Program-made: the position numbers and the translations under genes
The notes under the pieces: generated by a model
Database searches by the model: none
What the model was told of the DNA's origin: nothing
The model's input: only the letters and a program-made list of their open reading frames with translations
Part shown: positions 1 through 64,000 of the stretch, piece by piece
Layout of the letters: each line of letters begins with the position of its first letter
How positions within the stretch are numbered: position 1 is the stretch's first letter
NCBI GenBank assembly: GCA_034231615.1
Contig: CM067316.1
Location: 24,513,791 to 24,577,790 of the forward strand
Direction: 5' to 3'
Origin: Meghimatium bilineatum
Taxonomy: Eukaryota; Mollusca; Gastropoda; Stylommatophora; Philomycidae
Length of the DNA: 64,000 bases

Positions 1-400
1 GTGCTTAGATAGTTATGGGCCTCTACATTAACAGTTTGCATGGTTTCAAAAAGATCCTTACCTTAATCCTGCCTTGACACGTAGACTACTGTACCAGTTA
101 CCAACTAGATGTCAGTATCATGGAAAGCCAACTAAACCCTAATGTAATAATGTTCTTCTACTGGAACAAGAAAAAAAATACAAAAATTAAATGTGTGCAA
201 GTCAATAAATTAGTCATTTACAAGTTTTGTTTCAAAATAGACTACTTTGTGAACTTCAACATATTCTACAGGACAAAAATGACTATCACCTTCAGTATCT
301 ATCTATCTATTGTCTTTTTTCTGCTTTTGCTGTAATTTGTCGCAGAATTCAATAATGATCAGTTTTCAGGTCAGCGCACGTTTGGTCGCTTTATATGCAG
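1..400. other. Stretch without recognisable gene
   Basis: AT-rich sequence with only short chance reading frames. No splice-bordered exon, tRNA-like box or repeat was recognised here. Confidence 0.5.
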
Positions 401-1130
401 TTAATATTGTCTCAGATCCTTGGTAACTCCTTCAATCTTAGTTTTCCTCTGCCTCTTGTTGTTTCCATTTTCGTTCTGTAGGCTCTATGCTCTCGTCATT
501 GGACAATATGTGTTAATTCTCATTTAAGGGGCTAAACCATTTCAGTCTCTGTTTATCAATATGTGTCCACAGATGTTGTTCCAGCAGGTTTTTTTAATCT
601 CTTCACTCCTCACACGATCTCTTCTTGTACTCTCTGTGTTCCTCACATGATCTCTTCTTGTACTCTCTTTATTCCTCACATGATCTCTTCTTGTACTCTC
701 TTTATTCCTCACATGATCTCTTCTTGTACTCTCTTCACTCCTCACATGATCTCTTCTTGTACTCTCTTTATTCCTCACATGATCTCTTCTTGTACTCTCT
801 TTATTCCTCACATGATCTCTTCTTGTACTCTCTTTATTCCTCACATGATCTCTTCTTGTACTCTCTTTATTCCTCACATGATCTCTTCTTGTACTCTCTT
901 CACTCCTCACATGATCTCTTCTTGTACTCTCTTTATTCCTCACATCATCTCTTCTTGTTCTGTTTCCTACTTTTCTTAGATATCTTATTTCACACATGGT
1001 AAACTTTCTCAATTTTTCTTTAGTTAGTATTCAGGTCTGAAATTCATAACACAATGTTGGTATGAAGATTGAATTTATGATGTTCCTTTTGGTTTCCATC
1101 GGGATAGATAGTACTTACATAGAACACAGG
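400..1130 (-). mobile_element. LINE 3' end, RTE-like, decayed
   Basis: Read on the minus strand, the segment gives pieces of the region after the RT domain of an RTE-like LINE. A block with IPTLCYEFQT near 1060 matches the usual 'tLtYGsEtW' motif. It is followed by the LRKVGNRTRRDxVRN block, then RLKWFSPL near 520 (the usual 'RLrWFGH'), then TRGRGKLR near 465. Stops and frame breaks make it non-functional. The middle has been expanded into the 33-bp tandem array at 607-955. The family is judged by motif order only; no 5' half is present. Confidence 0.65.
607..955. repeat. 33-bp minisatellite inside a LINE
   Basis: About 10.5 copies of a 33-bp unit whose plus-strand core is ATCTCTTCTTGTACTCTCTT; core starts fall at 617, 650, 683, 716, 749, 782, 815, 848, 881 and 914. 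Because 33 is a multiple of three, every frame without a stop in the unit stays open, giving long but meaningless frames on both strands. On the minus strand the unit reads TRRDHVRNKES. This matches the LINE protein block on either side, so the array grew from LINE coding sequence. Confidence 0.95.
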
Positions 1131-1185
1131 TTTTTGAGTTTCACTTGACAACTGACAGACCATTACCAAAGGACTTGGGTGTAAA

Positions 1186-1483
1186 GAGGAGCGCGGTAGC
1201 CTAGTTCATAGTGAGCTTGCTTGCTATCACCGGGTTACAGCATGCCAGGTTCGAAACCACGTCTGGACACACACAAAAATCCGAGTTGAGATTTCTCACT
1301 TGAAACGACCACTCCTCCAGCCGACTCAGCTGTAAATGAGTACCTGATGCATGATTTAGGGTAGGTAAAGACAACAAGGAAGGGAACTAGCCACCACACC
1401 TAATAGTTGCTGTGGCTTAGTACATGAAGAGTTATCTTCATCAATGATGGCAGGTTGCTGTCATGGGACATACCTTTACCTTA
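1186..1483 (+). mobile_element. tRNA-derived SINE, family S1
   Basis: The 5' head has a degenerate pol III A box (GCGGTAGCCTAGTTCATAG) and a near-perfect B box (GGTTCGAAACC) at about 1250. The body carries GTAAAGACAACAAGGAAGGG, and the 3' end is ACATACCTTTACCTT. The element is flanked by an 11-bp target-site duplication, TTGGGTGTAAA, at 1175-1185 and 1484-1494, so it is a complete retroposed insertion. A second copy lies at 48512-48788. Confidence 0.9.
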
Positions 1484-1504
1484 TTGGGTGTAAACATGAA
1501 AAAA

Positions 1505-1640
1505 TACAAATTACAATACACATAACAGTAAAATTTTACTGTTTTTATGGTCTTTTCACTGTTTGTTTTGTGTATTCTTGATAAATGCCTAATGGTTCAA
1601 AACAGTGAAATTGTCTTTTGTATTGTAATTTGTATAGTTA
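1505..1640 (+). repeat. Small inverted-repeat element with hammerhead-like motif
   Basis: ATACAAATTACAATACA at 1505-1521 is repeated in inverted form at 1619-1635. Inside the right half, TTGATAA (1578-1584) is followed by a short GCC/GGT stem and TCAAAAC. The same order of elements, with the same tail (GTATTGTAATTTGTAT), recurs near 25500-25560. Likely a small non-autonomous element; class unknown. Confidence 0.5.
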
Positions 1641-1714
1641 GAAGTCGTTTGTAAAAATGTTTCCAAAATATTTAAATTCCTGTACATGTTATAAATGAAT
1701 TAAAAACAGGCATA

Positions 1715-1820
1715 AATGCACAAGACCTGCAATCCCTAGCAACTGACCGACAGGCATGGAGAACTATGCATCCGCCCTATGTGCCAAACTTGGCAGTTGA
1801 GAAACTGACTGACTGACTGT
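1715..1820 (+). mobile_element. LINE 3' end with (CTGA)n tail
   Basis: The plus strand reads DLQSLATDRQAWRT, matching the very C-terminal 'aqDR..WR' block of RTE-like LINE proteins. A stop and a CTGACTGACTGACTG tail follow at about 1804-1819. Only this short 3' piece is present. Confidence 0.6.
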
Positions 1821-2254
1821 TTTAATAGTTGAATATTTATCTTCATTGTACTGGGTTTTCTGCCTACTTTTGTTTTTTCTGTATTGATCTTCATGTTGTG
1901 ATTGAGAAAACTTTCATTGAGTAGGTTTATGTGATTGTGCAGCTCGTTGCTTGAACTGTGGGATAGGCACTGATTGCCAAGAAGAAGTAGTTCAGTTAAG
2001 TCATTTGGATAGACATTTGCTGGTGTTGTGACTGTTATTGGTAATATTATTATTTATACACCTTCAGTTTACTACACAATTTTGAAATTGGCAAATACAG
2101 AAATTTAAAACAGTGGCATTAATACTGTTTCTACTGTACTGATTCTAACAGTAATATTAGTAATAATAACCAAAATCATCAGTCTGACAATTCATCCTGG
2201 AGGAGACTCCATTTGGTGTAAACAGAACAGGTAACACACTAACAACATATCACC

Positions 2255-2754
2255 GGCTGAAGTACATTATAGTTCTCCGCTGTGACCTTTGCTCTAGTTT
2301 CGATGTGTTTTCTGACCTTTGTTGTGTGATTTGGCAAGCTTATGGGTAAGTACTTAGAGTAAGGTTAGGATTAGAAATAATATTTCTAATTTGTGCGCGC
2401 ACCTCGCTCCGTGTATAGCAGCCAGAAATACTGATCGCTCACCACAAATAATAGGAAATTGTAAAAAATGTGTAAATTGGAAAACATACAGATTATACAC
2501 AAGTTCGTCTGTGTCTAGAGTTGAACTGTGTGATCGTCGGATGAGGAAACTGTAAAAATTTTTAAATTGGAAAACCTACAGATTATGCACAAGTTCGTCT
2601 GTGTCTAGAGTTGAACTGTGTGATTGTCGGATGTGACGTCACGGCAGCCATTATTTTGATTGGTATTACACTGTAATCCATGACGTTGGATCGTTAAAAT
2701 TGTCAACAATGTAATATTTATAGCACAGCGGAGAACTATTCTGTACTTTCACCC
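2255..2754. mobile_element. 500-bp MITE with 8-bp target duplication
   Basis: The left end, GGCTGAAGTACATTATAG, and the inverted right end, GGGTGAAAGTACAGAATAG, share a long terminal inverted repeat that continues with TTCTCCGCTGTG. The element is flanked by the perfect 8-bp duplication ATATCACC at 2247-2254 and 2755-2762. No transposase is encoded. Termini beginning with GG plus an 8-bp duplication fit Merlin; hAT or P type are alternatives. Confidence 0.8.
2454..2632. repeat. 91-bp tandem duplication within the MITE
   Basis: Two copies of a 91-bp unit begin at 2454 and 2545 (GGAAATTGTAAAAA / GGAAACTGTAAAAA). Both contain CAAGTTCGTCTGTGTCTAGA and end near GTCGGATG. The duplication lies wholly inside the 2255-2754 element. 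Confidence 0.85.
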
Positions 2755-2762
2755 ATATCACC

Positions 2763-4366
2763 CAGTTATGTTTACCATTAATTAACTTACAGTTACTTAG
2801 TCAAAGTCTTCTTAACAAATAACATTCTATTCTAGATTTAATTAATGCTGCTATAAAATATACAGGCGAAGGCCTAACTAAAAGTAGTAAAATTTGAATT
2901 ATTGCTAGGATCTAATAACTGGCTAACAGTAGAGTAACTAGAGTAGGGGACTATTAAATTTAAAAATAAAGTTACATAAAAGTAATGCCAGCTCATGATA
3001 ATGATGGATAAAATTGTTTTTAAAATTTCTGTTTCATGCTTTTTAAAAATAAACAACTAGTTAAGAATAGCTATTAGGCAATTGTCATTATTTTGTCAGC
3101 ACGTTTGAATTTTAAATTTGTTGACGTCGGACTATTATAAAACTATAGGCCTAATCAAATATTAAAATATAAATAATATTTATAAATAAGGCATGTCCTA
3201 TTCAAAATGAATCACGAGCTTCATTTATTCACATCGAAAGAAATAGATTTATAAAATATAATAAAATATTAGGATACTTAGGTCTATTAGATACGAGTAG
3301 TGTTGTGAATTAAATTAACTAATTAGGGCTACAAAAAATAACTTAGGCCTAGGCCTGTAGTCTGTAGTTGTTAAAATTACAATTCTGACAATTTCAATAA
3401 CAAGAATCTTACTTAATTAACTTAATAAGAAGCCTGGGTGTCTTACTTAAGTCTAAACTATAAAGATTAGTAAGTTTACATTACATTGGGGAAATGTTAT
3501 GCCAAATTCTAGAACTTCTGCCTGACCTGGATTGTACAAATCGGCGATTTCTTTAAACGCTACGGCTCTGTGTTTGCTGTTTCTGTTGTTTCCTTCCCAT
3601 GTAGTAGGTCTAAGTTAAAAAAATGTAGGCGGCCTAAGTGTCCGATGTAGAATGTTGGGAATGTGTTGTAGATCTATCCAGAGTTTATATGATAATCGTG
3701 AGTACATTTGTAGATTTCAAAATGTCTTGTTACTACAACATTATATTTCATGTTCTGCTTAACCCGCGTACACAAAAAAATCGATCCATTTTTGCCATAC
3801 TATGGCGCAATCGTCGCACACGAAGACTGAGGGATGTAAACACGACGATGTCGCTAGCTTCCATAAGCATCATAGCTCCATCAATAACACCACGCATGCG
3901 CAGTGAAACACAGTAGCAACGACGTAGGTGTGTACTGTGTACATAGATAAAGTTCGTAGAAATTTCACTTATCTTACAACGCCCGTGTGTTCCGTGCACG
4001 AAAGTAGAGCAAAGAATATTTAGTGATTTGTACTGCCTGTTGTTAGAGATGATTAAAGATTGTTGTATATACCATGCAGTGGAAAGCCAATAAACTATGA
4101 CTACAAAAACATAAAAATAATATTAAAGATCAGTGCTTTTTTATATATAGAAAAAGAGGTGGACACATGAATAGTTTAAGTTTAAGAAAAATGAATAACT
4201 AGTAGTAACAAACAATTCATTACAGTACTTCGAAAATATGTACTAAAATGTTGTTACAGCAGACCTTTGAGACACGCCTTTAATAAATGGAAATTTTGAA
4301 AGAACGCATTATTTTTTTCTTAGCTAATCTGCGTGTACTCACTGTGGACACAAAGTTCTGAATTAA
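2763..4366. other. No gene seen; CpG-containing patch at 3540-3990
   Basis: Mostly very AT-rich. From about 3770 to 3990 the sequence is richer in CpG and contains CGCATGCGCAG at about 3894-3904, which resembles an NRF1 site, among other CpG-bearing words. A minus-strand frame (3748-3999) crosses it but has no recognisable domain. The patch could be an orphan promoter or part of an unidentified mobile element; I cannot decide. Confidence 0.3.
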
Positions 4367-5560
4367 GTATTAGATATGTTGATTATCTTCTTCGCACACC
4401 GGACATGTCCATAGGTGCTCAGATCTCTGCTTCAGCAAATCTCTCAAGGTATATAACAGCTGATGGTTCCGGTTTATATGTTGGTCAACTGCTCTTTTTG
4501 AAATCTTTGTTAAGTGTTCATTATCTCACTCACAATTCGCGCATTCTCGATATTGACTCTTGCTAATTTATCTCTAAATCCTCTGATCATGCCGACTCAC
4601 TAAGAGCAATGAGTATGATCGGTCCTATATGGCCCTCGGTCCAGATGGCTGACCATCTGTTATGGTGACGAGGCTAGCTAATTGGTCGGTCCGTTTGTTT
4701 CCCTCCACACCCGCGTGTACGGGGGAGGGGGGGACATAGATATGGCCTAAGCATGAGTCTTCGTAGTGATGCCCACATTTTAGTTCTCTCTAATGACTTC
4801 ACCCATCCCCTACGTACTTCATCTATTTTTACTTTCTAAATCATATTCATTGAGTCACTTAGTATACACGCATGAGAATAGATTGCGATCTAGTCAGCTA
4901 CGTGCCTTCGTTATGGCAAATACTTACATTGTTAGACTGCTTGTTGTTACGGTAAAGGCTCCACTGGCTTAGTGTACTGTTCTTCCTTGTGATCTGGCAG
5001 TAAAGGCCCATGCGTTTCGGTGGTGAATGATGACCGACCAGGAGCCATTGCTTTCAATAGTGAAACGACGAAAACTAGCATGGTTCGGACATGTATGCAG
5101 GCACGATTCCTTGTCAAAAACAATACTGCAGGGAACTGTCGAGGGTGGAAGAAGCAGAGGAGGACAAATAAAGACATGGACAGACAACATCAAGGAATGG
5201 ATAGGGCTAGATATTTCCACACTCATCCGCATCGCTCAGGATAGAATTCGATGGAGGACTCTGTGTGCTGAAGCATCCAATGTGGTACACTTACGACCCT
5301 GAAGGGTTATGGGTTTATTGATTGATTGATTGATGACCGACCCGTCCGTGTAAATCACAACATCTCTGTCGTCGGCATGTTCGCAGATGAGTGTCTTGAC
5401 CCCCGCATTCAGGTCTGTGTTCCCTGCACTCTCTATTGAGTGTAATGACGGTTTTGATTGCCTCTTGAAAGACCATAGAAATAGGTTATCAATTCCTCGC
5501 CAAAAGTTATGAATTGTATTAGATCTATCTGTAATCTAGAGTTTACTTAGGTTCAGGTTT
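4367..5560 (-). mobile_element. RNase H-containing LINE, minus strand, interrupted
   Basis: Minus-strand reading shows an RNase H domain. DVVIYTDGS sits at about 5360-5335 (the first catalytic Asp context), then HRNAWAFTARSQGRTV (about 5015-4975), a serine/threonine-rich block near 4940, and a later RNase H segment near 4700. The C-terminal zinc-like block HLWTCPVCEEDN lies near 4400. The first two blocks are split by the 291-bp LINE insertion at 5040-5330. Stops and frame changes are common, so it is dead. A homologous fragment in the opposite orientation lies at 27235-27645. Confidence 0.7.
5040..5330 (+). mobile_element. 5'-truncated LINE end nested in an RNase H domain
   Basis: The plus-strand frame encodes the C-terminal end of a LINE protein (PLLSIVKRRKLAWFGHVCRH, then a TILQGTVEGG block and WRTLCAEASNV). 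A stop and a (TTGA)n tail follow at 5307-5330. A 12-bp target duplication, TGATGACCGACC, at 5028-5039 and 5331-5342 brackets it. It is over 90% alike, by eye, to the end of the copy at 9148-9867, so it is a recent 5'-truncated insertion. Confidence 0.92.
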
Positions 5561-6190
5561 AAACCAAGTCTCCAAGGCAACTAACTCGGCATTAAAAATA
5601 CGTTATACTTTAGCATTTACAAAAGTTCATGATATATACATGCTCCGGCGGAGAAAGCAAGTCCTTAACCTATTAATCATGTGCACCGTTCCACACAGCA
5701 TCACATTCCTTGGCTAATGCCCTTGATCATTGGTCATTTTTCGTATATTTTGATTCGCCAACCAATAAAAACCATGTCAAAAGTTGCATCAGGCAAGATA
5801 CATTACGTTGTGGTGATCGTCCTCGAGGTTACAACGGAAAAGGACTTCGCGATTATATGGGGAAACTATATAACGGTTTTGTTTGAAAATGGGCGACAAT
5901 CTTTTGTGGAAAATTTTATGGACATCGGTCAACCGATCGTTGGGCTTACATATAAATTCTACTCCTGTGTGGTATCCACATGACTATGTCAATTTGCATA
6001 TCTAGACAAAACTTGTGGAAAATAGAACCCAAAACATTGACCATTTTAGTACCCCCCCCCCCCCCCCACAGAGGTATCTTTTACCTATTACAAAATGATG
6101 AGCATAATTGAAATAGACGAATATTCCATAGGAACGAAGGTAGGAATACAGCGTATCCCCAGATAAGAAATCACTGATAATAGTAAATAA
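5560..6190. other. No gene supported; C16 tract at 6052-6067
   Basis: A 100-codon plus-strand frame (5681-5983) shows no recognisable domain. A run of 16 C lies at 6052-6067. Imperfect inverted ends (CATGTG...CCACACAG) near 5680 and 5980 hint at a small MITE but were not convincing. Confidence 0.35.
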
Positions 6191-6610
6191 TAAGAACCAT
6201 AACCAGTCAGGGTCATAGTGGTACCACACTGGAGGCATCAATAAGCCCTCCAAACATCTCTATCCTCGGCCATTCGGAGGAGTGTAGAAAAATCACTCCC
6301 AGGCCATTCCCTGGTGTTATTTTTCTTCTTCGTTCTTCAGTCAGATATCAGGTTACAGCACCAATAGCTTCAATGAATTGTGTGATTCGCTTCAGGTCAT
6401 CCATGGAACCCCTCAAGTCTGGAAGCAGTGCCGTCTCAGTAGGCCATATTTTCTCCCTCTCTTCTGGGTAGAGTTGACAGGCATGAAGAATGTGTTCTGC
6501 AGTCTATTGGCTCAGTCCACAGTTTCACAGGTCTGTCTCACCAATCTTCAGCTTTCAGAATATGTGACTTCTCAGTCTGTTGTGGCCAGTTCGTAGTCTG
6601 AAGATGATGG
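6190..6610 (-). mobile_element. Two LINE 3' fragments, minus strand
   Basis: From 6300 to 6190 the minus strand reads TREWPGSDFSTLLRMAEDRD, the same C-terminal block as the LINEs at 5040 and 9148. From about 6600 to 6360 a second fragment reads LRTGHNRLRSHI, then LKIGET, then TAEHILHACQLYP. This matches the C-terminal zinc-like region (CxCG...HILxxC) of RNase H-bearing LINEs; one zinc ligand is lost. Both are decayed. Confidence 0.6.
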
Positions 6611-6679
6611 TTTGTTCCTTGCATGGCATTTGATGGTATGGGTCATTTGGTTCTGCAGTTGGGTGCATCTGCTTCTACT

Positions 6680-7230
6680 TTTTCTTATATTCTACTTTTA
6701 ACATGGTCTTACATTCATACAAGACGAATATATTTGTCACGTTTTTCATAGAACTAACTTTTAACAGACAGGGACTTGTATTAAAAAACCTGAATCAATC
6801 TTCCTATGTCTTCATTGAGTGTTAATTTTCACATCCATATAAAAGTATACTTAACACTGGCGATCCGAATAGATTGAGCTTTACTGTAATCCTGTCTTGC
6901 TTTTCAAATCGTATTCAACCTTGCCATGGCAGCCATCCCCATCTCGAGTCTGAACGTATCTCATTTTCCGAGTTGCCAAAATAACATATTTCAATCAATC
7001 AATCAAGTTCTATGATAATGGCGTAGGCGATCATTTTTCTCCACGACTCTCTGTCTCTTGTTTTGCCAATAAGCTCGGTAGCCAATAAGTTGCCAATAAC
7101 TTCTACCGTACCACAATACTAGTCCATCTAGGAACTTCTCGCTTTGTCGTCCCCTATCTCTTCTCCCCTTGATCTTTCCAGTAGTTACACTACCAAGTGC
7201 TCAAGATGTGAACATAATATGACGATTTCA
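6680..7230 (-). mobile_element. LINE fragments, minus strand
   Basis: From 6950 to 6680 the minus strand reads RITVKLNLFGSPVLSILLYG, the block after the RT domain ('ktrLY.s.VLSiLLYG'). From 7230 to 7020 it reads a GRQRARFLDGL block and LLIGYRAYWQNKRQ, like the basic C-terminal end of a LINE, with a (TCAA)n tail at about 6993-7006 on the plus strand. These are two decayed pieces. Confidence 0.55.
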
Positions 7231-7259
7231 AAAGATAGAAATGGGTGACAGGCAAGGTT

Positions 7260-8530
7260 ATGTAATGTTACCGGATCTTTTCTCCCTGTATACAGAATGC
7301 ATTATGCGAAATATAGAAGATATGCCAGGAATAGCAGTGGGGGATGCAATGTAAATAGCTTGAGATATTCTGGCGACACAGTATTTATTGATTGCAGGAA
7401 GTGAACAAGAACTACAAGCACTACTGGATAAAGTAGTGAAAGAAAATGAAAACAAAGGCCTCAGTTTAAACAAAAGAGAACAGAAATAATGGTTGTCTCG
7501 AAGAAACATAGGCCTACACCACCAAGATGCAACATAACAATTAATGACACAAAATCACATATTTGGACCAGAGATATTTGAAGGCGGTAACATCTTCAAA
7601 AAACATAAAGAAATCATCAGAAACAGAATCCCCCCCCCCCCCAGAGGAAAACAGTAGGGGACACATTTTTTTTTATATCAAAAGCCATGACACCCAGACT
7701 TTATGTGTTTCCACTGGTACCATCATACCACCTAGGTCAAGTTACCTAAGATCCATAGCCTCGATATGAAACAAAAACAGTGTCAAAAGCAATACACAGC
7801 GCTACGACTAAAATGAAGTTAGTTTATGTATGGGGCAACCAGATAATAGGTTCTACAGCAAATATAATGTAGACGTAAAGAAGAGATATGGATAACCAAT
7901 GATAAAATGTGTGGAGGAATACAGAAGAGAGAATCCAGAAGAGAAAATATATTATAAATAGGATATCATAAGGAAAGACGTTTCAAACAATAGTGGAAAC
8001 TTACAAATAAGACACGCGAAAGACAAGCAAACATGAATGTTAGGTGAAATTTCTGATAAAATGCCAGAGCTAAAATAAACGAAAACACCCTAAAACATTC
8101 ATTGATAGACAAATTCATACGTAACATGTGTAGAACAACAAAGGAAAAATGGTTAGAAACAAAATGTACAAAAACAGAGATGTCATCTAAACAGAAGACT
8201 AGAGAAGTGCAGAAGGAAGTAAGACAGATCACAAATAAGAAAAGTTCTGTAAATGTGGGGCGGTAAATGTTTTAAAATTAAATGTGGAAAGATTATATTT
8301 GATAGACAGAAGTAATTTCAAGATGGGCAGAATAGGGTCTTATGTGGTAGACCTGTTTAATGACGGTGGAAAAAAAAAACGACGCACCAGCAATACTGAA
8401 ATAAGAAGTAGATAAAGAAATTAAAACAATGACATGTGGAAAGAATGCAGGCGCTAACAATATAACAGCAGGCATAATAAAAAAAAACTGTGGGTGCATT
8501 TGGTGTGGAAACTATCACAAAACTTTGCTA
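7260..8530 (+). mobile_element. RTE-like LINE fragments, plus strand
   Basis: At about 7340-7480 the plus strand reads NVNSLRYSGDTVFI, a mutated form of the RT catalytic box (LRYADDT), followed by a KVVKENENKG block and TEIMVVSRR. At about 8100-8480 comes KEKWLETKC, a TREVQKEVRQITNKK block, then AEIKTMTCGKNAGANNITA-like sequence. These are the endonuclease-RT linker and the start of RT. The order is not collinear, so at least two copies or a rearrangement are present. Frameshifts and a homopolymer C tract (about 7631-7642) break it. Confidence 0.6.
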
Positions 8531-8599
8531 AAAACATAGGCCTATATGAAACAGTCCACATACGTAAAGACCTAAGATCACTAGTTCATACCACTACCT

Positions 8600-10603
8600 A
8601 ATTGTACAGAATACGGAACAGTTAGCTGTATCAGCCACGCAACCAAAATTAGAAAATCACCAGTACCGGACGGCAGCACCAATGAAAATGCTTAAGAACC
8701 TAGGACATGCAGTAATGTATAAATTAATACAGATATAAAACTACAGTTGGAGTACATGCAATGTACCACAGTCATGGAGAGAAGCGTTCATGTGTCCTAT
8801 TATAAAGAAAAGCAAGAACAAACAGAAGGCTGACAGCTACAGACCAATAAGTATAACCAGTTGTGCCTACAAGACAATGGAAAGGATAGTCAACAGAAGA
8901 ATGAAATGTACCTAAAAGCAGAGAAGTTATTAGTTCCAGAACAAGCTAGATTTAGAGAGTGTAACAGCACAGAAGACCAAATAACATTCCTGTCCCAGAT
9001 CATAGAAGATGCATTTCAAGAAAAGAAGAAAGTTTTCATCTTATGAGTTATATCTCCAAAAAGCTTTCGACAAGGTCTGGAAAGATGGATTGATAGTACG
9101 GATGCAACGAAATGGAATTAGGGTTAACATGAGTAAGTGGATACGATCAATCAATCAATAAACCCATAACCCTTCAGGGTCGTAGGGGTACCACATTGGA
9201 TGCTTCAGCACACAGAGTCCTCCAGCGAATTCTATCGTCAGCGATGCGGATAAGTGTGGAAATATCTAGCCCTGTCCATTCCTTGATGTTGTCTGTCCAT
9301 GTCTTTATTTGTCCTCCTCTGCTTCTTCCACCCTCGACAGTTCCCTGCAGTATTGTTTTTGACAAGGAATCGTGCCTGCATACATGTCCGAACCATGCTA
9401 GTTTTCGTCGTTTCACTATTGAAAGCAATGGCTCCTGGACACCTGCACACATCTCTACTTTATTTCTTACGTACACATTGGTCTTATGTTCCCTATAGGA
9501 AATTCGTAGAATTCTTCTGTAGCATTTATACTCGAAAGCCTGTAATCTTCTCTCCATGTCCGCAGTGAGTGTCCAACTCTCACAACCATACAACACAACA
9601 GAAAGCACCAGCGACCTATACAGTTTGATTTTCACTCCAACACTGATGTTGCTTTTCCAAATCACAGTTAGCCTTGACAATGACGCTAAAGCCATCTCCA
9701 GCCTTATTTTTAGTTCTGCTTTGCATTTACCATCGCTGCATATACTGGATCCGAGGTATTTGAAGGTATTCACCTCTTCAAGCTTGTGTCCATTCATCAT
9801 GATATTAGTCTGGTTTTCTGTGTCTCTGCTGTTTACCAAAATTTTGCTCTTATCTGAATTGATTTTGAGTGGATACGATACTTCCTAAACAATCGGAAAG
9901 CAAGAGTCACTATGGAATGTCACAACAGTAGAAACGTTTTCTTAAAACAAGGAGTCCCTCAAGGCTGGGCACTGTTTCCAACTTTGTTTCTTGTGTTCAT
10001 AAACGATCTAATCTGTGAACAGCCACAGGGTGTAATAGCTGATATGTATGCTTATGACCTGGCGGTGTTGTGTGTAGAAGAACATCTAAGATCGCCAGTA
10101 AGAAAATACAAAAGGCAGCAGACAACATAGCATCATGGCCAGAGAAATGGATGCTAAGTATCAATGCTGAAAAGTCCTCAACAACACTCTTCACACTCTC
10201 AAGTAAGAACAAAGCAGGAGAGATAAAACTTGGAAATGTAAATATCTGAACAGAAGACATGCTGGTGCGCTTAGGCACTTCACTAGATAAGAGACTGACA
10301 TGGAGACCTCACATTGATAAAATAGAAGCAAAAGCAAGAAATAAACTCGCCATCCTGAGGAATTTGGCAGGAACAAACTTGGGGGGGGGGGGGGAGACAA
10401 GTAAAGAAGGTATATACAAGTGCAATTGGACCAGTACTAGAATATGGACCAACAGCATGGACGTCAGCAGCCAATTCCCATCTACAACTGGACAGGGTAC
10501 AAAATCAAGCACTTCGCCTTATCACAGGTGCCATGAAGATCTCTTCCAAAAATGAAATGGAAAAAGATACATACATCCCCCCTTCTACCATACAGGCGGG
10601 ACA
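8600..10603 (+). mobile_element. Jockey-like LINE RT, plus strand, interrupted
   Basis: In plus-strand order, the RT blocks are PQSWREAFMCPIIKKSKN (about 8770), ADSYRPISITS (about 8833), KLLVPEQARFRECNSTEDQI (about 8925) and QKAFDKVWKDGLI (about 9060). After the nested LINE come WIRYFLNNRKARVT (about 9875), KQGVPQG (about 9948), a degenerate catalytic box ADMYAYDLAVL (about 10045), MLSINAEKS and a RRDT block at 10595. A 720-bp LINE splits it at 9148-9867 and a MITE splits it at 10604. The YxDD aspartates are lost and stops are present. Confidence 0.8.
9148..9867 (-). mobile_element. LINE 3' half, minus strand, with 221-codon frame
   Basis: An open frame from 9839 to 9174 encodes the region after the RT catalytic site: NTFKYLGSSICSDG, KLYRSLVLSVVLYGCESW, RRLQAFEYKCYRRILRI, LAWFGHVCRH and WRTLCAEASNV. 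The 3' tail is (TCAA)n on the plus strand at 9148-9160. A perfect 12-bp target duplication, AGTGGATACGAT, at 9136-9147 and 9868-9879 shows a 5'-truncated insertion into the older plus-strand LINE. The frame is uninterrupted across the fragment, so this is one of the youngest insertions here. Confidence 0.93.
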
Positions 10604-10780
10604 CCAGTGGCGTAGCCTGGGTCAATGGTGCCCGGGGCGGAATCATAATTTTCCGCCCTTGTGACATGAAAAAAATATGTCAGTGATTGTGAAAGACTGG
10701 ACGAAAATAAATTTGCCGCCCTCACGATGATGCCGCACGGGGCGGTCCGCACCTCCGCCCCCGCCTCGCTACACCACTGG
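10604..10780. mobile_element. 177-bp GC-rich MITE in a LINE
   Basis: The left end, CCAGTGGCGTAGCC, and the inverted right end, CCAGTGGTGTAGCG, form terminal inverted repeats around a GC-rich body (CCGCCC, GGGGCGG). The element interrupts the LINE reading frame: RRDT lies before it and EKVSVQAD after it. No matching target duplication is visible. Termini of the CAGTGGCGTAGC type are common in hAT-like MITEs. Confidence 0.7.
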
Positions 10781-10789
10781 TCATAGCGA

Positions 10790-10930
10790 AAAAGTTTCAG
10801 TCCAAGCGGACTAAAACAACATTAAGTTATTTAAAAGAAAAAATATTTTCGCCTTAACTGGGGAATGAACCCAGGACCATTCATATGCGAAGCCAGTGAT
10901 CTAACCACTGCGATACGCGGTGTGGATACA
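10790..10930 (-). mobile_element. SINE head, family S2, minus strand
   Basis: On the minus strand a tRNA-like head has the B box GGTTCATTCCC (10871-10861) and an A-box-like CGCAGTGGTTAG (about 10910). It is followed by CAGTTAAGGCGAAAATATTT, the same junction as in the copy at 25117-25345. It is truncated after about 60 bases of body. Confidence 0.65.
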
Positions 10931-11110
10931 TTCACACAAAATGTCCTCCAAACAGCTCTGTCCTCAGTCATTCGAAGAAGTGTTGAAAAATATAGCCCAG
11001 ATCATTCCTTGATTGTATCACTCCAGGATTTTCTCTGTTCCCCCTTCACCTTTCCTCGACTGTGCCTTAGAAACCCTTTTTTTCTAATAAAACCCGCCGT
11101 TGGATACTGT
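10930..11110 (-). mobile_element. LINE 3' end fragment, minus strand
   Basis: The minus strand gives degenerate but recognisable C-terminal LINE blocks (RKGEGGTEKILE, then SSND, then a SCLEDIL block) equivalent to the RGGQIKTW / DNIKEW / RWRTLCAE region of the 9148-9867 copy. Confidence 0.5.
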
Positions 11111-11164
11111 TGTTATCTTACATGATCCATCTATCTTGTTTATCTACTGTTGAGTGTTCTCATT

Positions 11165-12560
11165 ATTGTCATACCTTTGCTCATCACAGCAACCATGTGT
11201 TTATGATTGTGTCTTGCCGCCTAATGTTCATTATGTTGCAAAGACGGATGTCTTCTCTTATATCAGCAGTATGATGTCCATGTTTCTGAGTCGTACAATG
11301 AGGTGCTGAGAGTACAAGCTGATGTTTAAATGTTTGATGATTAAATTATGTAAATATATAGAAATTATTGTACTTCTGGTATCAATTCCTATGAAAATAA
11401 ATTTGATCTTGATTTTTAATTCTAATAGCTTTATGGTGCACACGTTTTTATTTGTCTGTGATACAGAATTTTGTTTCATAAGGTTAAGTATGTCGTCAGG
11501 GTTGTAAAGGTACCACATTGGATGCATTTAACACACAGAGTCCTCCAGCGATTTCTTTCTTCAACAATGCGGATGAGTGAGGAATAATCTTGTACTTCCT
11601 TGATGTTGTCGTCTGTCCATGCTTTTCTATGGACCCCTCTGCATCTTCCACTTTCTACCGTTCCATATAGTATTATTTTTAGCAAGGAATCAAGTCAGTA
11701 AACATGAAACTATGCAAGTTTTCATTGTTTCATTCTTGAAAGCAATGCTTCTTAGGACCTGTACACATCTCTATGTTATTTCTAAACGTACACATTTGCC
11801 TTATGCCCTCTATAGCAGATTCATATAATTCATATGTAACATTTGTATTTGAAGGCCTGTAATCGTCTATCCGTATCTGTAGTGAGTATCCAACTCTCGC
11901 AATCATACAGCACAATAGAAAGCACAAGTGAATTATAAAGTTAGATTTTCCCCTCATACACTGATATTGCTTTACCAAACTAAGATTAGCCTTGGCATAG
12001 AAGCTAAAGCTATCTCGTATCTTTAAGCTATGTCGTATCTTTAATTTTGCTTTGAATTTTCCATCACTGCATAGGGCCTATGCTAGATCCAAGGTATTTC
12101 AAAATATTAACCTCCTCAAGCTTCTACCCATTCATCATGATATTGGCTTGTGCTTCTGTGTCTCTGCTGTTGCCCAAGATATTGCTCTTTTTGGTGTTGA
12201 CTTTCATTCCGTACTTGCTGGTAACTTTTCCCAACTTTTCTGTTTACTCTTGTAGCTTTTTTTCTGATGCAGTTGTAAGATCAATATCATCAGCAAAGTT
12301 CAAATCGCAGGTAAGACGACATCCGATTGATGTGTGTTCCAATCCTGAAGGGTCTCTTGTATGATGTGCTCTAGGTAGGTCTATATGTCAAAAGGTAGTG
12401 GAGACATTATACATCCTTGCCGAAATCCCACATTTGATTTAAAGAACTCCCCAATTGTATTATTTGATAAGACAGCACTACTTGCGCTTCTATAATGTGA
12501 ATCAAAACTGTCTATTATGATAATGTCAAAATTAAATCGTCTCAGTATCTCCTAGGGTAC
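11165..12560 (-). mobile_element. LINE copies, minus strand: RT and an ORF1-like piece
   Basis: From about 12560 to 11490 the minus strand carries RT motifs: VGFRQGCIMSP (about 12425), the catalytic box FADDIDLT (about 12300), NTKKS, KLEEVNILKYLGSS, and the C-terminal end at about 11510. From 11470 to 11165 a different open stretch (LLELKIKIKFIFIG, IISIYLHNLIIKHLNIS, RNMDIIL) resembles the pre-zinc-knuckle region of a LINE ORF1. It is closely matched at 49640-49930. Frame breaks are frequent. Confidence 0.65.
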
Positions 12561-13430
12561 AATATGGGAAGAAGGGCCCCATAATCTAGAAAAAAACTGA
12601 GCCAACAATATTTTATGAAACGAAATAGGGGAAGATAAGTAGTGTTAGCATAAATATTGATAAAGATGAGTTTTACAGGCGCAAGGACTGCTACCGAATG
12701 CATTAATCTGCAGGCTACGCACTGATAACCCCTCCCCCGCCACCTAGGACCATCCTGTCATTCTAATGGGGGGGGGGTGTTTGGGGGTTGGGGAAGAAAG
12801 ACTCTCAGTGCATAATGCGCTGATTGATACATCTGGCAGCAGTACATGCAAATGTTCAATCTCCGATTAAATTAGCCATTTTGTTTTTTTAGTTGGCCAT
12901 ATGTGATTTCAGTGAAGACATGAAAGTTTAGAATACTATAACAGTTTGAATGAAACTGAGCATAATATTAAGAAAGTTGATATGTAGGCACTTCTCCCCA
13001 GTGAAAGGCCTATATAAACTTAATGAAATTGTGGTATAGATCATGTTGGAGCTTAAATGTTTTTAAGTAAATATGCTGATGTTAAGTTAAATATCTTTTA
13101 TACAGTTTTTATGCTTGTTCTGAAGCTAGCTTGTTCTGTAATTATTTCTTCTGACTTGTGCTATAGGGGGTCTATAGCTTGTTCTGTAATTATTTCTTCT
13201 GACTTGTGCTATACTCTGCTCAGAAGTATTTTGAGCATCCCTTTACTTAGGTGTAAAGGCTAATGGTTCTATAATTCTTTCAAGTTTACTCTCTTAGGAA
13301 TGGGTAATATTAATGATTGTGTCAATTCATTGAGCTATTGTGTTGTACTCCATTATATTCTGAAAATTTTAGTCAAAGTATTTACCACATTAATTTCTCA
13401 GTAATTCAATACTTACTTGAAGTTAAAGTT
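12560..13430. other. No gene seen; small inverted repeat at 12707-12850
   Basis: GCTACGCACTGATAACC at about 12713 and GACTCTCAGTGCATAATG at about 12801 form the inverted ends of a roughly 100-bp element with a G-rich centre (GGGGGGGGG near 12768). The same element occurs at 34795-34905. The rest is AT-rich with no exon recognised. Confidence 0.45.
13126..13212. repeat. Tandem duplication, two units
   Basis: AGCTTGTTCTGTAATTATTT followed by CTTCTGACTTGTGCTATA occurs twice in direct order, separated by a few bases (GGGGGTCT). Confidence 0.9.
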
Positions 13431-13890
13431 GAAGGGAGGCGAACAAGAGATAGGCAGAGATATAAGTGGGAGAGTAACATCACAAGATGAACAGGTTACA
13501 GCCTAGCAGAGTGCACCACAAAAATAATAGACGGGATGTTGGAGGTCTGTTGCAGCCAATGTTTGTTGCAGAGACAGCACTTGATGATTTCAATAGTTCT
13601 GCTGGAATTTTATCTACACCAGGTGATTTACCTCTTTCAATACTGTTATTGTCTCTTGTATTTAATCTAACAGGATTTGTGCATTTCCTATTTCTCTGCT
13701 GTCCAGTTTATAATTCTCTAATTTAGTATAAATTAGGATCACATTTGCAGTCTTACAGTTCTCCTCATACATGGTTTTAACATGTATGCTGACATTATTT
13801 CTTGTAAAAAAATGATACTGCAGGGAATATCTGAGTGTCGAAGAAACAGAAGAGGAAGGAAAATCATGGACAGACAACAATGAAATTGTA
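13430..13890 (+). mobile_element. LINE 3' end fragments, plus strand
   Basis: At 13430-13590 the plus strand reads EGRRTRDRQRYKWESNITRW and then SLAECTTK, like the C-terminal basic block of RTE-like LINEs. At about 13795-13885 a second piece reads MILQGISECRRNRRGRKIMD, equivalent to the ILQGTVEGGRSRGGQIKTW block of the 9148 family. Both are short, decayed pieces. Confidence 0.5.
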
Positions 13891-14050
13891 TTATGCTTCA
13901 CTGTAAGTATATTGAATATACCAACAATGTGTTCCATTGCAGTTGTATTGACAATCCCTCTTAATGATGAATGGTGAGTTGGTGCTCTAAGTGAGTTATA
14001 CTAATAATTTTTTCACAATTGGTATTTTGAGCTAAACCAATAATTGTTTA

Positions 14051-14167
14051 CCAGTGGGTGTGTGTTTAGTGATAGGTTTAACAGTAGGTGTGTTTAGTGA
14101 TAGGTTTAACAGTGGGTGTGTTTAGTGATAGGTTTAACAGTTGGTGTGTTTATTGATAGGTTTAACA
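14051..14167. repeat. 28-bp tandem repeat, four units
   Basis: Unit GGTTTAACAGTAGGTGTGTT followed by TAGTGATA is repeated about four times with point differences. Confidence 0.9.
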
Positions 14168-14760
14168 ACAAATTTATCTCCCTATGGTTATATTGAGTTA
14201 TAATCAAGACAGCATAAGGTTGAAAACCCCCTCCTTTAGGATATAAGAATATGAACATTTAGAACTAGGGAGCAAGTAAAAAAGACAAACCCAATGAATG
14301 TCCAAAGAAAAGAAAAGGTCACCAAAAGTCTCACATAAGAAGAGAGACTTGCCCATGAAAATAAGGAATTTAAACTTATTGGAATCACACACTCCCCGTC
14401 ACTCACTACCAAATGCATATCTGCGTCACTGTTTACATAACATCAGTTATGTTTCACAGTGGGTGTATTGAGTAATATCAACAAATGTGCTTCACTATAG
14501 ACATATAACTTATATCAAAACACTTCTCTCAAGACTGTATCAAGTTATTTAATATTTCATTCTGTATGACACATACAACTTAAACAAAAAACCTGATACA
14601 TCTACATTATCTGTTTCTGATATCATACGATCATTTTACAGACAGACATAGGCTGCTACAAGCTCAGACATTGTTAAACTCGATGTTCTGGAGACTAGTG
14701 AGTAATCTATAATATGTACTCACTGCAGCAAAACTGAAATCCAACTGACAAAACTTGGAA

Positions 14761-15226
14761 CAGGGTAATCAGGTTTTGCTAACTAGTGAAAACACACATA
14801 ACACAGACAAATTGATGTTTTGACCAAAAAGGCTTTATCATGAAAATTCACAACAAAATATGAATATGAGTAAGAATGGCACTATTAACGTTCACATGGC
14901 AGAGTTAAATATAGATACAACCTGGAATAGTAAAACTAGAACATCTGAGGTGAAACAGCACACACAGAAAATAGACCAAACAATATTTTTAACTGCCATT
15001 TTAATTATTTGTGCTTTGTCTATTGTATGTTCATTGTGTTTCACCTCTGACCGTCCAGTGTTTACTCTCCTGGGTTATATTTATATTTAGATCTGCCATG
15101 TGAACGTTCATGCTAGTCTCACTCATCATATTTTGTTGTGTATGAGCAGTTGATAAGTCCTTTAGGTTGAAACGTAGATTTGTTGTGCTATGTATTTCCA
15201 GTGATTAGAAAAACTTCATTACCCTG
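14761..15226. mobile_element. Fold-back element with about 200-bp arms
   Basis: The left arm starts CAGGGTAATCAGG at 14761 and the right arm ends ATTACCCTG at 15226. Reverse-complementing the right arm aligns with the left along nearly all of its length, including CACAACAAAATATGA, AACGTTCACATGGCAGA and GAGGTGAAACA, with the centre near 14990. Each arm holds a TGATAA / short stem / AAAC motif. No clear target duplication is seen. It may be two head-to-head copies of one short element; the same terminal sequence occurs at 16885-16975. Confidence 0.8.
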
Positions 15227-16884
15227 ATACAAGGCTATTGAGTAGTAGGCCCTATATTGTTGTTATAATGGTGTAATTACATGAGTAACGTAATATAAAA
15301 GTGATATCTTTATTGATCTATGTACACCTACCAACCAATAAGCCTGAGAGTAATTATTTCACTAATACAAGGTGATCCACTTAAAAGCAGTTCAGAGTAA
15401 ACTTGTACTGTTGTCAGCTAAATATTTAATTTAATATATTGTGCATAAACTATTTACTTTCAATTTGAAAACAGTCTGCTTCAAGTTAGCAGATCTTTGT
15501 TACAAGCTAATACTTTACCTGTCATATAGTTCAAGCACTTTTACACTTTCTGAAATCAAAATGTTTAAAGTCATTTTCTCTACAAGAGCAAAGTTAAGCA
15601 GGTGACCACTTTGAGTTGTTTTTATCAACAACCAATGAAAATTACAGGACAAGTCAAAGACATCTGTAGTAGTGCTGCAAGTTGCAGTTGTTTCGTGGTT
15701 ATTTTTCCTAAACTAGTATTATTAATCTTGTTTCAAAGTCATGATTCAATTAGTTCTGAGAAAATACCATCAAAAGGTCAATTTGTAATCCAAATCTCCA
15801 ATGGATTACTCTGGAGGCTGTTTTTAAGCGTCTCACCAAACATATATATTCCTAATCAATCAGTACATGCCAGTTTGTACAAGAACCAGTGGGTAATATT
15901 ATGTTTACAAATGTCAAGGTCTGGTGCTCAGAACTAACAATGTTTACATAAATCTTTGTATTTTTCATTATCATTGGATTCAGTCAAAATAGAATGCCAT
16001 GTAAATAAAGAGTGTATAAAGGGTTGTTAGCACTTACTTGTCAAATGGGTACTCAATGAATTCTTTTGATAGAGTTGGAAATATGACAGATGAGAGTCAA
16101 TACATACAACCACAAGAAAACAGACACATACATATAAAATCAGAAATTTATATATAAGCATGTTAACACACACCTATGAAAGTAAGCATACAAACGCATA
16201 TTTTAAAAACTTGAAAATACCTACTCAGGTAAAGGTAGCACTGTATTATATGTCAGAGGGGTGTGAGGTATATTCTAGTTCATTGTACTATGTCTCAGCT
16301 TTCTTTAAAGTCAGGACTCTTCCTCATTGTATTTACCTTCCTCAACCATTTGAGCAAAGTATCACTTTCTACAGCTGGATTGCATGGAGAGTAGCCATCC
16401 AGTCAGCTAACACCCTGAGCCTTTAATGATAAACTAGTGAGCTGGTGACTAAGCTAATCTTACTCTTTAGAGATGTCTATAGGCCTTAATTTATAAAAAC
16501 TAACACACATTTATGCATATAAATGCATAAATTCAAAAACACAAGCATATAAATTCAGTAATACACACATACTTCCATGTAAACATATTGTGACAGCATA
16601 TATAAATATTTTATAAGAAGCATACATAACAAAAATAACCACAAGTATACATGATAAATGGTGGAACAGCTGTAAAATTATGGTACAATCTGTAAAATGT
16701 GAAAACATTGGATAATGATGTTATACAATTTATTAAAAGCACACACAATCTATGAACTGACAAAAAAAAATCATGAAGTCCAGAACATAAGACATATGAT
16801 TAGAAAAAATATCAAGCAACATAAGACAGGAAATATAATTGCAACAAATGGAATGGTGAATGACCATGAAATATCTGTTGTGTC
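15227..16884. other. No gene seen
   Basis: AT-rich sequence. AACCAATGAAAATTACAGG at about 15628 resembles part of the inverted repeat at 22082-22213. Stretches rich in GCATATAAA and similar words lie at 16150-16620. No exon was recognised. Confidence 0.4.
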
Positions 16885-16975
16885 TTGTGCTTAATAAAGG
16901 TCCCTCAGCCGAAACATTACTTTTCTATGTTCTCTGCTTCAAACCATTCATAAAACTTCATTATCCTGTATTCTC
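16885..16975 (+). repeat. Single copy of the fold-back element end
   Basis: TTAATAAAGGTCCCTCAGCC and then GAAACATTAC, followed by AAAACTTCATTATCCTG, match the order and ending of each arm of the 14761-15226 fold-back (GAAACGTAG ... AAAACTTCATTACCCTG). It keeps the intact CGAAAC that is mutated in other copies. Confidence 0.55.
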
Positions 16976-17159
16976 ATTTAACTATGAGTATATGAAAGCA
17001 TGCATAAAAACACAAACATATATTAACATGCATATAAATCATTAAAAAAATTTTATAAGCATACAATTATGTTTATATGAAAGTAAATATACAAGACATC
17101 TAAAGGTAAAATATAATACTAATAATAATAACAATAATTAAATCCATAACATGTTAGAG

Positions 17160-17800
17160 TTGTAGAGATGCAACATTGGAGATACTGCCAAAAAAAAGCA
17201 GGTCAAACATACTTAATCATAGAGATGAATGTTGAAAAATTGAGTCCAGATCATTCCTTCATGTTAGCAAATCAAGATTTCTTTAACTGCTTCTTTTCCC
17301 TCAATGCTCAACTGTTGCCTGCAGGCAGGGCCGGCCTTAACAATTGCGGGGCCATATGCAAAAGGGATTGCGCGGGGCCCAGTCTGGGTAGGGAAGAGGA
17401 TAATAAAATAAATTCCAATGTTAATTTATGGGCCTATGAAGTGCGGGACCCAATGCGGCCGCATAGGTTGCAATGGTCTAAGACCGGCCCTGCCTGCAGG
17501 ATAATCTTTGAAGTTGTATGCTATCTTGTTACATGTCTAAACTACACTAGCTTATGCCATTTCACTGCTGTCAGTAGTGCTTCTTTCTGATCTGCAAGCT
17601 TTGTTATTTTGTCTCAGACAAATACAATTTTTTTATGTTCTTTAAAATAAATTTTAATACACGCCTGTAGAATTTGTATTGAAATGCCTGAATCATTCTT
17701 TTTGTATCTACAGTGAATGTCCAGCCCTCACATCCATATTGACGAATGGATATTAAGTTTTTTAGTAATTTATATAGAATGATCTTGACAAAGCTACTGA
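17160..17800 (-). mobile_element. LINE 3' region, minus strand, split by hAT-like MITE
   Basis: From 17800 to 17640 the minus strand reads ILYKLLKNLISIRQYGCEGW and TVDTKRMIQAFQYKFYRRVL, the post-RT block of the 9148-type LINEs. Below the MITE, 17300-17165 matches the C-terminal end region also seen at 10930-11110. Stops are present in all frames. Confidence 0.65.
17326..17492. mobile_element. 167-bp hAT-like MITE
   Basis: Ends CAGGGCCGGCCTTAA and, inverted, CAGGGCCGGTCTTAG form terminal inverted repeats. The flanks are a perfect 8-bp duplication, CCTGCAGG, at 17318-17325 and 17493-17500. CAG at the tip and an 8-bp duplication are hallmarks of hAT. The body is GC-rich (GCGGGGCC, GCGGCCGC) against an AT-rich surround. 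The target is itself a palindrome. Confidence 0.92.
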
Positions 17801-17934
17801 TTTAACATTTTTATACCACAATAAACCTGCCATTGTCATTTTGATTCTTTAAAAAAACATATAGGCCTACATATGCCTAGGTATGTATATAAAATAATAT
17901 GTACAACACACATTTATGATATGTAAAAACAAGC

Positions 17935-18360
17935 AAACACCCATGCTAAATATATTAAAAGGCATGCATACTAAATAGGCTACACAAAGCATGTATACTA
18001 AATAGGCTACACATAAAAGCATGCATACTAAATGTACATAAAAACATGCATTCTAAATGTACATAAAAGCATGCATACTAAATAGACATAAAAACATGCA
18101 TACTAAATATACATAAAAACATGCATACTAAATGTACATAAAAGCATGCATACTAAAAAGACATAAAAACATGCATACTAAATGTACATAAAAGCATGCA
18201 TACTAAAAAGACATAAAAACATGCATACTAAATGTACATAAAAACATGCATACTAAATGTACATAAAAGCATGCATACTAAATAAACATAAAAACATGCA
18301 TACTAAATGTACATAAAAGCATGCATACTAAATAAACATAAAAACATGCATACTAAATGA
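17935..18360. repeat. 25-bp minisatellite
   Basis: About 15 copies of a 25-bp unit, CATGCATACTAAATGTACAT followed by AAAAG or AAAAA. Variant units alternate GTACAT, AGACAT and AAACAT, which suggests a 50-bp higher-order pattern in places. Confidence 0.93.
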
Positions 18361-19584
18361 ATTTAGCATCATCTATAGGTCTATTGCCATGATACAACCA
18401 AAATAGACCTAGGTTCTATATCCCAGGTTGAAAAGGTGTGTCTCAGACTAAAGAGGAAAATTCCAGGATTAACAAAAATAGTCAACATATTATAATAGTA
18501 TGCATACTACATAGCGCCTACATATAGGGTAGCCCGAGGCAATACTGCGCGCTTTTCACTTTTTAGTTTATTCTGAGAACTAGACTTAACTATGAGAGAC
18601 TAAACTACCATCAGTGTATAGCTTATTCATTCATCTTACATTAGTGAGGTTATTGAAAATGTACAGATACTTGTAGACAGTAGAATGAGATTTTTTAATC
18701 ATAGGCCTACATTAAAAAAAAACCCATCTTCCCCATAAAATGGGGCAAGATGGCACAGGCAAAAAGATGATAAAAACCATTATAAAATTGAGGAAGATCA
18801 CCATTGCAACAAGTCTAGCAAACTGGCAGTGTGTAAATGTGTGAAGTATATAAAAGAATAGATAGAATAAATAGATAGACCTAGTTTTGTAACTTTAATC
18901 TGAAAAAAAAGGCAAAATAAAAATTAGTTTATAAGTTCCATTTTAAAGCTAGTAATGTCTTTGTAAGGTTGGATGACTGTTATAACCATATATATCAGTC
19001 TCTTCTAGCTTTAGATCAGCATCTGCAACTTCCTCATGACATCTGCATTTTTTTCATATATTCTGAATGTGCTGTCTTGCCCCAATAAATGTGCGCCATC
19101 TTACCCCAAATCTCATTTTTTGTAACTATTATAAATTCTTATGAAAAAATGTGCTTAAGAACTTAACCACACAACACATATTTCAGTTTAAACATTTGAA
19201 AACTTATGCTATTAATGATTACAGCAGGCAGAGTACCAGAAAATTTAAATAAAAATCAAACATAGTGAAAAAATATTTGTCAGCATTTTTGAAAATGGAC
19301 TTGTCCTTGAATTATCAAACTTTGCTGTGTTATAGATTGGAATTTTGCCACCTGACTCACATGTGCAACAGGAAAAACCGATAGGCTCTTACAAATAATT
19401 CACACAGTCAATATTTGTGTCCTTTGGTTCACACACAAGCTTGCAATCATTTAATGGTGTTTGTATTTTAAAGATATGAGCTACTGCTAGAATTTAGGAG
19501 GGGGGGGGGAGGGTGATTAGATTCAGTGTTAGAATTAATTCTAATGCAAACTACCTTTCTTATTTAATAAATTCTAGTTGGTAA
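18361..19584. other. No gene seen
   Basis: AT-rich; a G-rich run lies near 19500-19515. No exon or dispersed repeat was recognised. Confidence 0.4.
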
Positions 19585-20046
19585 CTACACTGAAAGGGAG
19601 ACAAATGATTTTTTGCTACATTTTGGTAGTTGTGATATGCTGTGCATGCACACCTCACAAAGGAATACATTCCACTCTACCACTGTGCTTTTATTCACCT
19701 CTATTTCACGTTCACAACACTCCGCAGAGGTCATTTGGTATGCCCAATCATAATAGAAACTGCAAATTTCCTTGAGTGACAGCCTTGAAAATTGAAGGCA
19801 TGCGTAAGGCTTGACGTTTATTCGTTGATGATATTTTGCAATGTTGCATTTCCAGCAAATTTTATCGTCACAATAGTAGTTCAATGTCATAGTATGACAC
19901 TGTTTGCATACTTTCCCATTTACTCCTCGTGACTGTAACAATTGTACTGTGACTTCATTAGTTGAAGGCAAATTCAATATACATATGGCAGCGATTTTAC
20001 TAAAGATATGTAGTGGAAGAGTGATGTAACGGAAGTGTGAAATCAA
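19585..20046 (-). pseudogene. ISXO2/IS1595-type (Merlin-like) transposase N-terminal fragment
   Basis: A 153-codon minus-strand frame. It has a zinc-ribbon-like pair (VCKQC about residue 47, KICWKC about residue 63), then FSRLSLKEICSFYYDWAY, and then CEREIEVNKSTVVEWNVFLC. This layout (CxxC ... W/CxxC ... LSL..i...y.Wa ... TVvdW..f.R..C) is that of the N-terminal region of ISXO2-like transposases, the family behind eukaryotic Merlin transposons. The frame stops before any DDE core, and no DDE motif was found downstream, so it is a truncated relic. An unknown cellular zinc protein is a less likely alternative. Confidence 0.65.
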
Positions 20047-20230
20047 AAAAAACTTTGTCCCATGATGACATTAACAAGTTCTAAAAAAAAAAAGGACAGG
20101 AGCAAATCTTTGAAAAAGTGTATAAACAGGAACTGCTACATTGACCCATAATTCTATACTGTTCCCAATTGTCTTTCTTTTGATGCAACCTTCTAAAATA
20201 ATACTTTGTCTTAAGGAAGCTTACGTCTAA

Positions 20231-20440
20231 ATCTCCCTGGCATAGTGGTTAAGCTGTTTGCCTTATGTTCAAGAGGTCACGGGTTTGAATCCGGCTCATG
20301 TTGTCTTGTTTATAAGGTGGATTTTTTCGGAGATCCCTGTGGATTATCACTTGAAGCTATGGAGTTAAAAATTTAGCCTAAAATGAATTACATCCATATC
20401 CCAGAATAATTACAACATGAAAGAGGTAATACTCCAAATG
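20231..20440 (+). mobile_element. tRNA-derived SINE, family S3
   Basis: The A box TGGCATAGTGG (20238-20248) and B box GGTTTGAATCC (20282-20292) are spaced as in a tRNA gene. The body (TGTTGTCTTGTTTATAAGG ... GGATTTTT ... CTATGGAGTTA) matches the reverse complement of 62880-63110. It is therefore a SINE and not a functional tRNA gene. The acceptor stem is not closed. Confidence 0.75.
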
Positions 20441-21639
20441 TATGTTTTCCTTTGTTATCTTGGGCAGATCTTTTCCCCGTTAACAGCAACCATGTCTTCC
20501 AATAGTAGTTTTCTTTCTAAAATTCCTGTATACTTAAATAACGCATCTATTGTAATTTTAAAGTAAATTTAATCAATAATGTTAACAAATTTAAGAAACC
20601 GAAGACATGTTATTCCTATTTAAATTGTAATACTTTCACAAATTTCCACAGAAGGCTTCTGATATTGAATAAATCAAATAAAAGCTTATATTTCTTTTCT
20701 TAAATACCTAAACTTATACTTATGGCTTCCCAAACTTGATCAAACATTTCCACAGTTGAATCAATTTTATAAATACTAATAACAACAATATGAAGTAGTG
20801 TCTTAGAGATGTGCAGAACGTTTTTAAAATATAATTATGACTTTGAGAATCATGGTTAAATTTGATCCAGAAATTGAATTTAAAAACAAATTACAACCTC
20901 TAATCATGAAAAATGTTGGAATTGAACTTCTTTTTGAATGTTGTAAGATTTTTTAAACATCATCTTGATGGAATAAACATCATAAAAATATAAATAAGAC
21001 TTGCAAATAAAAATTACAATCAGGCACAGTGGTGAAATTATATAAAATAACAATAATTATAATTACAACCTTAAGTAAGAATGAATAATTACAAATCACA
21101 ACCTTTGAATGAGATATGTATGCTTGGCAATATCCAAACTGGAGGACATGTACAGCTGCTTTCAGTTAACTAGACTATTCACGCACGCACACACACACAC
21201 ACATATATATATATAAAAGCAGTATCTACAATTTTATTGGGATAGGCAGGTACTCGCAGTGTACCCACCTTTTATACTTGTTTTTTACTTTGGTTCTGAT
21301 TTGGTTCAACCTAAAGAAACTTTCATGCATGCCCAAAACAAAAATTTAACAGTGACATACTCAAATGATCATCACATTTATTTGTGATCAGAATGGTAAA
21401 TGGTCAATGACACTGGCTGGTCTCTTGACGATAAATTAAAAGATAAAATTAGTGTCAATAAACAACCCAAAATTGAAGATGGATTACCAGGATCTGAATT
21501 TATAGCTAATCCGTCCACTTTCCCAGGTAGTGAAATTAATAATAAAGGAGGTCTCCCATTTAGAAATATCTAATGTCACCTTTGCAAAACACTGGACAAT
21601 TTCGTTTCGTATTTCATCAATTATACAGTCTTGCTGGTT
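20441..21639. other. No gene seen; CA/TA microsatellite
   Basis: A (CA)n(TA)n microsatellite lies at about 21183-21217. The rest is AT-rich with no exon recognised. Confidence 0.5.
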
Positions 21640-22215
21640 AATCGAGATTCATCCTTCAAGTGACACATTTGACTTTGCCAGTGATTTTCATTAGCTGGCA
21701 AGTCAAAGTATATGCAAAGTGGCCAATGATCAGAGACATCAGCCAAGTAAGTGATGCTGTGTGGATCAGTGCACAGAATTGATTAGGTGAAGGGCTTGCC
21801 TTTTCCAAAGAGGAATGTATTGTGAATGCAAAAGTAGAAATGCAGAGTTAATTCAGTCATGTCAACCTTATGGAAACATTTGGTTCTAGAGTCATTCTTA
21901 AGGATATCAGGAATTCTTATGAGTTTTCTGGTCTCAATTTGTAAATTCCAGTTGGTATTGTTTCGTGTCTTCTTCATGAAACATGATCAATACTATGTGA
22001 TCTAATGCATCGTAAGAGAATCTCCAGAACTACTGTTGTCAATAAATTGCAGGAACTCATCAAATAAATTCCAGTCTTGCTGGATCATCCTTCTGAAGTG
22101 ACAAATGTGAATTTTCCTGTGATTTTCATTAATTACTTTGTATATGCCATGTGTTAATAGCCAATGAAAATAATGGGAAATGTCAAATGTGTGACATTAG
22201 AAGAATGATTTCTAA
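21640..22215. repeat. Small inverted-repeat elements, two related copies
   Basis: At 22082-22213, ATCATCCTTCTGAAGTGACA and its near-inverse at the right end (rc ATCATTCTTCTAATGTCACA) form a hairpin with inner GATTTTCATTA / ATTTTCATTGG. A related half-copy, TTCATCCTTCAAGTGACACA and then GTGATTTTCATTAGC, begins near 21647. They look like short MITEs of one family. No clear target duplication was found. Confidence 0.5.
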
Positions 22216-25116
22216 TTTAGCCCACAGGACTTAAATTGTGATACCTCGGTTTACATCTGGCAAATGAACACGTGTAATTACTTCAGTAGGCTATTTCTGC
22301 ACATTTCATTCTAATACATCGTTAGTAAAGTTCAAAGAGGAGATTGAGACTTTAACGTGTAAGCTGATATTTTGAATTTCATTAGTCCTAAAAATGTATT
22401 TTATCAACCGTGTGTTGTAAGTAGACATACAATTTTATAACCACCTATATTTGTTTAATATGGGCCTAAATTAATATTGTGGCCTCCATGGGATTTTGTA
22501 GAAAATTGCTGTCTTTGAAAGCCTTTTGACGTAGGAACCGAACAAATAGTTGTGTTATTTATTATTTAATATTTACTGCCTTTAGAGGAATCTTTGATGA
22601 CTTTTATCATGTAATTCATTACCTCTTTTTGTGGAAAATGTTATGGATCAGACACCTGTTTATATTAATATAATAATTGTGTGATGGATTTATTTATCAC
22701 TGAGTTGGAAGTAGGCCTATATATTTTTTTATCCTTCACCATGCTGCATTAAAATTTAGGAATTTTCACCTGTCACTGCATTTATTTTTTGTCCTTACAT
22801 GCTATTTATGGAGGGCATTTCAATAATGCAATATTTTTGTTGTTTTTAAAGCTGTGTGTATAATTTTTGTTCATGGAAAAGGAATGCTTACTGAATGTAA
22901 TGATGTAAGTTTCGTTGGTGTATGTGTGATATCTGAGATGAATTACAAAATAACATTATCGATTCAGTCTAGAATTTTGGTGAAAACTTTGATACATTCA
23001 ATCTGGGATGGAATGCTGCTGACTAGGCCTAGACTACTGCATCGTTATTTTATAATCAAACTACTTGTTCATATAACATTCATCTTTGAAAACAAGCAAA
23101 CCATGTCAATTAAACTAACATTATTGGCTATGCAAAATAAATCAGAATTTAGAAAAGAATTCCTAAAAAATTCTTAAATTCTGACAATTTTGCCGGATTA
23201 TATCGGTGGCTGAATACAATCACATCGTAACTATATCTTGTCCTATTGACATTAATTATATTAGGAAATGGAAGATAATTGTCTACTTTCATTTCCTTTA
23301 TTAACTGGTTGAATAATGTTTGTTTACAATCATAATATTCTTGTTCAAAGAGGTGTGTAGCAATGGGTGGCTGTAGTCACGAACAGCTACGAAAAATGCG
23401 TATTATCTTTCGACTATAGTTGCTCACAGCATGGTGAAGGTTATAATTTCACCAACAATATACTTGTTAATGTTCACTGGTACAGTACATATTTCAAGGA
23501 GACTGCTAACGACAATGTTTAGGCATACTATCTCTCACTCTAAGTGACGTGTCCTTATTGCCAGAGAATATTGCCCTTATTGCCACTCTATAAGCCTCTC
23601 GGTTCTGTGCAAGCTGCCCGACTTCTGGCAATGTCATGTTCAGAAGGTCTTGAACTGCCTCTTCTTCTTTTTCCTAGAACTTTACCCTCCTTGATTAATC
23701 TTTTTAAACCACTGTGTCTCTTTATATATGTTCGAAATATGTTGGGGTTTTTTATATTGATGGTCTACTATAAATTCAGTATATTTAAGAGCAGAACTGA
23801 AACCAATATCTTCTAGGGTCTGAATATCATCTTTAATCCATTACATTGCAATGAACATAAGTTTGAATATCATGTTTCTTTAACACTTATCAACTTCATT
23901 TTGTATAATTAAAAAACAAATTTCCAGCAGTATTTTCTGAAGAAAAGGTTGGTCTTTTTTGTTTGTTTTAATCATATAGTTTCTTGGGATGCAAGGCCAC
24001 TGATAAAAAGGGGGTCGGAGTGCACATCTGTTCAAGCTATTCTTAGCAAACCAGAACAAGGCACAGCGCTAGAACTTTTGCTACATAAAAGGTACGACCT
24101 CCCAGCATTCTTTCTTTATTAGGCGCAGAAATATACACATGAATTTGGATGAAAGACCATTTTTTTTTAAAAATGTTGCTTACAAGTTTGTGTGATCTTT
24201 ACAGGTTTTAACTCTCTTGTAATACAGATGCTTGTCCCACAAGGTTGAAAGGTATGTAATTGTTACTTGGATATGTAGAATTTGGATTTAAGAAAATACA
24301 ATTCAGAACCGTGTGTCCACACGGAAAAAGTTAAGGGAAAAAGAATGTTTTCAAGTCAAATATCAACTTTATAAGGGTACATTACATATATCAACATGTT
24401 ATAAATATTGTTGAAGTAATGAATTGTGGGAACTTGTTTGCAATTAGTTTAATTAAAAAATTAGCCTTTTGCAAGATGCTAGCAATATGGATTGGACCAG
24501 AAAAATGCTCCCTCTCGGAACTAGCATAACATTTTAAGCTGAGCTAAACAGATGATCTGAGTGTGGAAGAAAATGGGATAGACCCAATGGCAACATTGAG
24601 TGAAATAGTGGAACAGAAATTTAAAGATCTGAACTATTAAATTGAACTATGTCTGGATCAAAATGCAGAAAATAATAAATGAATTAGAGCAATGGCACAC
24701 TTTTGTTGCAGCTGTAACTCTTTATCTCCGAAAGGGTTTTCCAGCTCTTTCGTAATGTATTTAGAAGTAATTATAAAAGTGAAGGTTTTAGCAATTCACC
24801 AGCAGAAGGGGTCTGCTTAATTGTCTGGTTTAGCGGTTTGTCAGAGATAAGGAGTTCATTAGCATAATAGGCTAAATTATGATGATTTAGAAAATGCACA
24901 TTCTTAGTACAATGACAGAAATGTATATCAGAGATATATTTGACAATATTTTCCTGAAAACAAAATATCCTTGTCCTTATAGTCCATGCTGTGTGGAGTT
25001 GGTTATCATGTTTTTCCACAGCCTTCTCTTTTATGTGCTGTCAATCATTTTCAATATCAATGTTTTCCAATACCTGGCTGTCTAGCATCATCTATATTGG
25101 TCTTTCTCAACCAATC
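22216..25116. other. No gene seen
   Basis: Long AT-rich stretch. A 107-codon plus-strand frame at 22854-23177 and a 90-codon frame at 23544-23816 have no recognisable domain and no splice context. I regard them as chance frames. Confidence 0.4.
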
Positions 25117-25345
25117 TTGAGGTTGTGCAGTGCAGTCATTAGCGCACTGCTTCACATATGAGTAGTCCTTGGTTCATTCCCCAGTTGAGGCAAAAATATT
25201 TTTTCAGATTGCAATGGCTTTCGGGTCAACCCAGCTTTAATTGGGTACTGGATTAATCTGGGAAGTAAAGACTGCAAGGGAGAGGAGATGGTTACTGCCC
25301 TCATATAGCAGAGCTACTGAACTGTGAGATTGCTAGCATTTCACA
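25117..25345 (+). mobile_element. tRNA-derived SINE, family S2
   Basis: The head has the B box GGTTCATTCCC (25171-25181) and an A-box-like block near 25130. A junction CAGTTGAGGCAAAAATATTT follows, then a body with GGGTACTGGATTAATCTGGG and AAGTAAAGACTGCAAGGGAG. That body resembles the central part of family S1 despite a different head. The minus-strand copy at 10790-10930 keeps only the head. Confidence 0.75.
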
Positions 25346-25494
25346 CCACTATGGCATTAATAGATGCTACAATCAATACAATCTTTTTGGTTTTTTATGT
25401 ACTTCCTGACATTCCGCCGTCTCATTTCCATATTTCCATTGGATACGTTTGTTTGTTGTGATAATTTTTCCATTCATCGTCTTTTGATGTTTTG

Positions 25495-25565
25495 TGTGTA
25501 TCTTGATAAAAACCTTTTGGTTGAAAAATTGAATATTATTTGTATATTGTAATTTGTATGTTTTC
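25495..25565 (+). repeat. TGATAA / stem / GAAA motif with shared tail
   Basis: TTGATAAAAACCTTTTGGTT and then GAAAAATTG gives a perfect AACC/GGTT stem. It is followed by GTATATTGTAATTTGTATG, matching the tail of the element at 1505-1640. Confidence 0.45.
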
Positions 25566-25843
25566 TTGTGTGCACATCATTTCCCCCTAGTTTTAGATAT
25601 AGTCTGTCATGTCTGATTGAAGTGATTATATAAACCTGTGTAATACGTAAGTACGATTAATAGATGCTATGGGCTAACTTTACTACTACCAATCTTGCCT
25701 GTTGTTATGATGTACTAAAATTTTATCTCCTCATAATTTGTCCAAAAATGTGGACTCTCTCTTTCTGATGTAACTTTTTAAATTAACTCCTTTCAAGATA
25801 TCTTCATTATATTTTTTATCTGACCAACCATTATGCTCTAAAC

Positions 25844-26183
25844 CAGGGGTGGGCAAACTATGGCCCGCGGGCCGCATGCGGCCCACCATTGGATATTTTG
25901 CGGCCCTCAAACACATTTTTAAATACACGAACATTGTTAAAATATTTGCAAAACCTTTTATCCATATTAGAAAATATACTGTTATAGTGTAAGTCTGTTA
26001 GAAATGTAATTTATTTCAGAAGTTATCTACATTATGTAAAACTACCTTTCTTTACAATAAAAATATTTAATTGATTACTTACCGAGAATTTTAAACAAAA
26101 ACATACATAATATTATATGCAGCCCTCCAATAGCTTTACAATTTTAAATGCGGCCCTCTGCACAAAAAGTTTGCCCACCCCTG
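25844..26183. mobile_element. 340-bp hAT-like MITE
   Basis: The left end CAGGGGTGGGCAAACT and the right end AGTTTGCCCACCCCTG are perfect 16-bp inverted repeats. The 8-bp duplication CTCTAAAC flanks it at 25836-25843 and 26184-26191. The subterminal GCGGCCC-rich blocks and AT-rich centre are typical of non-autonomous hAT elements. No transposase is encoded. Confidence 0.96.
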
Positions 26184-26661
26184 CTCTAAACATTTGTCTA
26201 TTAAACCAAATCTCTACGGTTCAAGATTCACATTCATACATCGTAATTGGTTTGATACAGCTTCTAAGAACTCTCTCACTTCGATTGACAAAGAAATACT
26301 ACATAGTGTAATCTTCACAGCAAAATCAGCAATACCTAATTTTGCAATGACAAACCACAGAGTATATAACAAAAGTAATACAAAAATGATAAAATGGTAT
26401 TTCTGCACAACATAAGGCTGAAAAATATATATAGGGCCTACAGTTAATACATCACAACCAACTTCTCAATGACAAGTAATACTTTCTAAACAGGTAAAAT
26501 TCTCTGCTCCAATTGTGGAGCTTCAGGTATAATCAAATCATAAACTAGTACATGTATGTTTCTTAAAGTTCAGTGTTTTAGATATGAAAAAATGTGCTTC
26601 AATAATGAACACATCAACAAGTATGAAAATATAACATTTCACAACCTCTTAGTTTTATGGC

Positions 26662-27212
26662 AAAACATATGTAATTACAACTGTACTTTCATACTATCAG
26701 TAGTATTTATATGTCTATCAAAACATATGTAACTACAACTGTACTTTCATACTAACAGTAATATTTATATGTCTATCAAAACATATGTAACTACAACTGT
26801 ACTTTCATACTATCAGTAGTATTTATATGTCTATCAAAACATATGTAACTACAACTGTACTTTCATACTATCAGTAGTATTTATATGTCTATCCAAACAT
26901 ACGTAACTACAACTGTACTTTCATACTATCAGTAATATTTATGTCTATCAAAACATATGTAACTACAACTGTACTTTCATACTATCAGTAGTATTTATAT
27001 GTCTATCAAAACATATGTAACTACAACTGTACTTTCGTACTAACAGTAATATTTATGTCTATCAAAACATACGTAACTACAACTGTACTTTCATACTATC
27101 AGTAATATTTATGTCTATCAAAACATACGTAACTACAACTGTACTATCATACTATCAGTAGTATTTATATGTCTATCAAAACATAGGCCTATGTAACTAC
27201 AACTGTGTTATT
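26662..27212. repeat. 58-bp minisatellite interrupted by a LINE fragment
   Basis: About nine copies of AAAACATATGTAACTACAAC and then TGTACTTTCATACTATCAGT with a variable TTTATATGTCTATC end (55-58 bp). One more partial unit follows at about 27647-27690, beyond the LINE fragment at 27235-27645. The array was therefore split by that insertion. Confidence 0.93.
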
Positions 27213-27234
27213 ATTCAGAAAGTCAAAACAGGTT

Positions 27235-27645
27235 ATGTATGTAGGGGATGGGTGGAGTCATCAGAGAGAGCTAAAATGCGGGCATCACTATGGAAACTAA
27301 TCCATGTGCGTGGAGGGAAATGAGCAGGCCAACCAATTAGCTATCCTTGCCACCATAACATAGGTCAGCCTATGGACTGAGCGAACATATTCATTGCTCT
27401 TCGAGAGTCTGCATGACCAGAGGATTTTGAGAAAAATGAGCATGACTCAATATTGAGAATGCAAGAACTGGGAGTGAAGATGGGTGTGGTCATAGAGAAC
27501 GCCTGACAAAGATTTCAAAGAGAGCAGTGAACCGTCATAGAACTGGAACGATCAGCTGTTACACCCTGAGAGATTTACTGAAGCGGAGATCTGAGCACCT
27601 ATGGACATGTCCGGTGTGAGAGGAGGATAATGAATAAACTAACAC
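27235..27645 (+). mobile_element. RNase H LINE C-terminal fragment, plus strand
   Basis: About 400 bp align by eye to the reverse complement of 4815-4367 (for example CACACCGGACATGTCCATAG and GGATGGGTGGAGTCA). Plus-strand pieces read CYTLRDLLKRRSEHLWTCP. This matches the minus-strand LINE's C-terminal zinc-like block. It lies within the 58-bp minisatellite. Confidence 0.8.
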
Positions 27646-27982
27646 CTAACAACAACTGTACTTTCATACTATCAGTAGTAGTTACATGTCTGTCAAAATA
27701 CAAATATGGAGAAAAGAATCATGTTTATAGCATTTCAACAAAATTCTTAAAATTATTATCCATGCTGGATTAACATTTCCATGTAAACATTAGCCTCATA
27801 TTTGTACATATATATTTTAGTTAAAATCAAACAAGCTCATTCTAAATGCTTATAATAGGGAGTTGCCCTGGTGTTAAAGTTTTGCGCTGATCTCTTATCC
27901 TGAAAGTCCTAATGAGTCACCAGTATTGCAATTCATACAATTTTAGATCATCCCTAACTGTTAGAGGTGTGACTATATGTCT

Positions 27983-28537
27983 AACACTGTCAGAGATGTA
28001 TGAAACACTAACAAATCCAATACTGTTGGAGATGTATGAAACACTAACAAATCCAATACTGTTGGAGATGTATGAAACACTCACAAATCCAATACTGTTG
28101 GAGATGTATGAAACACTCACAAATCCAATACTGTTGGAGATGTATGAAACACTCACAAATCCAATACTGTTGGAGATGTATGAAACACTAACAAATCCAA
28201 TACTGTTGGAGATGTATATTACTCACAAATCCAATACTGTTGGAGATGTATATTACTCACAAATCCAATACTGTTGGAGATGTATATTACTCACAAATCC
28301 AATACTGTTAGAGATGTAGGCCTATGATACACTCACATATCCAATACTGTCGGAGATGTATGAAACACTAACAAATCCAATACTGTCAGAGATGTAGGCC
28401 TATAATACACTCACAAATCCAATACTGTCAGAGATGTAGGCCTATAATACACTCACAAATCCAATACTGTCAGAGATGTAGGCCTATGATACGCTCACAA
28501 ATCCAATACTGTCAGAGATGTATGAATCACTCAGAAG
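27983..28537. repeat. 36-bp minisatellite with TAGGCCTA-bearing variants
   Basis: About 14 units of GAGATGTATGAAACACTAAC followed by AAATCCAATACTGTTG. Shorter variants (TATTACTCAC) and four variants carrying GATGTAGGCCTAT are present. Since 36 is a multiple of three, long frames on both strands (135 and 79 codons) are artefacts of the repeat. Confidence 0.93.
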
Positions 28538-28729
28538 TCCCTAGTGGAAGTTGTACACATTAAAGAATCCTTGCTCATTCAGAAGGCAATAAAGGTAAGT
28601 TGAAAAAGCTGCTGTCCTTGTAAAGAATTAAGTTTAAAATTTATGTCTGCTCATTGGTAGAGTAGTTACAGAACTTCTACGAACTTGTTTGTGGTTCAAA
28701 AATAGATAATCCACATTGTATGACAATAT

Positions 28730-28896
28730 CTTCTTCTTCTTCTTCTTCAGCGTTCATTCTCAAACTCCCGCTGGATTTCTCTTGTAACAGGACAATGGTC
28801 CTACAAGATTTCCAGTTCAATATAGTCCAGAGAATGGAAATGCGTTGTGTTGCCGTTTTATTTGCGCCAATGGCCCAACACATCCGTCTTCGGCGG
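28730..28896 (-). mobile_element. Short retroposon with (GAA)n tail
   Basis: Flanked by a 13-bp target duplication, TGTATGACAATAT, at 28717-28729 and 28897-28909. On the minus strand it ends in a GAAGAAGAAGAAGAAGAAG tail, as expected of a 3' end. The 150-bp body (TGTTGGGCCATTGGC ... CTGGACTATATTGAACTGG) is either a 5'-truncated LINE or a SINE; I do not recognise the family. Confidence 0.85.
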
Positions 28897-28984
28897 TGTA
28901 TGACAATATGATTTGGATGTATTACTGTTGCCTAAAAATTCAATATTTGAAAAGCAATGTCACGTAAGTTTATATAGGATAGAT

Positions 28985-29135
28985 TGGTAGCATATCCTAT
29001 TCAGGAGTAGCATCAACCCAGCATTTTTTGGCTTTAGTGATTTTCTAGGCAATATAAATATGTTCAGTGGTTTGCAATTTCTTTCTGAATGATTTGGATG
29101 CACAACTGCGAGTGCTAGGATATACTACAATTAAA
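28985..29135 (-). mobile_element. SINE-like repeat, family S4
   Basis: Shares CAGCATTTTTTG, GATTTTCTAGGCAATATAAA and TATGTTCAGTGG with the copy at 32945-33125 in the same orientation. The head is lost here. Confidence 0.45.
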
Positions 29136-29889
29136 AAATAAATAATTTCAGTTAATCAGTTAATTTTGATATTCAAAAAGTTCAACTGCTTGTTGTACCA
29201 TTTAGAATAGAAAATGCCTGATTTTCAGCATGTCCTTTCATTTTGAAAATATTTAACAAGCAAGACATATCAAAACTCATAATGTCATTTCTTGAATACA
29301 TTTCTCCTACAATGGCAATAACAGTATTCATAAATTAGATTATTGAAATTATATTTAATATGAGTTACTGTTTTGTGATATTGAAATACCATTTTTTTGG
29401 TAGATCAGAAGATGTAATTGTTTCTTATAGCTTAAAAGTTTGGAATCTCAGGTTTTAAGTTACATTCCATTCCATTTTCTTGTTTACTAGAAGATGTGTT
29501 CTCAAGCTATAACATCAGAAAAGACAATTATTTGTCAGACATGTCATTGGAAAATAGAGTTTAGAGAATAAAGGTGTTTAGATAAAATGAATGGGGGACA
29601 ATATAGAAAAAAAATTCTGGATGGTCCAACATCATTGCATCATAAAATCTCAGAACTGTCTGTGGAGATATGCAAGTCTAACCACATATGCCAGCTGACA
29701 TAGTATATAATTATAATATATTTATATAGGTCTATACAAAATAGAAAGAATTCACACTAAATTTGGATTTGTCCAGGTTTTGCTAGTTTCTGAATATTTC
29801 TAAGATAGAAGTTTTCACACATGGGCCTATGTGAAAATAAGAATTGTAAATGGGAAATACACCACCGTATATCGTTCATTAAAATGCTT
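29136..29889. other. No gene seen
   Basis: AT-rich; no exon or repeat family recognised. Confidence 0.4.
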
Positions 29890-30830
29890 TATAAGGAGCA
29901 ACAAGCCTCTGTACACATGATGGAGAAACATCCTACTGGTTTGAGTTCCACAAAGGAGTCAGACACGGATGTATTCTGCCACCACATCTATTAAACATAC
30001 ACACAGAAAACTATCATAAAAAATGTATGAGACGACCTGCATTATAAACAGTGTCAACACCTTAATATCGTAGGACATGAGATTCCAGAAATTAGGTATG
30101 CAGATGACACCACCATAATGTCAAGGAGTTCCAGAGGTTTATAGCATGTAATTATGTCAATTAAAAATCAGAGCTTGGCACAAAATCTTGTCCTCAATTT
30201 CAAAAATAGAAAAATAATGCATAGGCCCTATCAAAAGAAATAGACTCACACCTAAAATATGAGCAAAAACAATTAGAAAATGTCAGAAACTTTGAATATC
30301 TTCGGGTCAACCATCAACACCACAGGAGATTTCTCTGCAGATATTAGAGACTAGTCCTAAAAAAAATATCACAGGTGAAAAATCTATGGTATGGGGCAAA
30401 CAGAAAAACAAAGATACATCTATAAGAAGCTATATTTTTTCACTGGAAACATATTATTGTGAGACCTTGACTATGACATCTGCAGTGGAAAAGAAAATAT
30501 TTGTATTAAAAATTAAATGTTATAGAAAGGTCCTATGAATATCATGGACAGAAAGACAATGCAAATTTCCACAAAGACCTCAATAGAAGAAGACTGACAT
30601 CTCAAAACTATTAAGAAACACAAGCTAATATTATTTTGAACAAAAAAAAGACAATGTTTTAGAAAGATTAATCATGGAGGGAAAAGTTCTAGGAAGGAGA
30701 TAAGAGGCAAAACAAGATGGACACTGGATATCAAAGACCTAAAGATAATGCTGGAAGAGACTGGAGAGCTTGCACAGAAGCAAGAGGGTTTACAGATTGG
30801 CAGTGAGGACAACATTCTGTAAAAGACAGA
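29890..30830 (+). mobile_element. LINE with RT catalytic box, plus strand, decayed
   Basis: Plus-strand blocks, in order: WFEFHKGVRHGCILPPHLLN (about 29940), IPEIRYADDTTIMS (about 30090, the RT catalytic YADD), FGSTINTTGDFSADI (about 30300), a KCYRKV-like block (about 30515) and a TRWTLDIKDLK block (about 30720). The order is that of an RTE-like LINE. Numerous stops show it is long dead, though the catalytic aspartates are still readable. Confidence 0.75.
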
Positions 30831-32128
30831 TCACATAGAAACAGAAAATATTCATTATTTCATTGTTTTAGGTTTGGACCAAATTAACTTTCAGTTCCAG
30901 AAAAAGTTCATCACATCTGTTTCATAATATTTAATACCATATTATTGATAAATTGGGTATAAGCCTATATTGTATGTAATTGAAGAGGAAATAGGCTACA
31001 CAAAATTATCATGTTAATAAAGTGTTACAATTTTTTTAATTGGAATGAAAAATTACAGTTTTTAAAACAGAAAAATAATATGGAAATTATGTTTTTAATA
31101 AACATATTGCAACTGACTTACTTTGTGAGTAATCTGAGGTGTTCTGATCAATTTTTTAGGTATATTACAATACAGTAATTAGTTATAGTCAATATACAAT
31201 TTATTTGATACATTTATATGTCTACAACTGTTGACATAATGTAAACTTTTCTTAATGAATTCATAAGAAAAAGAGTAAGGAACTATGTAAAAATCTACAT
31301 CATAACAATTTGATTATTTACAAGCTTTTTTTTACTTAGTACAACTGACCCTACTTTGTGTTCTATTCCATAAGCCACTTCTCCTTGCAGAATTATCAGT
31401 TCTACTATTTTGAAATGAACTAAGTATTCTACTAAATATTCTATTTTAAGTACTTTTGATGTTATAGAGGTTTTGAGAACTCCTGACTGTAAGCAATCAG
31501 CATAAATGTATCTAAATTTAACTAGGCCTCTTTGATTTTGTTAAATTATTGAGCTGATTATAACTAGGTAATTATAACTGCTACTGAAATCTTATGTCTT
31601 TGAATGGCTATGAAGAAGAACAAGGCTTGTTCTACATTGTGTCTAGATGCAGTGGGTATCACCATAATTTCTCAGAAATAATCAACACACATGGAATGAT
31701 AACAATTGGCTGTTCAAGACAGAAATGACTTGTTTCAGTGATAAAGGAAGTGAAAGTATTCTTGCATGTAGCAGTAAAGAATTGTGTTAACTTTAAATCT
31801 GTATTAGTGAACCACAAAATATCAACTGAAAAAAGTAAGATGGATGGAAACCAAAACTAATATATTGGTTATTGGTCCCATAGAGCGTTTGAATATAGCA
31901 TGTATATCATTTTACAGAACTGCCCACTGTATGACAACACGAGAAGAAAGCAATGGCGATCCGAAACAACTCCGACGGAAAAGCTCTAAAGCACTGCTCG
32001 GGGCTGGTAATCACAGTAAAGTTCATTGATGAAATCCACATCAGCATCTAACTTTGACTGGAGAGTGAGGAAAAATAAGAATCAGGTAAATTGGTCAAGA
32101 AAGAGTTCATATTTATCCTTGTGTAGAC
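30831..32128. other. No gene seen
   Basis: AT-rich. A slightly GC-richer patch at 31930-32010 (CGATCCGAAACAACTCCGAC) stands out but shows no family I recognise. Confidence 0.35.
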
Positions 32129-32761
32129 CAGAACTGGGCAAACTTTATTGGTCCATGAATCATATGCAGGATTGTTCAACAAGTCATGAGTCAGGCACCT
32201 AAAGAGCTTTTCTATGTCTGAACAAGAGGCATGTTTTACATTGTGTATTTCACAATTTTTTTAATTCCATAAAAGGCCTCTATGATCCTTTGGTCAAAAG
32301 ACTAGTAGATCAGAGACAAAGCATTTGTGACCTTATATTATCTTCATTAAAAGTTAAAAAAACCACTGTTTCCTAAAGTCTCAGTTCTGAACATGTTTCC
32401 ACTCAAACAATTAATTATTTGATATAATGGTTTTCTCTATATCACTGTTTAGTCTTTTATTTTCATTTTGTGGATACTGATTTTTTAAAGTAAATGTTTT
32501 GTTTCTTGTGCATACAGTGCGCACATGTTTGTGATTTCTTCTTCTAAATTTTTTTTAAACTTCTGCAAGTTATCATGGTTTAGTTCAGAGAAGGCAATGC
32601 ATTGTGGATTTTACAGCTTGGATGTGATAGCTTATGATTTGATATTTTGTGAGCTCTGGGGCCAGTGCACAGACTATAACAATTTTTAATCTGCCTGGTT
32701 GGTCAGTGAAAATGGCTTGGATGAATGAATTTAATTAATGAGCCATATTTTGCTAACCTTG
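32129..32761. mobile_element. 633-bp degenerate hAT-like element
   Basis: The left end CAGAACTGGGCAAACTTTAT and the inverted right end CAAGGTTAGCAAAATATGG are diverged inverted repeats. The flanks GTGTAGAC (32121-32128) and GTATAGAC (32762-32769) match in 7 of 8 bases. No transposase domain is visible in the AT-rich interior. It appears older than the 25844 element. Confidence 0.65.
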
Positions 32762-32944
32762 GTATAGACCATATATTTTGTTCTAACCACAGCATTAGTG
32801 ACATATTTGTAGTCCTTTCACAATTTTTTACAATATGAGCAAGGTTTGCAATTATTTAAAAAAAATAAATAATTATTAGTAACTGATAGTCAAGTTCTAC
32901 CTTTTTCACAACTACAACTAAAATGTTGGGTTTTTTCATGATAT

Positions 32945-33125
32945 TCAGGACATGACAACTGATGCAGCATTTTTTGCTGTGCCGATTTTCTAAACAATTT
33001 AAATATGTTTAGTAGGTTGCCACTATTTTTAAATGGTATGTATGCACAAATGTTTGTAGAAGGGATTGAATCTAGTGCCTGGCTCTCAGAGAAGCTTTCT
33101 GCACATCTCCATCACAGTCAGACAA
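32945..33125 (-). mobile_element. SINE-like repeat, family S4, with tRNA-like head
   Basis: On the minus strand, GTGATGGAGATGTG (A-box-like) and AGATTCAATCCC (B-box-like, near 33070) precede a body shared with 28985-29135 (AACATATTTAAATTGTTTAG, CAAAAAATGCTG). Confidence 0.5.
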
Positions 33126-36100
33126 CTACAACTAGAATGATAAATTTATATTTCACCTAGCCATATTTTAGAAAATATAAGTTTGAAACAAAGACTGCTT
33201 TAATAAACTGTTTTTATAGGACAAATAAGAACACTGTAAAGTCAAGTCCTTCTTCAGAATAGCCCTGTGCATAGATAACAAACACTCACTTATTTTGACT
33301 GATTAAACATTCTCTGTACTGTTCATTGGCTGGCAACAAAAGCATACATAAAGCAACAAATCATCAATCCCATCAGCCAAGATAAATGACAATGTTTAGG
33401 ATCTGCATGCAGGATTATTCTGGAGAAGAATTCAGTCAAACTATACAGTTTACATCAACACAATCAAACATCATTGAAACACAACAAACTGAAAATGTTC
33501 CAGAAAAATATCTCTTTATTCTGAAGTATCTATTTCCAAAGTTCTCACATACCAAGTGTACTTTATAATTTACTCAGTTTTCTTGTTTCCATAAATGAGA
33601 GTATCCAAGAAGAGAGAATGTATGAAGGAGGAATGTTCCATAATTTTGTACTGAAACATAAATAACTGTGGTTAATATCACACATAACATAAATGTTAAA
33701 CAGTTGAGATAATATTCATAGTCTGCCATCATTAGTTACTAATTTCAAGGTCAGCTCATGGTTAAACACTAATTAATACTGAGCTTTTTTGTAATACACG
33801 ATACATTTCAACCTGTTGAGAATGAAAACCTGTACAGGAATCAAAAGGTCAAAAAGAAAATTTTACAATAAAGCCTTACAAAGCAGATAAATATATTTAT
33901 AAAATATAATAATGGAATAGAGGAATCACACATTTAGGAGTAAAATCATGCTGATATCAGATGTGCTGGACTGGACAGTGCAAATAATGCAGCTCTGCTA
34001 TAAACTAGCAGGACAAAGTAATTCACTCCTAGGAAATCACACATAATTTTGTGCTGGTTTTCAGTGAGTGAACACAGAAGAAGAAGAAACATTGAAATAT
34101 CAACAAATTCTTCATATTGAGTTTTGTTTTGAAATTATCTTTAATATTTATATTAAAAATTGTATGTAAACTGAGTAGGAAATACTAGGAAAGGCTTTAT
34201 TTATGATGACTACAGCAACAATGTAAGGACTGCATTATCAAAATATGGGTAAAAAGGTTAAATTATAAGGGAAAAAGAATTTTTACAGGTAAGCAAACAA
34301 CTTCTCATACATTTAATTACACATGGAACAGTTGTTTGTTTGTTTGTTTTCACTTTCAAATTACCATCTCTCACACTATTAAAAAATCCTGTAACTATTC
34401 TAACATAAGGTGATAACGGAATGAAAACTTTCAGACAAACAAAAACATCAGAAACAAATACATTTTATGTGAATATTTTGTACAACAATGTACAGCAGTG
34501 AATCATCACTGTGATCAATGGAATAAAGATTTTAATAGAATTTACTATTTACTATTTACATCAACTATGGCACATTGTAAAATGTATATCAGATCAAAAC
34601 CATTTACATGAAGAAATGTAACACAAACTAAATGACACAAAGTGTAAACAAATTTCCTCAATCTAGATTATGTATACTTCAGTAACAGAAATTGATGCTA
34701 AATGTGGCCAGATTTCAACTCTTTAATATTATGTGTAGTTTCAGGTTTCATGACTTCGCTGAACTCAGATTAAAAAGTAAATAGGTCTGCATCCATCTAC
34801 ACGCTATGCACTGAGAGCCTCCCGTCCCCCAGTTTCATCCATGGGGGGAGAGATTTTCAGTGTGTAGCAGGCAGCTCGTTGGATCTGCCAGAAGTGCGTC
34901 TTTACTGATATTTTGTTTTGTTAAATAATTTATGTATTTGGTTCATTAAAAAGTGTCCATTGTCTCCTCATAAAACCACACAAATATATCAACTCATCCA
35001 TCTCTATATTTCTATTAAAGGAATTCTGTATTAATAGATTTACACCAGAGCTATTTCTTCAATCTCCGGATGCAGCTGTCTACAAATAGACTATTTGAAA
35101 AGCCAATCAGTCATGCTTTGTTGGTTTAAGGAAATTAGTGATTATCTAAACTGATGGTAGTATACTCTGGGCATACCCATAGGAGCTCTGTCTCTTTCAG
35201 CAGATGGTCAAATATATTTATGCTGATAGTTCACATGGCACAATCATTATATATTTTCCTAGTCCTACTCCACAAGCGTCCCATTCTATCTTCCTAAGAA
35301 ATTTTTAACGCAAGTTTAAGGAAATAGAAACATTGACTGAATGACTTTATGGAGTGAATATGTTAAATGAATAACTATACTGGTAGGATGGAGTGAGGAT
35401 TGTGGTTCACCAAATGTCAAGCAAACCATGAACATGCATTCCCTTTTTCTTGTGCTGGGGAGACTAATCCCATACAAGTCAATGAAGTGTTCTATGATGT
35501 TGATTTGTAAATGAACAACCAGTATAAATGTACACACCAATAGAAGCATAGAAACTCCAAAAAAATTACAAAATCAATAATTGTTCTAGCACATGAGAAA
35601 AGAAAATTTGGAAAATATTGTGACAACTGGGGGATTAGCAGAAGGAAATATAGAGAAAAAAATTACATACCGGTAAGTCAAACTTCATGAAAAAGAATAA
35701 TGTTAACATCAACAATTATAATAAGATCCTAATGGTGATTTGTAAATATTTATGCTTGTCTATGTCAGCCATCATGGCATATGATGATGTGTTTAAATCA
35801 ATAAAAGATTATGTATTCAATGATCTGGTAATAGATGTAAGGTAATAAAGTTCATCTATCCACACAATGCGAATACAGGGTTAGGCCCATATTTTTCATT
35901 AACCAACTGTACACTTAGGATGATGTGGTCAGTGTCACAGCAACTGACTTTACTACCTCAGAGACCTGGTACAATAAACACTGAACCTCAGATCACTGTA
36001 TCAAGAAATCAGTAGGCTAAACACTGAGCTACTACAGCACCTGCAAACACATTTTTAGATGATCAAGTTTAGATGTTTAAAAAGCATGATTTCATTTAAC

Positions 36101-36279
36101 CCACTCAATCCCTTAGTGAAAAATTTGTGTTTGTTTGTTTGAGAACCCCAGGAATTGTGAATGATTAACTCTTACTTCCTTATTGCTCCTGAGTTTTTCT
36201 GAGCTTTCTTTCATACCCAGAGACTTCAGCTTTCGACTTAGTGCAATGCCTTTTGAAGGAGCCTTCTATTCAGAGGGGG
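33126..36279. other. No gene seen; small inverted repeat at 34795-34905
   Basis: Long AT-rich stretch without recognisable exons. At 34804-34868, GCTATGCACTGAGAGCCTCC and the inverse end GATTTTCAGTGTGTAGC repeat the element seen at 12707-12850, including a downstream ATCTGCCAG-like word. Confidence 0.45.
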
Positions 36280-36850
36280 TCTATAATTGTATAGATGACA
36301 TGTTATAATCTTAGAGCCTCAATATAACGACATGTCATCTACTAAGTTTTTCTGTTGCAAGGGTGGTTTGTTTAGTGGGACACTGGTTAATAATTACTAT
36401 CTAAATTTCTCCTGAATTTGACATCACATGTTCTGATATTAATTCAAAGTAAAAATCATCCCCAAGTCAATATATCTAAAATAAACAATGTCATTTTTTC
36501 AGTGAAAGTTAATCTTCTTGATTCTAGATTAGAAAACTGGCCTCACAGAACATGGGGCATTCCCATAAGTGCTCCGCCCTCTGTTACAGCAGCCATTCGA
36601 CTTGATGGTGTTTCGAGTCCAATGCCATTGAAACAGACATCGACATCAGGGCACAACCCTGGTCCTTGCGACAGTTTTCTTTGTTGTTCCGCCCACCCAC
36701 GCCATGCCCGTAATAAGTTCAAGCACAACGTCAGCATGTTGGAACAACATGGTAACTGTTATCGAATGTTACGACTACGGGATTGTATAGATGACGTGCC
36801 GTGAAGCTTCTTTAAGAAGATAACCTCAATATAAAGGCATGTCATAAAGG
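36280..36850. other. GC-richer block between direct repeats
   Basis: TTGTATAGATGACATG ... CCTCAATATAACGACATGTC at about 36287-36338 recurs in direct order as TTGTATAGATGACGTG ... CCTCAATATAAAGGCATGTC at about 36783-36846. Between them, 36535-36780 is markedly richer in G+C than its surroundings. It is crossed by a 128-codon plus-strand and a 64-codon minus-strand frame, neither with a recognisable domain. Confidence 0.5.
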
Positions 36851-38739
36851 AAAGTTAATCATAGATCATCAGTCACACTTGTTTACCAACAACCATAACT
36901 TTGAAAGACAGTGTACATGCCATGTTTATATCTCTATTATAGCTAACAGTAAAGTAAAATAACATGGGGGGGGGGCGCTTATGCTAAGCTTAATTAGCCA
37001 TATTTTTCATCATTGAAGCCAAATCTGCAGAATATTGATGTTAATTCTATATGCAGAATCATTCTGGGCCTTTGTATTTAACCTGTAGCAGCCCAATGTC
37101 AACATTTTTACTCCATACACCCAATGTCGACAAATGTCACTATTGAAGTAGCCATTTGTAGTCATGGACAACAATCTTCCATGTTAATTTCCCATCACGT
37201 TTTTAAAATATTTATTTGCTATGGTGATTGTCCCTGAATTTTATGCTGCAACATATATAAACCCAGTCGTAATTTATTCTACCTCTACACATTTGCAAGC
37301 CATACTGTATGGACCTAACTTCAGTGATGCCATTGTTCGTTAATTCTTCATGGATGCTGATTTCAGATGATGATTTAGATGCAACCGCACACAACGGCAT
37401 GCGTTATTGGCTGAAATAGGCCACTATATATTCATTACTGACGTTCTTGTGTGATTGACACATGGTAATATTTAGATTGACATTCCTTGCCGGTTCCATG
37501 CGAATAGACATGCTAAATTTAGCTCTGTGATTACCGGTAATGTGGCTTTCAGAGGTGTTTTCTGATCAATTCTAAAAGCATTTCTGTTGTTTCAAACTTG
37601 CAAAAGGTTTATTATGACCTTAAATTTTCTTAAAACTTGGTAAAAATAGACCTACTTATGATTCTGATGATGTTGATAAGCAAATTCTAAAAAAATGTGA
37701 TTTTAGAGAACAAGAATGAATCAGACATTGATGGGGAATTAGTTTAGTACTTAGAATTTGAAGTAGCAATGCTTGTGGATCTGTAGTGTAGGCCTAATTG
37801 ATGATGTGCGCATCCTGCCCCGCACACCATAGACACAATGATTGAGAATAGTCAACACAGCTGATCTATGTCAATATTGATCAATTTCATGAGAAATCAG
37901 GTCCCAAAATGACATTTATCAGGATTACTCAAGACTAGGTCTAGTTTTCACTATTTCTATGTGAGTTATTCTTTGGGGGTACACGCAAAACTTTTGGTAT
38001 GCCTGTATTAAAATTTTCTGAAAAATGAGATCTATTTGGAAATCTGTTTCATCAAATATCTAGGGCTTCCTTTATGTGAACTAGGCTTATATGTTTGGAG
38101 TAGTTGACAGTTACAGAATGTTGTTGTCATGCTGTGTAAGGAAGACTGCTGTGCAGTTTTCATTTGAATATTTATTAGCAAATATATTGACACAGGTAAA
38201 TGAAGCTGATATGAAACTGGTGCTCAAAGTTTTTATCTCTTGCATGTTACATGACAAGTAAACTTATCTTACATGACATTCACAAAGATATGTTCAAGGA
38301 TATGCTCATTGACAAAGAGATGTGATAAAGGATGATTTTTACTTTGAATCAATATGAGAACATGTGATGTCAAACTCAGGAGAAATTTAGATGGTAATTA
38401 GTATTGCTGTTCACCCATGTGGAAACCAGGTCCTGGACTTGTAGTTCAGGGTGCAGAGGCTAAGACCACTATATTCTTTCCAGGCTTGTCGTAAGAGGCA
38501 ACTAAGGAAACTTGGAAGATAGGCTGACAAAATGCAAAAATGATAGGCTAAAAAATCATCATTTATCACTGCATGTTTTGAATCGATTTCTTAATTTTGT
38601 CTTCAGTCAAATGGTACCCATGGATGATGAAGGTCAGCAGACATTGTACTTTTGTAGCACACTCCTAGATGGTGGAGTGCTAGATAAACCATCACAAAGA
38701 GAAGAATGTGGCAGAAGAATAACAAACTAGTTAGAGGTA
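36851..38739. other. No gene seen
   Basis: AT-rich, with a G run at about 36967-36975. CAGGTCCTGGACTTG near 38425 resembles an inverted B box, but no body could be matched to the SINE families here. Confidence 0.35.
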
Positions 38740-39175
38740 TATGCTACGCTCCTGGCAGGATATATAGTCCTGGGTTACTGTAGCACTGGAATGTCTCACT
38801 TCAAGAAAAGTATATGCTACGCTCCTGGCAGGACATAAAGTCCTGGCTTACTGCAGCACTGGAATGTCTCACTTTGAGAAAAGTATATGCTATGCTCCTG
38901 GCAGGACATAAAGTCCTGGCTTACTGCAGCACTGGAATGTCTCACTTTGAGAAAAGTATATGCTATGCTCCTGGCAGGACATAAAGTCCTGGCTTACTGC
39001 AGCACTGGAATGTCTCACTTTGAGAAAAGTATATGCTATGCTCCTGGCAGGACATAAAGTCCTGGCTTACTGCAGCACTGGAATGTCTCACTTTGAGAAA
39101 AGTATATGCTATGCTCCTGGCAGGACATAAAGTCCTGGGTTACTGCAGCACTGGAATGTCTCACTTCAAGAACCA
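38740..39175. repeat. 73-bp minisatellite
   Basis: Six copies of a 73-bp unit starting AGTATATGCTATGCTCCTGG and containing GGACATAAAGTCCTGGCTTA and GCACTGGAATGTCTCACTTT. The inner units are almost identical; the outer ones are more diverged. Confidence 0.95.
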
Positions 39176-40189
39176 AACATATTGTTGTTAACACCCCTCC
39201 CCCCAACACAACCATGCCTTTGAGACAACAAACCGTACACAATTCCAGGTGTCACCCCAGTTAATCAACTGAGGAGATCCTGATCCTGTAATTTTGACAG
39301 AAAAGCTATGGGCTGTCAAGCATTATCTGTTGACAGCTAAAGCGATTTCTTGATTATCAACAATGTTCTTAGAATATATCTACAGTATACATATGTGCAT
39401 CACAGGTAAGTAAACCAGCATTGTAGACCTAAAATAATGATATTCTGGTTCAAACAAAATCAAGTAAATATGTATGTAAGTAAGGCTGTGAGGTAGGTGA
39501 TGATGTGTGCCCCATAGTAGATGTCATAAACGGAAATATGCTGACATAGATAATAATGTTTGATGCCTTCATTAAAGCACTATTACCGGGGTCAAGTTTT
39601 GTCACTGACAACTAACAAAGTGATCTAAATATAGTTAAGTCTAGGAGGGGAAGCATCTTGTGAAGGGATTAATGTAGTATCGTTTACTGTAATACTTAAA
39701 AGAGCTATTGAAAGACACCAGCTCATCTGTGCTACAGGGGTGAACATTAGGATCTTGAATATTTTTTATGTGCAATATAGGAAACGTCCATATATTACCT
39801 TTAGCAGGTGAGTTTAAAAAAACTAATCCATATTAATAAAATGAATAATAAAAATTATATAAAATAAAAGATGCCACAAGATAGTGTCGTTAATCTTGTT
39901 AAATTTGTAATAAAACACATGTCCTTAAGTCAACAATGGAGTGATAACATATATTGATGCCCTGATTGTAGTTTAAAGACAAATTAACAACATAAACATC
40001 TGTTCCCATACACTTACAAAATTTAACTGCAATAAAGAACAGAATAAGATAAAACACAATTTTAATAAACAAAAAAGGATTGTGTGTGGTAGGATTGAAC
40101 AAATCTTGACAAATAAAATGGATTTGCAGAATTGAGATAAGTAGCTGGCTGTTAATTAAGTAGGCCCTATGTTATGGCAAGTAGTGTGT
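39176..40189. other. No gene seen
   Basis: AT-rich; no exon or known repeat recognised. Confidence 0.4.
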
Positions 40190-40856
40190 GGCAATCATGA
40201 TGGCTATATTATTATTATAGCAGATGGAAGAAGTTGAACAGAAATAAGAAGCAGAATAGAGCAGGCAAAAACAACATTCAGAAAAATGAAAAATATATTG
40301 TGTAATATGACTTTGTCATTAGAGGTGAGGAAGAGAGTTCTGCAGTGTTATATAACTCCTCAATATAAGGTAATACTGCGTGAAACGTAACAACAATAGA
40401 ACTTATGTAAAACACAGATTTTTAGAAAGTTCCACTTAGACACGATGGGCTATCACTAAAACTAGAGGTTAAGGATGCAAATCTAAACAAACAAGAAAGT
40501 TGGAAATTAGAGACAGTAGAGATGTAGTTCTACAGAAGAATGCTGAGAATAAAACAGACTGCCAGAAAAAACTAATGTGGAGGTGTTGAAAGAATAAAAT
40601 GCAAAATGGACTTTAATATAAGAAAAATAATATCATTTTTTGGCCACTTCATGAGACAGGCAGGTTTAGAGAGCATAGTCACAACAGGCAATATGAAGGC
40701 AAAAGAGACAGAGGGTGACAACATGAGAAAATATTAAACAGTTGACAACCTGGCACAGCAGAAAAACAATAACGATCTTGATACATAATGCAGGAGATAG
40801 AGAGCTATGGAGAGCCATGATTGCCTATGCCAGTCGGCACGGCACCTGATGATGAT
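40190..40856 (+). mobile_element. RTE-clade LINE 3' end
   Basis: The plus strand reads EIRSRIEQAKTTFRKMKNIL, SLEVRKRVLQCYITPQYK, VEMWFYRRMLRIKQTARKTN and, at the end, ELWRAMIAYASRHGT. This is the classic C-terminal layout of RTE-clade proteins ('R..l.cy..p.lly', 'E.WcyRRMLrI', 'W..miA'). The tail TGATGATGATATG right after the stop is also typical of RTE. Frameshifts make it a relic. It lies just downstream of the receptor gene's stop codon. Confidence 0.8.
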
Positions 40857-41215
40857 ATGAAATATTTTCAGATTTACTTTAATAGAACACTATAGGCCAA
40901 TATTTACATGTAAAGTAATATTGAATTACTGAACGACATTTTGACTATGCTGAATGTTTATGTAGAACAAATGATTATTAATATTTATAGAAACAATGTG
41001 TTAGCGTTGGGAAATTGATAACTTTGCCTGGAGAGTGATAGCACTTGTAATTATTTCAGTATGAATGTGGCAAGATCAGGGACAAAATAGATAAAGCCAT
41101 AATGGAGGTGGAATGGTGGTATTAAAATGAATGATTACAATAGATTTATATGATATTGTTCAATGTTGACACTGATGCAATGATTCTCAAACAGAATTTA
41201 CAGTCCAAATATCTT

Positions 41216-41887
41216 TTAACAATGATTTGTTGAAAATTTGAAGGGACTGAAATGCATGTCAGTATCTGAAGAGTGTTTGACAATAGGGAAGTCTGTATTA
41301 TCTTCACAGTCAACAGTGAGTCTACTCAAACTCAGGTTTGGTAAGCTGAACTTGCTTGATGATGGACTACCTAGTTCTGTTTTCACTACTTCATACACAG
41401 GTTCATACATGTCTTGAGCCATGTTGTCGCTCTCTGAGGAGTTTCGTATTGAAGACTGTGGTATTTTGTCTTTAAGGTCTATTTTGAATTGAAGATTCGG
41501 TGCGCTGGAGTGTTGTGGAGAAGTTTGTGCTTCAGGAATGCTGGAGAGGGATGGAATTGGCTTGCTGAGCTTATTCATGCTAGCATTAATGTTGCCTGAC
41601 TTTGATTTTTCGTTGATACTTTTAACATCAATGTTGTTACTCTTTCCAGGTACAGAAATAATATATTGATGAAGATTCAGACGAGGATCTAAAGTCTCTT
41701 TTCTGGGTTTCGCCCCTAGATTTCTGTTAAGATCATCGCCAAGGGACTTGTCAAGTACTTCTGTACCACTTGAAGCTAGAGACAGTGTAGACAGATTGTC
41801 TACCTGCACATCATAGTATGGAACAGCAGGTTTTCTACTATCGCTGTCTTCAGAACCTGTTGAGTACCTGTGCTCTTCTCTACTAAT
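41216..41887 (-). CDS. ADGRL: Latrophilin last exon: cytoplasmic tail
   Basis: 672 nt, phase 0 entry after the acceptor TTTCAG at 41893-41888, with a stop at 41218-41216. It encodes 223 residues, beginning ISREEHRYSTGSEDSD and then VPYYDVQVDNLSTLS. It is low in hydrophobics and rich in Ser, Asp, Asn and Lys, with no membrane segment. STGSEDSD is a block shared with latrophilin tails. The last five residues are STNHC. A minisatellite starts about 10 bases upstream of the acceptor. Confidence 0.92.
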   Translation of the reverse strand: MSREEHRYSTGSEDSDSRKPAVPYYDVQVDNLSTLSLASSGTEVLDKSLGDDLNRNLGAKPRKETLDPRLNLHQYIISVPGKSNNIDVKSINEKSKSGNINASMNKLSKPIPSLSSIPEAQTSPQHSSAPNLQFKIDLKDKIPQSSIRNSSESDNMAQDMYEPVYEVVKTELGSPSSSKFSLPNLSLSRLTVDCEDNTDFPIVKHSSDTDMHFSPFKFSTNHC

Positions 41888-44800
41888 CTGAAATCACAAC
41901 AGTAACATATAAGTTAACTTTTTGTCACATACACAACAGTAACATGTAAGTTAACCTTCTATCACATACATAACAGTAACATGTAAGTTAATTTTCTGTC
42001 ACATACACAACAGTAACATGTAAGTTAACATGTAAGTCACATACACAACAGTAACATGTAAGTTAACCTTCTATCACATACACAACAGTAACATGTAAGT
42101 TAACATGTAAGTCACATACACAACAGTAACATGTAAGTTAACTTTCTGTCACATACACAACAGTAACATGTAAGTTAACCTTCTATCACATACATAACAG
42201 TAACATTAAGTTAACTTTCTGTCACATACACAACATTAACATGTAAGTTAACATGTAAGTCACATACACAACAGTAGCATGTAAGTTAACTTTCTGTCAC
42301 ATACACAACATTAACATGTAAGTTAACATGTAAGTCACATACACAACAGTAGCATGTAAGTTAACTTTCTGTCACATACACAACAGTAACATGTAAGTTA
42401 ACTTTCTGTCACATACACAACAGTAACATGTAAGTTAACATGTAAGTCACATACACAACAGTAACATGTAAGTTAACTTTCTGTCACATACACAACAGTA
42501 ACATGTAAGTTAACATGTAAGTCACATACATAACAGTAACATGTAAGTTAACTTTCTGTCACATACACAACAGTAACATGTAAGTCACATACACAACAGT
42601 AACATGTAAGTTAACTTTCTGTCACATACACAACAGTAACATGTAAGTTAACATGTAAGTCACATACACAACAGTAACATTAAAGTTAACTTTCTGTCAC
42701 ATACACAACAGTAACATTAAAGTTAACTTTCTGTCACATACACAACAGTAACATTAAGTTAACTTTCTGTCACATACACAACAGTAACATTAAAGTTAAC
42801 TTTCTGTCACATACACAACAGTAACATGTAAGTTAACATGTAAGTCACATACACAACAGTAACATGTAAGTTAACTTTCTGTCACATACATATGAGTACA
42901 CTATAAAGGGGCTCACTGCTAATAGGGATTACTTCATTGTACTCATATTTTCCCATATGTACTATATCTCTCTCAACAACGACTATTGCACTACCGAGTA
43001 TTGGTATGAAAACATACAAATAATAGTGCACAAAGACATTTTCTTAAGGTCTTTTTAAGAAACTAAATGAGTAGGTTGAGTTTAATAGAGAAATGTAAAA
43101 GTTCTTACAAATAAGATACCATTCCATACAGTTTTCCTGCACAAGCTGCTGAGATCTTCCTATGTAAGAAAGATCATATATCTGCTTCACTGTTAACTTC
43201 GAATGATGTGACATTTTTTCAAGTACTCTCTCTACTGCATTCTGTCTCTATTTTCCTTAATTTTCTTGTTGCCACATTATGTTGAAACCTCATCATCTTA
43301 TTCTTCCTCTGCTTTTTAGGATATGAATGGTCTTCTAGATCTTCAGGTTAGTCACCAGGACGACGCTCTTAATCTTCTCAAAGTCAGAGTGGCAGACTTA
43401 AAGCCATGGTCCAGTGTGATCATGTCTTGTCTTGCAGTTCACTGAATTGTCATAATGTGACCAGAAATAACTGTGGATTTTTTTTACTGATGTTATACAA
43501 CAATATCCATCTCTATCTGCATTTTTAAACAAATGTTGATGTAAAGCTACAAAATTGCTCCCTCCAGCTCCCTAATGGGAAATATACAGTATTCTACAGG
43601 TTTTTTTTACAGTTGATGTAAAAGCTCAGGTTCACAACAGACATACACATATGCATAGACACAATTGGTTATGTATGATACATAAGATATATTACCTGCA
43701 TGTTATGCTTGCAATATTCTGAGACAAACTCTGAATCAACAACTGAACAGTCTACAAATTCAGAAAGATCCAAAGCCATTTCCTCCACTCTTTCATAGTT
43801 GTTTGCCACAAAGCCTTGCCCTCTCTCTGCTACCACTACTCCAGAACCATTACTGCTAAAACATTGAGGTTTCATACTAGCATTCCCATTGCTGCTGTAG
43901 CTGGGGTTATATACATAGCCATTGAGTGAGGAAGGGACATTGCTTGAATCTTTACTTGTTGAATTTTCTGTTCCACTTCTGTTCACATCTGAAAAATTAG
44001 ATACATTTTAATGAAGACACTTTGCGAAACTCAAGAGAGAGTATTCCATCACACAATTGAATTTTTTCAAGGTTTACTAAGTGCCACATAGATATCCTAC
44101 AAGATGCTTAGGTTCACGTGACAGGAATCAGTGAAACCAAGCTATTAATAATATTAAACTTCCTTTTTCTGCATTTGGTTTAGAAAAGAGAAGAATACTG
44201 AAGTTGTAGTTTTAATTTCTAATAATCGGTCGCATCAGCGTGAATCTGGTTGAAATGGAAGTCATTGTCAGTAAATTGATGAACTTATTTCAATGTGGAG
44301 TTTTTGACCTTAATTTTGCTTTTAATTCTGTTTTTATGAGATGACCATCACTTCTATTTTATTGCTGTTAAAAAGTTAAGTCATGGCAAGAATATGGAGA
44401 TATGCTTAACAAGGATAAACCAAACACACTGAAGATATTCTACAAGAAAGTACAAAACATAAGAAGTAAAAAAGACACCTACGTACCAACACAAATAATC
44501 GACGACAAACACAGTACATACTAAATAGGCCCCAAGAAATCATGGAAAAATTACTTCAATCAACTGTTAAACTTAACCTTTAGGGCTCTGACTTAAAATT
44601 ACACAATATCACCCTTGGGCCTGACTTATGTTTTGGAAAATTTGCGTTATTGATGGTGGGTGTTTTGAAAACGTGATAACTTTTTTTGTTTTAAAAGATA
44701 TCAAATTAATTTTTACACATCTAAATAAAGGAGTGAATAGTGAATATAATCATGAATACAATTTGTTGTTGTTGTATGTGTGATAAGACAGTTGTGAGCA

Positions 44801-47800
44801 AGTTGTGAAGTTGAAAATTTGGGCGAAAAACGTAAAACACCATTTTCAAAATCGCAAATATATCTTCATGACGACCCTAATACATGAGCAATGTGTGGCA
44901 ACATTGATAAAATCCTCATAAATACCTATACTTAATGTATATATATTGTTTTATATCCAAACTAATATAATATGGACTAAAAAAACTAATAGAATGCGAA
45001 GAAATCGCATAATGTCCTATCCGGTAAACACTAGGTCTAGGCCGACACACAGCGTAATTATTGTCCATGCACACACGTGGCACCCCTGATACATATTATT
45101 TTTGTGTTTTTGAACGAATACACACACATTCTTATCAAATAACAACATATTAAAAACAAAAAACAACAATTAGAACATGTAGTCACGATCATTTACCCAT
45201 GCCACGCGGTATTCAATTTAATAGTAAAATATGGCAGAAAATGGGCAAAGTCACTCCCGAAAAGCGTTGATAACATCAACCGGCTTTCTCCTTCTATACA
45301 ATGCTAATGTGTAAAGGAATTTGACCTTTAAACTGTGATGTATTCCTATCTTCGTTTGGCGGGCTTTATATGCCATCGGTTCATTACTTCGTGAAGTTCA
45401 GTTCTCGGGAATAGCGCGATATCGTATGGCGCATGATTGCAACCACAGGCAAGGTGGGACGCACACCCAAGACGCAATGTTGTGCCCATAGGATCCTAAA
45501 GGTTAAAGGAAGGAGAAATGATTACAATAATAAATACAATAGAAGAAGACCTAGAACCATACATCCTGAAATCAGAAATTGAAGATGCAGTTAAACATGA
45601 ACCAAGCAGCAAAGTTCAAGGATGGATGGCATACCTATACAACTAATAAAAGTGCTAATAGCGACAGGTATAAAGTGGCTACACAGACTGTTCAATGTGA
45701 TATAGAAGACACAAAAGACACCACAGGAGTGGAATACAGTGGTGATTGTTCTCATTGGTAAGAAAAAAGGCAGTAAGAGGGATTACACTAAGTATAGAGG
45801 CATATCACTCTTAAGTCACATAGGAAAAATCTTTAGAACCATGGCTCAACAACACAAAAATGGGCTATCTGAAAATAAAAACAGTACAGATGCAATCTTC
45901 ACCCTCAAACAACTTTTAGAAAGAGCGATATAACATAACCAATACCTATATTTGGCTTTCATGGACCAAGAGAAAGCTTTTGATAGAGTGGATAGAGCAC
46001 AACTATGGATAACACTACAGGCATATGGAGTTCCCCAACATCTGATAAGCCTATGTCAGAGCATATACACCAAAAGTCATTGCTCAGTAAGAACGAGCAC
46101 ATGATACGAGCATCTGGTCATTTTCAAAGAATTTTCAAAATTCTTTCTAGAATCTTGCTGTACACATTCTGCAGTGTGATGATGCAATAACCTTTTATGT
46201 CCATAAAATCTTTGACTGGTTTTGGCATGGGTATAAGATAGCTATGTAGCCACTTCTCTGGTACAACTCCTGTTTTCAGACTCATCTGCCATCTTGGCTA
46301 GCATATTCTTCCCAATGTAGTAAAGCATACCAAGCCCTAAGGCAAATGACACCCATCTTACCAATCTTCAGAAACAAACATGTAGATTTAAATACCAAAA
46401 TAACACTATTCAAAACAATTATTATACTAACGCTGTGCTACCAATGCCAAACATGGACTATGACAGCACAAGACAAACTTAAACTTGTGACAACTGAAAT
46501 GGCATGCTTATATAGAATCCTAGGAATATCGCTAAGAGACAGGGTGAGGAATGAGGACATTCAACAAAAAAACCAGTACCAATCTTGGAATATATTAAAA
46601 GACATCAGATCAAATGGTTTGTACACATCAGCAGACTACCACCAGACAGCATACCACAGCAAGCTATGCTACACAGATACAGTGAAGGCAGACCTAGTGG
46701 CCAACCATGAAAATGATGGACCACTGAAATAAAAGAGGCAACAAATTCCACAATATACTCAGCACACAAGAGGGCCGTCTCCAGAAAACTCTTCTACCCG
46801 ACACTGAAAGGCAACAAAAGGTTTAGCAGATAGATACATAGATAAAGAGACCTCTCTAGTAGTAACTATCAAGTTAGCAACCCTGTTAGATATTTTTTGT
46901 TAGTTACTATGGTATATAAGCATATTCTGGTATTTCTGTTATAAGACCACAACAACCTTTCTCACATAGGTCCTAATTTAAATTAAATTCTTATTCTGAT
47001 AAGATCAAGGTCAAAACTTAAACTAATGTATACTCATAAAAAACTTCACCAATCTCAATAATATAGCAGTGACATCTTTACAAAACAGCAAGAACAACTT
47101 GGAAGATTTACCAAAGTTAGATCTTCTTGTTGTGTTAATTGGTTTCCTAGACAATAGTGAAATGTAGGCCTATAACTTACTGTTTCCTAAGAAAGGCTTT
47201 GCTGAACTGTTTGTAGAGGCTGCAGAGTTTCTGTTTCGTTGACCAAATAGCTTAGATAGATACTGAAAAATACAAAAAGTGATATAACAGAATGTATTTT
47301 CAAAATCTGAGCCCTAACATTGCATTCACCATAAAAATTAATGCTGTGAAAAATGATTTAGGGCCTATATTTATTTAAAAATCAACAAATACTTGGTCCT
47401 CATAAATATTATCTTAGCACTGTCCAATAAAAATATTATTTTGATAGAAAACTGTGGCCATATTGAAGTCATGCATGTATCCATATTTTTAATGCAAAGA
47501 TTTATGCACTTTTACTCCAATATTGCATTAGAATTTTTAGATTTAGACCAATATTTAATAAAGTTTTGGTCTCTGCGAAATTACGTATGTAATTTTTCAA
47601 CAATTTTCTACACGTTTATTTGGGTGGTGTTTTTTCATTCTTTTGCTTCTTTCATAAACCTCCTTTGCAGCCATATCTTTCTTTATCTCAAGAAGTTCTA
47701 CATTTGTATGTATATCACATGCAGCTGTTGGTGTAGATCTCATTGCTCTACTAATAAGGCATAGGTCAATTTCTGCACTCTGTCTAGAGATTCTACATTT

Positions 47801-50800
47801 GTCTTAGAACAAGTTGTCAGGAGAGCACTGTTGTATTCTAAAACAGAATTTATGTAACTGATATAGTCCTCTACAGGTATCCTTGTCTGACCCCAGGATG
47901 TGCCAGTGAGTCTTTTCGTAGCTGTAACCATTTAAGTGCTTTATATTTGATATTTTCTACATGCTTCTTGAGGGTGAGCTGCCGATCCAGCATGACTCCA
48001 AGATATGTGGATTGTTCTTCTCTTGGCAATTTCTGTATATCCAACCATAGACTGGTAATTTCTTAGGCTACTTTATGACTCTTGGTAAAGAAGGTATAGA
48101 AAGTTTTTTCAGTTTATTTTCAGCTTCCTGTTTTACAGTACTTGTGTAGTCTTCTTAAATCTCCATTAAGTCTTTTGGCTGCACTTTCAACATTCTCATG
48201 GCTCTGCCATATTGTTAGGTCATCAGCATAGAGGGATTTTTCTGCTAGATGCTTCTTGTCAGCCTTGGACAGCTTCTCTACTCTGTTCACACTGAAAAAA
48301 AGTGGCTAAATTATTCTGCCATTTCTGATCTTTGGTGATCTATCACAGATCACCAAAATTGTTCTGTTTCGATCTATCACAGGTTTATCTTTTGTTCTTC
48401 TTTTCCCAGACAAATTGTTATCAGCACCCAAGCCTTTCTACCATTTTTCCTTAGATCTAAATTAGTGCATGTTTTTGCCAATTAGTCATGTTTGGCCGTC
48501 TTCACTATTAGCGCAGTAGCTTGGTTGATAGTGTGCTTGGTTTTTATCACTGGGTTACAGCGTGCCAGGTTCAAAACCACGTCCGGACAAACACAAATTT
48601 TAAAATCTGGGTTGTGATTTCTCGCTTGACATGACCACTCCTCCAGAGTACCTGACACATGAGTTAGGGGAGTTAAAGACAGCAAGGAAGGGAACTGGCC
48701 ACCCCACCTAATAGTTTCTGCAGCTTAGTACATGAGTTATTTTCATCCCCGATGGCAAGTTGCTGCCATGGAACATACCTTTACCTTTACTATTAGTTTT
48801 CCTTTGGCACATGTTTTATTTTAAAGGATTTTTGCTTCTTACGAAGGTGCGATCTCAAGGGCTTCTCTTGCTTTTTTCCGCAAGGAATCCAGTTTGCATT
48901 TCTTTATTGTAGAATGGTTTGTAAGATTTCCTACTGCACTTTGGGATGCTTTATGATGCTGAATTGAGTATGACTTTTGTCACCTCAGTAACAAATGTTT
49001 CATTTACGTCATTGCTGTTAATATTACATTGCACGAAATAAGATGTTTCTTAGAATAGTTTGCAACCTGCCTTGCCAAAAATCCAGCAAGTTTTCAGTTT
49101 GAAATATGCTTTGTTTGGTGTAGTTATGGTGATGAAGATTGGTTTATGTCACTTCTGATGTCATCAAGGATTTCTAGAGAGCAAGAGTCCATCAGATGAA
49201 CAGATAGTCAAGTCAGGTTTACTGAGAGAAAGATAGCTCCTATGCAAAAGTATTGGTACAGACTGACAAGTTTGTTGTTTCACAGACCTCCTCTATATAT
49301 CTTCCTGTCTTATTGTGGTCCTGGTAACACCAATGGGGTAAGTGGCCATTAATGTCACTAGGAAGTATTGTTTGAAAAATTGTGTTGAATGGATTTCTGG
49401 TAAATTGCATGTTGTCTGAGGTGGGCTGTATATGTTGTAAATTGAGTATTTTTCCCTAGTGTGCCAGATGGTGCCACGGCAGTAGGTACACTTACAGGCA
49501 TAGTTGGTATATCCTGACAGATATGGGTCAGTGTCTTTGTGTAAAGTCTTCTATTACTGAAATTACCAAATGACTGATTGATTAAAGTTAACACATCATG
49601 AACACTGTATTCTGTTCCCATTAATGATGTAACATTGCTCATCACAGCAACCCTGTGTTTATGATTGTTCATTAACTACAAAGATTAAAGTCTTCTCTCA
49701 TGTTTAGAGCATGATGTTCATGTTTCTGGGACGTATAATAATGTGATAAGGGTAGAAGCTGATGTGTAAATGTTTGATGATTAAATTTTCTAAATGTATA
49801 GAAATGATAGTATTTTTAGTGCTACCTTTAAAAATAAATTTGATCTTGACTTTTAATTCCAATAGCTTTATGAGGTACGGCCTACATATTTTTACAAGTT
49901 TCTATTTATATACAGACTTTTGTCTGGTAAGGTTGACAGGTGTGTACATTTTTATTTTCAAACATGAACATAATAATACTCTGAAAAATAAAAGACACAA
50001 TAAATGATTCATTTACATTTCCAGAACCAGATGAACCAATGGGTGAGCTAGAAGCCACTCCAGTATATCCACCATAATTTACCCGGATACAGTTAGGCAA
50101 CCATGATGTACGACGGGCAACCTTCCTGTACTCCTTTTGTACCTGCAAGAATGAGATAAAACTGTTTAAAAAAAAATAATCAAAGTATGTTCTTGCAAGC
50201 TCATTATATCACCAATACCAACAGCAGAAAACTCTATGTCCTTGTGGGATGATAATGGATGTAGTTATCAAACCTTTCAACTTATCTGCAGCTTATTTGC
50301 CCTCACAATTTTAAGTATACCGTTCGTAGTGAACTTATACCTGGCAATTAAGTGGTTTCTGAGGATTCTCATGGCAACCTATCTGTAACTAGTAGTGAAA
50401 CCCTAGAATTTTACTTTTAATTCCACATTGGTGTTTCTACCACATTTTTTATGAGGAAATTTTCTAGATCTTGTGCAAGTCCAAGATTAACATTTCACAC
50501 AATATGGCTGGGAGCTTCTACTCCAGATGAACAGGCAGCTTTATATAATGGGCAACATCTCTCTCATACATCTCTATAAAATACACATTTCTCTTTCACA
50601 TTTTCTATTAAAATTATATCCCACGAAGTAGTCCCAAATGCAAAATTTAATGTGTTTTTGTTTTTAAAGTCTTGATTTCCTGTGAAATCTTTCTTGCACT
50701 TAACTGTCTAAAGAAATATTGCCTGGCATAAACTCTTTGATCAGTAGAAGATGTTAATGGATGTACTAAAGTTTCTCATTCACTTCCAGCCTTTGCCTTG

Positions 50801-53800
50801 AGTTCACTTGCAATAATACATGATCAATGGTGTGAAGCCTTTATTGTATGCACACTGATCAGTTTTAAAAGGATAATTTGCTGAATTCTGTCATGTCTTA
50901 GGATGGATTCATGTTTGTAGTTTTGTCTGTTTTCTACTTCATGCTATGTATTATTGTTCTTTTATTTTTTAAGTGTTTATGCTTGGAAGCTATAATGTCC
51001 TGGAAGGTAATGTTATCATGAGACAAGAAAACACACAAAAGTCTTGGACTCCCTAGTACCTAGACAACAAGTGGTTATTGGCAGAAAGTGCAATGATGAT
51101 GGTCCAAAATTAAACATGATTAGAAATCTATAAACAAAATTAAAACTGAGGTGTATAGAGGCATCTCCCATTCTGAGAATTTGAAGAATGATTTTACATG
51201 CTCTGACTGAATACAATGATAATTACTAACCTTCTCATTCTTTACACAGTGGAAGACAAAAATAAACAATCCCTGCAGGCTGTTGAGAACAGTGAAGAAG
51301 TAGGCAACCACCACAGTTTCTTCATTCAAGTACAGAACTCCTAAAAGCCATGTTAGACCCAGCAGAATAGCAAGGACAATGGCCCCCTTTAACCAGGCTC
51401 TGTGTAAACACAAACACGTAACTGCTTAAAATACTTTCAAAGTAGACTTTGTTTTAAAATAGTAACAAGATATTGCACAAAATACTTCACAACAGAGCGA
51501 TGCACACCAAACTCGATAAGAATAAAATCTATTATGAGAACTCACTAAATTTTATGTTTACTCAAATTCTTATTAACATTCATTATGAAATTTCACAGAT
51601 GTTTAAGTTTAAACAAATTTTGCGGTAGTCATGTGAAATCTCAGTGAATTATTTAGTTTACTCACTTCATGTTGCTATCATCTTGTCCCAGGCGGTGACA
51701 CTAATGATGTACAGTTGCTGCTAAGCATAGGGGTGGGCATAGCTTTAGTTTTTATTATAAAGCTAGATCTTTCACCTCGGTTATGCCATATTCATATTTA
51801 TTGCATATGTCTTTGATGTTCTTTATCATTATGTTTCTCTCAATCTGTAACCTGATTGTGTTTTATTATATTATTACGCCCTACATGTAGGAAGGTGAGT
51901 GTGTTACATTCTCACAGCAGTTGCTGTCTCTCCATATATTCAATATAATGCCTATTCTATTTCTGATGTCATAATTTCGTAACATAACTAATCTGGTAGC
52001 AACAACAGTCTTTCTAAATCATATCATTTTACATGTTCTAGACTTTTTTTGGTGAAGATATGAGTGTTGAAGCCTGTCATTGGAAACAGTCTATTGTCTA
52101 TCCCCATGTGAATGATGATTGATAGTATCCACACTTGCCGTTAAGCGCAGGGGTGGAATCTTTAGTTGTTGTTCAAACGTCAGATTTGTCACCTTTGGAA
52201 ACAGTATTAGTAGAAAAATACTCTTTATCATTTATTTTTTTGACTTCAATCTTGATCATCAGATGTTTAAGTAGTAAGTAAAAACTGATAATTTTGAAAA
52301 TATGAAAACAAGGAGATATTATTTTCTATGTTGTGTGATTCAATTTGGATAGATCTGTGTTATTCTTAAGAGGAATTAAGGAAAAGTGGAATAAAAGTGA
52401 ATTATTATAGGCATATCCTGATGTTAGATCCAATCTGTGTGAATTTCATCTCCACTACAATATGTTATCAGAAAGGTCTAATGATCCTACACCTTCAATA
52501 TATTAAATGCTGTTAAATGAGTATGCGTAGGCCTATTTTATTTCTGATGTCCATTTCATAACAAAACTAATGTATTCATAATATCATTTGTGAAAACAAA
52601 CAAAACACATCAATCTCACTGACATTATCAGATAACTCTAATGATCATACAACTTCAGAAATGTTGTGAAGCAGTAATTGTAACCTTATGGGGTTCTATT
52701 AACTACACAGATGACACTTTTCACTGCCAGAAACAATTGACAAAGAACTGTTGTAATAACCCTCAGCAATCTGGAGCTAAGAAACAATATCAGCATCTGT
52801 AATATCAAGAAATACTTCATCACCAGAATCTGAAAAAAATATTCCTCAAACATGGTTGTCATTTTGAACAATTTTGATAGATTGCATACATTTACACTAA
52901 AACTCTATTGCAACATTTTGCTTTGCAAATACAAACTGGAAGGCAAGTTAAATGTCTAACTTTGATTCCTTTGTTACCCGGATGAATGATGTTAGTTTAC
53001 ATTCTTGATATCCTTGTTGAAAGCGGTGCATTACAACAGGTGACTCAAGTCTGTGACAGAGGTGCAAAATATATTGTGCCTGTAAAGTTTAATCATCAAC
53101 AGCGTGCTAAAGGTTAACAAACATGTAACAAGACATTTGCATTGCACCCAAAAAGGTCACTATAAGTATTCGTTGAATTAAATTATGATATACTAATTCC
53201 ATAAACATATATTTTGTTGAAGTGGTATTCTGTCATTTATTTTGTCTACAATTAGTAGATTCACTAAACATCTACCACATAGGCTGACAGTGACTTTTAC
53301 TCTAGCGTATCTTTTGTATATTGATCAGTCACCATAAAATGGTTTCCAGGTGTATATGCTGAAAACAAAACTAGCCAAGCAGTTTCTGGTCAACCACTGT
53401 CTAGACAGCTGAGTATACCTACTTATGATTAAAACTAATTGCCAAAATGCCGACCTATAGTTCAACCTTCCTTTAAACTTCTGTAAATAAATATCAGTAG
53501 ACCTACAATATATTACACATCTTTAAATACAATTTTGTGCATGAGAGCCTATTAGTTAAAATTCTGCAAATACAAAGGTCTTGGAGATGCAGAGGCATGC
53601 AACTAAATAAATCACTGCAAATAAAACAAATTTAAAATTGAAACAAATGTGAAAAGCAACTAAAATTATAACTTGTAAAAGTACAGTCAACATCCCTGAG
53701 AATCTGCCAGCAATTATTATGTACCAGGTAATTTAAGTTTTATTAGGTTTTTATTTTGTAGTACTTGTGTATAAGTGTACACACAGACTTGAATAAAAAG

Positions 53801-56800
53801 TGAGACACACTTAACCACAATTAAGTATAAAAGAGCTAACAAATGTATGTGAAAAAAGATTGTCAGGGATGAGCTGCAAACAAAATTTATCCTGTCTACA
53901 TCTTGGTGGCCATGAGTGAAAGCTAGATGTATATCAAACATCACAAAGGCAATAATGAAAGCGAACTCTGACTAAACAAATGCATTCCTTCTGCTAGCTC
54001 ATGGATAAACTTAAGCCATTTTTCAAATAATGAGTGAATGTGATGAGGCAAAGAAGTAGATCAGAAAGCACAAGAAATATTTTTTTGTATGAGAAAGCAA
54101 CAAAATATTCATATGTAAAAAATACTAAAATTGCAAAGAAAAAGTAAAATTAGTTTTGCTTGTGACTACTAATGACTATCTACAGAGTGTTGATTAATTT
54201 TGTCATATGTGATTGACTTAATAATCAGAGTTCGCTTTTGCATTTTCGTGATGTTAATTTTCTGGAAGAGCTCCATGGGGAAGTGGTCAAGCCTTGCTTT
54301 TACAAGGTAGCAGGTGCAAGAAACTGGCTAGATCTATCTATCATTGTTGCCTTTCAGCATCAGGGGTAGAAGAGTTTTCCAGAGATGGCCCTCGTGTGTG
54401 CTGAGTATATTGTGGAATTTGCCACCTCTTTTATTTCAGTGGTCCATCGTTTTTATGGTCGGCCTCTAGGTCTGCCTTCACTGTATCTGTGTAGCATAGC
54501 TTGCTGTGGTATGCTGTCTGATAGTAGTCTGCTGATGTGTGAAAATAATTTGATCTATTGTCTCTTAATAACTTCCAAGATTGGGGTGGTGCTGGTTCTT
54601 TGTTTAATGTCCTGATTCATCACACTGTCTCTTTGCAATATTCCTAGAATTCTGCATAAGCATGTTATTTCAGTTGGCACATGTTTATGTTTGTCTTGTG
54701 CTGTCATTGTCCATGTTTGGCATTGGTAGCACAGTGATGGCATAATAATTGTGTTGAACAGTGTTATTTTGGTCTTTAAATCGACAATTGTGTTTCTGAA
54801 GATTGTTGTCATTTACGCTAGGGCTTGGTATACTTTACTACATCTATTGTGTATTTCTTTGCTGCTCTTGCCGTATGTTGTTATATTGCTTCCTAGGTAT
54901 GTGAATTCCATTTTACTATGAGCCACTGTGTTCTCACTGATGGTTTGCTAATCCTGTCTCAGTGTTGTATCAGGAAATTCACATGGCTACACCGTGATCT
55001 CTAACACATACAGAAAGAAACCACATATTCCATGGGAATAGTCCTGAAACACCGAACTAGACTTCCATTTGTGGTCACAAGAATAACACAGCTGTCACTT
55101 CGTACCATTTTACCGAAAGGCTACATCTGCTTGTTCAAAAGTGAATGTTTAGTGGTTCATAATTATTATCACTTGTATTATAGAGTTAGTACCACTCTGA
55201 GTAGTAGGCCTATTTTTGACAAGCAGCTTGCTACACTTTTGGAAAGGGAAGAGTATTGATAGGTAAACTTGTATACAATAAATAGAATAGTATGCACATT
55301 TCAAGCACCTTTCCAGTTAATATTCACTAATTTTTATAAACTAATTTTTTGTATATTAACGACAAAGGAATTTCTTATTTCTAATATTAACTATTTTAAT
55401 TTCAAATATTATAATACCCGCTACAGTTCTGTGGTGGTGAAATACTGAGTATCAAAACTCACTGCAGGCAATTGTGCATCTAGACTGTTCAGAAAGGAAT
55501 GGCAAATTTAAATACTGCCAAGAAAATCACTACAGTCAACAAATACTGTATTGATGGCTAAATCTTGAATAGAACATGATGCCCCCAAAAATATCAACTG
55601 AATTGTACAACATTGTTACAATATCAAAATATATAATAATTAAAATTGTTATAGTAAATATAAACCATTAACATGATAGGTTTGTTACTGTCAAACATCA
55701 GAAGTACACAAAATAATGACTAAAATGCTAATGAAAATAATAATTATTAAAGAAGCCAACTGAAAAAAAAAGAATACAAGAGAGAAAACATTCTTCAAAA
55801 TGACAAAGAGTTTCTTACGGTAAATCTGGGAAACGTAACTTTGGAGGTGCAAAAGTCTCCATGCTGCTGAGACTCTCTGTGATGCTGCATTTATTTAATT
55901 ATCACATATGTGGTTAAAGATGAAGAAAAATGTACACACTTATCTGTACATACAACTAGCTCATAGGTAAGATTCAGAGATAAAATGTAAACTTATCTGT
56001 ACATACAACTAGCTCATAGGTAAGATTCAGAGATAAAATGTAAACTTATCTGTACATACAACTAGCTCATAGGTAATATTCAGAGACAAAATATTGTACA
56101 CACTTATCTGTGCATACAACTAGCTCACAGGTAAGATCAGAGATTAAAAAAATGTACACACTTATCTTTACACACTTATCTGTACATACAACTAGCTCAT
56201 AGGTAAGATTCAGAGATAACAAAATGTACACACTTATCTGTACATACAACTAGCTCATAGGTAAGATTCAGAGATAACAAAATGTACACACTTATCTGTA
56301 CATACAACTAGCCCATAGGTAATATTCAGAGATAACAAAATGTACACACTTATCTTTACACACTTCTCTGTACATACAACTAGCCCATAGGTGATATTCA
56401 GAGACAACATATTGTACACACTTACTGCGCATACAACTAGCTCACAGGTAAGATCAGAGATAAAAAATGTACACACTTATCTGTACATACAACTAGCTCA
56501 TAGGTAAGATTCAGAAATAACAAAAAGTACACTTATCTGTACATACAACTAGCTCACAGGTAATATTCAGAGACAACATATTGTACACACTTATCTGTGC
56601 ATACAACTAGCTCACAGGTAAGATCAGAGATAACAAAATGTACACACTTATCTGTACACATTTATCTGTGCATACAACTAGCTCATAGGTAATATTCAGA
56701 GACAACAAAAATGTTTTATGTCAAAGAAGTGTCTATGTCAGATAGAAGATTGTATCTAAATATGCTTTTGTCATTTCATTTGTTTCCAGTCAAATCTGTT

Positions 56801-59800
56801 TTGTTTTCATTTCTCCGAATGTTTAATAATTTATTGCATCTATTGTAATACTTCATTGAAACTGTGGTCCACCTATTATCAATGGTCTAGTTCATTTGTG
56901 CTATTAATTAAATTTGCAATTTATTTGATAATTGGTTGTTGATCGAATGTCAGTTTGATTTGTTTGTGAACTGTAAACTTGTTTCATATTCTCTGTACCT
57001 ATTAAAAAATGTTTTTAATGTAAAAACCACCCAATGTGTGCATACAAACATATACCTCTCACATACAAGGGTGCCTCAAATGAAAACTATAAAAGTGTGA
57101 TAAAAATTAGATTAAACATGGCACTGTCTTGTAACCTGTCAATATTGTTTAGGGTGACAAGTGTGTCCTGCATGTGACTTCTTAGTGTAAACATGTAATG
57201 TGTCATAAAAATGGCAGTGTAAAGATTGCTGTTTTACTATTGATATGCATCAATGAGAAGCAGTATTCCATTATCCATCTTTTGATTAGTGAAGGGGTGA
57301 AGCATATACAAATTCATCAGTGAATAAAAGTTCAGTATGGCATGCAAGGCCAATCCAGCATGTTTATAATTTGAGTAGGAAGTTTAAAAATGACATGAGT
57401 TCTGTGACAGACTTCAAGGTAGGGTTAGTCACACTGAGCAGTGACAACAGAGTTGATTGCCAGAATGCAGATGTTGAATGCCTTGTACAGGAAAACCAAA
57501 GACTGACTGTGAGTGATGATACTGCACATATACACATAAGTCAAGGTTAAGTATACCACATCATTAGGATGTTCTACAATATCACATAGTGTCTGCCACA
57601 GCAGTTTGACTTTCAGTTCTGATGAAGAGGTACAGCAGGTAGTGCAGGAGTAGAGACATGACCAAGAGAATTGTTTCTACAGGAATCCAAGCACTTTATA
57701 GGAGCTCCAAGACTACTTGTATCAAACACCATGGTGACTACATAAAAAAATGATACAGTTGTGCTTCACTTTTCAGAAAGTATTCACACAAAAAAATGTT
57801 TATGGTTTTCATTTGAAGTGCCACAATGTATGCTGTGACACTGAGCTCTTGCCACACAGTATAAAACTATCGGATGCTATTTAAACTTAAAGTTCTAAAT
57901 GCTGATAAATTTCTTTGAGCTGAGGGCATGTGGCCCACCAACTAAAAATAATTAGTTTGGAAACATTACTTATTCTCCATCATCAATTTATAGCACAACA
58001 TGATCAACTATGTTGAGAAAAATTATCTGCTGCAATATTTTAGGAATTTATCTGCTGCGATATTATAGGAATAACATAAAATGAGGATGGTTTGAAAACT
58101 CAGGTAAATAAAAGTATACACCTGTGAGTTGCAAATTGAGAGTTGTGTTTTTTTAAAATATTTACTGCGATGGGCATCACAGCACATATAGAACTAAGCC
58201 TAAGTTTCATGCTGTTCTTCTCTGCTAGGAATGTAATCCCAGCTAAAATGAGTTTATCACTTTGCAACCAGCAAAAAATGTGAAACACATCTTGTTACAA
58301 CAACTAAGAAGTTACAAGGTTTACTGTTTCAAAGATGTATAAGGCCATTGTCATCCAAAAGCAACACAATGCATCTCTCAACTACATTCTGCTGGAAATA
58401 TAACAGGGCCATAGCGCTACAAAAGAGATTCTGAAAGAGTTTGAGAATGACAACTAAAAATGTGTTTAAATGAAGATCATGCACACAAGCAGAGACATGA
58501 AAAGTTATATGTATAAAAGGAATCTTTTGAAGAAACTTCCAGCTGTATTAGAAAACCAGATCACAGAACTAATGTGATTTTTCAATCACAGGTTACATAT
58601 AGATATCCACAGAAGATGTATCACTTTGTACTCAGGCATGCTCTGAGCAGGAAAACAACTCTGTATACTTGTGGCACATTGCTGATTATAAATTTACAAG
58701 TGATATCCAACATCTGAAGTGAATCTTCCTGTCTGGAAAATCTCACGAACATGGAATTCAGTATTTGGTTGATGACATAGACCTATATTGTATAAAAGGC
58801 AACTGTAAGCTATCAAAGTCTCAATGAATGCAATGATTTATTCTGATGGGAACATGCCCATAGTCAAAATGTTATGTGTTTGGGGACAAAAAATATATTT
58901 TTAATGTATGATATATTGATATATGAATATTGAAATCTGATTATTGATATATTGATATCTGATTATTGATATATGATGTATCTGATAGGTTGTGGTGATA
59001 CTTTTTTCTTACAGCTTAGAAATGATACCAACTCTGGCTTTTGAAATATGATTAGCTTACGTAAACACTTCAAATACAGTTTATCACAGTTTATCAGTAA
59101 ACACTATTTCTATATCAACATTGCACATGTTGTTGTTCATCCATCACAAGTGATGTTGACCATTTGTTACATCCACTTTTGAAATTAATTTAGAGTAATG
59201 TACTTGACGATGAGTTCATAATGGCTTATAAGCCATATTCTACCTGTAATTTTCTTCCTACTCTTTGCTGTTGAGGTTGCTGCATTTTTCCTATTTCACA
59301 AGATGTTTGGCCTTTTTATTGTAGAGCTCCATGTAGCTTGTAGAGCTCCATGTAGCTCTATTTCATGCAGCGTCTTCCCCTTTATTCAGATTTATTTCAA
59401 AGGCTTTCATTGAGGTCTTTAACATTCCTTGTAGTGTTTCTTTTGGCCACATTGAGAACATAGGCCGTTCATGCATCTCACCAGAGAGAAGTAATTTTCA
59501 TGTATCAACATCTCAGATACAGTTTATAGTAAGATTATATCTATATCAGCATCTGAGATACAGTTTATCAGTAAAGATAATTTTTATGCTTATGAAAACC
59601 AGAAGTAAATCATCTTGTATATGTTTTGAAACTTGCTGCTTTTCATTGTACAATAGCAACATATAGCAAGTGTGATAGCATATATGCCTGACATAAACAA
59701 ATTTATACAGCACAATAGATTTACCTAAACTTGGTGGTTTTGGACCTCTCTCTCATGGTGGCAGACATGTTAGAATGACGACACATAATATAGATAGCAA

Positions 59801-62800
59801 TGCTCAGCATAACAATATTGATCTGTGAGGAGTAAACAAAGTAAGTTCATTAACTCCTAGAACGTGGGATCCCAAACTTTTGGCAATTAAGTACATTTAA
59901 CTTTCCCTGAAGGACTGATGTTTTTGGAATTTTGACTTTACAAAATAGTAACTCTAATAATAATTATTCAAGAATTGATGTACAAGTTTTACCTGCATCA
60001 TAAGTACTCATTGCATTGTGGAAAATTCCATTACAAAATGGTGTACATGTTGATGGTATCTTGTGTTTGTTAAATTATTTTACAGATGAGAAAATGTGCT
60101 ACAATGTCAAGATTTTTGTGATCTAAAAAGAACTAACAGTTGAGCACATTGTTGAACTTGTGCTTTAAGTTTCAAAGCATGATGAATTAGATTTAGATGA
60201 TGATTATTCTGAAAATGATATAGAAATTGACTCAGACGATCACTTGAATGAGTACAGTAGCTTTAATAAATCATAACAGTTGTTGTAGTAATTTTCCTAG
60301 TTCATAACTGGCTCAAGCTACAATCTATGGGAACATATTTTGGTACATTATACATAGTTTATCATGTAATTATGATTCAGGTTATACTCCTACTAATATG
60401 TTTGCACTCATGTGTACCTGCAGACACAAAATTTGTTGAACATACAGGTCCTCAGAAAATTCTAGAATCTATTTCTTCAGATAGTAAAAGATATTGAACT
60501 TTTAGAATTTCTCCTGGAAAATAGTTTCTGGCAAAATTTTTATGAACAAATAGACATGTTACACAAGTTAGAGACAAAAAGCTTCCACTTACTACATTAA
60601 AAAGCATAAAAATGTATAAGTTCCAAAATGTATGAGTTCCAGTGATGAAAGCTTTCTTCAGACTATGCCTTCAAATGGAGCACAGTGTGAGAAAACCATG
60701 ATATGAAGACTATTGTGGTTCAGCTCCTCAACACATATCATTTCTGAAACTTATGGTTTTTGCGCTGTGATGGAAAGACAGCTTTCTTTCTTTATGGACT
60801 TTTCTTTACCTTGTTAGTAAGGAGAACCCTGCTCTTAATAAAACAGAGAAGTACAAATTCATACTATGCTGAATTTGTTGCTTCCAAGGTTTCAACACTA
60901 TTATTTATCATCACAACACTTGAGTTTAGATGAAGGCATTATCCCATCTAAAAGCAGACTTTCATTCAAACAATACATCAAGTCAAAACTGATTTCTTCT
61001 TCTTTAATTCACTTGAAACATGTCTATATCTGTAATTCTGTCTCCTGAATAAAACTCACTGTCTTTTGTAGTTCATACAGTGTCCCATAGAGCTTTGATT
61101 CCAGTGTTGTTTCCTCTGACCAATATGTCTGCCTCAGCTTTTTATGCTCAGAACACTCTTGAAGTATATGTTTGGCACTCTGTGCTGCCTGTCCACATGT
61201 ACACATGGTCATGTTGCCAATCTTGAACTTTGTAACATGTGACTGCAGAGTTGGTTGTGTCCTGCTCTGAGGCGTAGAATTATAACTTGTTCTGATCTGT
61301 TCATAATGTGATAGTCATCTTGTGTTGGTGTTTGTGGCTTTCTCAAAACTGATAAAGTTGGAAATAAAACTCTACATGGCATGTGAATCCATCTCAGGAT
61401 GTATTTTGAATGTGGAAATATATACCTACTGGAAGAACACAGGATGATATCCTAGAACTAGGTGTTGTCAGTCAGTGTTAGTAAGAAAAAAAAAGTATCA
61501 TTGTCATAGACAAGTTTTACAACAGTGTTTCTCTCCTTTAACAACTTGTACAATGATTATGGAACATTTGCAGTGGGGTCAGAAATGGTAAATAAGAAAT
61601 TTTACCCAAGAGAACTGACAAGAAAGAAGAAAATGGTCAGGGGCTGTCAGAATTAGTTTCGCACAATAACATTATCTCTTTTATGGTTGGATAAAAGACC
61701 AATCCATTTTATATCCAACTGTCCCAACACAATTTGAAACTATTATAAGGAGAAACAAGGATAGAAAAACAGTGGATATTCCAATTCCTCAACTATATAT
61801 TGACTACAATGCTTTCATTGGTGGGTGTGATGTCAATGACCAAGTATGTCATCTCAATAGAATATGTCAATATTATCGTTATATGCAAAGATTACTTGTA
61901 ACGTTTTTCATATGGGCATGCAATATTGCAGATATAATAATTAACAGCTACAACCCACACAAAATGACTGGAAAACACTATAAAACATTTGTTCATGATT
62001 GAAATATGTTTGTCCCTAATCAGCAGTTACATAATAGCTGCAGAAAATGCCAGAACCATATTGATATACCATAGATACTGCAGAATGTTGGCATCCACTA
62101 GTTTCTGTGACTTTTCCACCATGACATACTATGATAGACCATTCAAAAAAGTAAAAACCAAATTTTGGTGTTGTTATTGCATCACTTATCTATGCCTAAA
62201 GGAAGTGTCTACATGCTGGTAGGACTAGCACAAGAAAGCAGGAGTACTGGAGATCATAAGGTCAGTCAACATTATATAATAATTCTGAAGCAACCCAAGG
62301 TGATGTGTATCACTTTGTGAAATATTCCCACAAAAAAAAAACTTGAAATGTTCCCAGAAAAAAGTACCAACATTCATACAAAATAAAGTGAACTACTCTT
62401 TGTATTAACTAGCAAAAAAATCCCTCCTCTTATGAAAGTCTTATTTACAGCCTGATTGGTTGTATGCACATTTCTTACATTTATATATTCATACTGCAGC
62501 TATTTCATTTTATACATGGTAGGCCTACATTTATTTCATGAAGTGTCTAGTCTTCTCTCCACAATTTTGGTTGACTTCAAGATTTGGTGTTATCCCCGAA
62601 AGCTCCCAGATTTCACATGAATAAGTAAGGATAGATATTTAAGTTGAGTATCCTAAGCTTTGCTCCTGTAGGCTTACTTAAGATTTTTATTTCCATATCT
62701 TCCATGTTTCTCAATACTAGTGATATCATTGTGATTTTTGTTCTAACTTTTTAAAAGCCAGAGATACATGGTTAAATATGTTGATTGTATTAAATGTTTA

Positions 62801-63475
62801 CAGTTAGTGACAGATGAGGTCAGATAATTCTCATTAGTAAAACTTAAAAAAAAAACAACAAGGACTCAATTGACATAGAGGATTGACCTCATTGTACTTG
62901 GGTTTCCCAATATGTACTTCATCTCTCCCAATGAAGTGGCATGCTGCTTATTGAGAGTACCACTCATAGTATGTAACTCCATACCTTCTAGCATTTGTCA
63001 CCAGTCCCTGAAAAATCCACATTGTAAACAAGATGTCATAAGCCAGATTTGAACCCACAACCCCATGAGCTCAAGGTGAATGGCTCAAGAATAATGCCAG
63101 GAAAAACCCAATTTAGTAAAACAGAACTTCCATGTGTGTTAACAATACATTTTCTGAGCTACTTTGATTTGTGAATTTTGTTTTCTGGTCTTGTTAAGAG
63201 TCTCTTGATGAACATTTTGATGCTGTTTTTTTTCTGAGTAACAGAGAAATCTTCATTTCTTATAATTCATCATTGGTTAATAGTTTTCCTGCAGTCTACC
63301 AAATATTTGTGTATTTTCATTGGTTAATAGTTTTACTGCAGTCTACCAAATATTTGTGTATCTGATCTGCTACATATAAAAATAAACACTCCACATATAG
63401 AAACTCACCAGCATGACTGCAAGGGCAGGGCCTACAAAACTCCATATAAAATATTTCTCTGTGGTCAGCCAGCAA
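41216..63475 (-). CDS. ADGRL: Latrophilin-type adhesion GPCR, 3' part (8 exons, 5' end outside window)
   Basis: Minus-strand exons 63475-63409, 59822-59725, 55884-55819, 51399-51231, 50142-50017, 47262-47181, 43988-43696 and 41887-41216 join in one frame across GT-AG borders. They give 523 residues to the stop (501 without the 66-nt exon). Readable parts are ECL2 CWLTTEKYFIWSF, TM5, a loop with RHSNMSATM, TM6 with LLGLTWLLG, and TM7 LNSLQGLFIFVFHC. A serine-rich tail of about 395 residues includes HRYSTGSEDSD. These motifs match latrophilins, plasma-membrane adhesion receptors that bind teneurins and FLRTs in other animals. The GAIN domain, lectin domain and TM1-4 lie beyond the right edge. 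The last residues (STNHC) are not a class I PDZ ligand, unlike vertebrate latrophilins. Confidence 0.93.
41895..42890. repeat. About 1-kb minisatellite abutting a splice acceptor
   Basis: More than 25 units of about 37 bp (CACATACACAACAGTAACAT then GTAAGTTAACTTTCTGT). A second unit type, in which ATGTAAGT replaces TTTCTGT, gives an irregular higher-order pattern. The first unit reaches to within about 10 bases of the acceptor AG of the last exon. The presumed branch-point and pyrimidine region of that intron therefore lies in repeat sequence. Confidence 0.95.
42890..43010 (-). mobile_element. SINE tail fragment, family S3
   Basis: Plus-strand TACTTCATTGTACTCATATT and then CCCATATGTACTATATCTCT match the segment at about 62885-62935 (CCTCATTGTACTTGGG ... 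CCAATATGTACTTCATCTCT). Only the 3' body is present. Confidence 0.6.
43696..43988 (-). CDS. ADGRL: Latrophilin exon: cytoplasmic tail
   Basis: 293 nt. Entry takes two bases (AT) that complete an Asn codon begun in the previous exon; exit is phase 0 at CAG followed by GTAATA. It encodes VNRSGTENSTSKDSSNVPSS ... YVYNPSYSSNGN ... MALDLSEFVDCS ... CKHNMQ. Ser/Asn-rich, no membrane segment. Confidence 0.9.
44577..45502. mobile_element. 926-bp piggyBac-like MITE flanked by TTAA
   Basis: TTAA at 44573-44576 and 45503-45506 flank ends CCTTTAGGGC and, inverted, CCTTTAGGAT. Outside, the LINE frame resumes cleanly (NQLLNL before, GRRN after), so the insertion duplicated only TTAA. No transposase is encoded. 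TTAA target and short CC-ending inverted repeats are the piggyBac signature. Kolobok also uses TTAA. Confidence 0.8.
46100..46320 (-). mobile_element. Jockey-like RT fragment nested in a LINE
   Basis: The minus strand reads VVPEKWLHSYLIPMPKPVKD and then MDIKGYCIITLQNVYSKILE. This is the early RT region ('vP..W....ipi.KpgkD....yRpIsL....K..Er') in opposite orientation to the surrounding LINE. Confidence 0.65.
46831..47180. other. Intron sequence, nothing recognised
   Basis: AT-rich intronic sequence downstream of the exon ending at 47181. Confidence 0.5.
47181..47262 (-). CDS. ADGRL: Latrophilin exon: cytoplasmic tail, 82 nt
   Basis: Acceptor TTTTTCAG precedes 47262; donor GTAAGT follows 47181. 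Phase 0 entry, phase 1 exit. It encodes YLSKLFGQRNRNSAASTNSS and then AKPFLGN. Skipping it alone would shift the frame; skipping it together with the next exon (82 + 293 = 375 nt) would not. Confidence 0.88.
47590..49930 (-). mobile_element. Jockey-like LINE with EN and RT traces, minus strand (intronic)
   Basis: Reading the minus strand from the right: an ORF1-like block (IISIHLENLIIKHLHIS, about 49810) and an APE-type endonuclease trace (FNGHLPHWGYQDHNKTGRYI, about 49350; LTICSSDGLLLS, about 49190; HKPIFITI, about 49130). Then the RT catalytic box SLYADDLTIWQSHEN (about 48230), LKRLTGTSWG-like (about 47900), VLEYNSALL and a terminal ACDIHTNVELLEIKKDM block (about 47700). Frames are broken many times. 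A SINE splits it at 48512-48788. Confidence 0.78.
48512..48788 (+). mobile_element. tRNA-derived SINE, family S1 (nested)
   Basis: About 80% identical by eye to 1186-1483, with B box GGTTCAAAACC and the same 3' end ACATACCTTTACC. The 8-bp target duplication ACTATTAG lies at 48504-48511 and 48789-48796. It inserted into the minus-strand LINE. Confidence 0.9.
50017..50142 (-). CDS. ADGRL: Latrophilin exon: membrane-proximal tail
   Basis: 126 nt, phase 0 at both ends. Acceptor CTTGCAG, donor GTAAAT. It encodes VQKEYRKVARRTSWLPNCIR and then VNYGGYTGV, ending SGSGN. The KEY basic stretch directly after TM7 is conserved in latrophilins. Being a multiple of three, it could be skipped in frame. If the intron is retained, the frame continues 21 residues and stops. 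Confidence 0.9.
50143..51230. other. Intron, nothing recognised
   Basis: 1088-bp intron between the TM7 exon and the next exon; AT-rich, no repeat family recognised. Confidence 0.5.
51231..51399 (-). CDS. ADGRL: Latrophilin exon: TM6 and TM7
   Basis: 169 nt; acceptor TTACACAG, donor GTTAGT. The first base completes a codon from the upstream exon; the exit is phase 0. It encodes AWLKGAIVLAILLGLTWLLG (TM6, with the conserved Trp), NEETVVVAYFFTVL and NSLQGLFIFVFHCVKNEK (TM7). This is the most diagnostic exon for the adhesion GPCR class. Confidence 0.96.
51660..52700. repeat. Diverged direct duplication in intron
   Basis: Blocks at about 51705-51755 (TTGCTGCTAAGCATAGGGGTGG), 51950-51990 and nearby recur at about 52130-52165 (TTGCCGTTAAGCGCAGGGGT) and 52530-52575 (TTTATTTCTGATGTCC). 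TCTAATGATC blocks also repeat near 52477 and 52630. Confidence 0.5.
52701..54269. other. Intron, nothing recognised
   Basis: AT-rich intronic sequence; short frames only. Confidence 0.4.
54270..54960 (-). mobile_element. RTE-like LINE 3' end, minus strand (intronic)
   Basis: The minus strand reads TKITLFNTIIMPSLCYQCQT, PTEITCLCRILGILQRD and then LCYTDTVKADLEADHKNDGP-like sequence near 54470. It has a GATAGATA-type tail at 54333-54345. It is the same family as 44380-46830 on the opposite strand. Confidence 0.75.
55819..55884 (-). CDS. ADGRL: Latrophilin 66-nt cassette exon in intracellular loop 3
   Basis: Acceptor AAATGCAG before 55884, donor GTAAGA after 55819. Entered and left in phase 2, with no stop in that frame: ITESLSSMETFAPPKLRFPD and then L/P. 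Included, the loop reads KTTKFS plus this segment and then PAWLKGA. Skipped, it reads KTTKFRAWLKGA, which is closer to other latrophilins. It adds 22 residues with Ser/Thr sites and prolines next to TM6. Whether it is used is an inference from splice sites and phase. Confidence 0.75.
55930..56715. repeat. 58-bp minisatellite upstream of the cassette exon
   Basis: About 13 units of ACACTTATCTGTACATACAA, then CTAGCTCATAGGTAAGATTC and AGAGATAACAAAATGT, with variants. It begins about 45 bases upstream (minus-strand sense) of the 66-nt exon's acceptor. Confidence 0.94.
57066..57828 (+). mobile_element. Internally deleted mariner-like element (intronic)
   Basis: Ends CAAGGGTGCCTCAAATGAAA and, inverted, CATTGTGGCACTTCAAATGA are terminal inverted repeats flanked by TA (57064-57065 and 57829-57830). 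Inside, the plus strand has a transposase N-terminal HTH region (HLLISEGVKHIQIHQ, then SVTDFKVGLVT, then VECLVQENQRLTVSD). The C-terminal end follows directly (SSDEEVQQVVQE, then FYRNPSTL). The catalytic DD(D/E) core between them is missing, so this is a deletion derivative, also with frameshifts. Confidence 0.88.
57829..59239. other. Intron, nothing recognised
   Basis: AT-rich with a GATATATTGATAT-type low-complexity patch at about 58905-58985. No exon recognised. Confidence 0.4.
59240..59480 (-). mobile_element. LINE C-terminal fragment (tentative)
   Basis: The minus strand reads MWPKETLQGMLKTSMKAFEI, NRATWSSTSYMELYN and then KAKHLVK. This resembles the C-terminal block of LINE proteins with 'R..WR..v..G...fE' spacing. 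Short and decayed. Confidence 0.45.
59725..59822 (-). CDS. ADGRL: Latrophilin exon: TM5 and intracellular loop 3
   Basis: 98 nt; acceptor CTCACAG, donor GTAAAT. Phase 0 entry, phase 2 exit. It encodes INIVMLSIAIYIMCRHSNMS and then ATMRERSKTTKF plus the first two bases of the next codon. CRHSN after TM5 is a conserved latrophilin feature. Confidence 0.93.
60160..62235 (+). pseudogene. piggyBac-type transposase relic (intronic)
   Basis: Plus strand, antisense to the receptor gene. In order: an acidic N-terminal stretch (DELDLDDDYSENDIEIDSDD, about 60183) and a block with FVEHTGPQKILESISSDSK (about 60430). MKAFFRLCL lies at about 60640. LSLDEGIIPSKSRLSFKQYI (about 60920) holds the first catalytic Asp, DKFYNSVS-like sequence (about 61510) the second, and LLWLDKRPIHFISNCPN (about 61680) the third. 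The last block is IPIPQLYIDYNAFIGGCDVN plus DQ (about 61785). Order and spacing fit DDE_Tnp_1_7 proteins. Stops, frameshifts and a LINE insertion at 61030-61330 kill it. Confidence 0.88.
61030..61330 (-). mobile_element. LINE C-terminal end nested in piggyBac relic
   Basis: An open minus-strand frame reads QPTLQSHVTKFKIGNM, then MCTCGQAAQSAKHILQECSE, then LRQTYWSEETTLESKLYGTL, ending FIQETELQI. CxCG ... HILxxC is the C-terminal zinc-like motif of RNase H-bearing LINEs; a relative lies at 6360-6600. It interrupts the piggyBac frame between its first and second catalytic Asp blocks. Confidence 0.82.
62236..62879. other. Intron, nothing recognised
   Basis: AT-rich intronic sequence after the piggyBac relic. 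I could not find a clear TTAA-flanked right terminus. Confidence 0.4.
62880..63110 (-). mobile_element. tRNA-derived SINE, family S3, minus strand
   Basis: On the minus strand the head has the B-box-like GGGTTCAAATC (about 63052) and the body TTGTTTACAATGTGGATTTT, then TATGGAGTTACATACTATGA. It ends GAAGTACATATTGGGAAACC. It matches 20231-20440 and, for its 3' part, 42890-43010. Confidence 0.72.
63271..63361. repeat. 47-bp tandem duplication
   Basis: CATTGGTTAATAGTTTTCCT and then GCAGTCTACCAAATATTTGT occurs twice with one base difference. It ends about 50 bases downstream of the donor of the 63475-63409 exon (minus-strand sense). Confidence 0.92.
63409..63475 (-). CDS. ADGRL: Latrophilin exon: ECL2 and start of TM5
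   Basis: 67 nt; acceptor TTTTACAG, donor GTGAGT. The first base ends a codon from an exon outside the window; the exit is phase 0. It encodes CWLTTEKYFIWSFVGPAL and then AVML. The Cys is the expected ECL2 half of the ECL2-TM3 disulfide, and CWL with FIWSFVGPA is strongly conserved in latrophilins. Confidence 0.95.
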
Positions 63476-64000
63476 CTGTAAAATTAATTGTGTGAATTTT
63501 TTTCTATACTGTATGCCAGTAAAATAGTTTAATTTCTTATATTTCTCTATTTATTTATTGACATAGTGGTATGAATGAAGGAATAACATAAAACTATAAT
63601 ACACAGTATTTGTTAGATACATTGTATCACAAAAATAGTGTCATTTGATTCAAGAATGGATAATGGCTACATAACATAGACCACACAAATTTTACTAAAA
63701 AGAAAATTGAATAAGAAACTGTTGACATCCCAACGGATGGATATAATCATGAGAAAAAGTGATCAAATTTTATATAAATACAAATATATGACTTCTTCTG
63801 TATGTTCTCAAACACTGGCTAGTTACAGAATGTAGTCCAGAAAACAAAATGCGCTGTGTCATGGTTTATAGCTTGGCTGTAATATCTGCACCTTTTAGCT
63901 TGAGATACATCTGACTTCAGAATGGCTTCTGAATAACTTTAAACTCTGTATGAGATGGGAGAGCCAACCCCACCCCAAAAACCTCTTTAATCTCTTACGA
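63476..64000. other. Upstream intron of the receptor gene
   Basis: AT-rich. No further exon (TM1-TM4) was recognised before the window edge. Confidence 0.5.

Follow-up and report, generated by a model that had tools for sequence, protein, structure and literature searches.

A 66-nt exon in the window, the 64,000-nt stretch of the slug Meghimatium bilineatum genome analyzed here, is a genuine coding exon under selection. We propose that it is probably a regulated alternative exon in the third intracellular loop (ICL3) of a latrophilin-type receptor, and that its function is to tune G-protein coupling.

Gene structure and receptor identity

The exon lies on the minus strand between the exons for TM5 and TM6-TM7, with introns of 3,840 nt upstream and 4,419 nt downstream. 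The features of the gene that fall within the window are as follows, slashes here and below marking exon borders.

63409..63475, minus strand: exon for ECL2 and the start of TM5, 67 nt, CWLTTEKYFIWSFVGPALAVML
59822..59725, minus strand: TM5 exon, 98 nt, ending ..KTTKF + AG, phase 2
55885..55907, minus strand: cassette acceptor and conserved upstream intron flank, within the A/B alignment of the two gene copies described below, AATGTGATA.TT.AAA..AATGCAG
55884..55819, minus strand: cassette exon of 66 nt in ICL3, phase 2/2, translated as (S)ITESLSSMETFAPPKLRFPDL(P)
55811..55818, minus strand: cassette donor ACC/GTAAGAA, with CC instead of AG at the exon end in both gene copies
51399..51231, minus strand: TM6-TM7 exon, 169 nt, AWLKGAIVLAILLGLTWLLG..KNEK
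50017..50142, minus strand: exon after TM7, 126 nt, VQKEYRKVARRTSWLPNCIRVNYGGYTGVASSSPIGSSGSGN
43696..43988, minus strand: exon of the C-terminal tail, with a conserved counterpart in the C18 paralogue
41216..41893, minus strand: large open frame of the C-terminal tail, shared in part with the C18 paralogue, exon borders provisional

Read in the sequence, the acceptor AG of the cassette occupies 55886-55885 and its donor GTAAGA starts at 55818. The TM5 exon ends at 59725 with ..AAG TTT AG/gtaaat, and the TM6-TM7 exon begins at 51399 with acacag/A GCC TGG. Phase 2 is common to the two introns that flank the cassette and to the single TM5-TM6 intron that is left when the cassette is skipped. The included form reads ..KTTKF-SITESLSSMETFAPPKLRFPDLP-AWLKG and the skipped form ..KTTKF-R-AWLKG, a net difference of 22 residues. 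Inclusion places Pro instead of Arg directly before TM6, as it does in the C18 copy, and Ser, Thr and Pro together account for 10 of the 23 insert residues. The first-pass annotation had described the exon in these terms, as 66 nt long with AG and GT borders and phase 2 on both sides, situated between the TM5 and TM6-TM7 exons, in frame whether included or skipped, and rich in Ser, Thr and Pro; its coordinates all check out, its borders and phase read as it had them, both readings are open, and the composition agrees.

The same annotation had called the gene a latrophilin, an assignment that was borne out by domain and structure searches. The 7TM sequence, a query roughly hand-joined from exon translations, matched the Pfam family 7tm_2 (E = 1.7e-62). 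When this roughly hand-joined query was compared with the PDB, the best 60 of 97 matches were headed by ADGRL3 (277 bits) and ADGRL2 (264), with lower scores for ADGRL4 (203), ADGRD1 (184) and ADGRE5 (181 bits); no ADGRL1 chain was among these best 60. Upstream, outside the window, two joined exons at ~111-114 kb of the extended stretch encode a SUEL_Lectin domain (E = 6.9e-21), and exons between the lectin and the 7TM region encode HRM (7.2e-12), GAIN (1e-10) and GPS (1.4e-14) domains. By the features examined, the gene is a latrophilin-type (ADGRL) adhesion GPCR. We also observed, between the exons for the lectin and HRM domains, a fibronectin-III-like region at ~101.6-102.7 kb of the extended stretch (C19, outside the window), which scored 28.9 bits in the C18 copy, above the Pfam cut-off, and 13.7 bits in the window gene, below it. 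To our knowledge there is no such region between lectin and HRM in vertebrate latrophilins. The olfactomedin domain of latrophilins is found in vertebrates only and is missing from invertebrates, according to the available text of a review (PMC6629964).

A constrained paralogous exon on C18

A search of the slug's own genome (1.61 Gb, 32 contigs) with a 241-base query returned two matches at E ≤ 0.001, the query itself and C18:38052605-38052710 (83% identity, E = 9.6e-21). The second match lies in a paralogue of the receptor gene; we refer to the window copy, on C19, as A and to the C18 paralogue as B. The corresponding features of copy B are:

38056976-38057071, minus strand: C18 TM5 exon, paralogue of the window TM5 exon
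38052605-38052710, minus strand: C18 cassette match, between the paralogous TM5 and TM6-TM7 exons
38045151-38045318, minus strand: C18 TM6-TM7 exon, paralogue of the window TM6-TM7 exon

The gene copies are collinear, and the C18 cassette is also 66 nt long, in phase 2/2; its AG and GTAAGAA borders match those of the window copy, and the two exons align without an indel. The inserts of A (SITESLSSMETFAPPKLRFPDLP) and B (SVTESLSNMQTFASPKLRFPDLP) are identical at 19 of 23 residues and 55 of 66 bases. The predicted frame alone is open in both copies, frames 0 and 2 having one stop each in the C18 copy; thus a check for a conserved open frame, run within the same genome on this paralogue, found the exon open and conserved. 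Differences between the cassettes fall at 7 of ~13 synonymous sites versus 4 of ~50 nonsynonymous sites (dN/dS ~0.09, Fisher p = 0.0007). Eleven exons were compared in this way; the lectin and GPS exons gave no ratio because their synonymous sites were saturated, and the eight others ranged from 0.02 to 0.16. The cassette ratio lies within this range, indicating that the protein sequence of the exon is constrained as it is elsewhere in the receptor, and retention of the same exon in a second gene copy indicates that it is real.

A mutually exclusive second exon was sought in the intron by comparing A with B, and the cassette was the sole non-repetitive collinear match. A second collinear match, 81% identical and pairing 58374-58449 with 34722-34797 in the B stretch, was rejected as a further exon because its A side is a dispersed repeat with five matches in B. 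Tandem repeats are also found near the cassette. A minisatellite at 55927-56710 (unit ~53-58 bp) starts 43 bases upstream of the window exon; the corresponding place in the C18 copy is free of arrays, and the arrays of that copy lie ~30 bases downstream of the exon (27-bp x 2.9) and ~1.2 kb upstream (70-bp). Elsewhere in the window, minisatellites with units of ~25-75 bp occur at 598-958, 14046-14167, 17935-18359, 26661-27185, 27986-28540, 38737-39166 and 41895-42890. Separately, we noted a nuclear copy of mitochondrial DNA at C2:121.99 Mb, with COX1 read in the invertebrate mitochondrial code and pieces that we take to be ND2 and ND4; the COX1 motifs are tentatively of molluscan type.

A second pair of latrophilin-like genes

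Latrophilin-like genes at C18:4.63 Mb (P) and C19:40.69 Mb (Q) form a second pair, with TM6-TM7 exons 58-59% identical to that of the window. Their TM5-TM6 intron has the same phase 2, reading ATCAG/gtaatt .. ttcag/AGCTTGG in P. Between the TM5 and TM6-TM7 exons, P and Q shared no collinear match at E ≤ 1, in a comparison in which the P intron contains a 14-base unread gap. From these sequences, the P and Q receptors most likely have the short loop only; a fast-changing exon in P and Q, or an exon within the 14 unread bases of P, is a possible alternative.

When a further TM6-TM7 exon at C19:41.09 Mb is counted with those at C18:4.63 and C19:40.69 Mb, identity to the window exon spans 56-59%; the exon at 41.09 Mb closely resembles the one at 40.69 Mb but has an internal TGA. 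Two independent latrophilin-type gene pairs thus each have one member on C18 and one on C19, which suggests that C18 and C19 are paralogous chromosomes, as expected after genome duplication. A genome duplication in land snails and slugs is stated in the available portion of PMC12328838.

Splice sites and the case for regulated use

We scored acceptors with a leave-one-out matrix drawn from the same genes, the training set comprising at most 39 sites. Twenty-one A/B blocks were aligned, of which 20 contributed acceptors and 19 donors, the borders of the HRM block (acceptor and donor) and of the first GAIN block (donor) being left out as unclear; with one P acceptor added, the set came to 41 acceptors and 38 donors. 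The two cassette acceptors were the lowest of the 41 (-2.55 and -1.31, the next being 1.80). Neither copy has a pyrimidine tract near this acceptor, the pyrimidine fraction at -20..-5 being 0.44 and 0.38 versus at least 0.56 in the other 39. The cassette donor, ACC/GTAAGA, ties for fifth and sixth weakest of the 38. The intron flanks showed high conservation between A and B, the cassette ranking first of 20 for its upstream flank and second of 19 for its downstream flank. Regulated exons typically combine a weak acceptor with conservation of that acceptor and of the flanks; these are indirect signs of such use, although a weak acceptor can be compatible with constitutive use too. Taking the weak splice sites and the flank conservation together, we infer that the cassette is likely used alternatively, with both forms being made.

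In the mechanism that we envisage, the splicing machinery would skip the cassette by default because of its poor acceptor, and a cell-type factor would promote its inclusion. In the skipped form ICL3 would be short, with Arg as the last residue ahead of TM6; inclusion would lengthen the loop by 22 residues, adding several Ser and Thr residues and exchanging this Arg for Pro where TM6 begins on the cytoplasmic side. Changes to the loop and the TM6 foot may then alter G-protein preference or basal coupling, in the manner of mouse Lphn3 with and without its exon E24. Because ICL3 and the TM6 foot contact the G protein, it is most likely, by analogy, that the long and short forms differ in one or other of these properties.

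Three other explanations were weighed against this proposal. The one that survives best, though we consider it doubtful, places the cassette in a neural programme of the Srrm/eMIC type, in which it would be skipped outside neurons and included in neurons via a TGC at the acceptor. TGC directly precedes the AG in 3 of 40 acceptors, namely both cassette copies and one other, and this trait is joined by the very weak acceptor, the weak donor and stretches free of AG, 54 and 86 nt long, which rank 11th and 4th in length among 40, a combination that resembles the eMIC exon list given in the available part of PMC8797185. Against this assignment, 66 nt exceeds microexon length, the flanking introns measure 3.8 and 4.4 kb versus the short ones in flies, and no long UCUC-type tract lies beside the acceptor. 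The SRRM_C/eMIC profile PF15230 matched nothing in this genome; since the 14 control genomes gave no match to it either, that result carries no weight for or against.

It is unlikely that the cassette is constitutive, such that this receptor always has the long ICL3 and the P and Q genes and the insert-less human isoform (below) are simply other receptors. Protein-level constraint equal to that of neighboring exons, and the short loop as the only form seen in the P/Q pair, are what this explanation predicts well; it sits poorly with an acceptor that is the weakest of the scored genes and is kept in both copies, with flanks more conserved than those of other exons, with the symmetrical phase and with the known alternative exon at the same position in mammals. 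A chance open frame or a functionless exonised repeat, which the repeat-filled intron and the minisatellite 43 bases upstream might bring to mind, is very improbable, being contradicted by the collinear C18 copy with the same borders, by the two genome places at E ≤ 0.001 and by the low dN/dS.

Comparison with mammalian ICL3 exons

The regulated cassette that we favor has a counterpart in human ADGRL3, for which structures in the PDB represent isoform 4 with the insert NYEDNRPFI (8vti) and isoform 1 without it (7sf7), at the same alignment position as the cassette. The ICL3 location assigned by the first-pass annotation is thus upheld by alignment with the human isoforms. In both receptors the in-frame ICL3 insert ends one residue before a conserved pair at the start of TM6, S-W in human and A-W in the slug. 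The inserts differ in length (9 residues in human versus 22 in the slug) and in their effect on the residue before TM6, which on inclusion stays Lys in human ADGRL3 whereas Arg becomes Pro in the slug receptor. Residue alignment of the mammalian and slug inserts gave no convincing similarity; function therefore cannot simply be transferred, and what we propose is a shared place and a likely shared role, with no claim of common descent.

Mouse genes offer functional and expression data for exons of this kind. Exon E24 of mouse Lphn3 encodes part of ICL3, and when it is skipped coupling moves from Gs towards G12/13, as described in the available text of PMC10830413. Like the slug cassette, E24 lies between TM5 and TM6, and it is a precedent for the coupling switch that the first-pass annotation had suggested. 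Exon 23 of mouse Adgrl2, likewise an ICL3 exon, varies with cell type, its inclusion reaching ~74% in glutamatergic transcripts, ~49% in GABAergic ones and ~7% in endothelial ones, according to the accessible portion of PMC13108381; it resembles the slug cassette in its location and in a length that is a multiple of three, and differs in encoding 15 residues (same portion of PMC13108381) versus 22. In the section of a review available to us, splicing of Lphn2 and of Lphn3 is described as altering the third loop (PMC6629964).

Other reports bear on how general this arrangement is. In the available part of a mouse short-read survey, ICL3 length varies by splicing in Bai3/Adgrb3 and Gpr124/Adgra2 (PMC6667449), which belong to other adhesion GPCR subfamilies than the slug latrophilin. 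Table 2 of that survey, in the same part, leaves ADGRL1-3 unmarked for 7TM variability and, under ICL3, lists Bai3 and Gpr124 alone, which counts against the reading favored here. A 2026 review describes, in its available sections, 7TM and 7TM-less forms made by splicing of Drosophila Cirl, and no invertebrate ICL3 exon (PMC13197933). Our search of the literature on latrophilin splicing in molluscs, gastropods or Cirl found no paper titled on the subject.

This type of exon is already known from mammals, and the slug exon would add a putative protostome case. More tentatively, we entertain the possibility that splicing within ICL3 of latrophilins is a signalling switch of ancient bilaterian origin, an optional coupling-changing exon present in the same intron in mammals and in this protostome, of which the site and its regulation may have been kept, or re-invented at that position, and the peptide fully turned over. 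If the insert is indeed optional, ancestral splice control of latrophilin coupling becomes testable, as does the question of whether loop length or the TM6 foot outweighs the inserted sequence, and the same splice switch as in mammals would be placed in a protostome.
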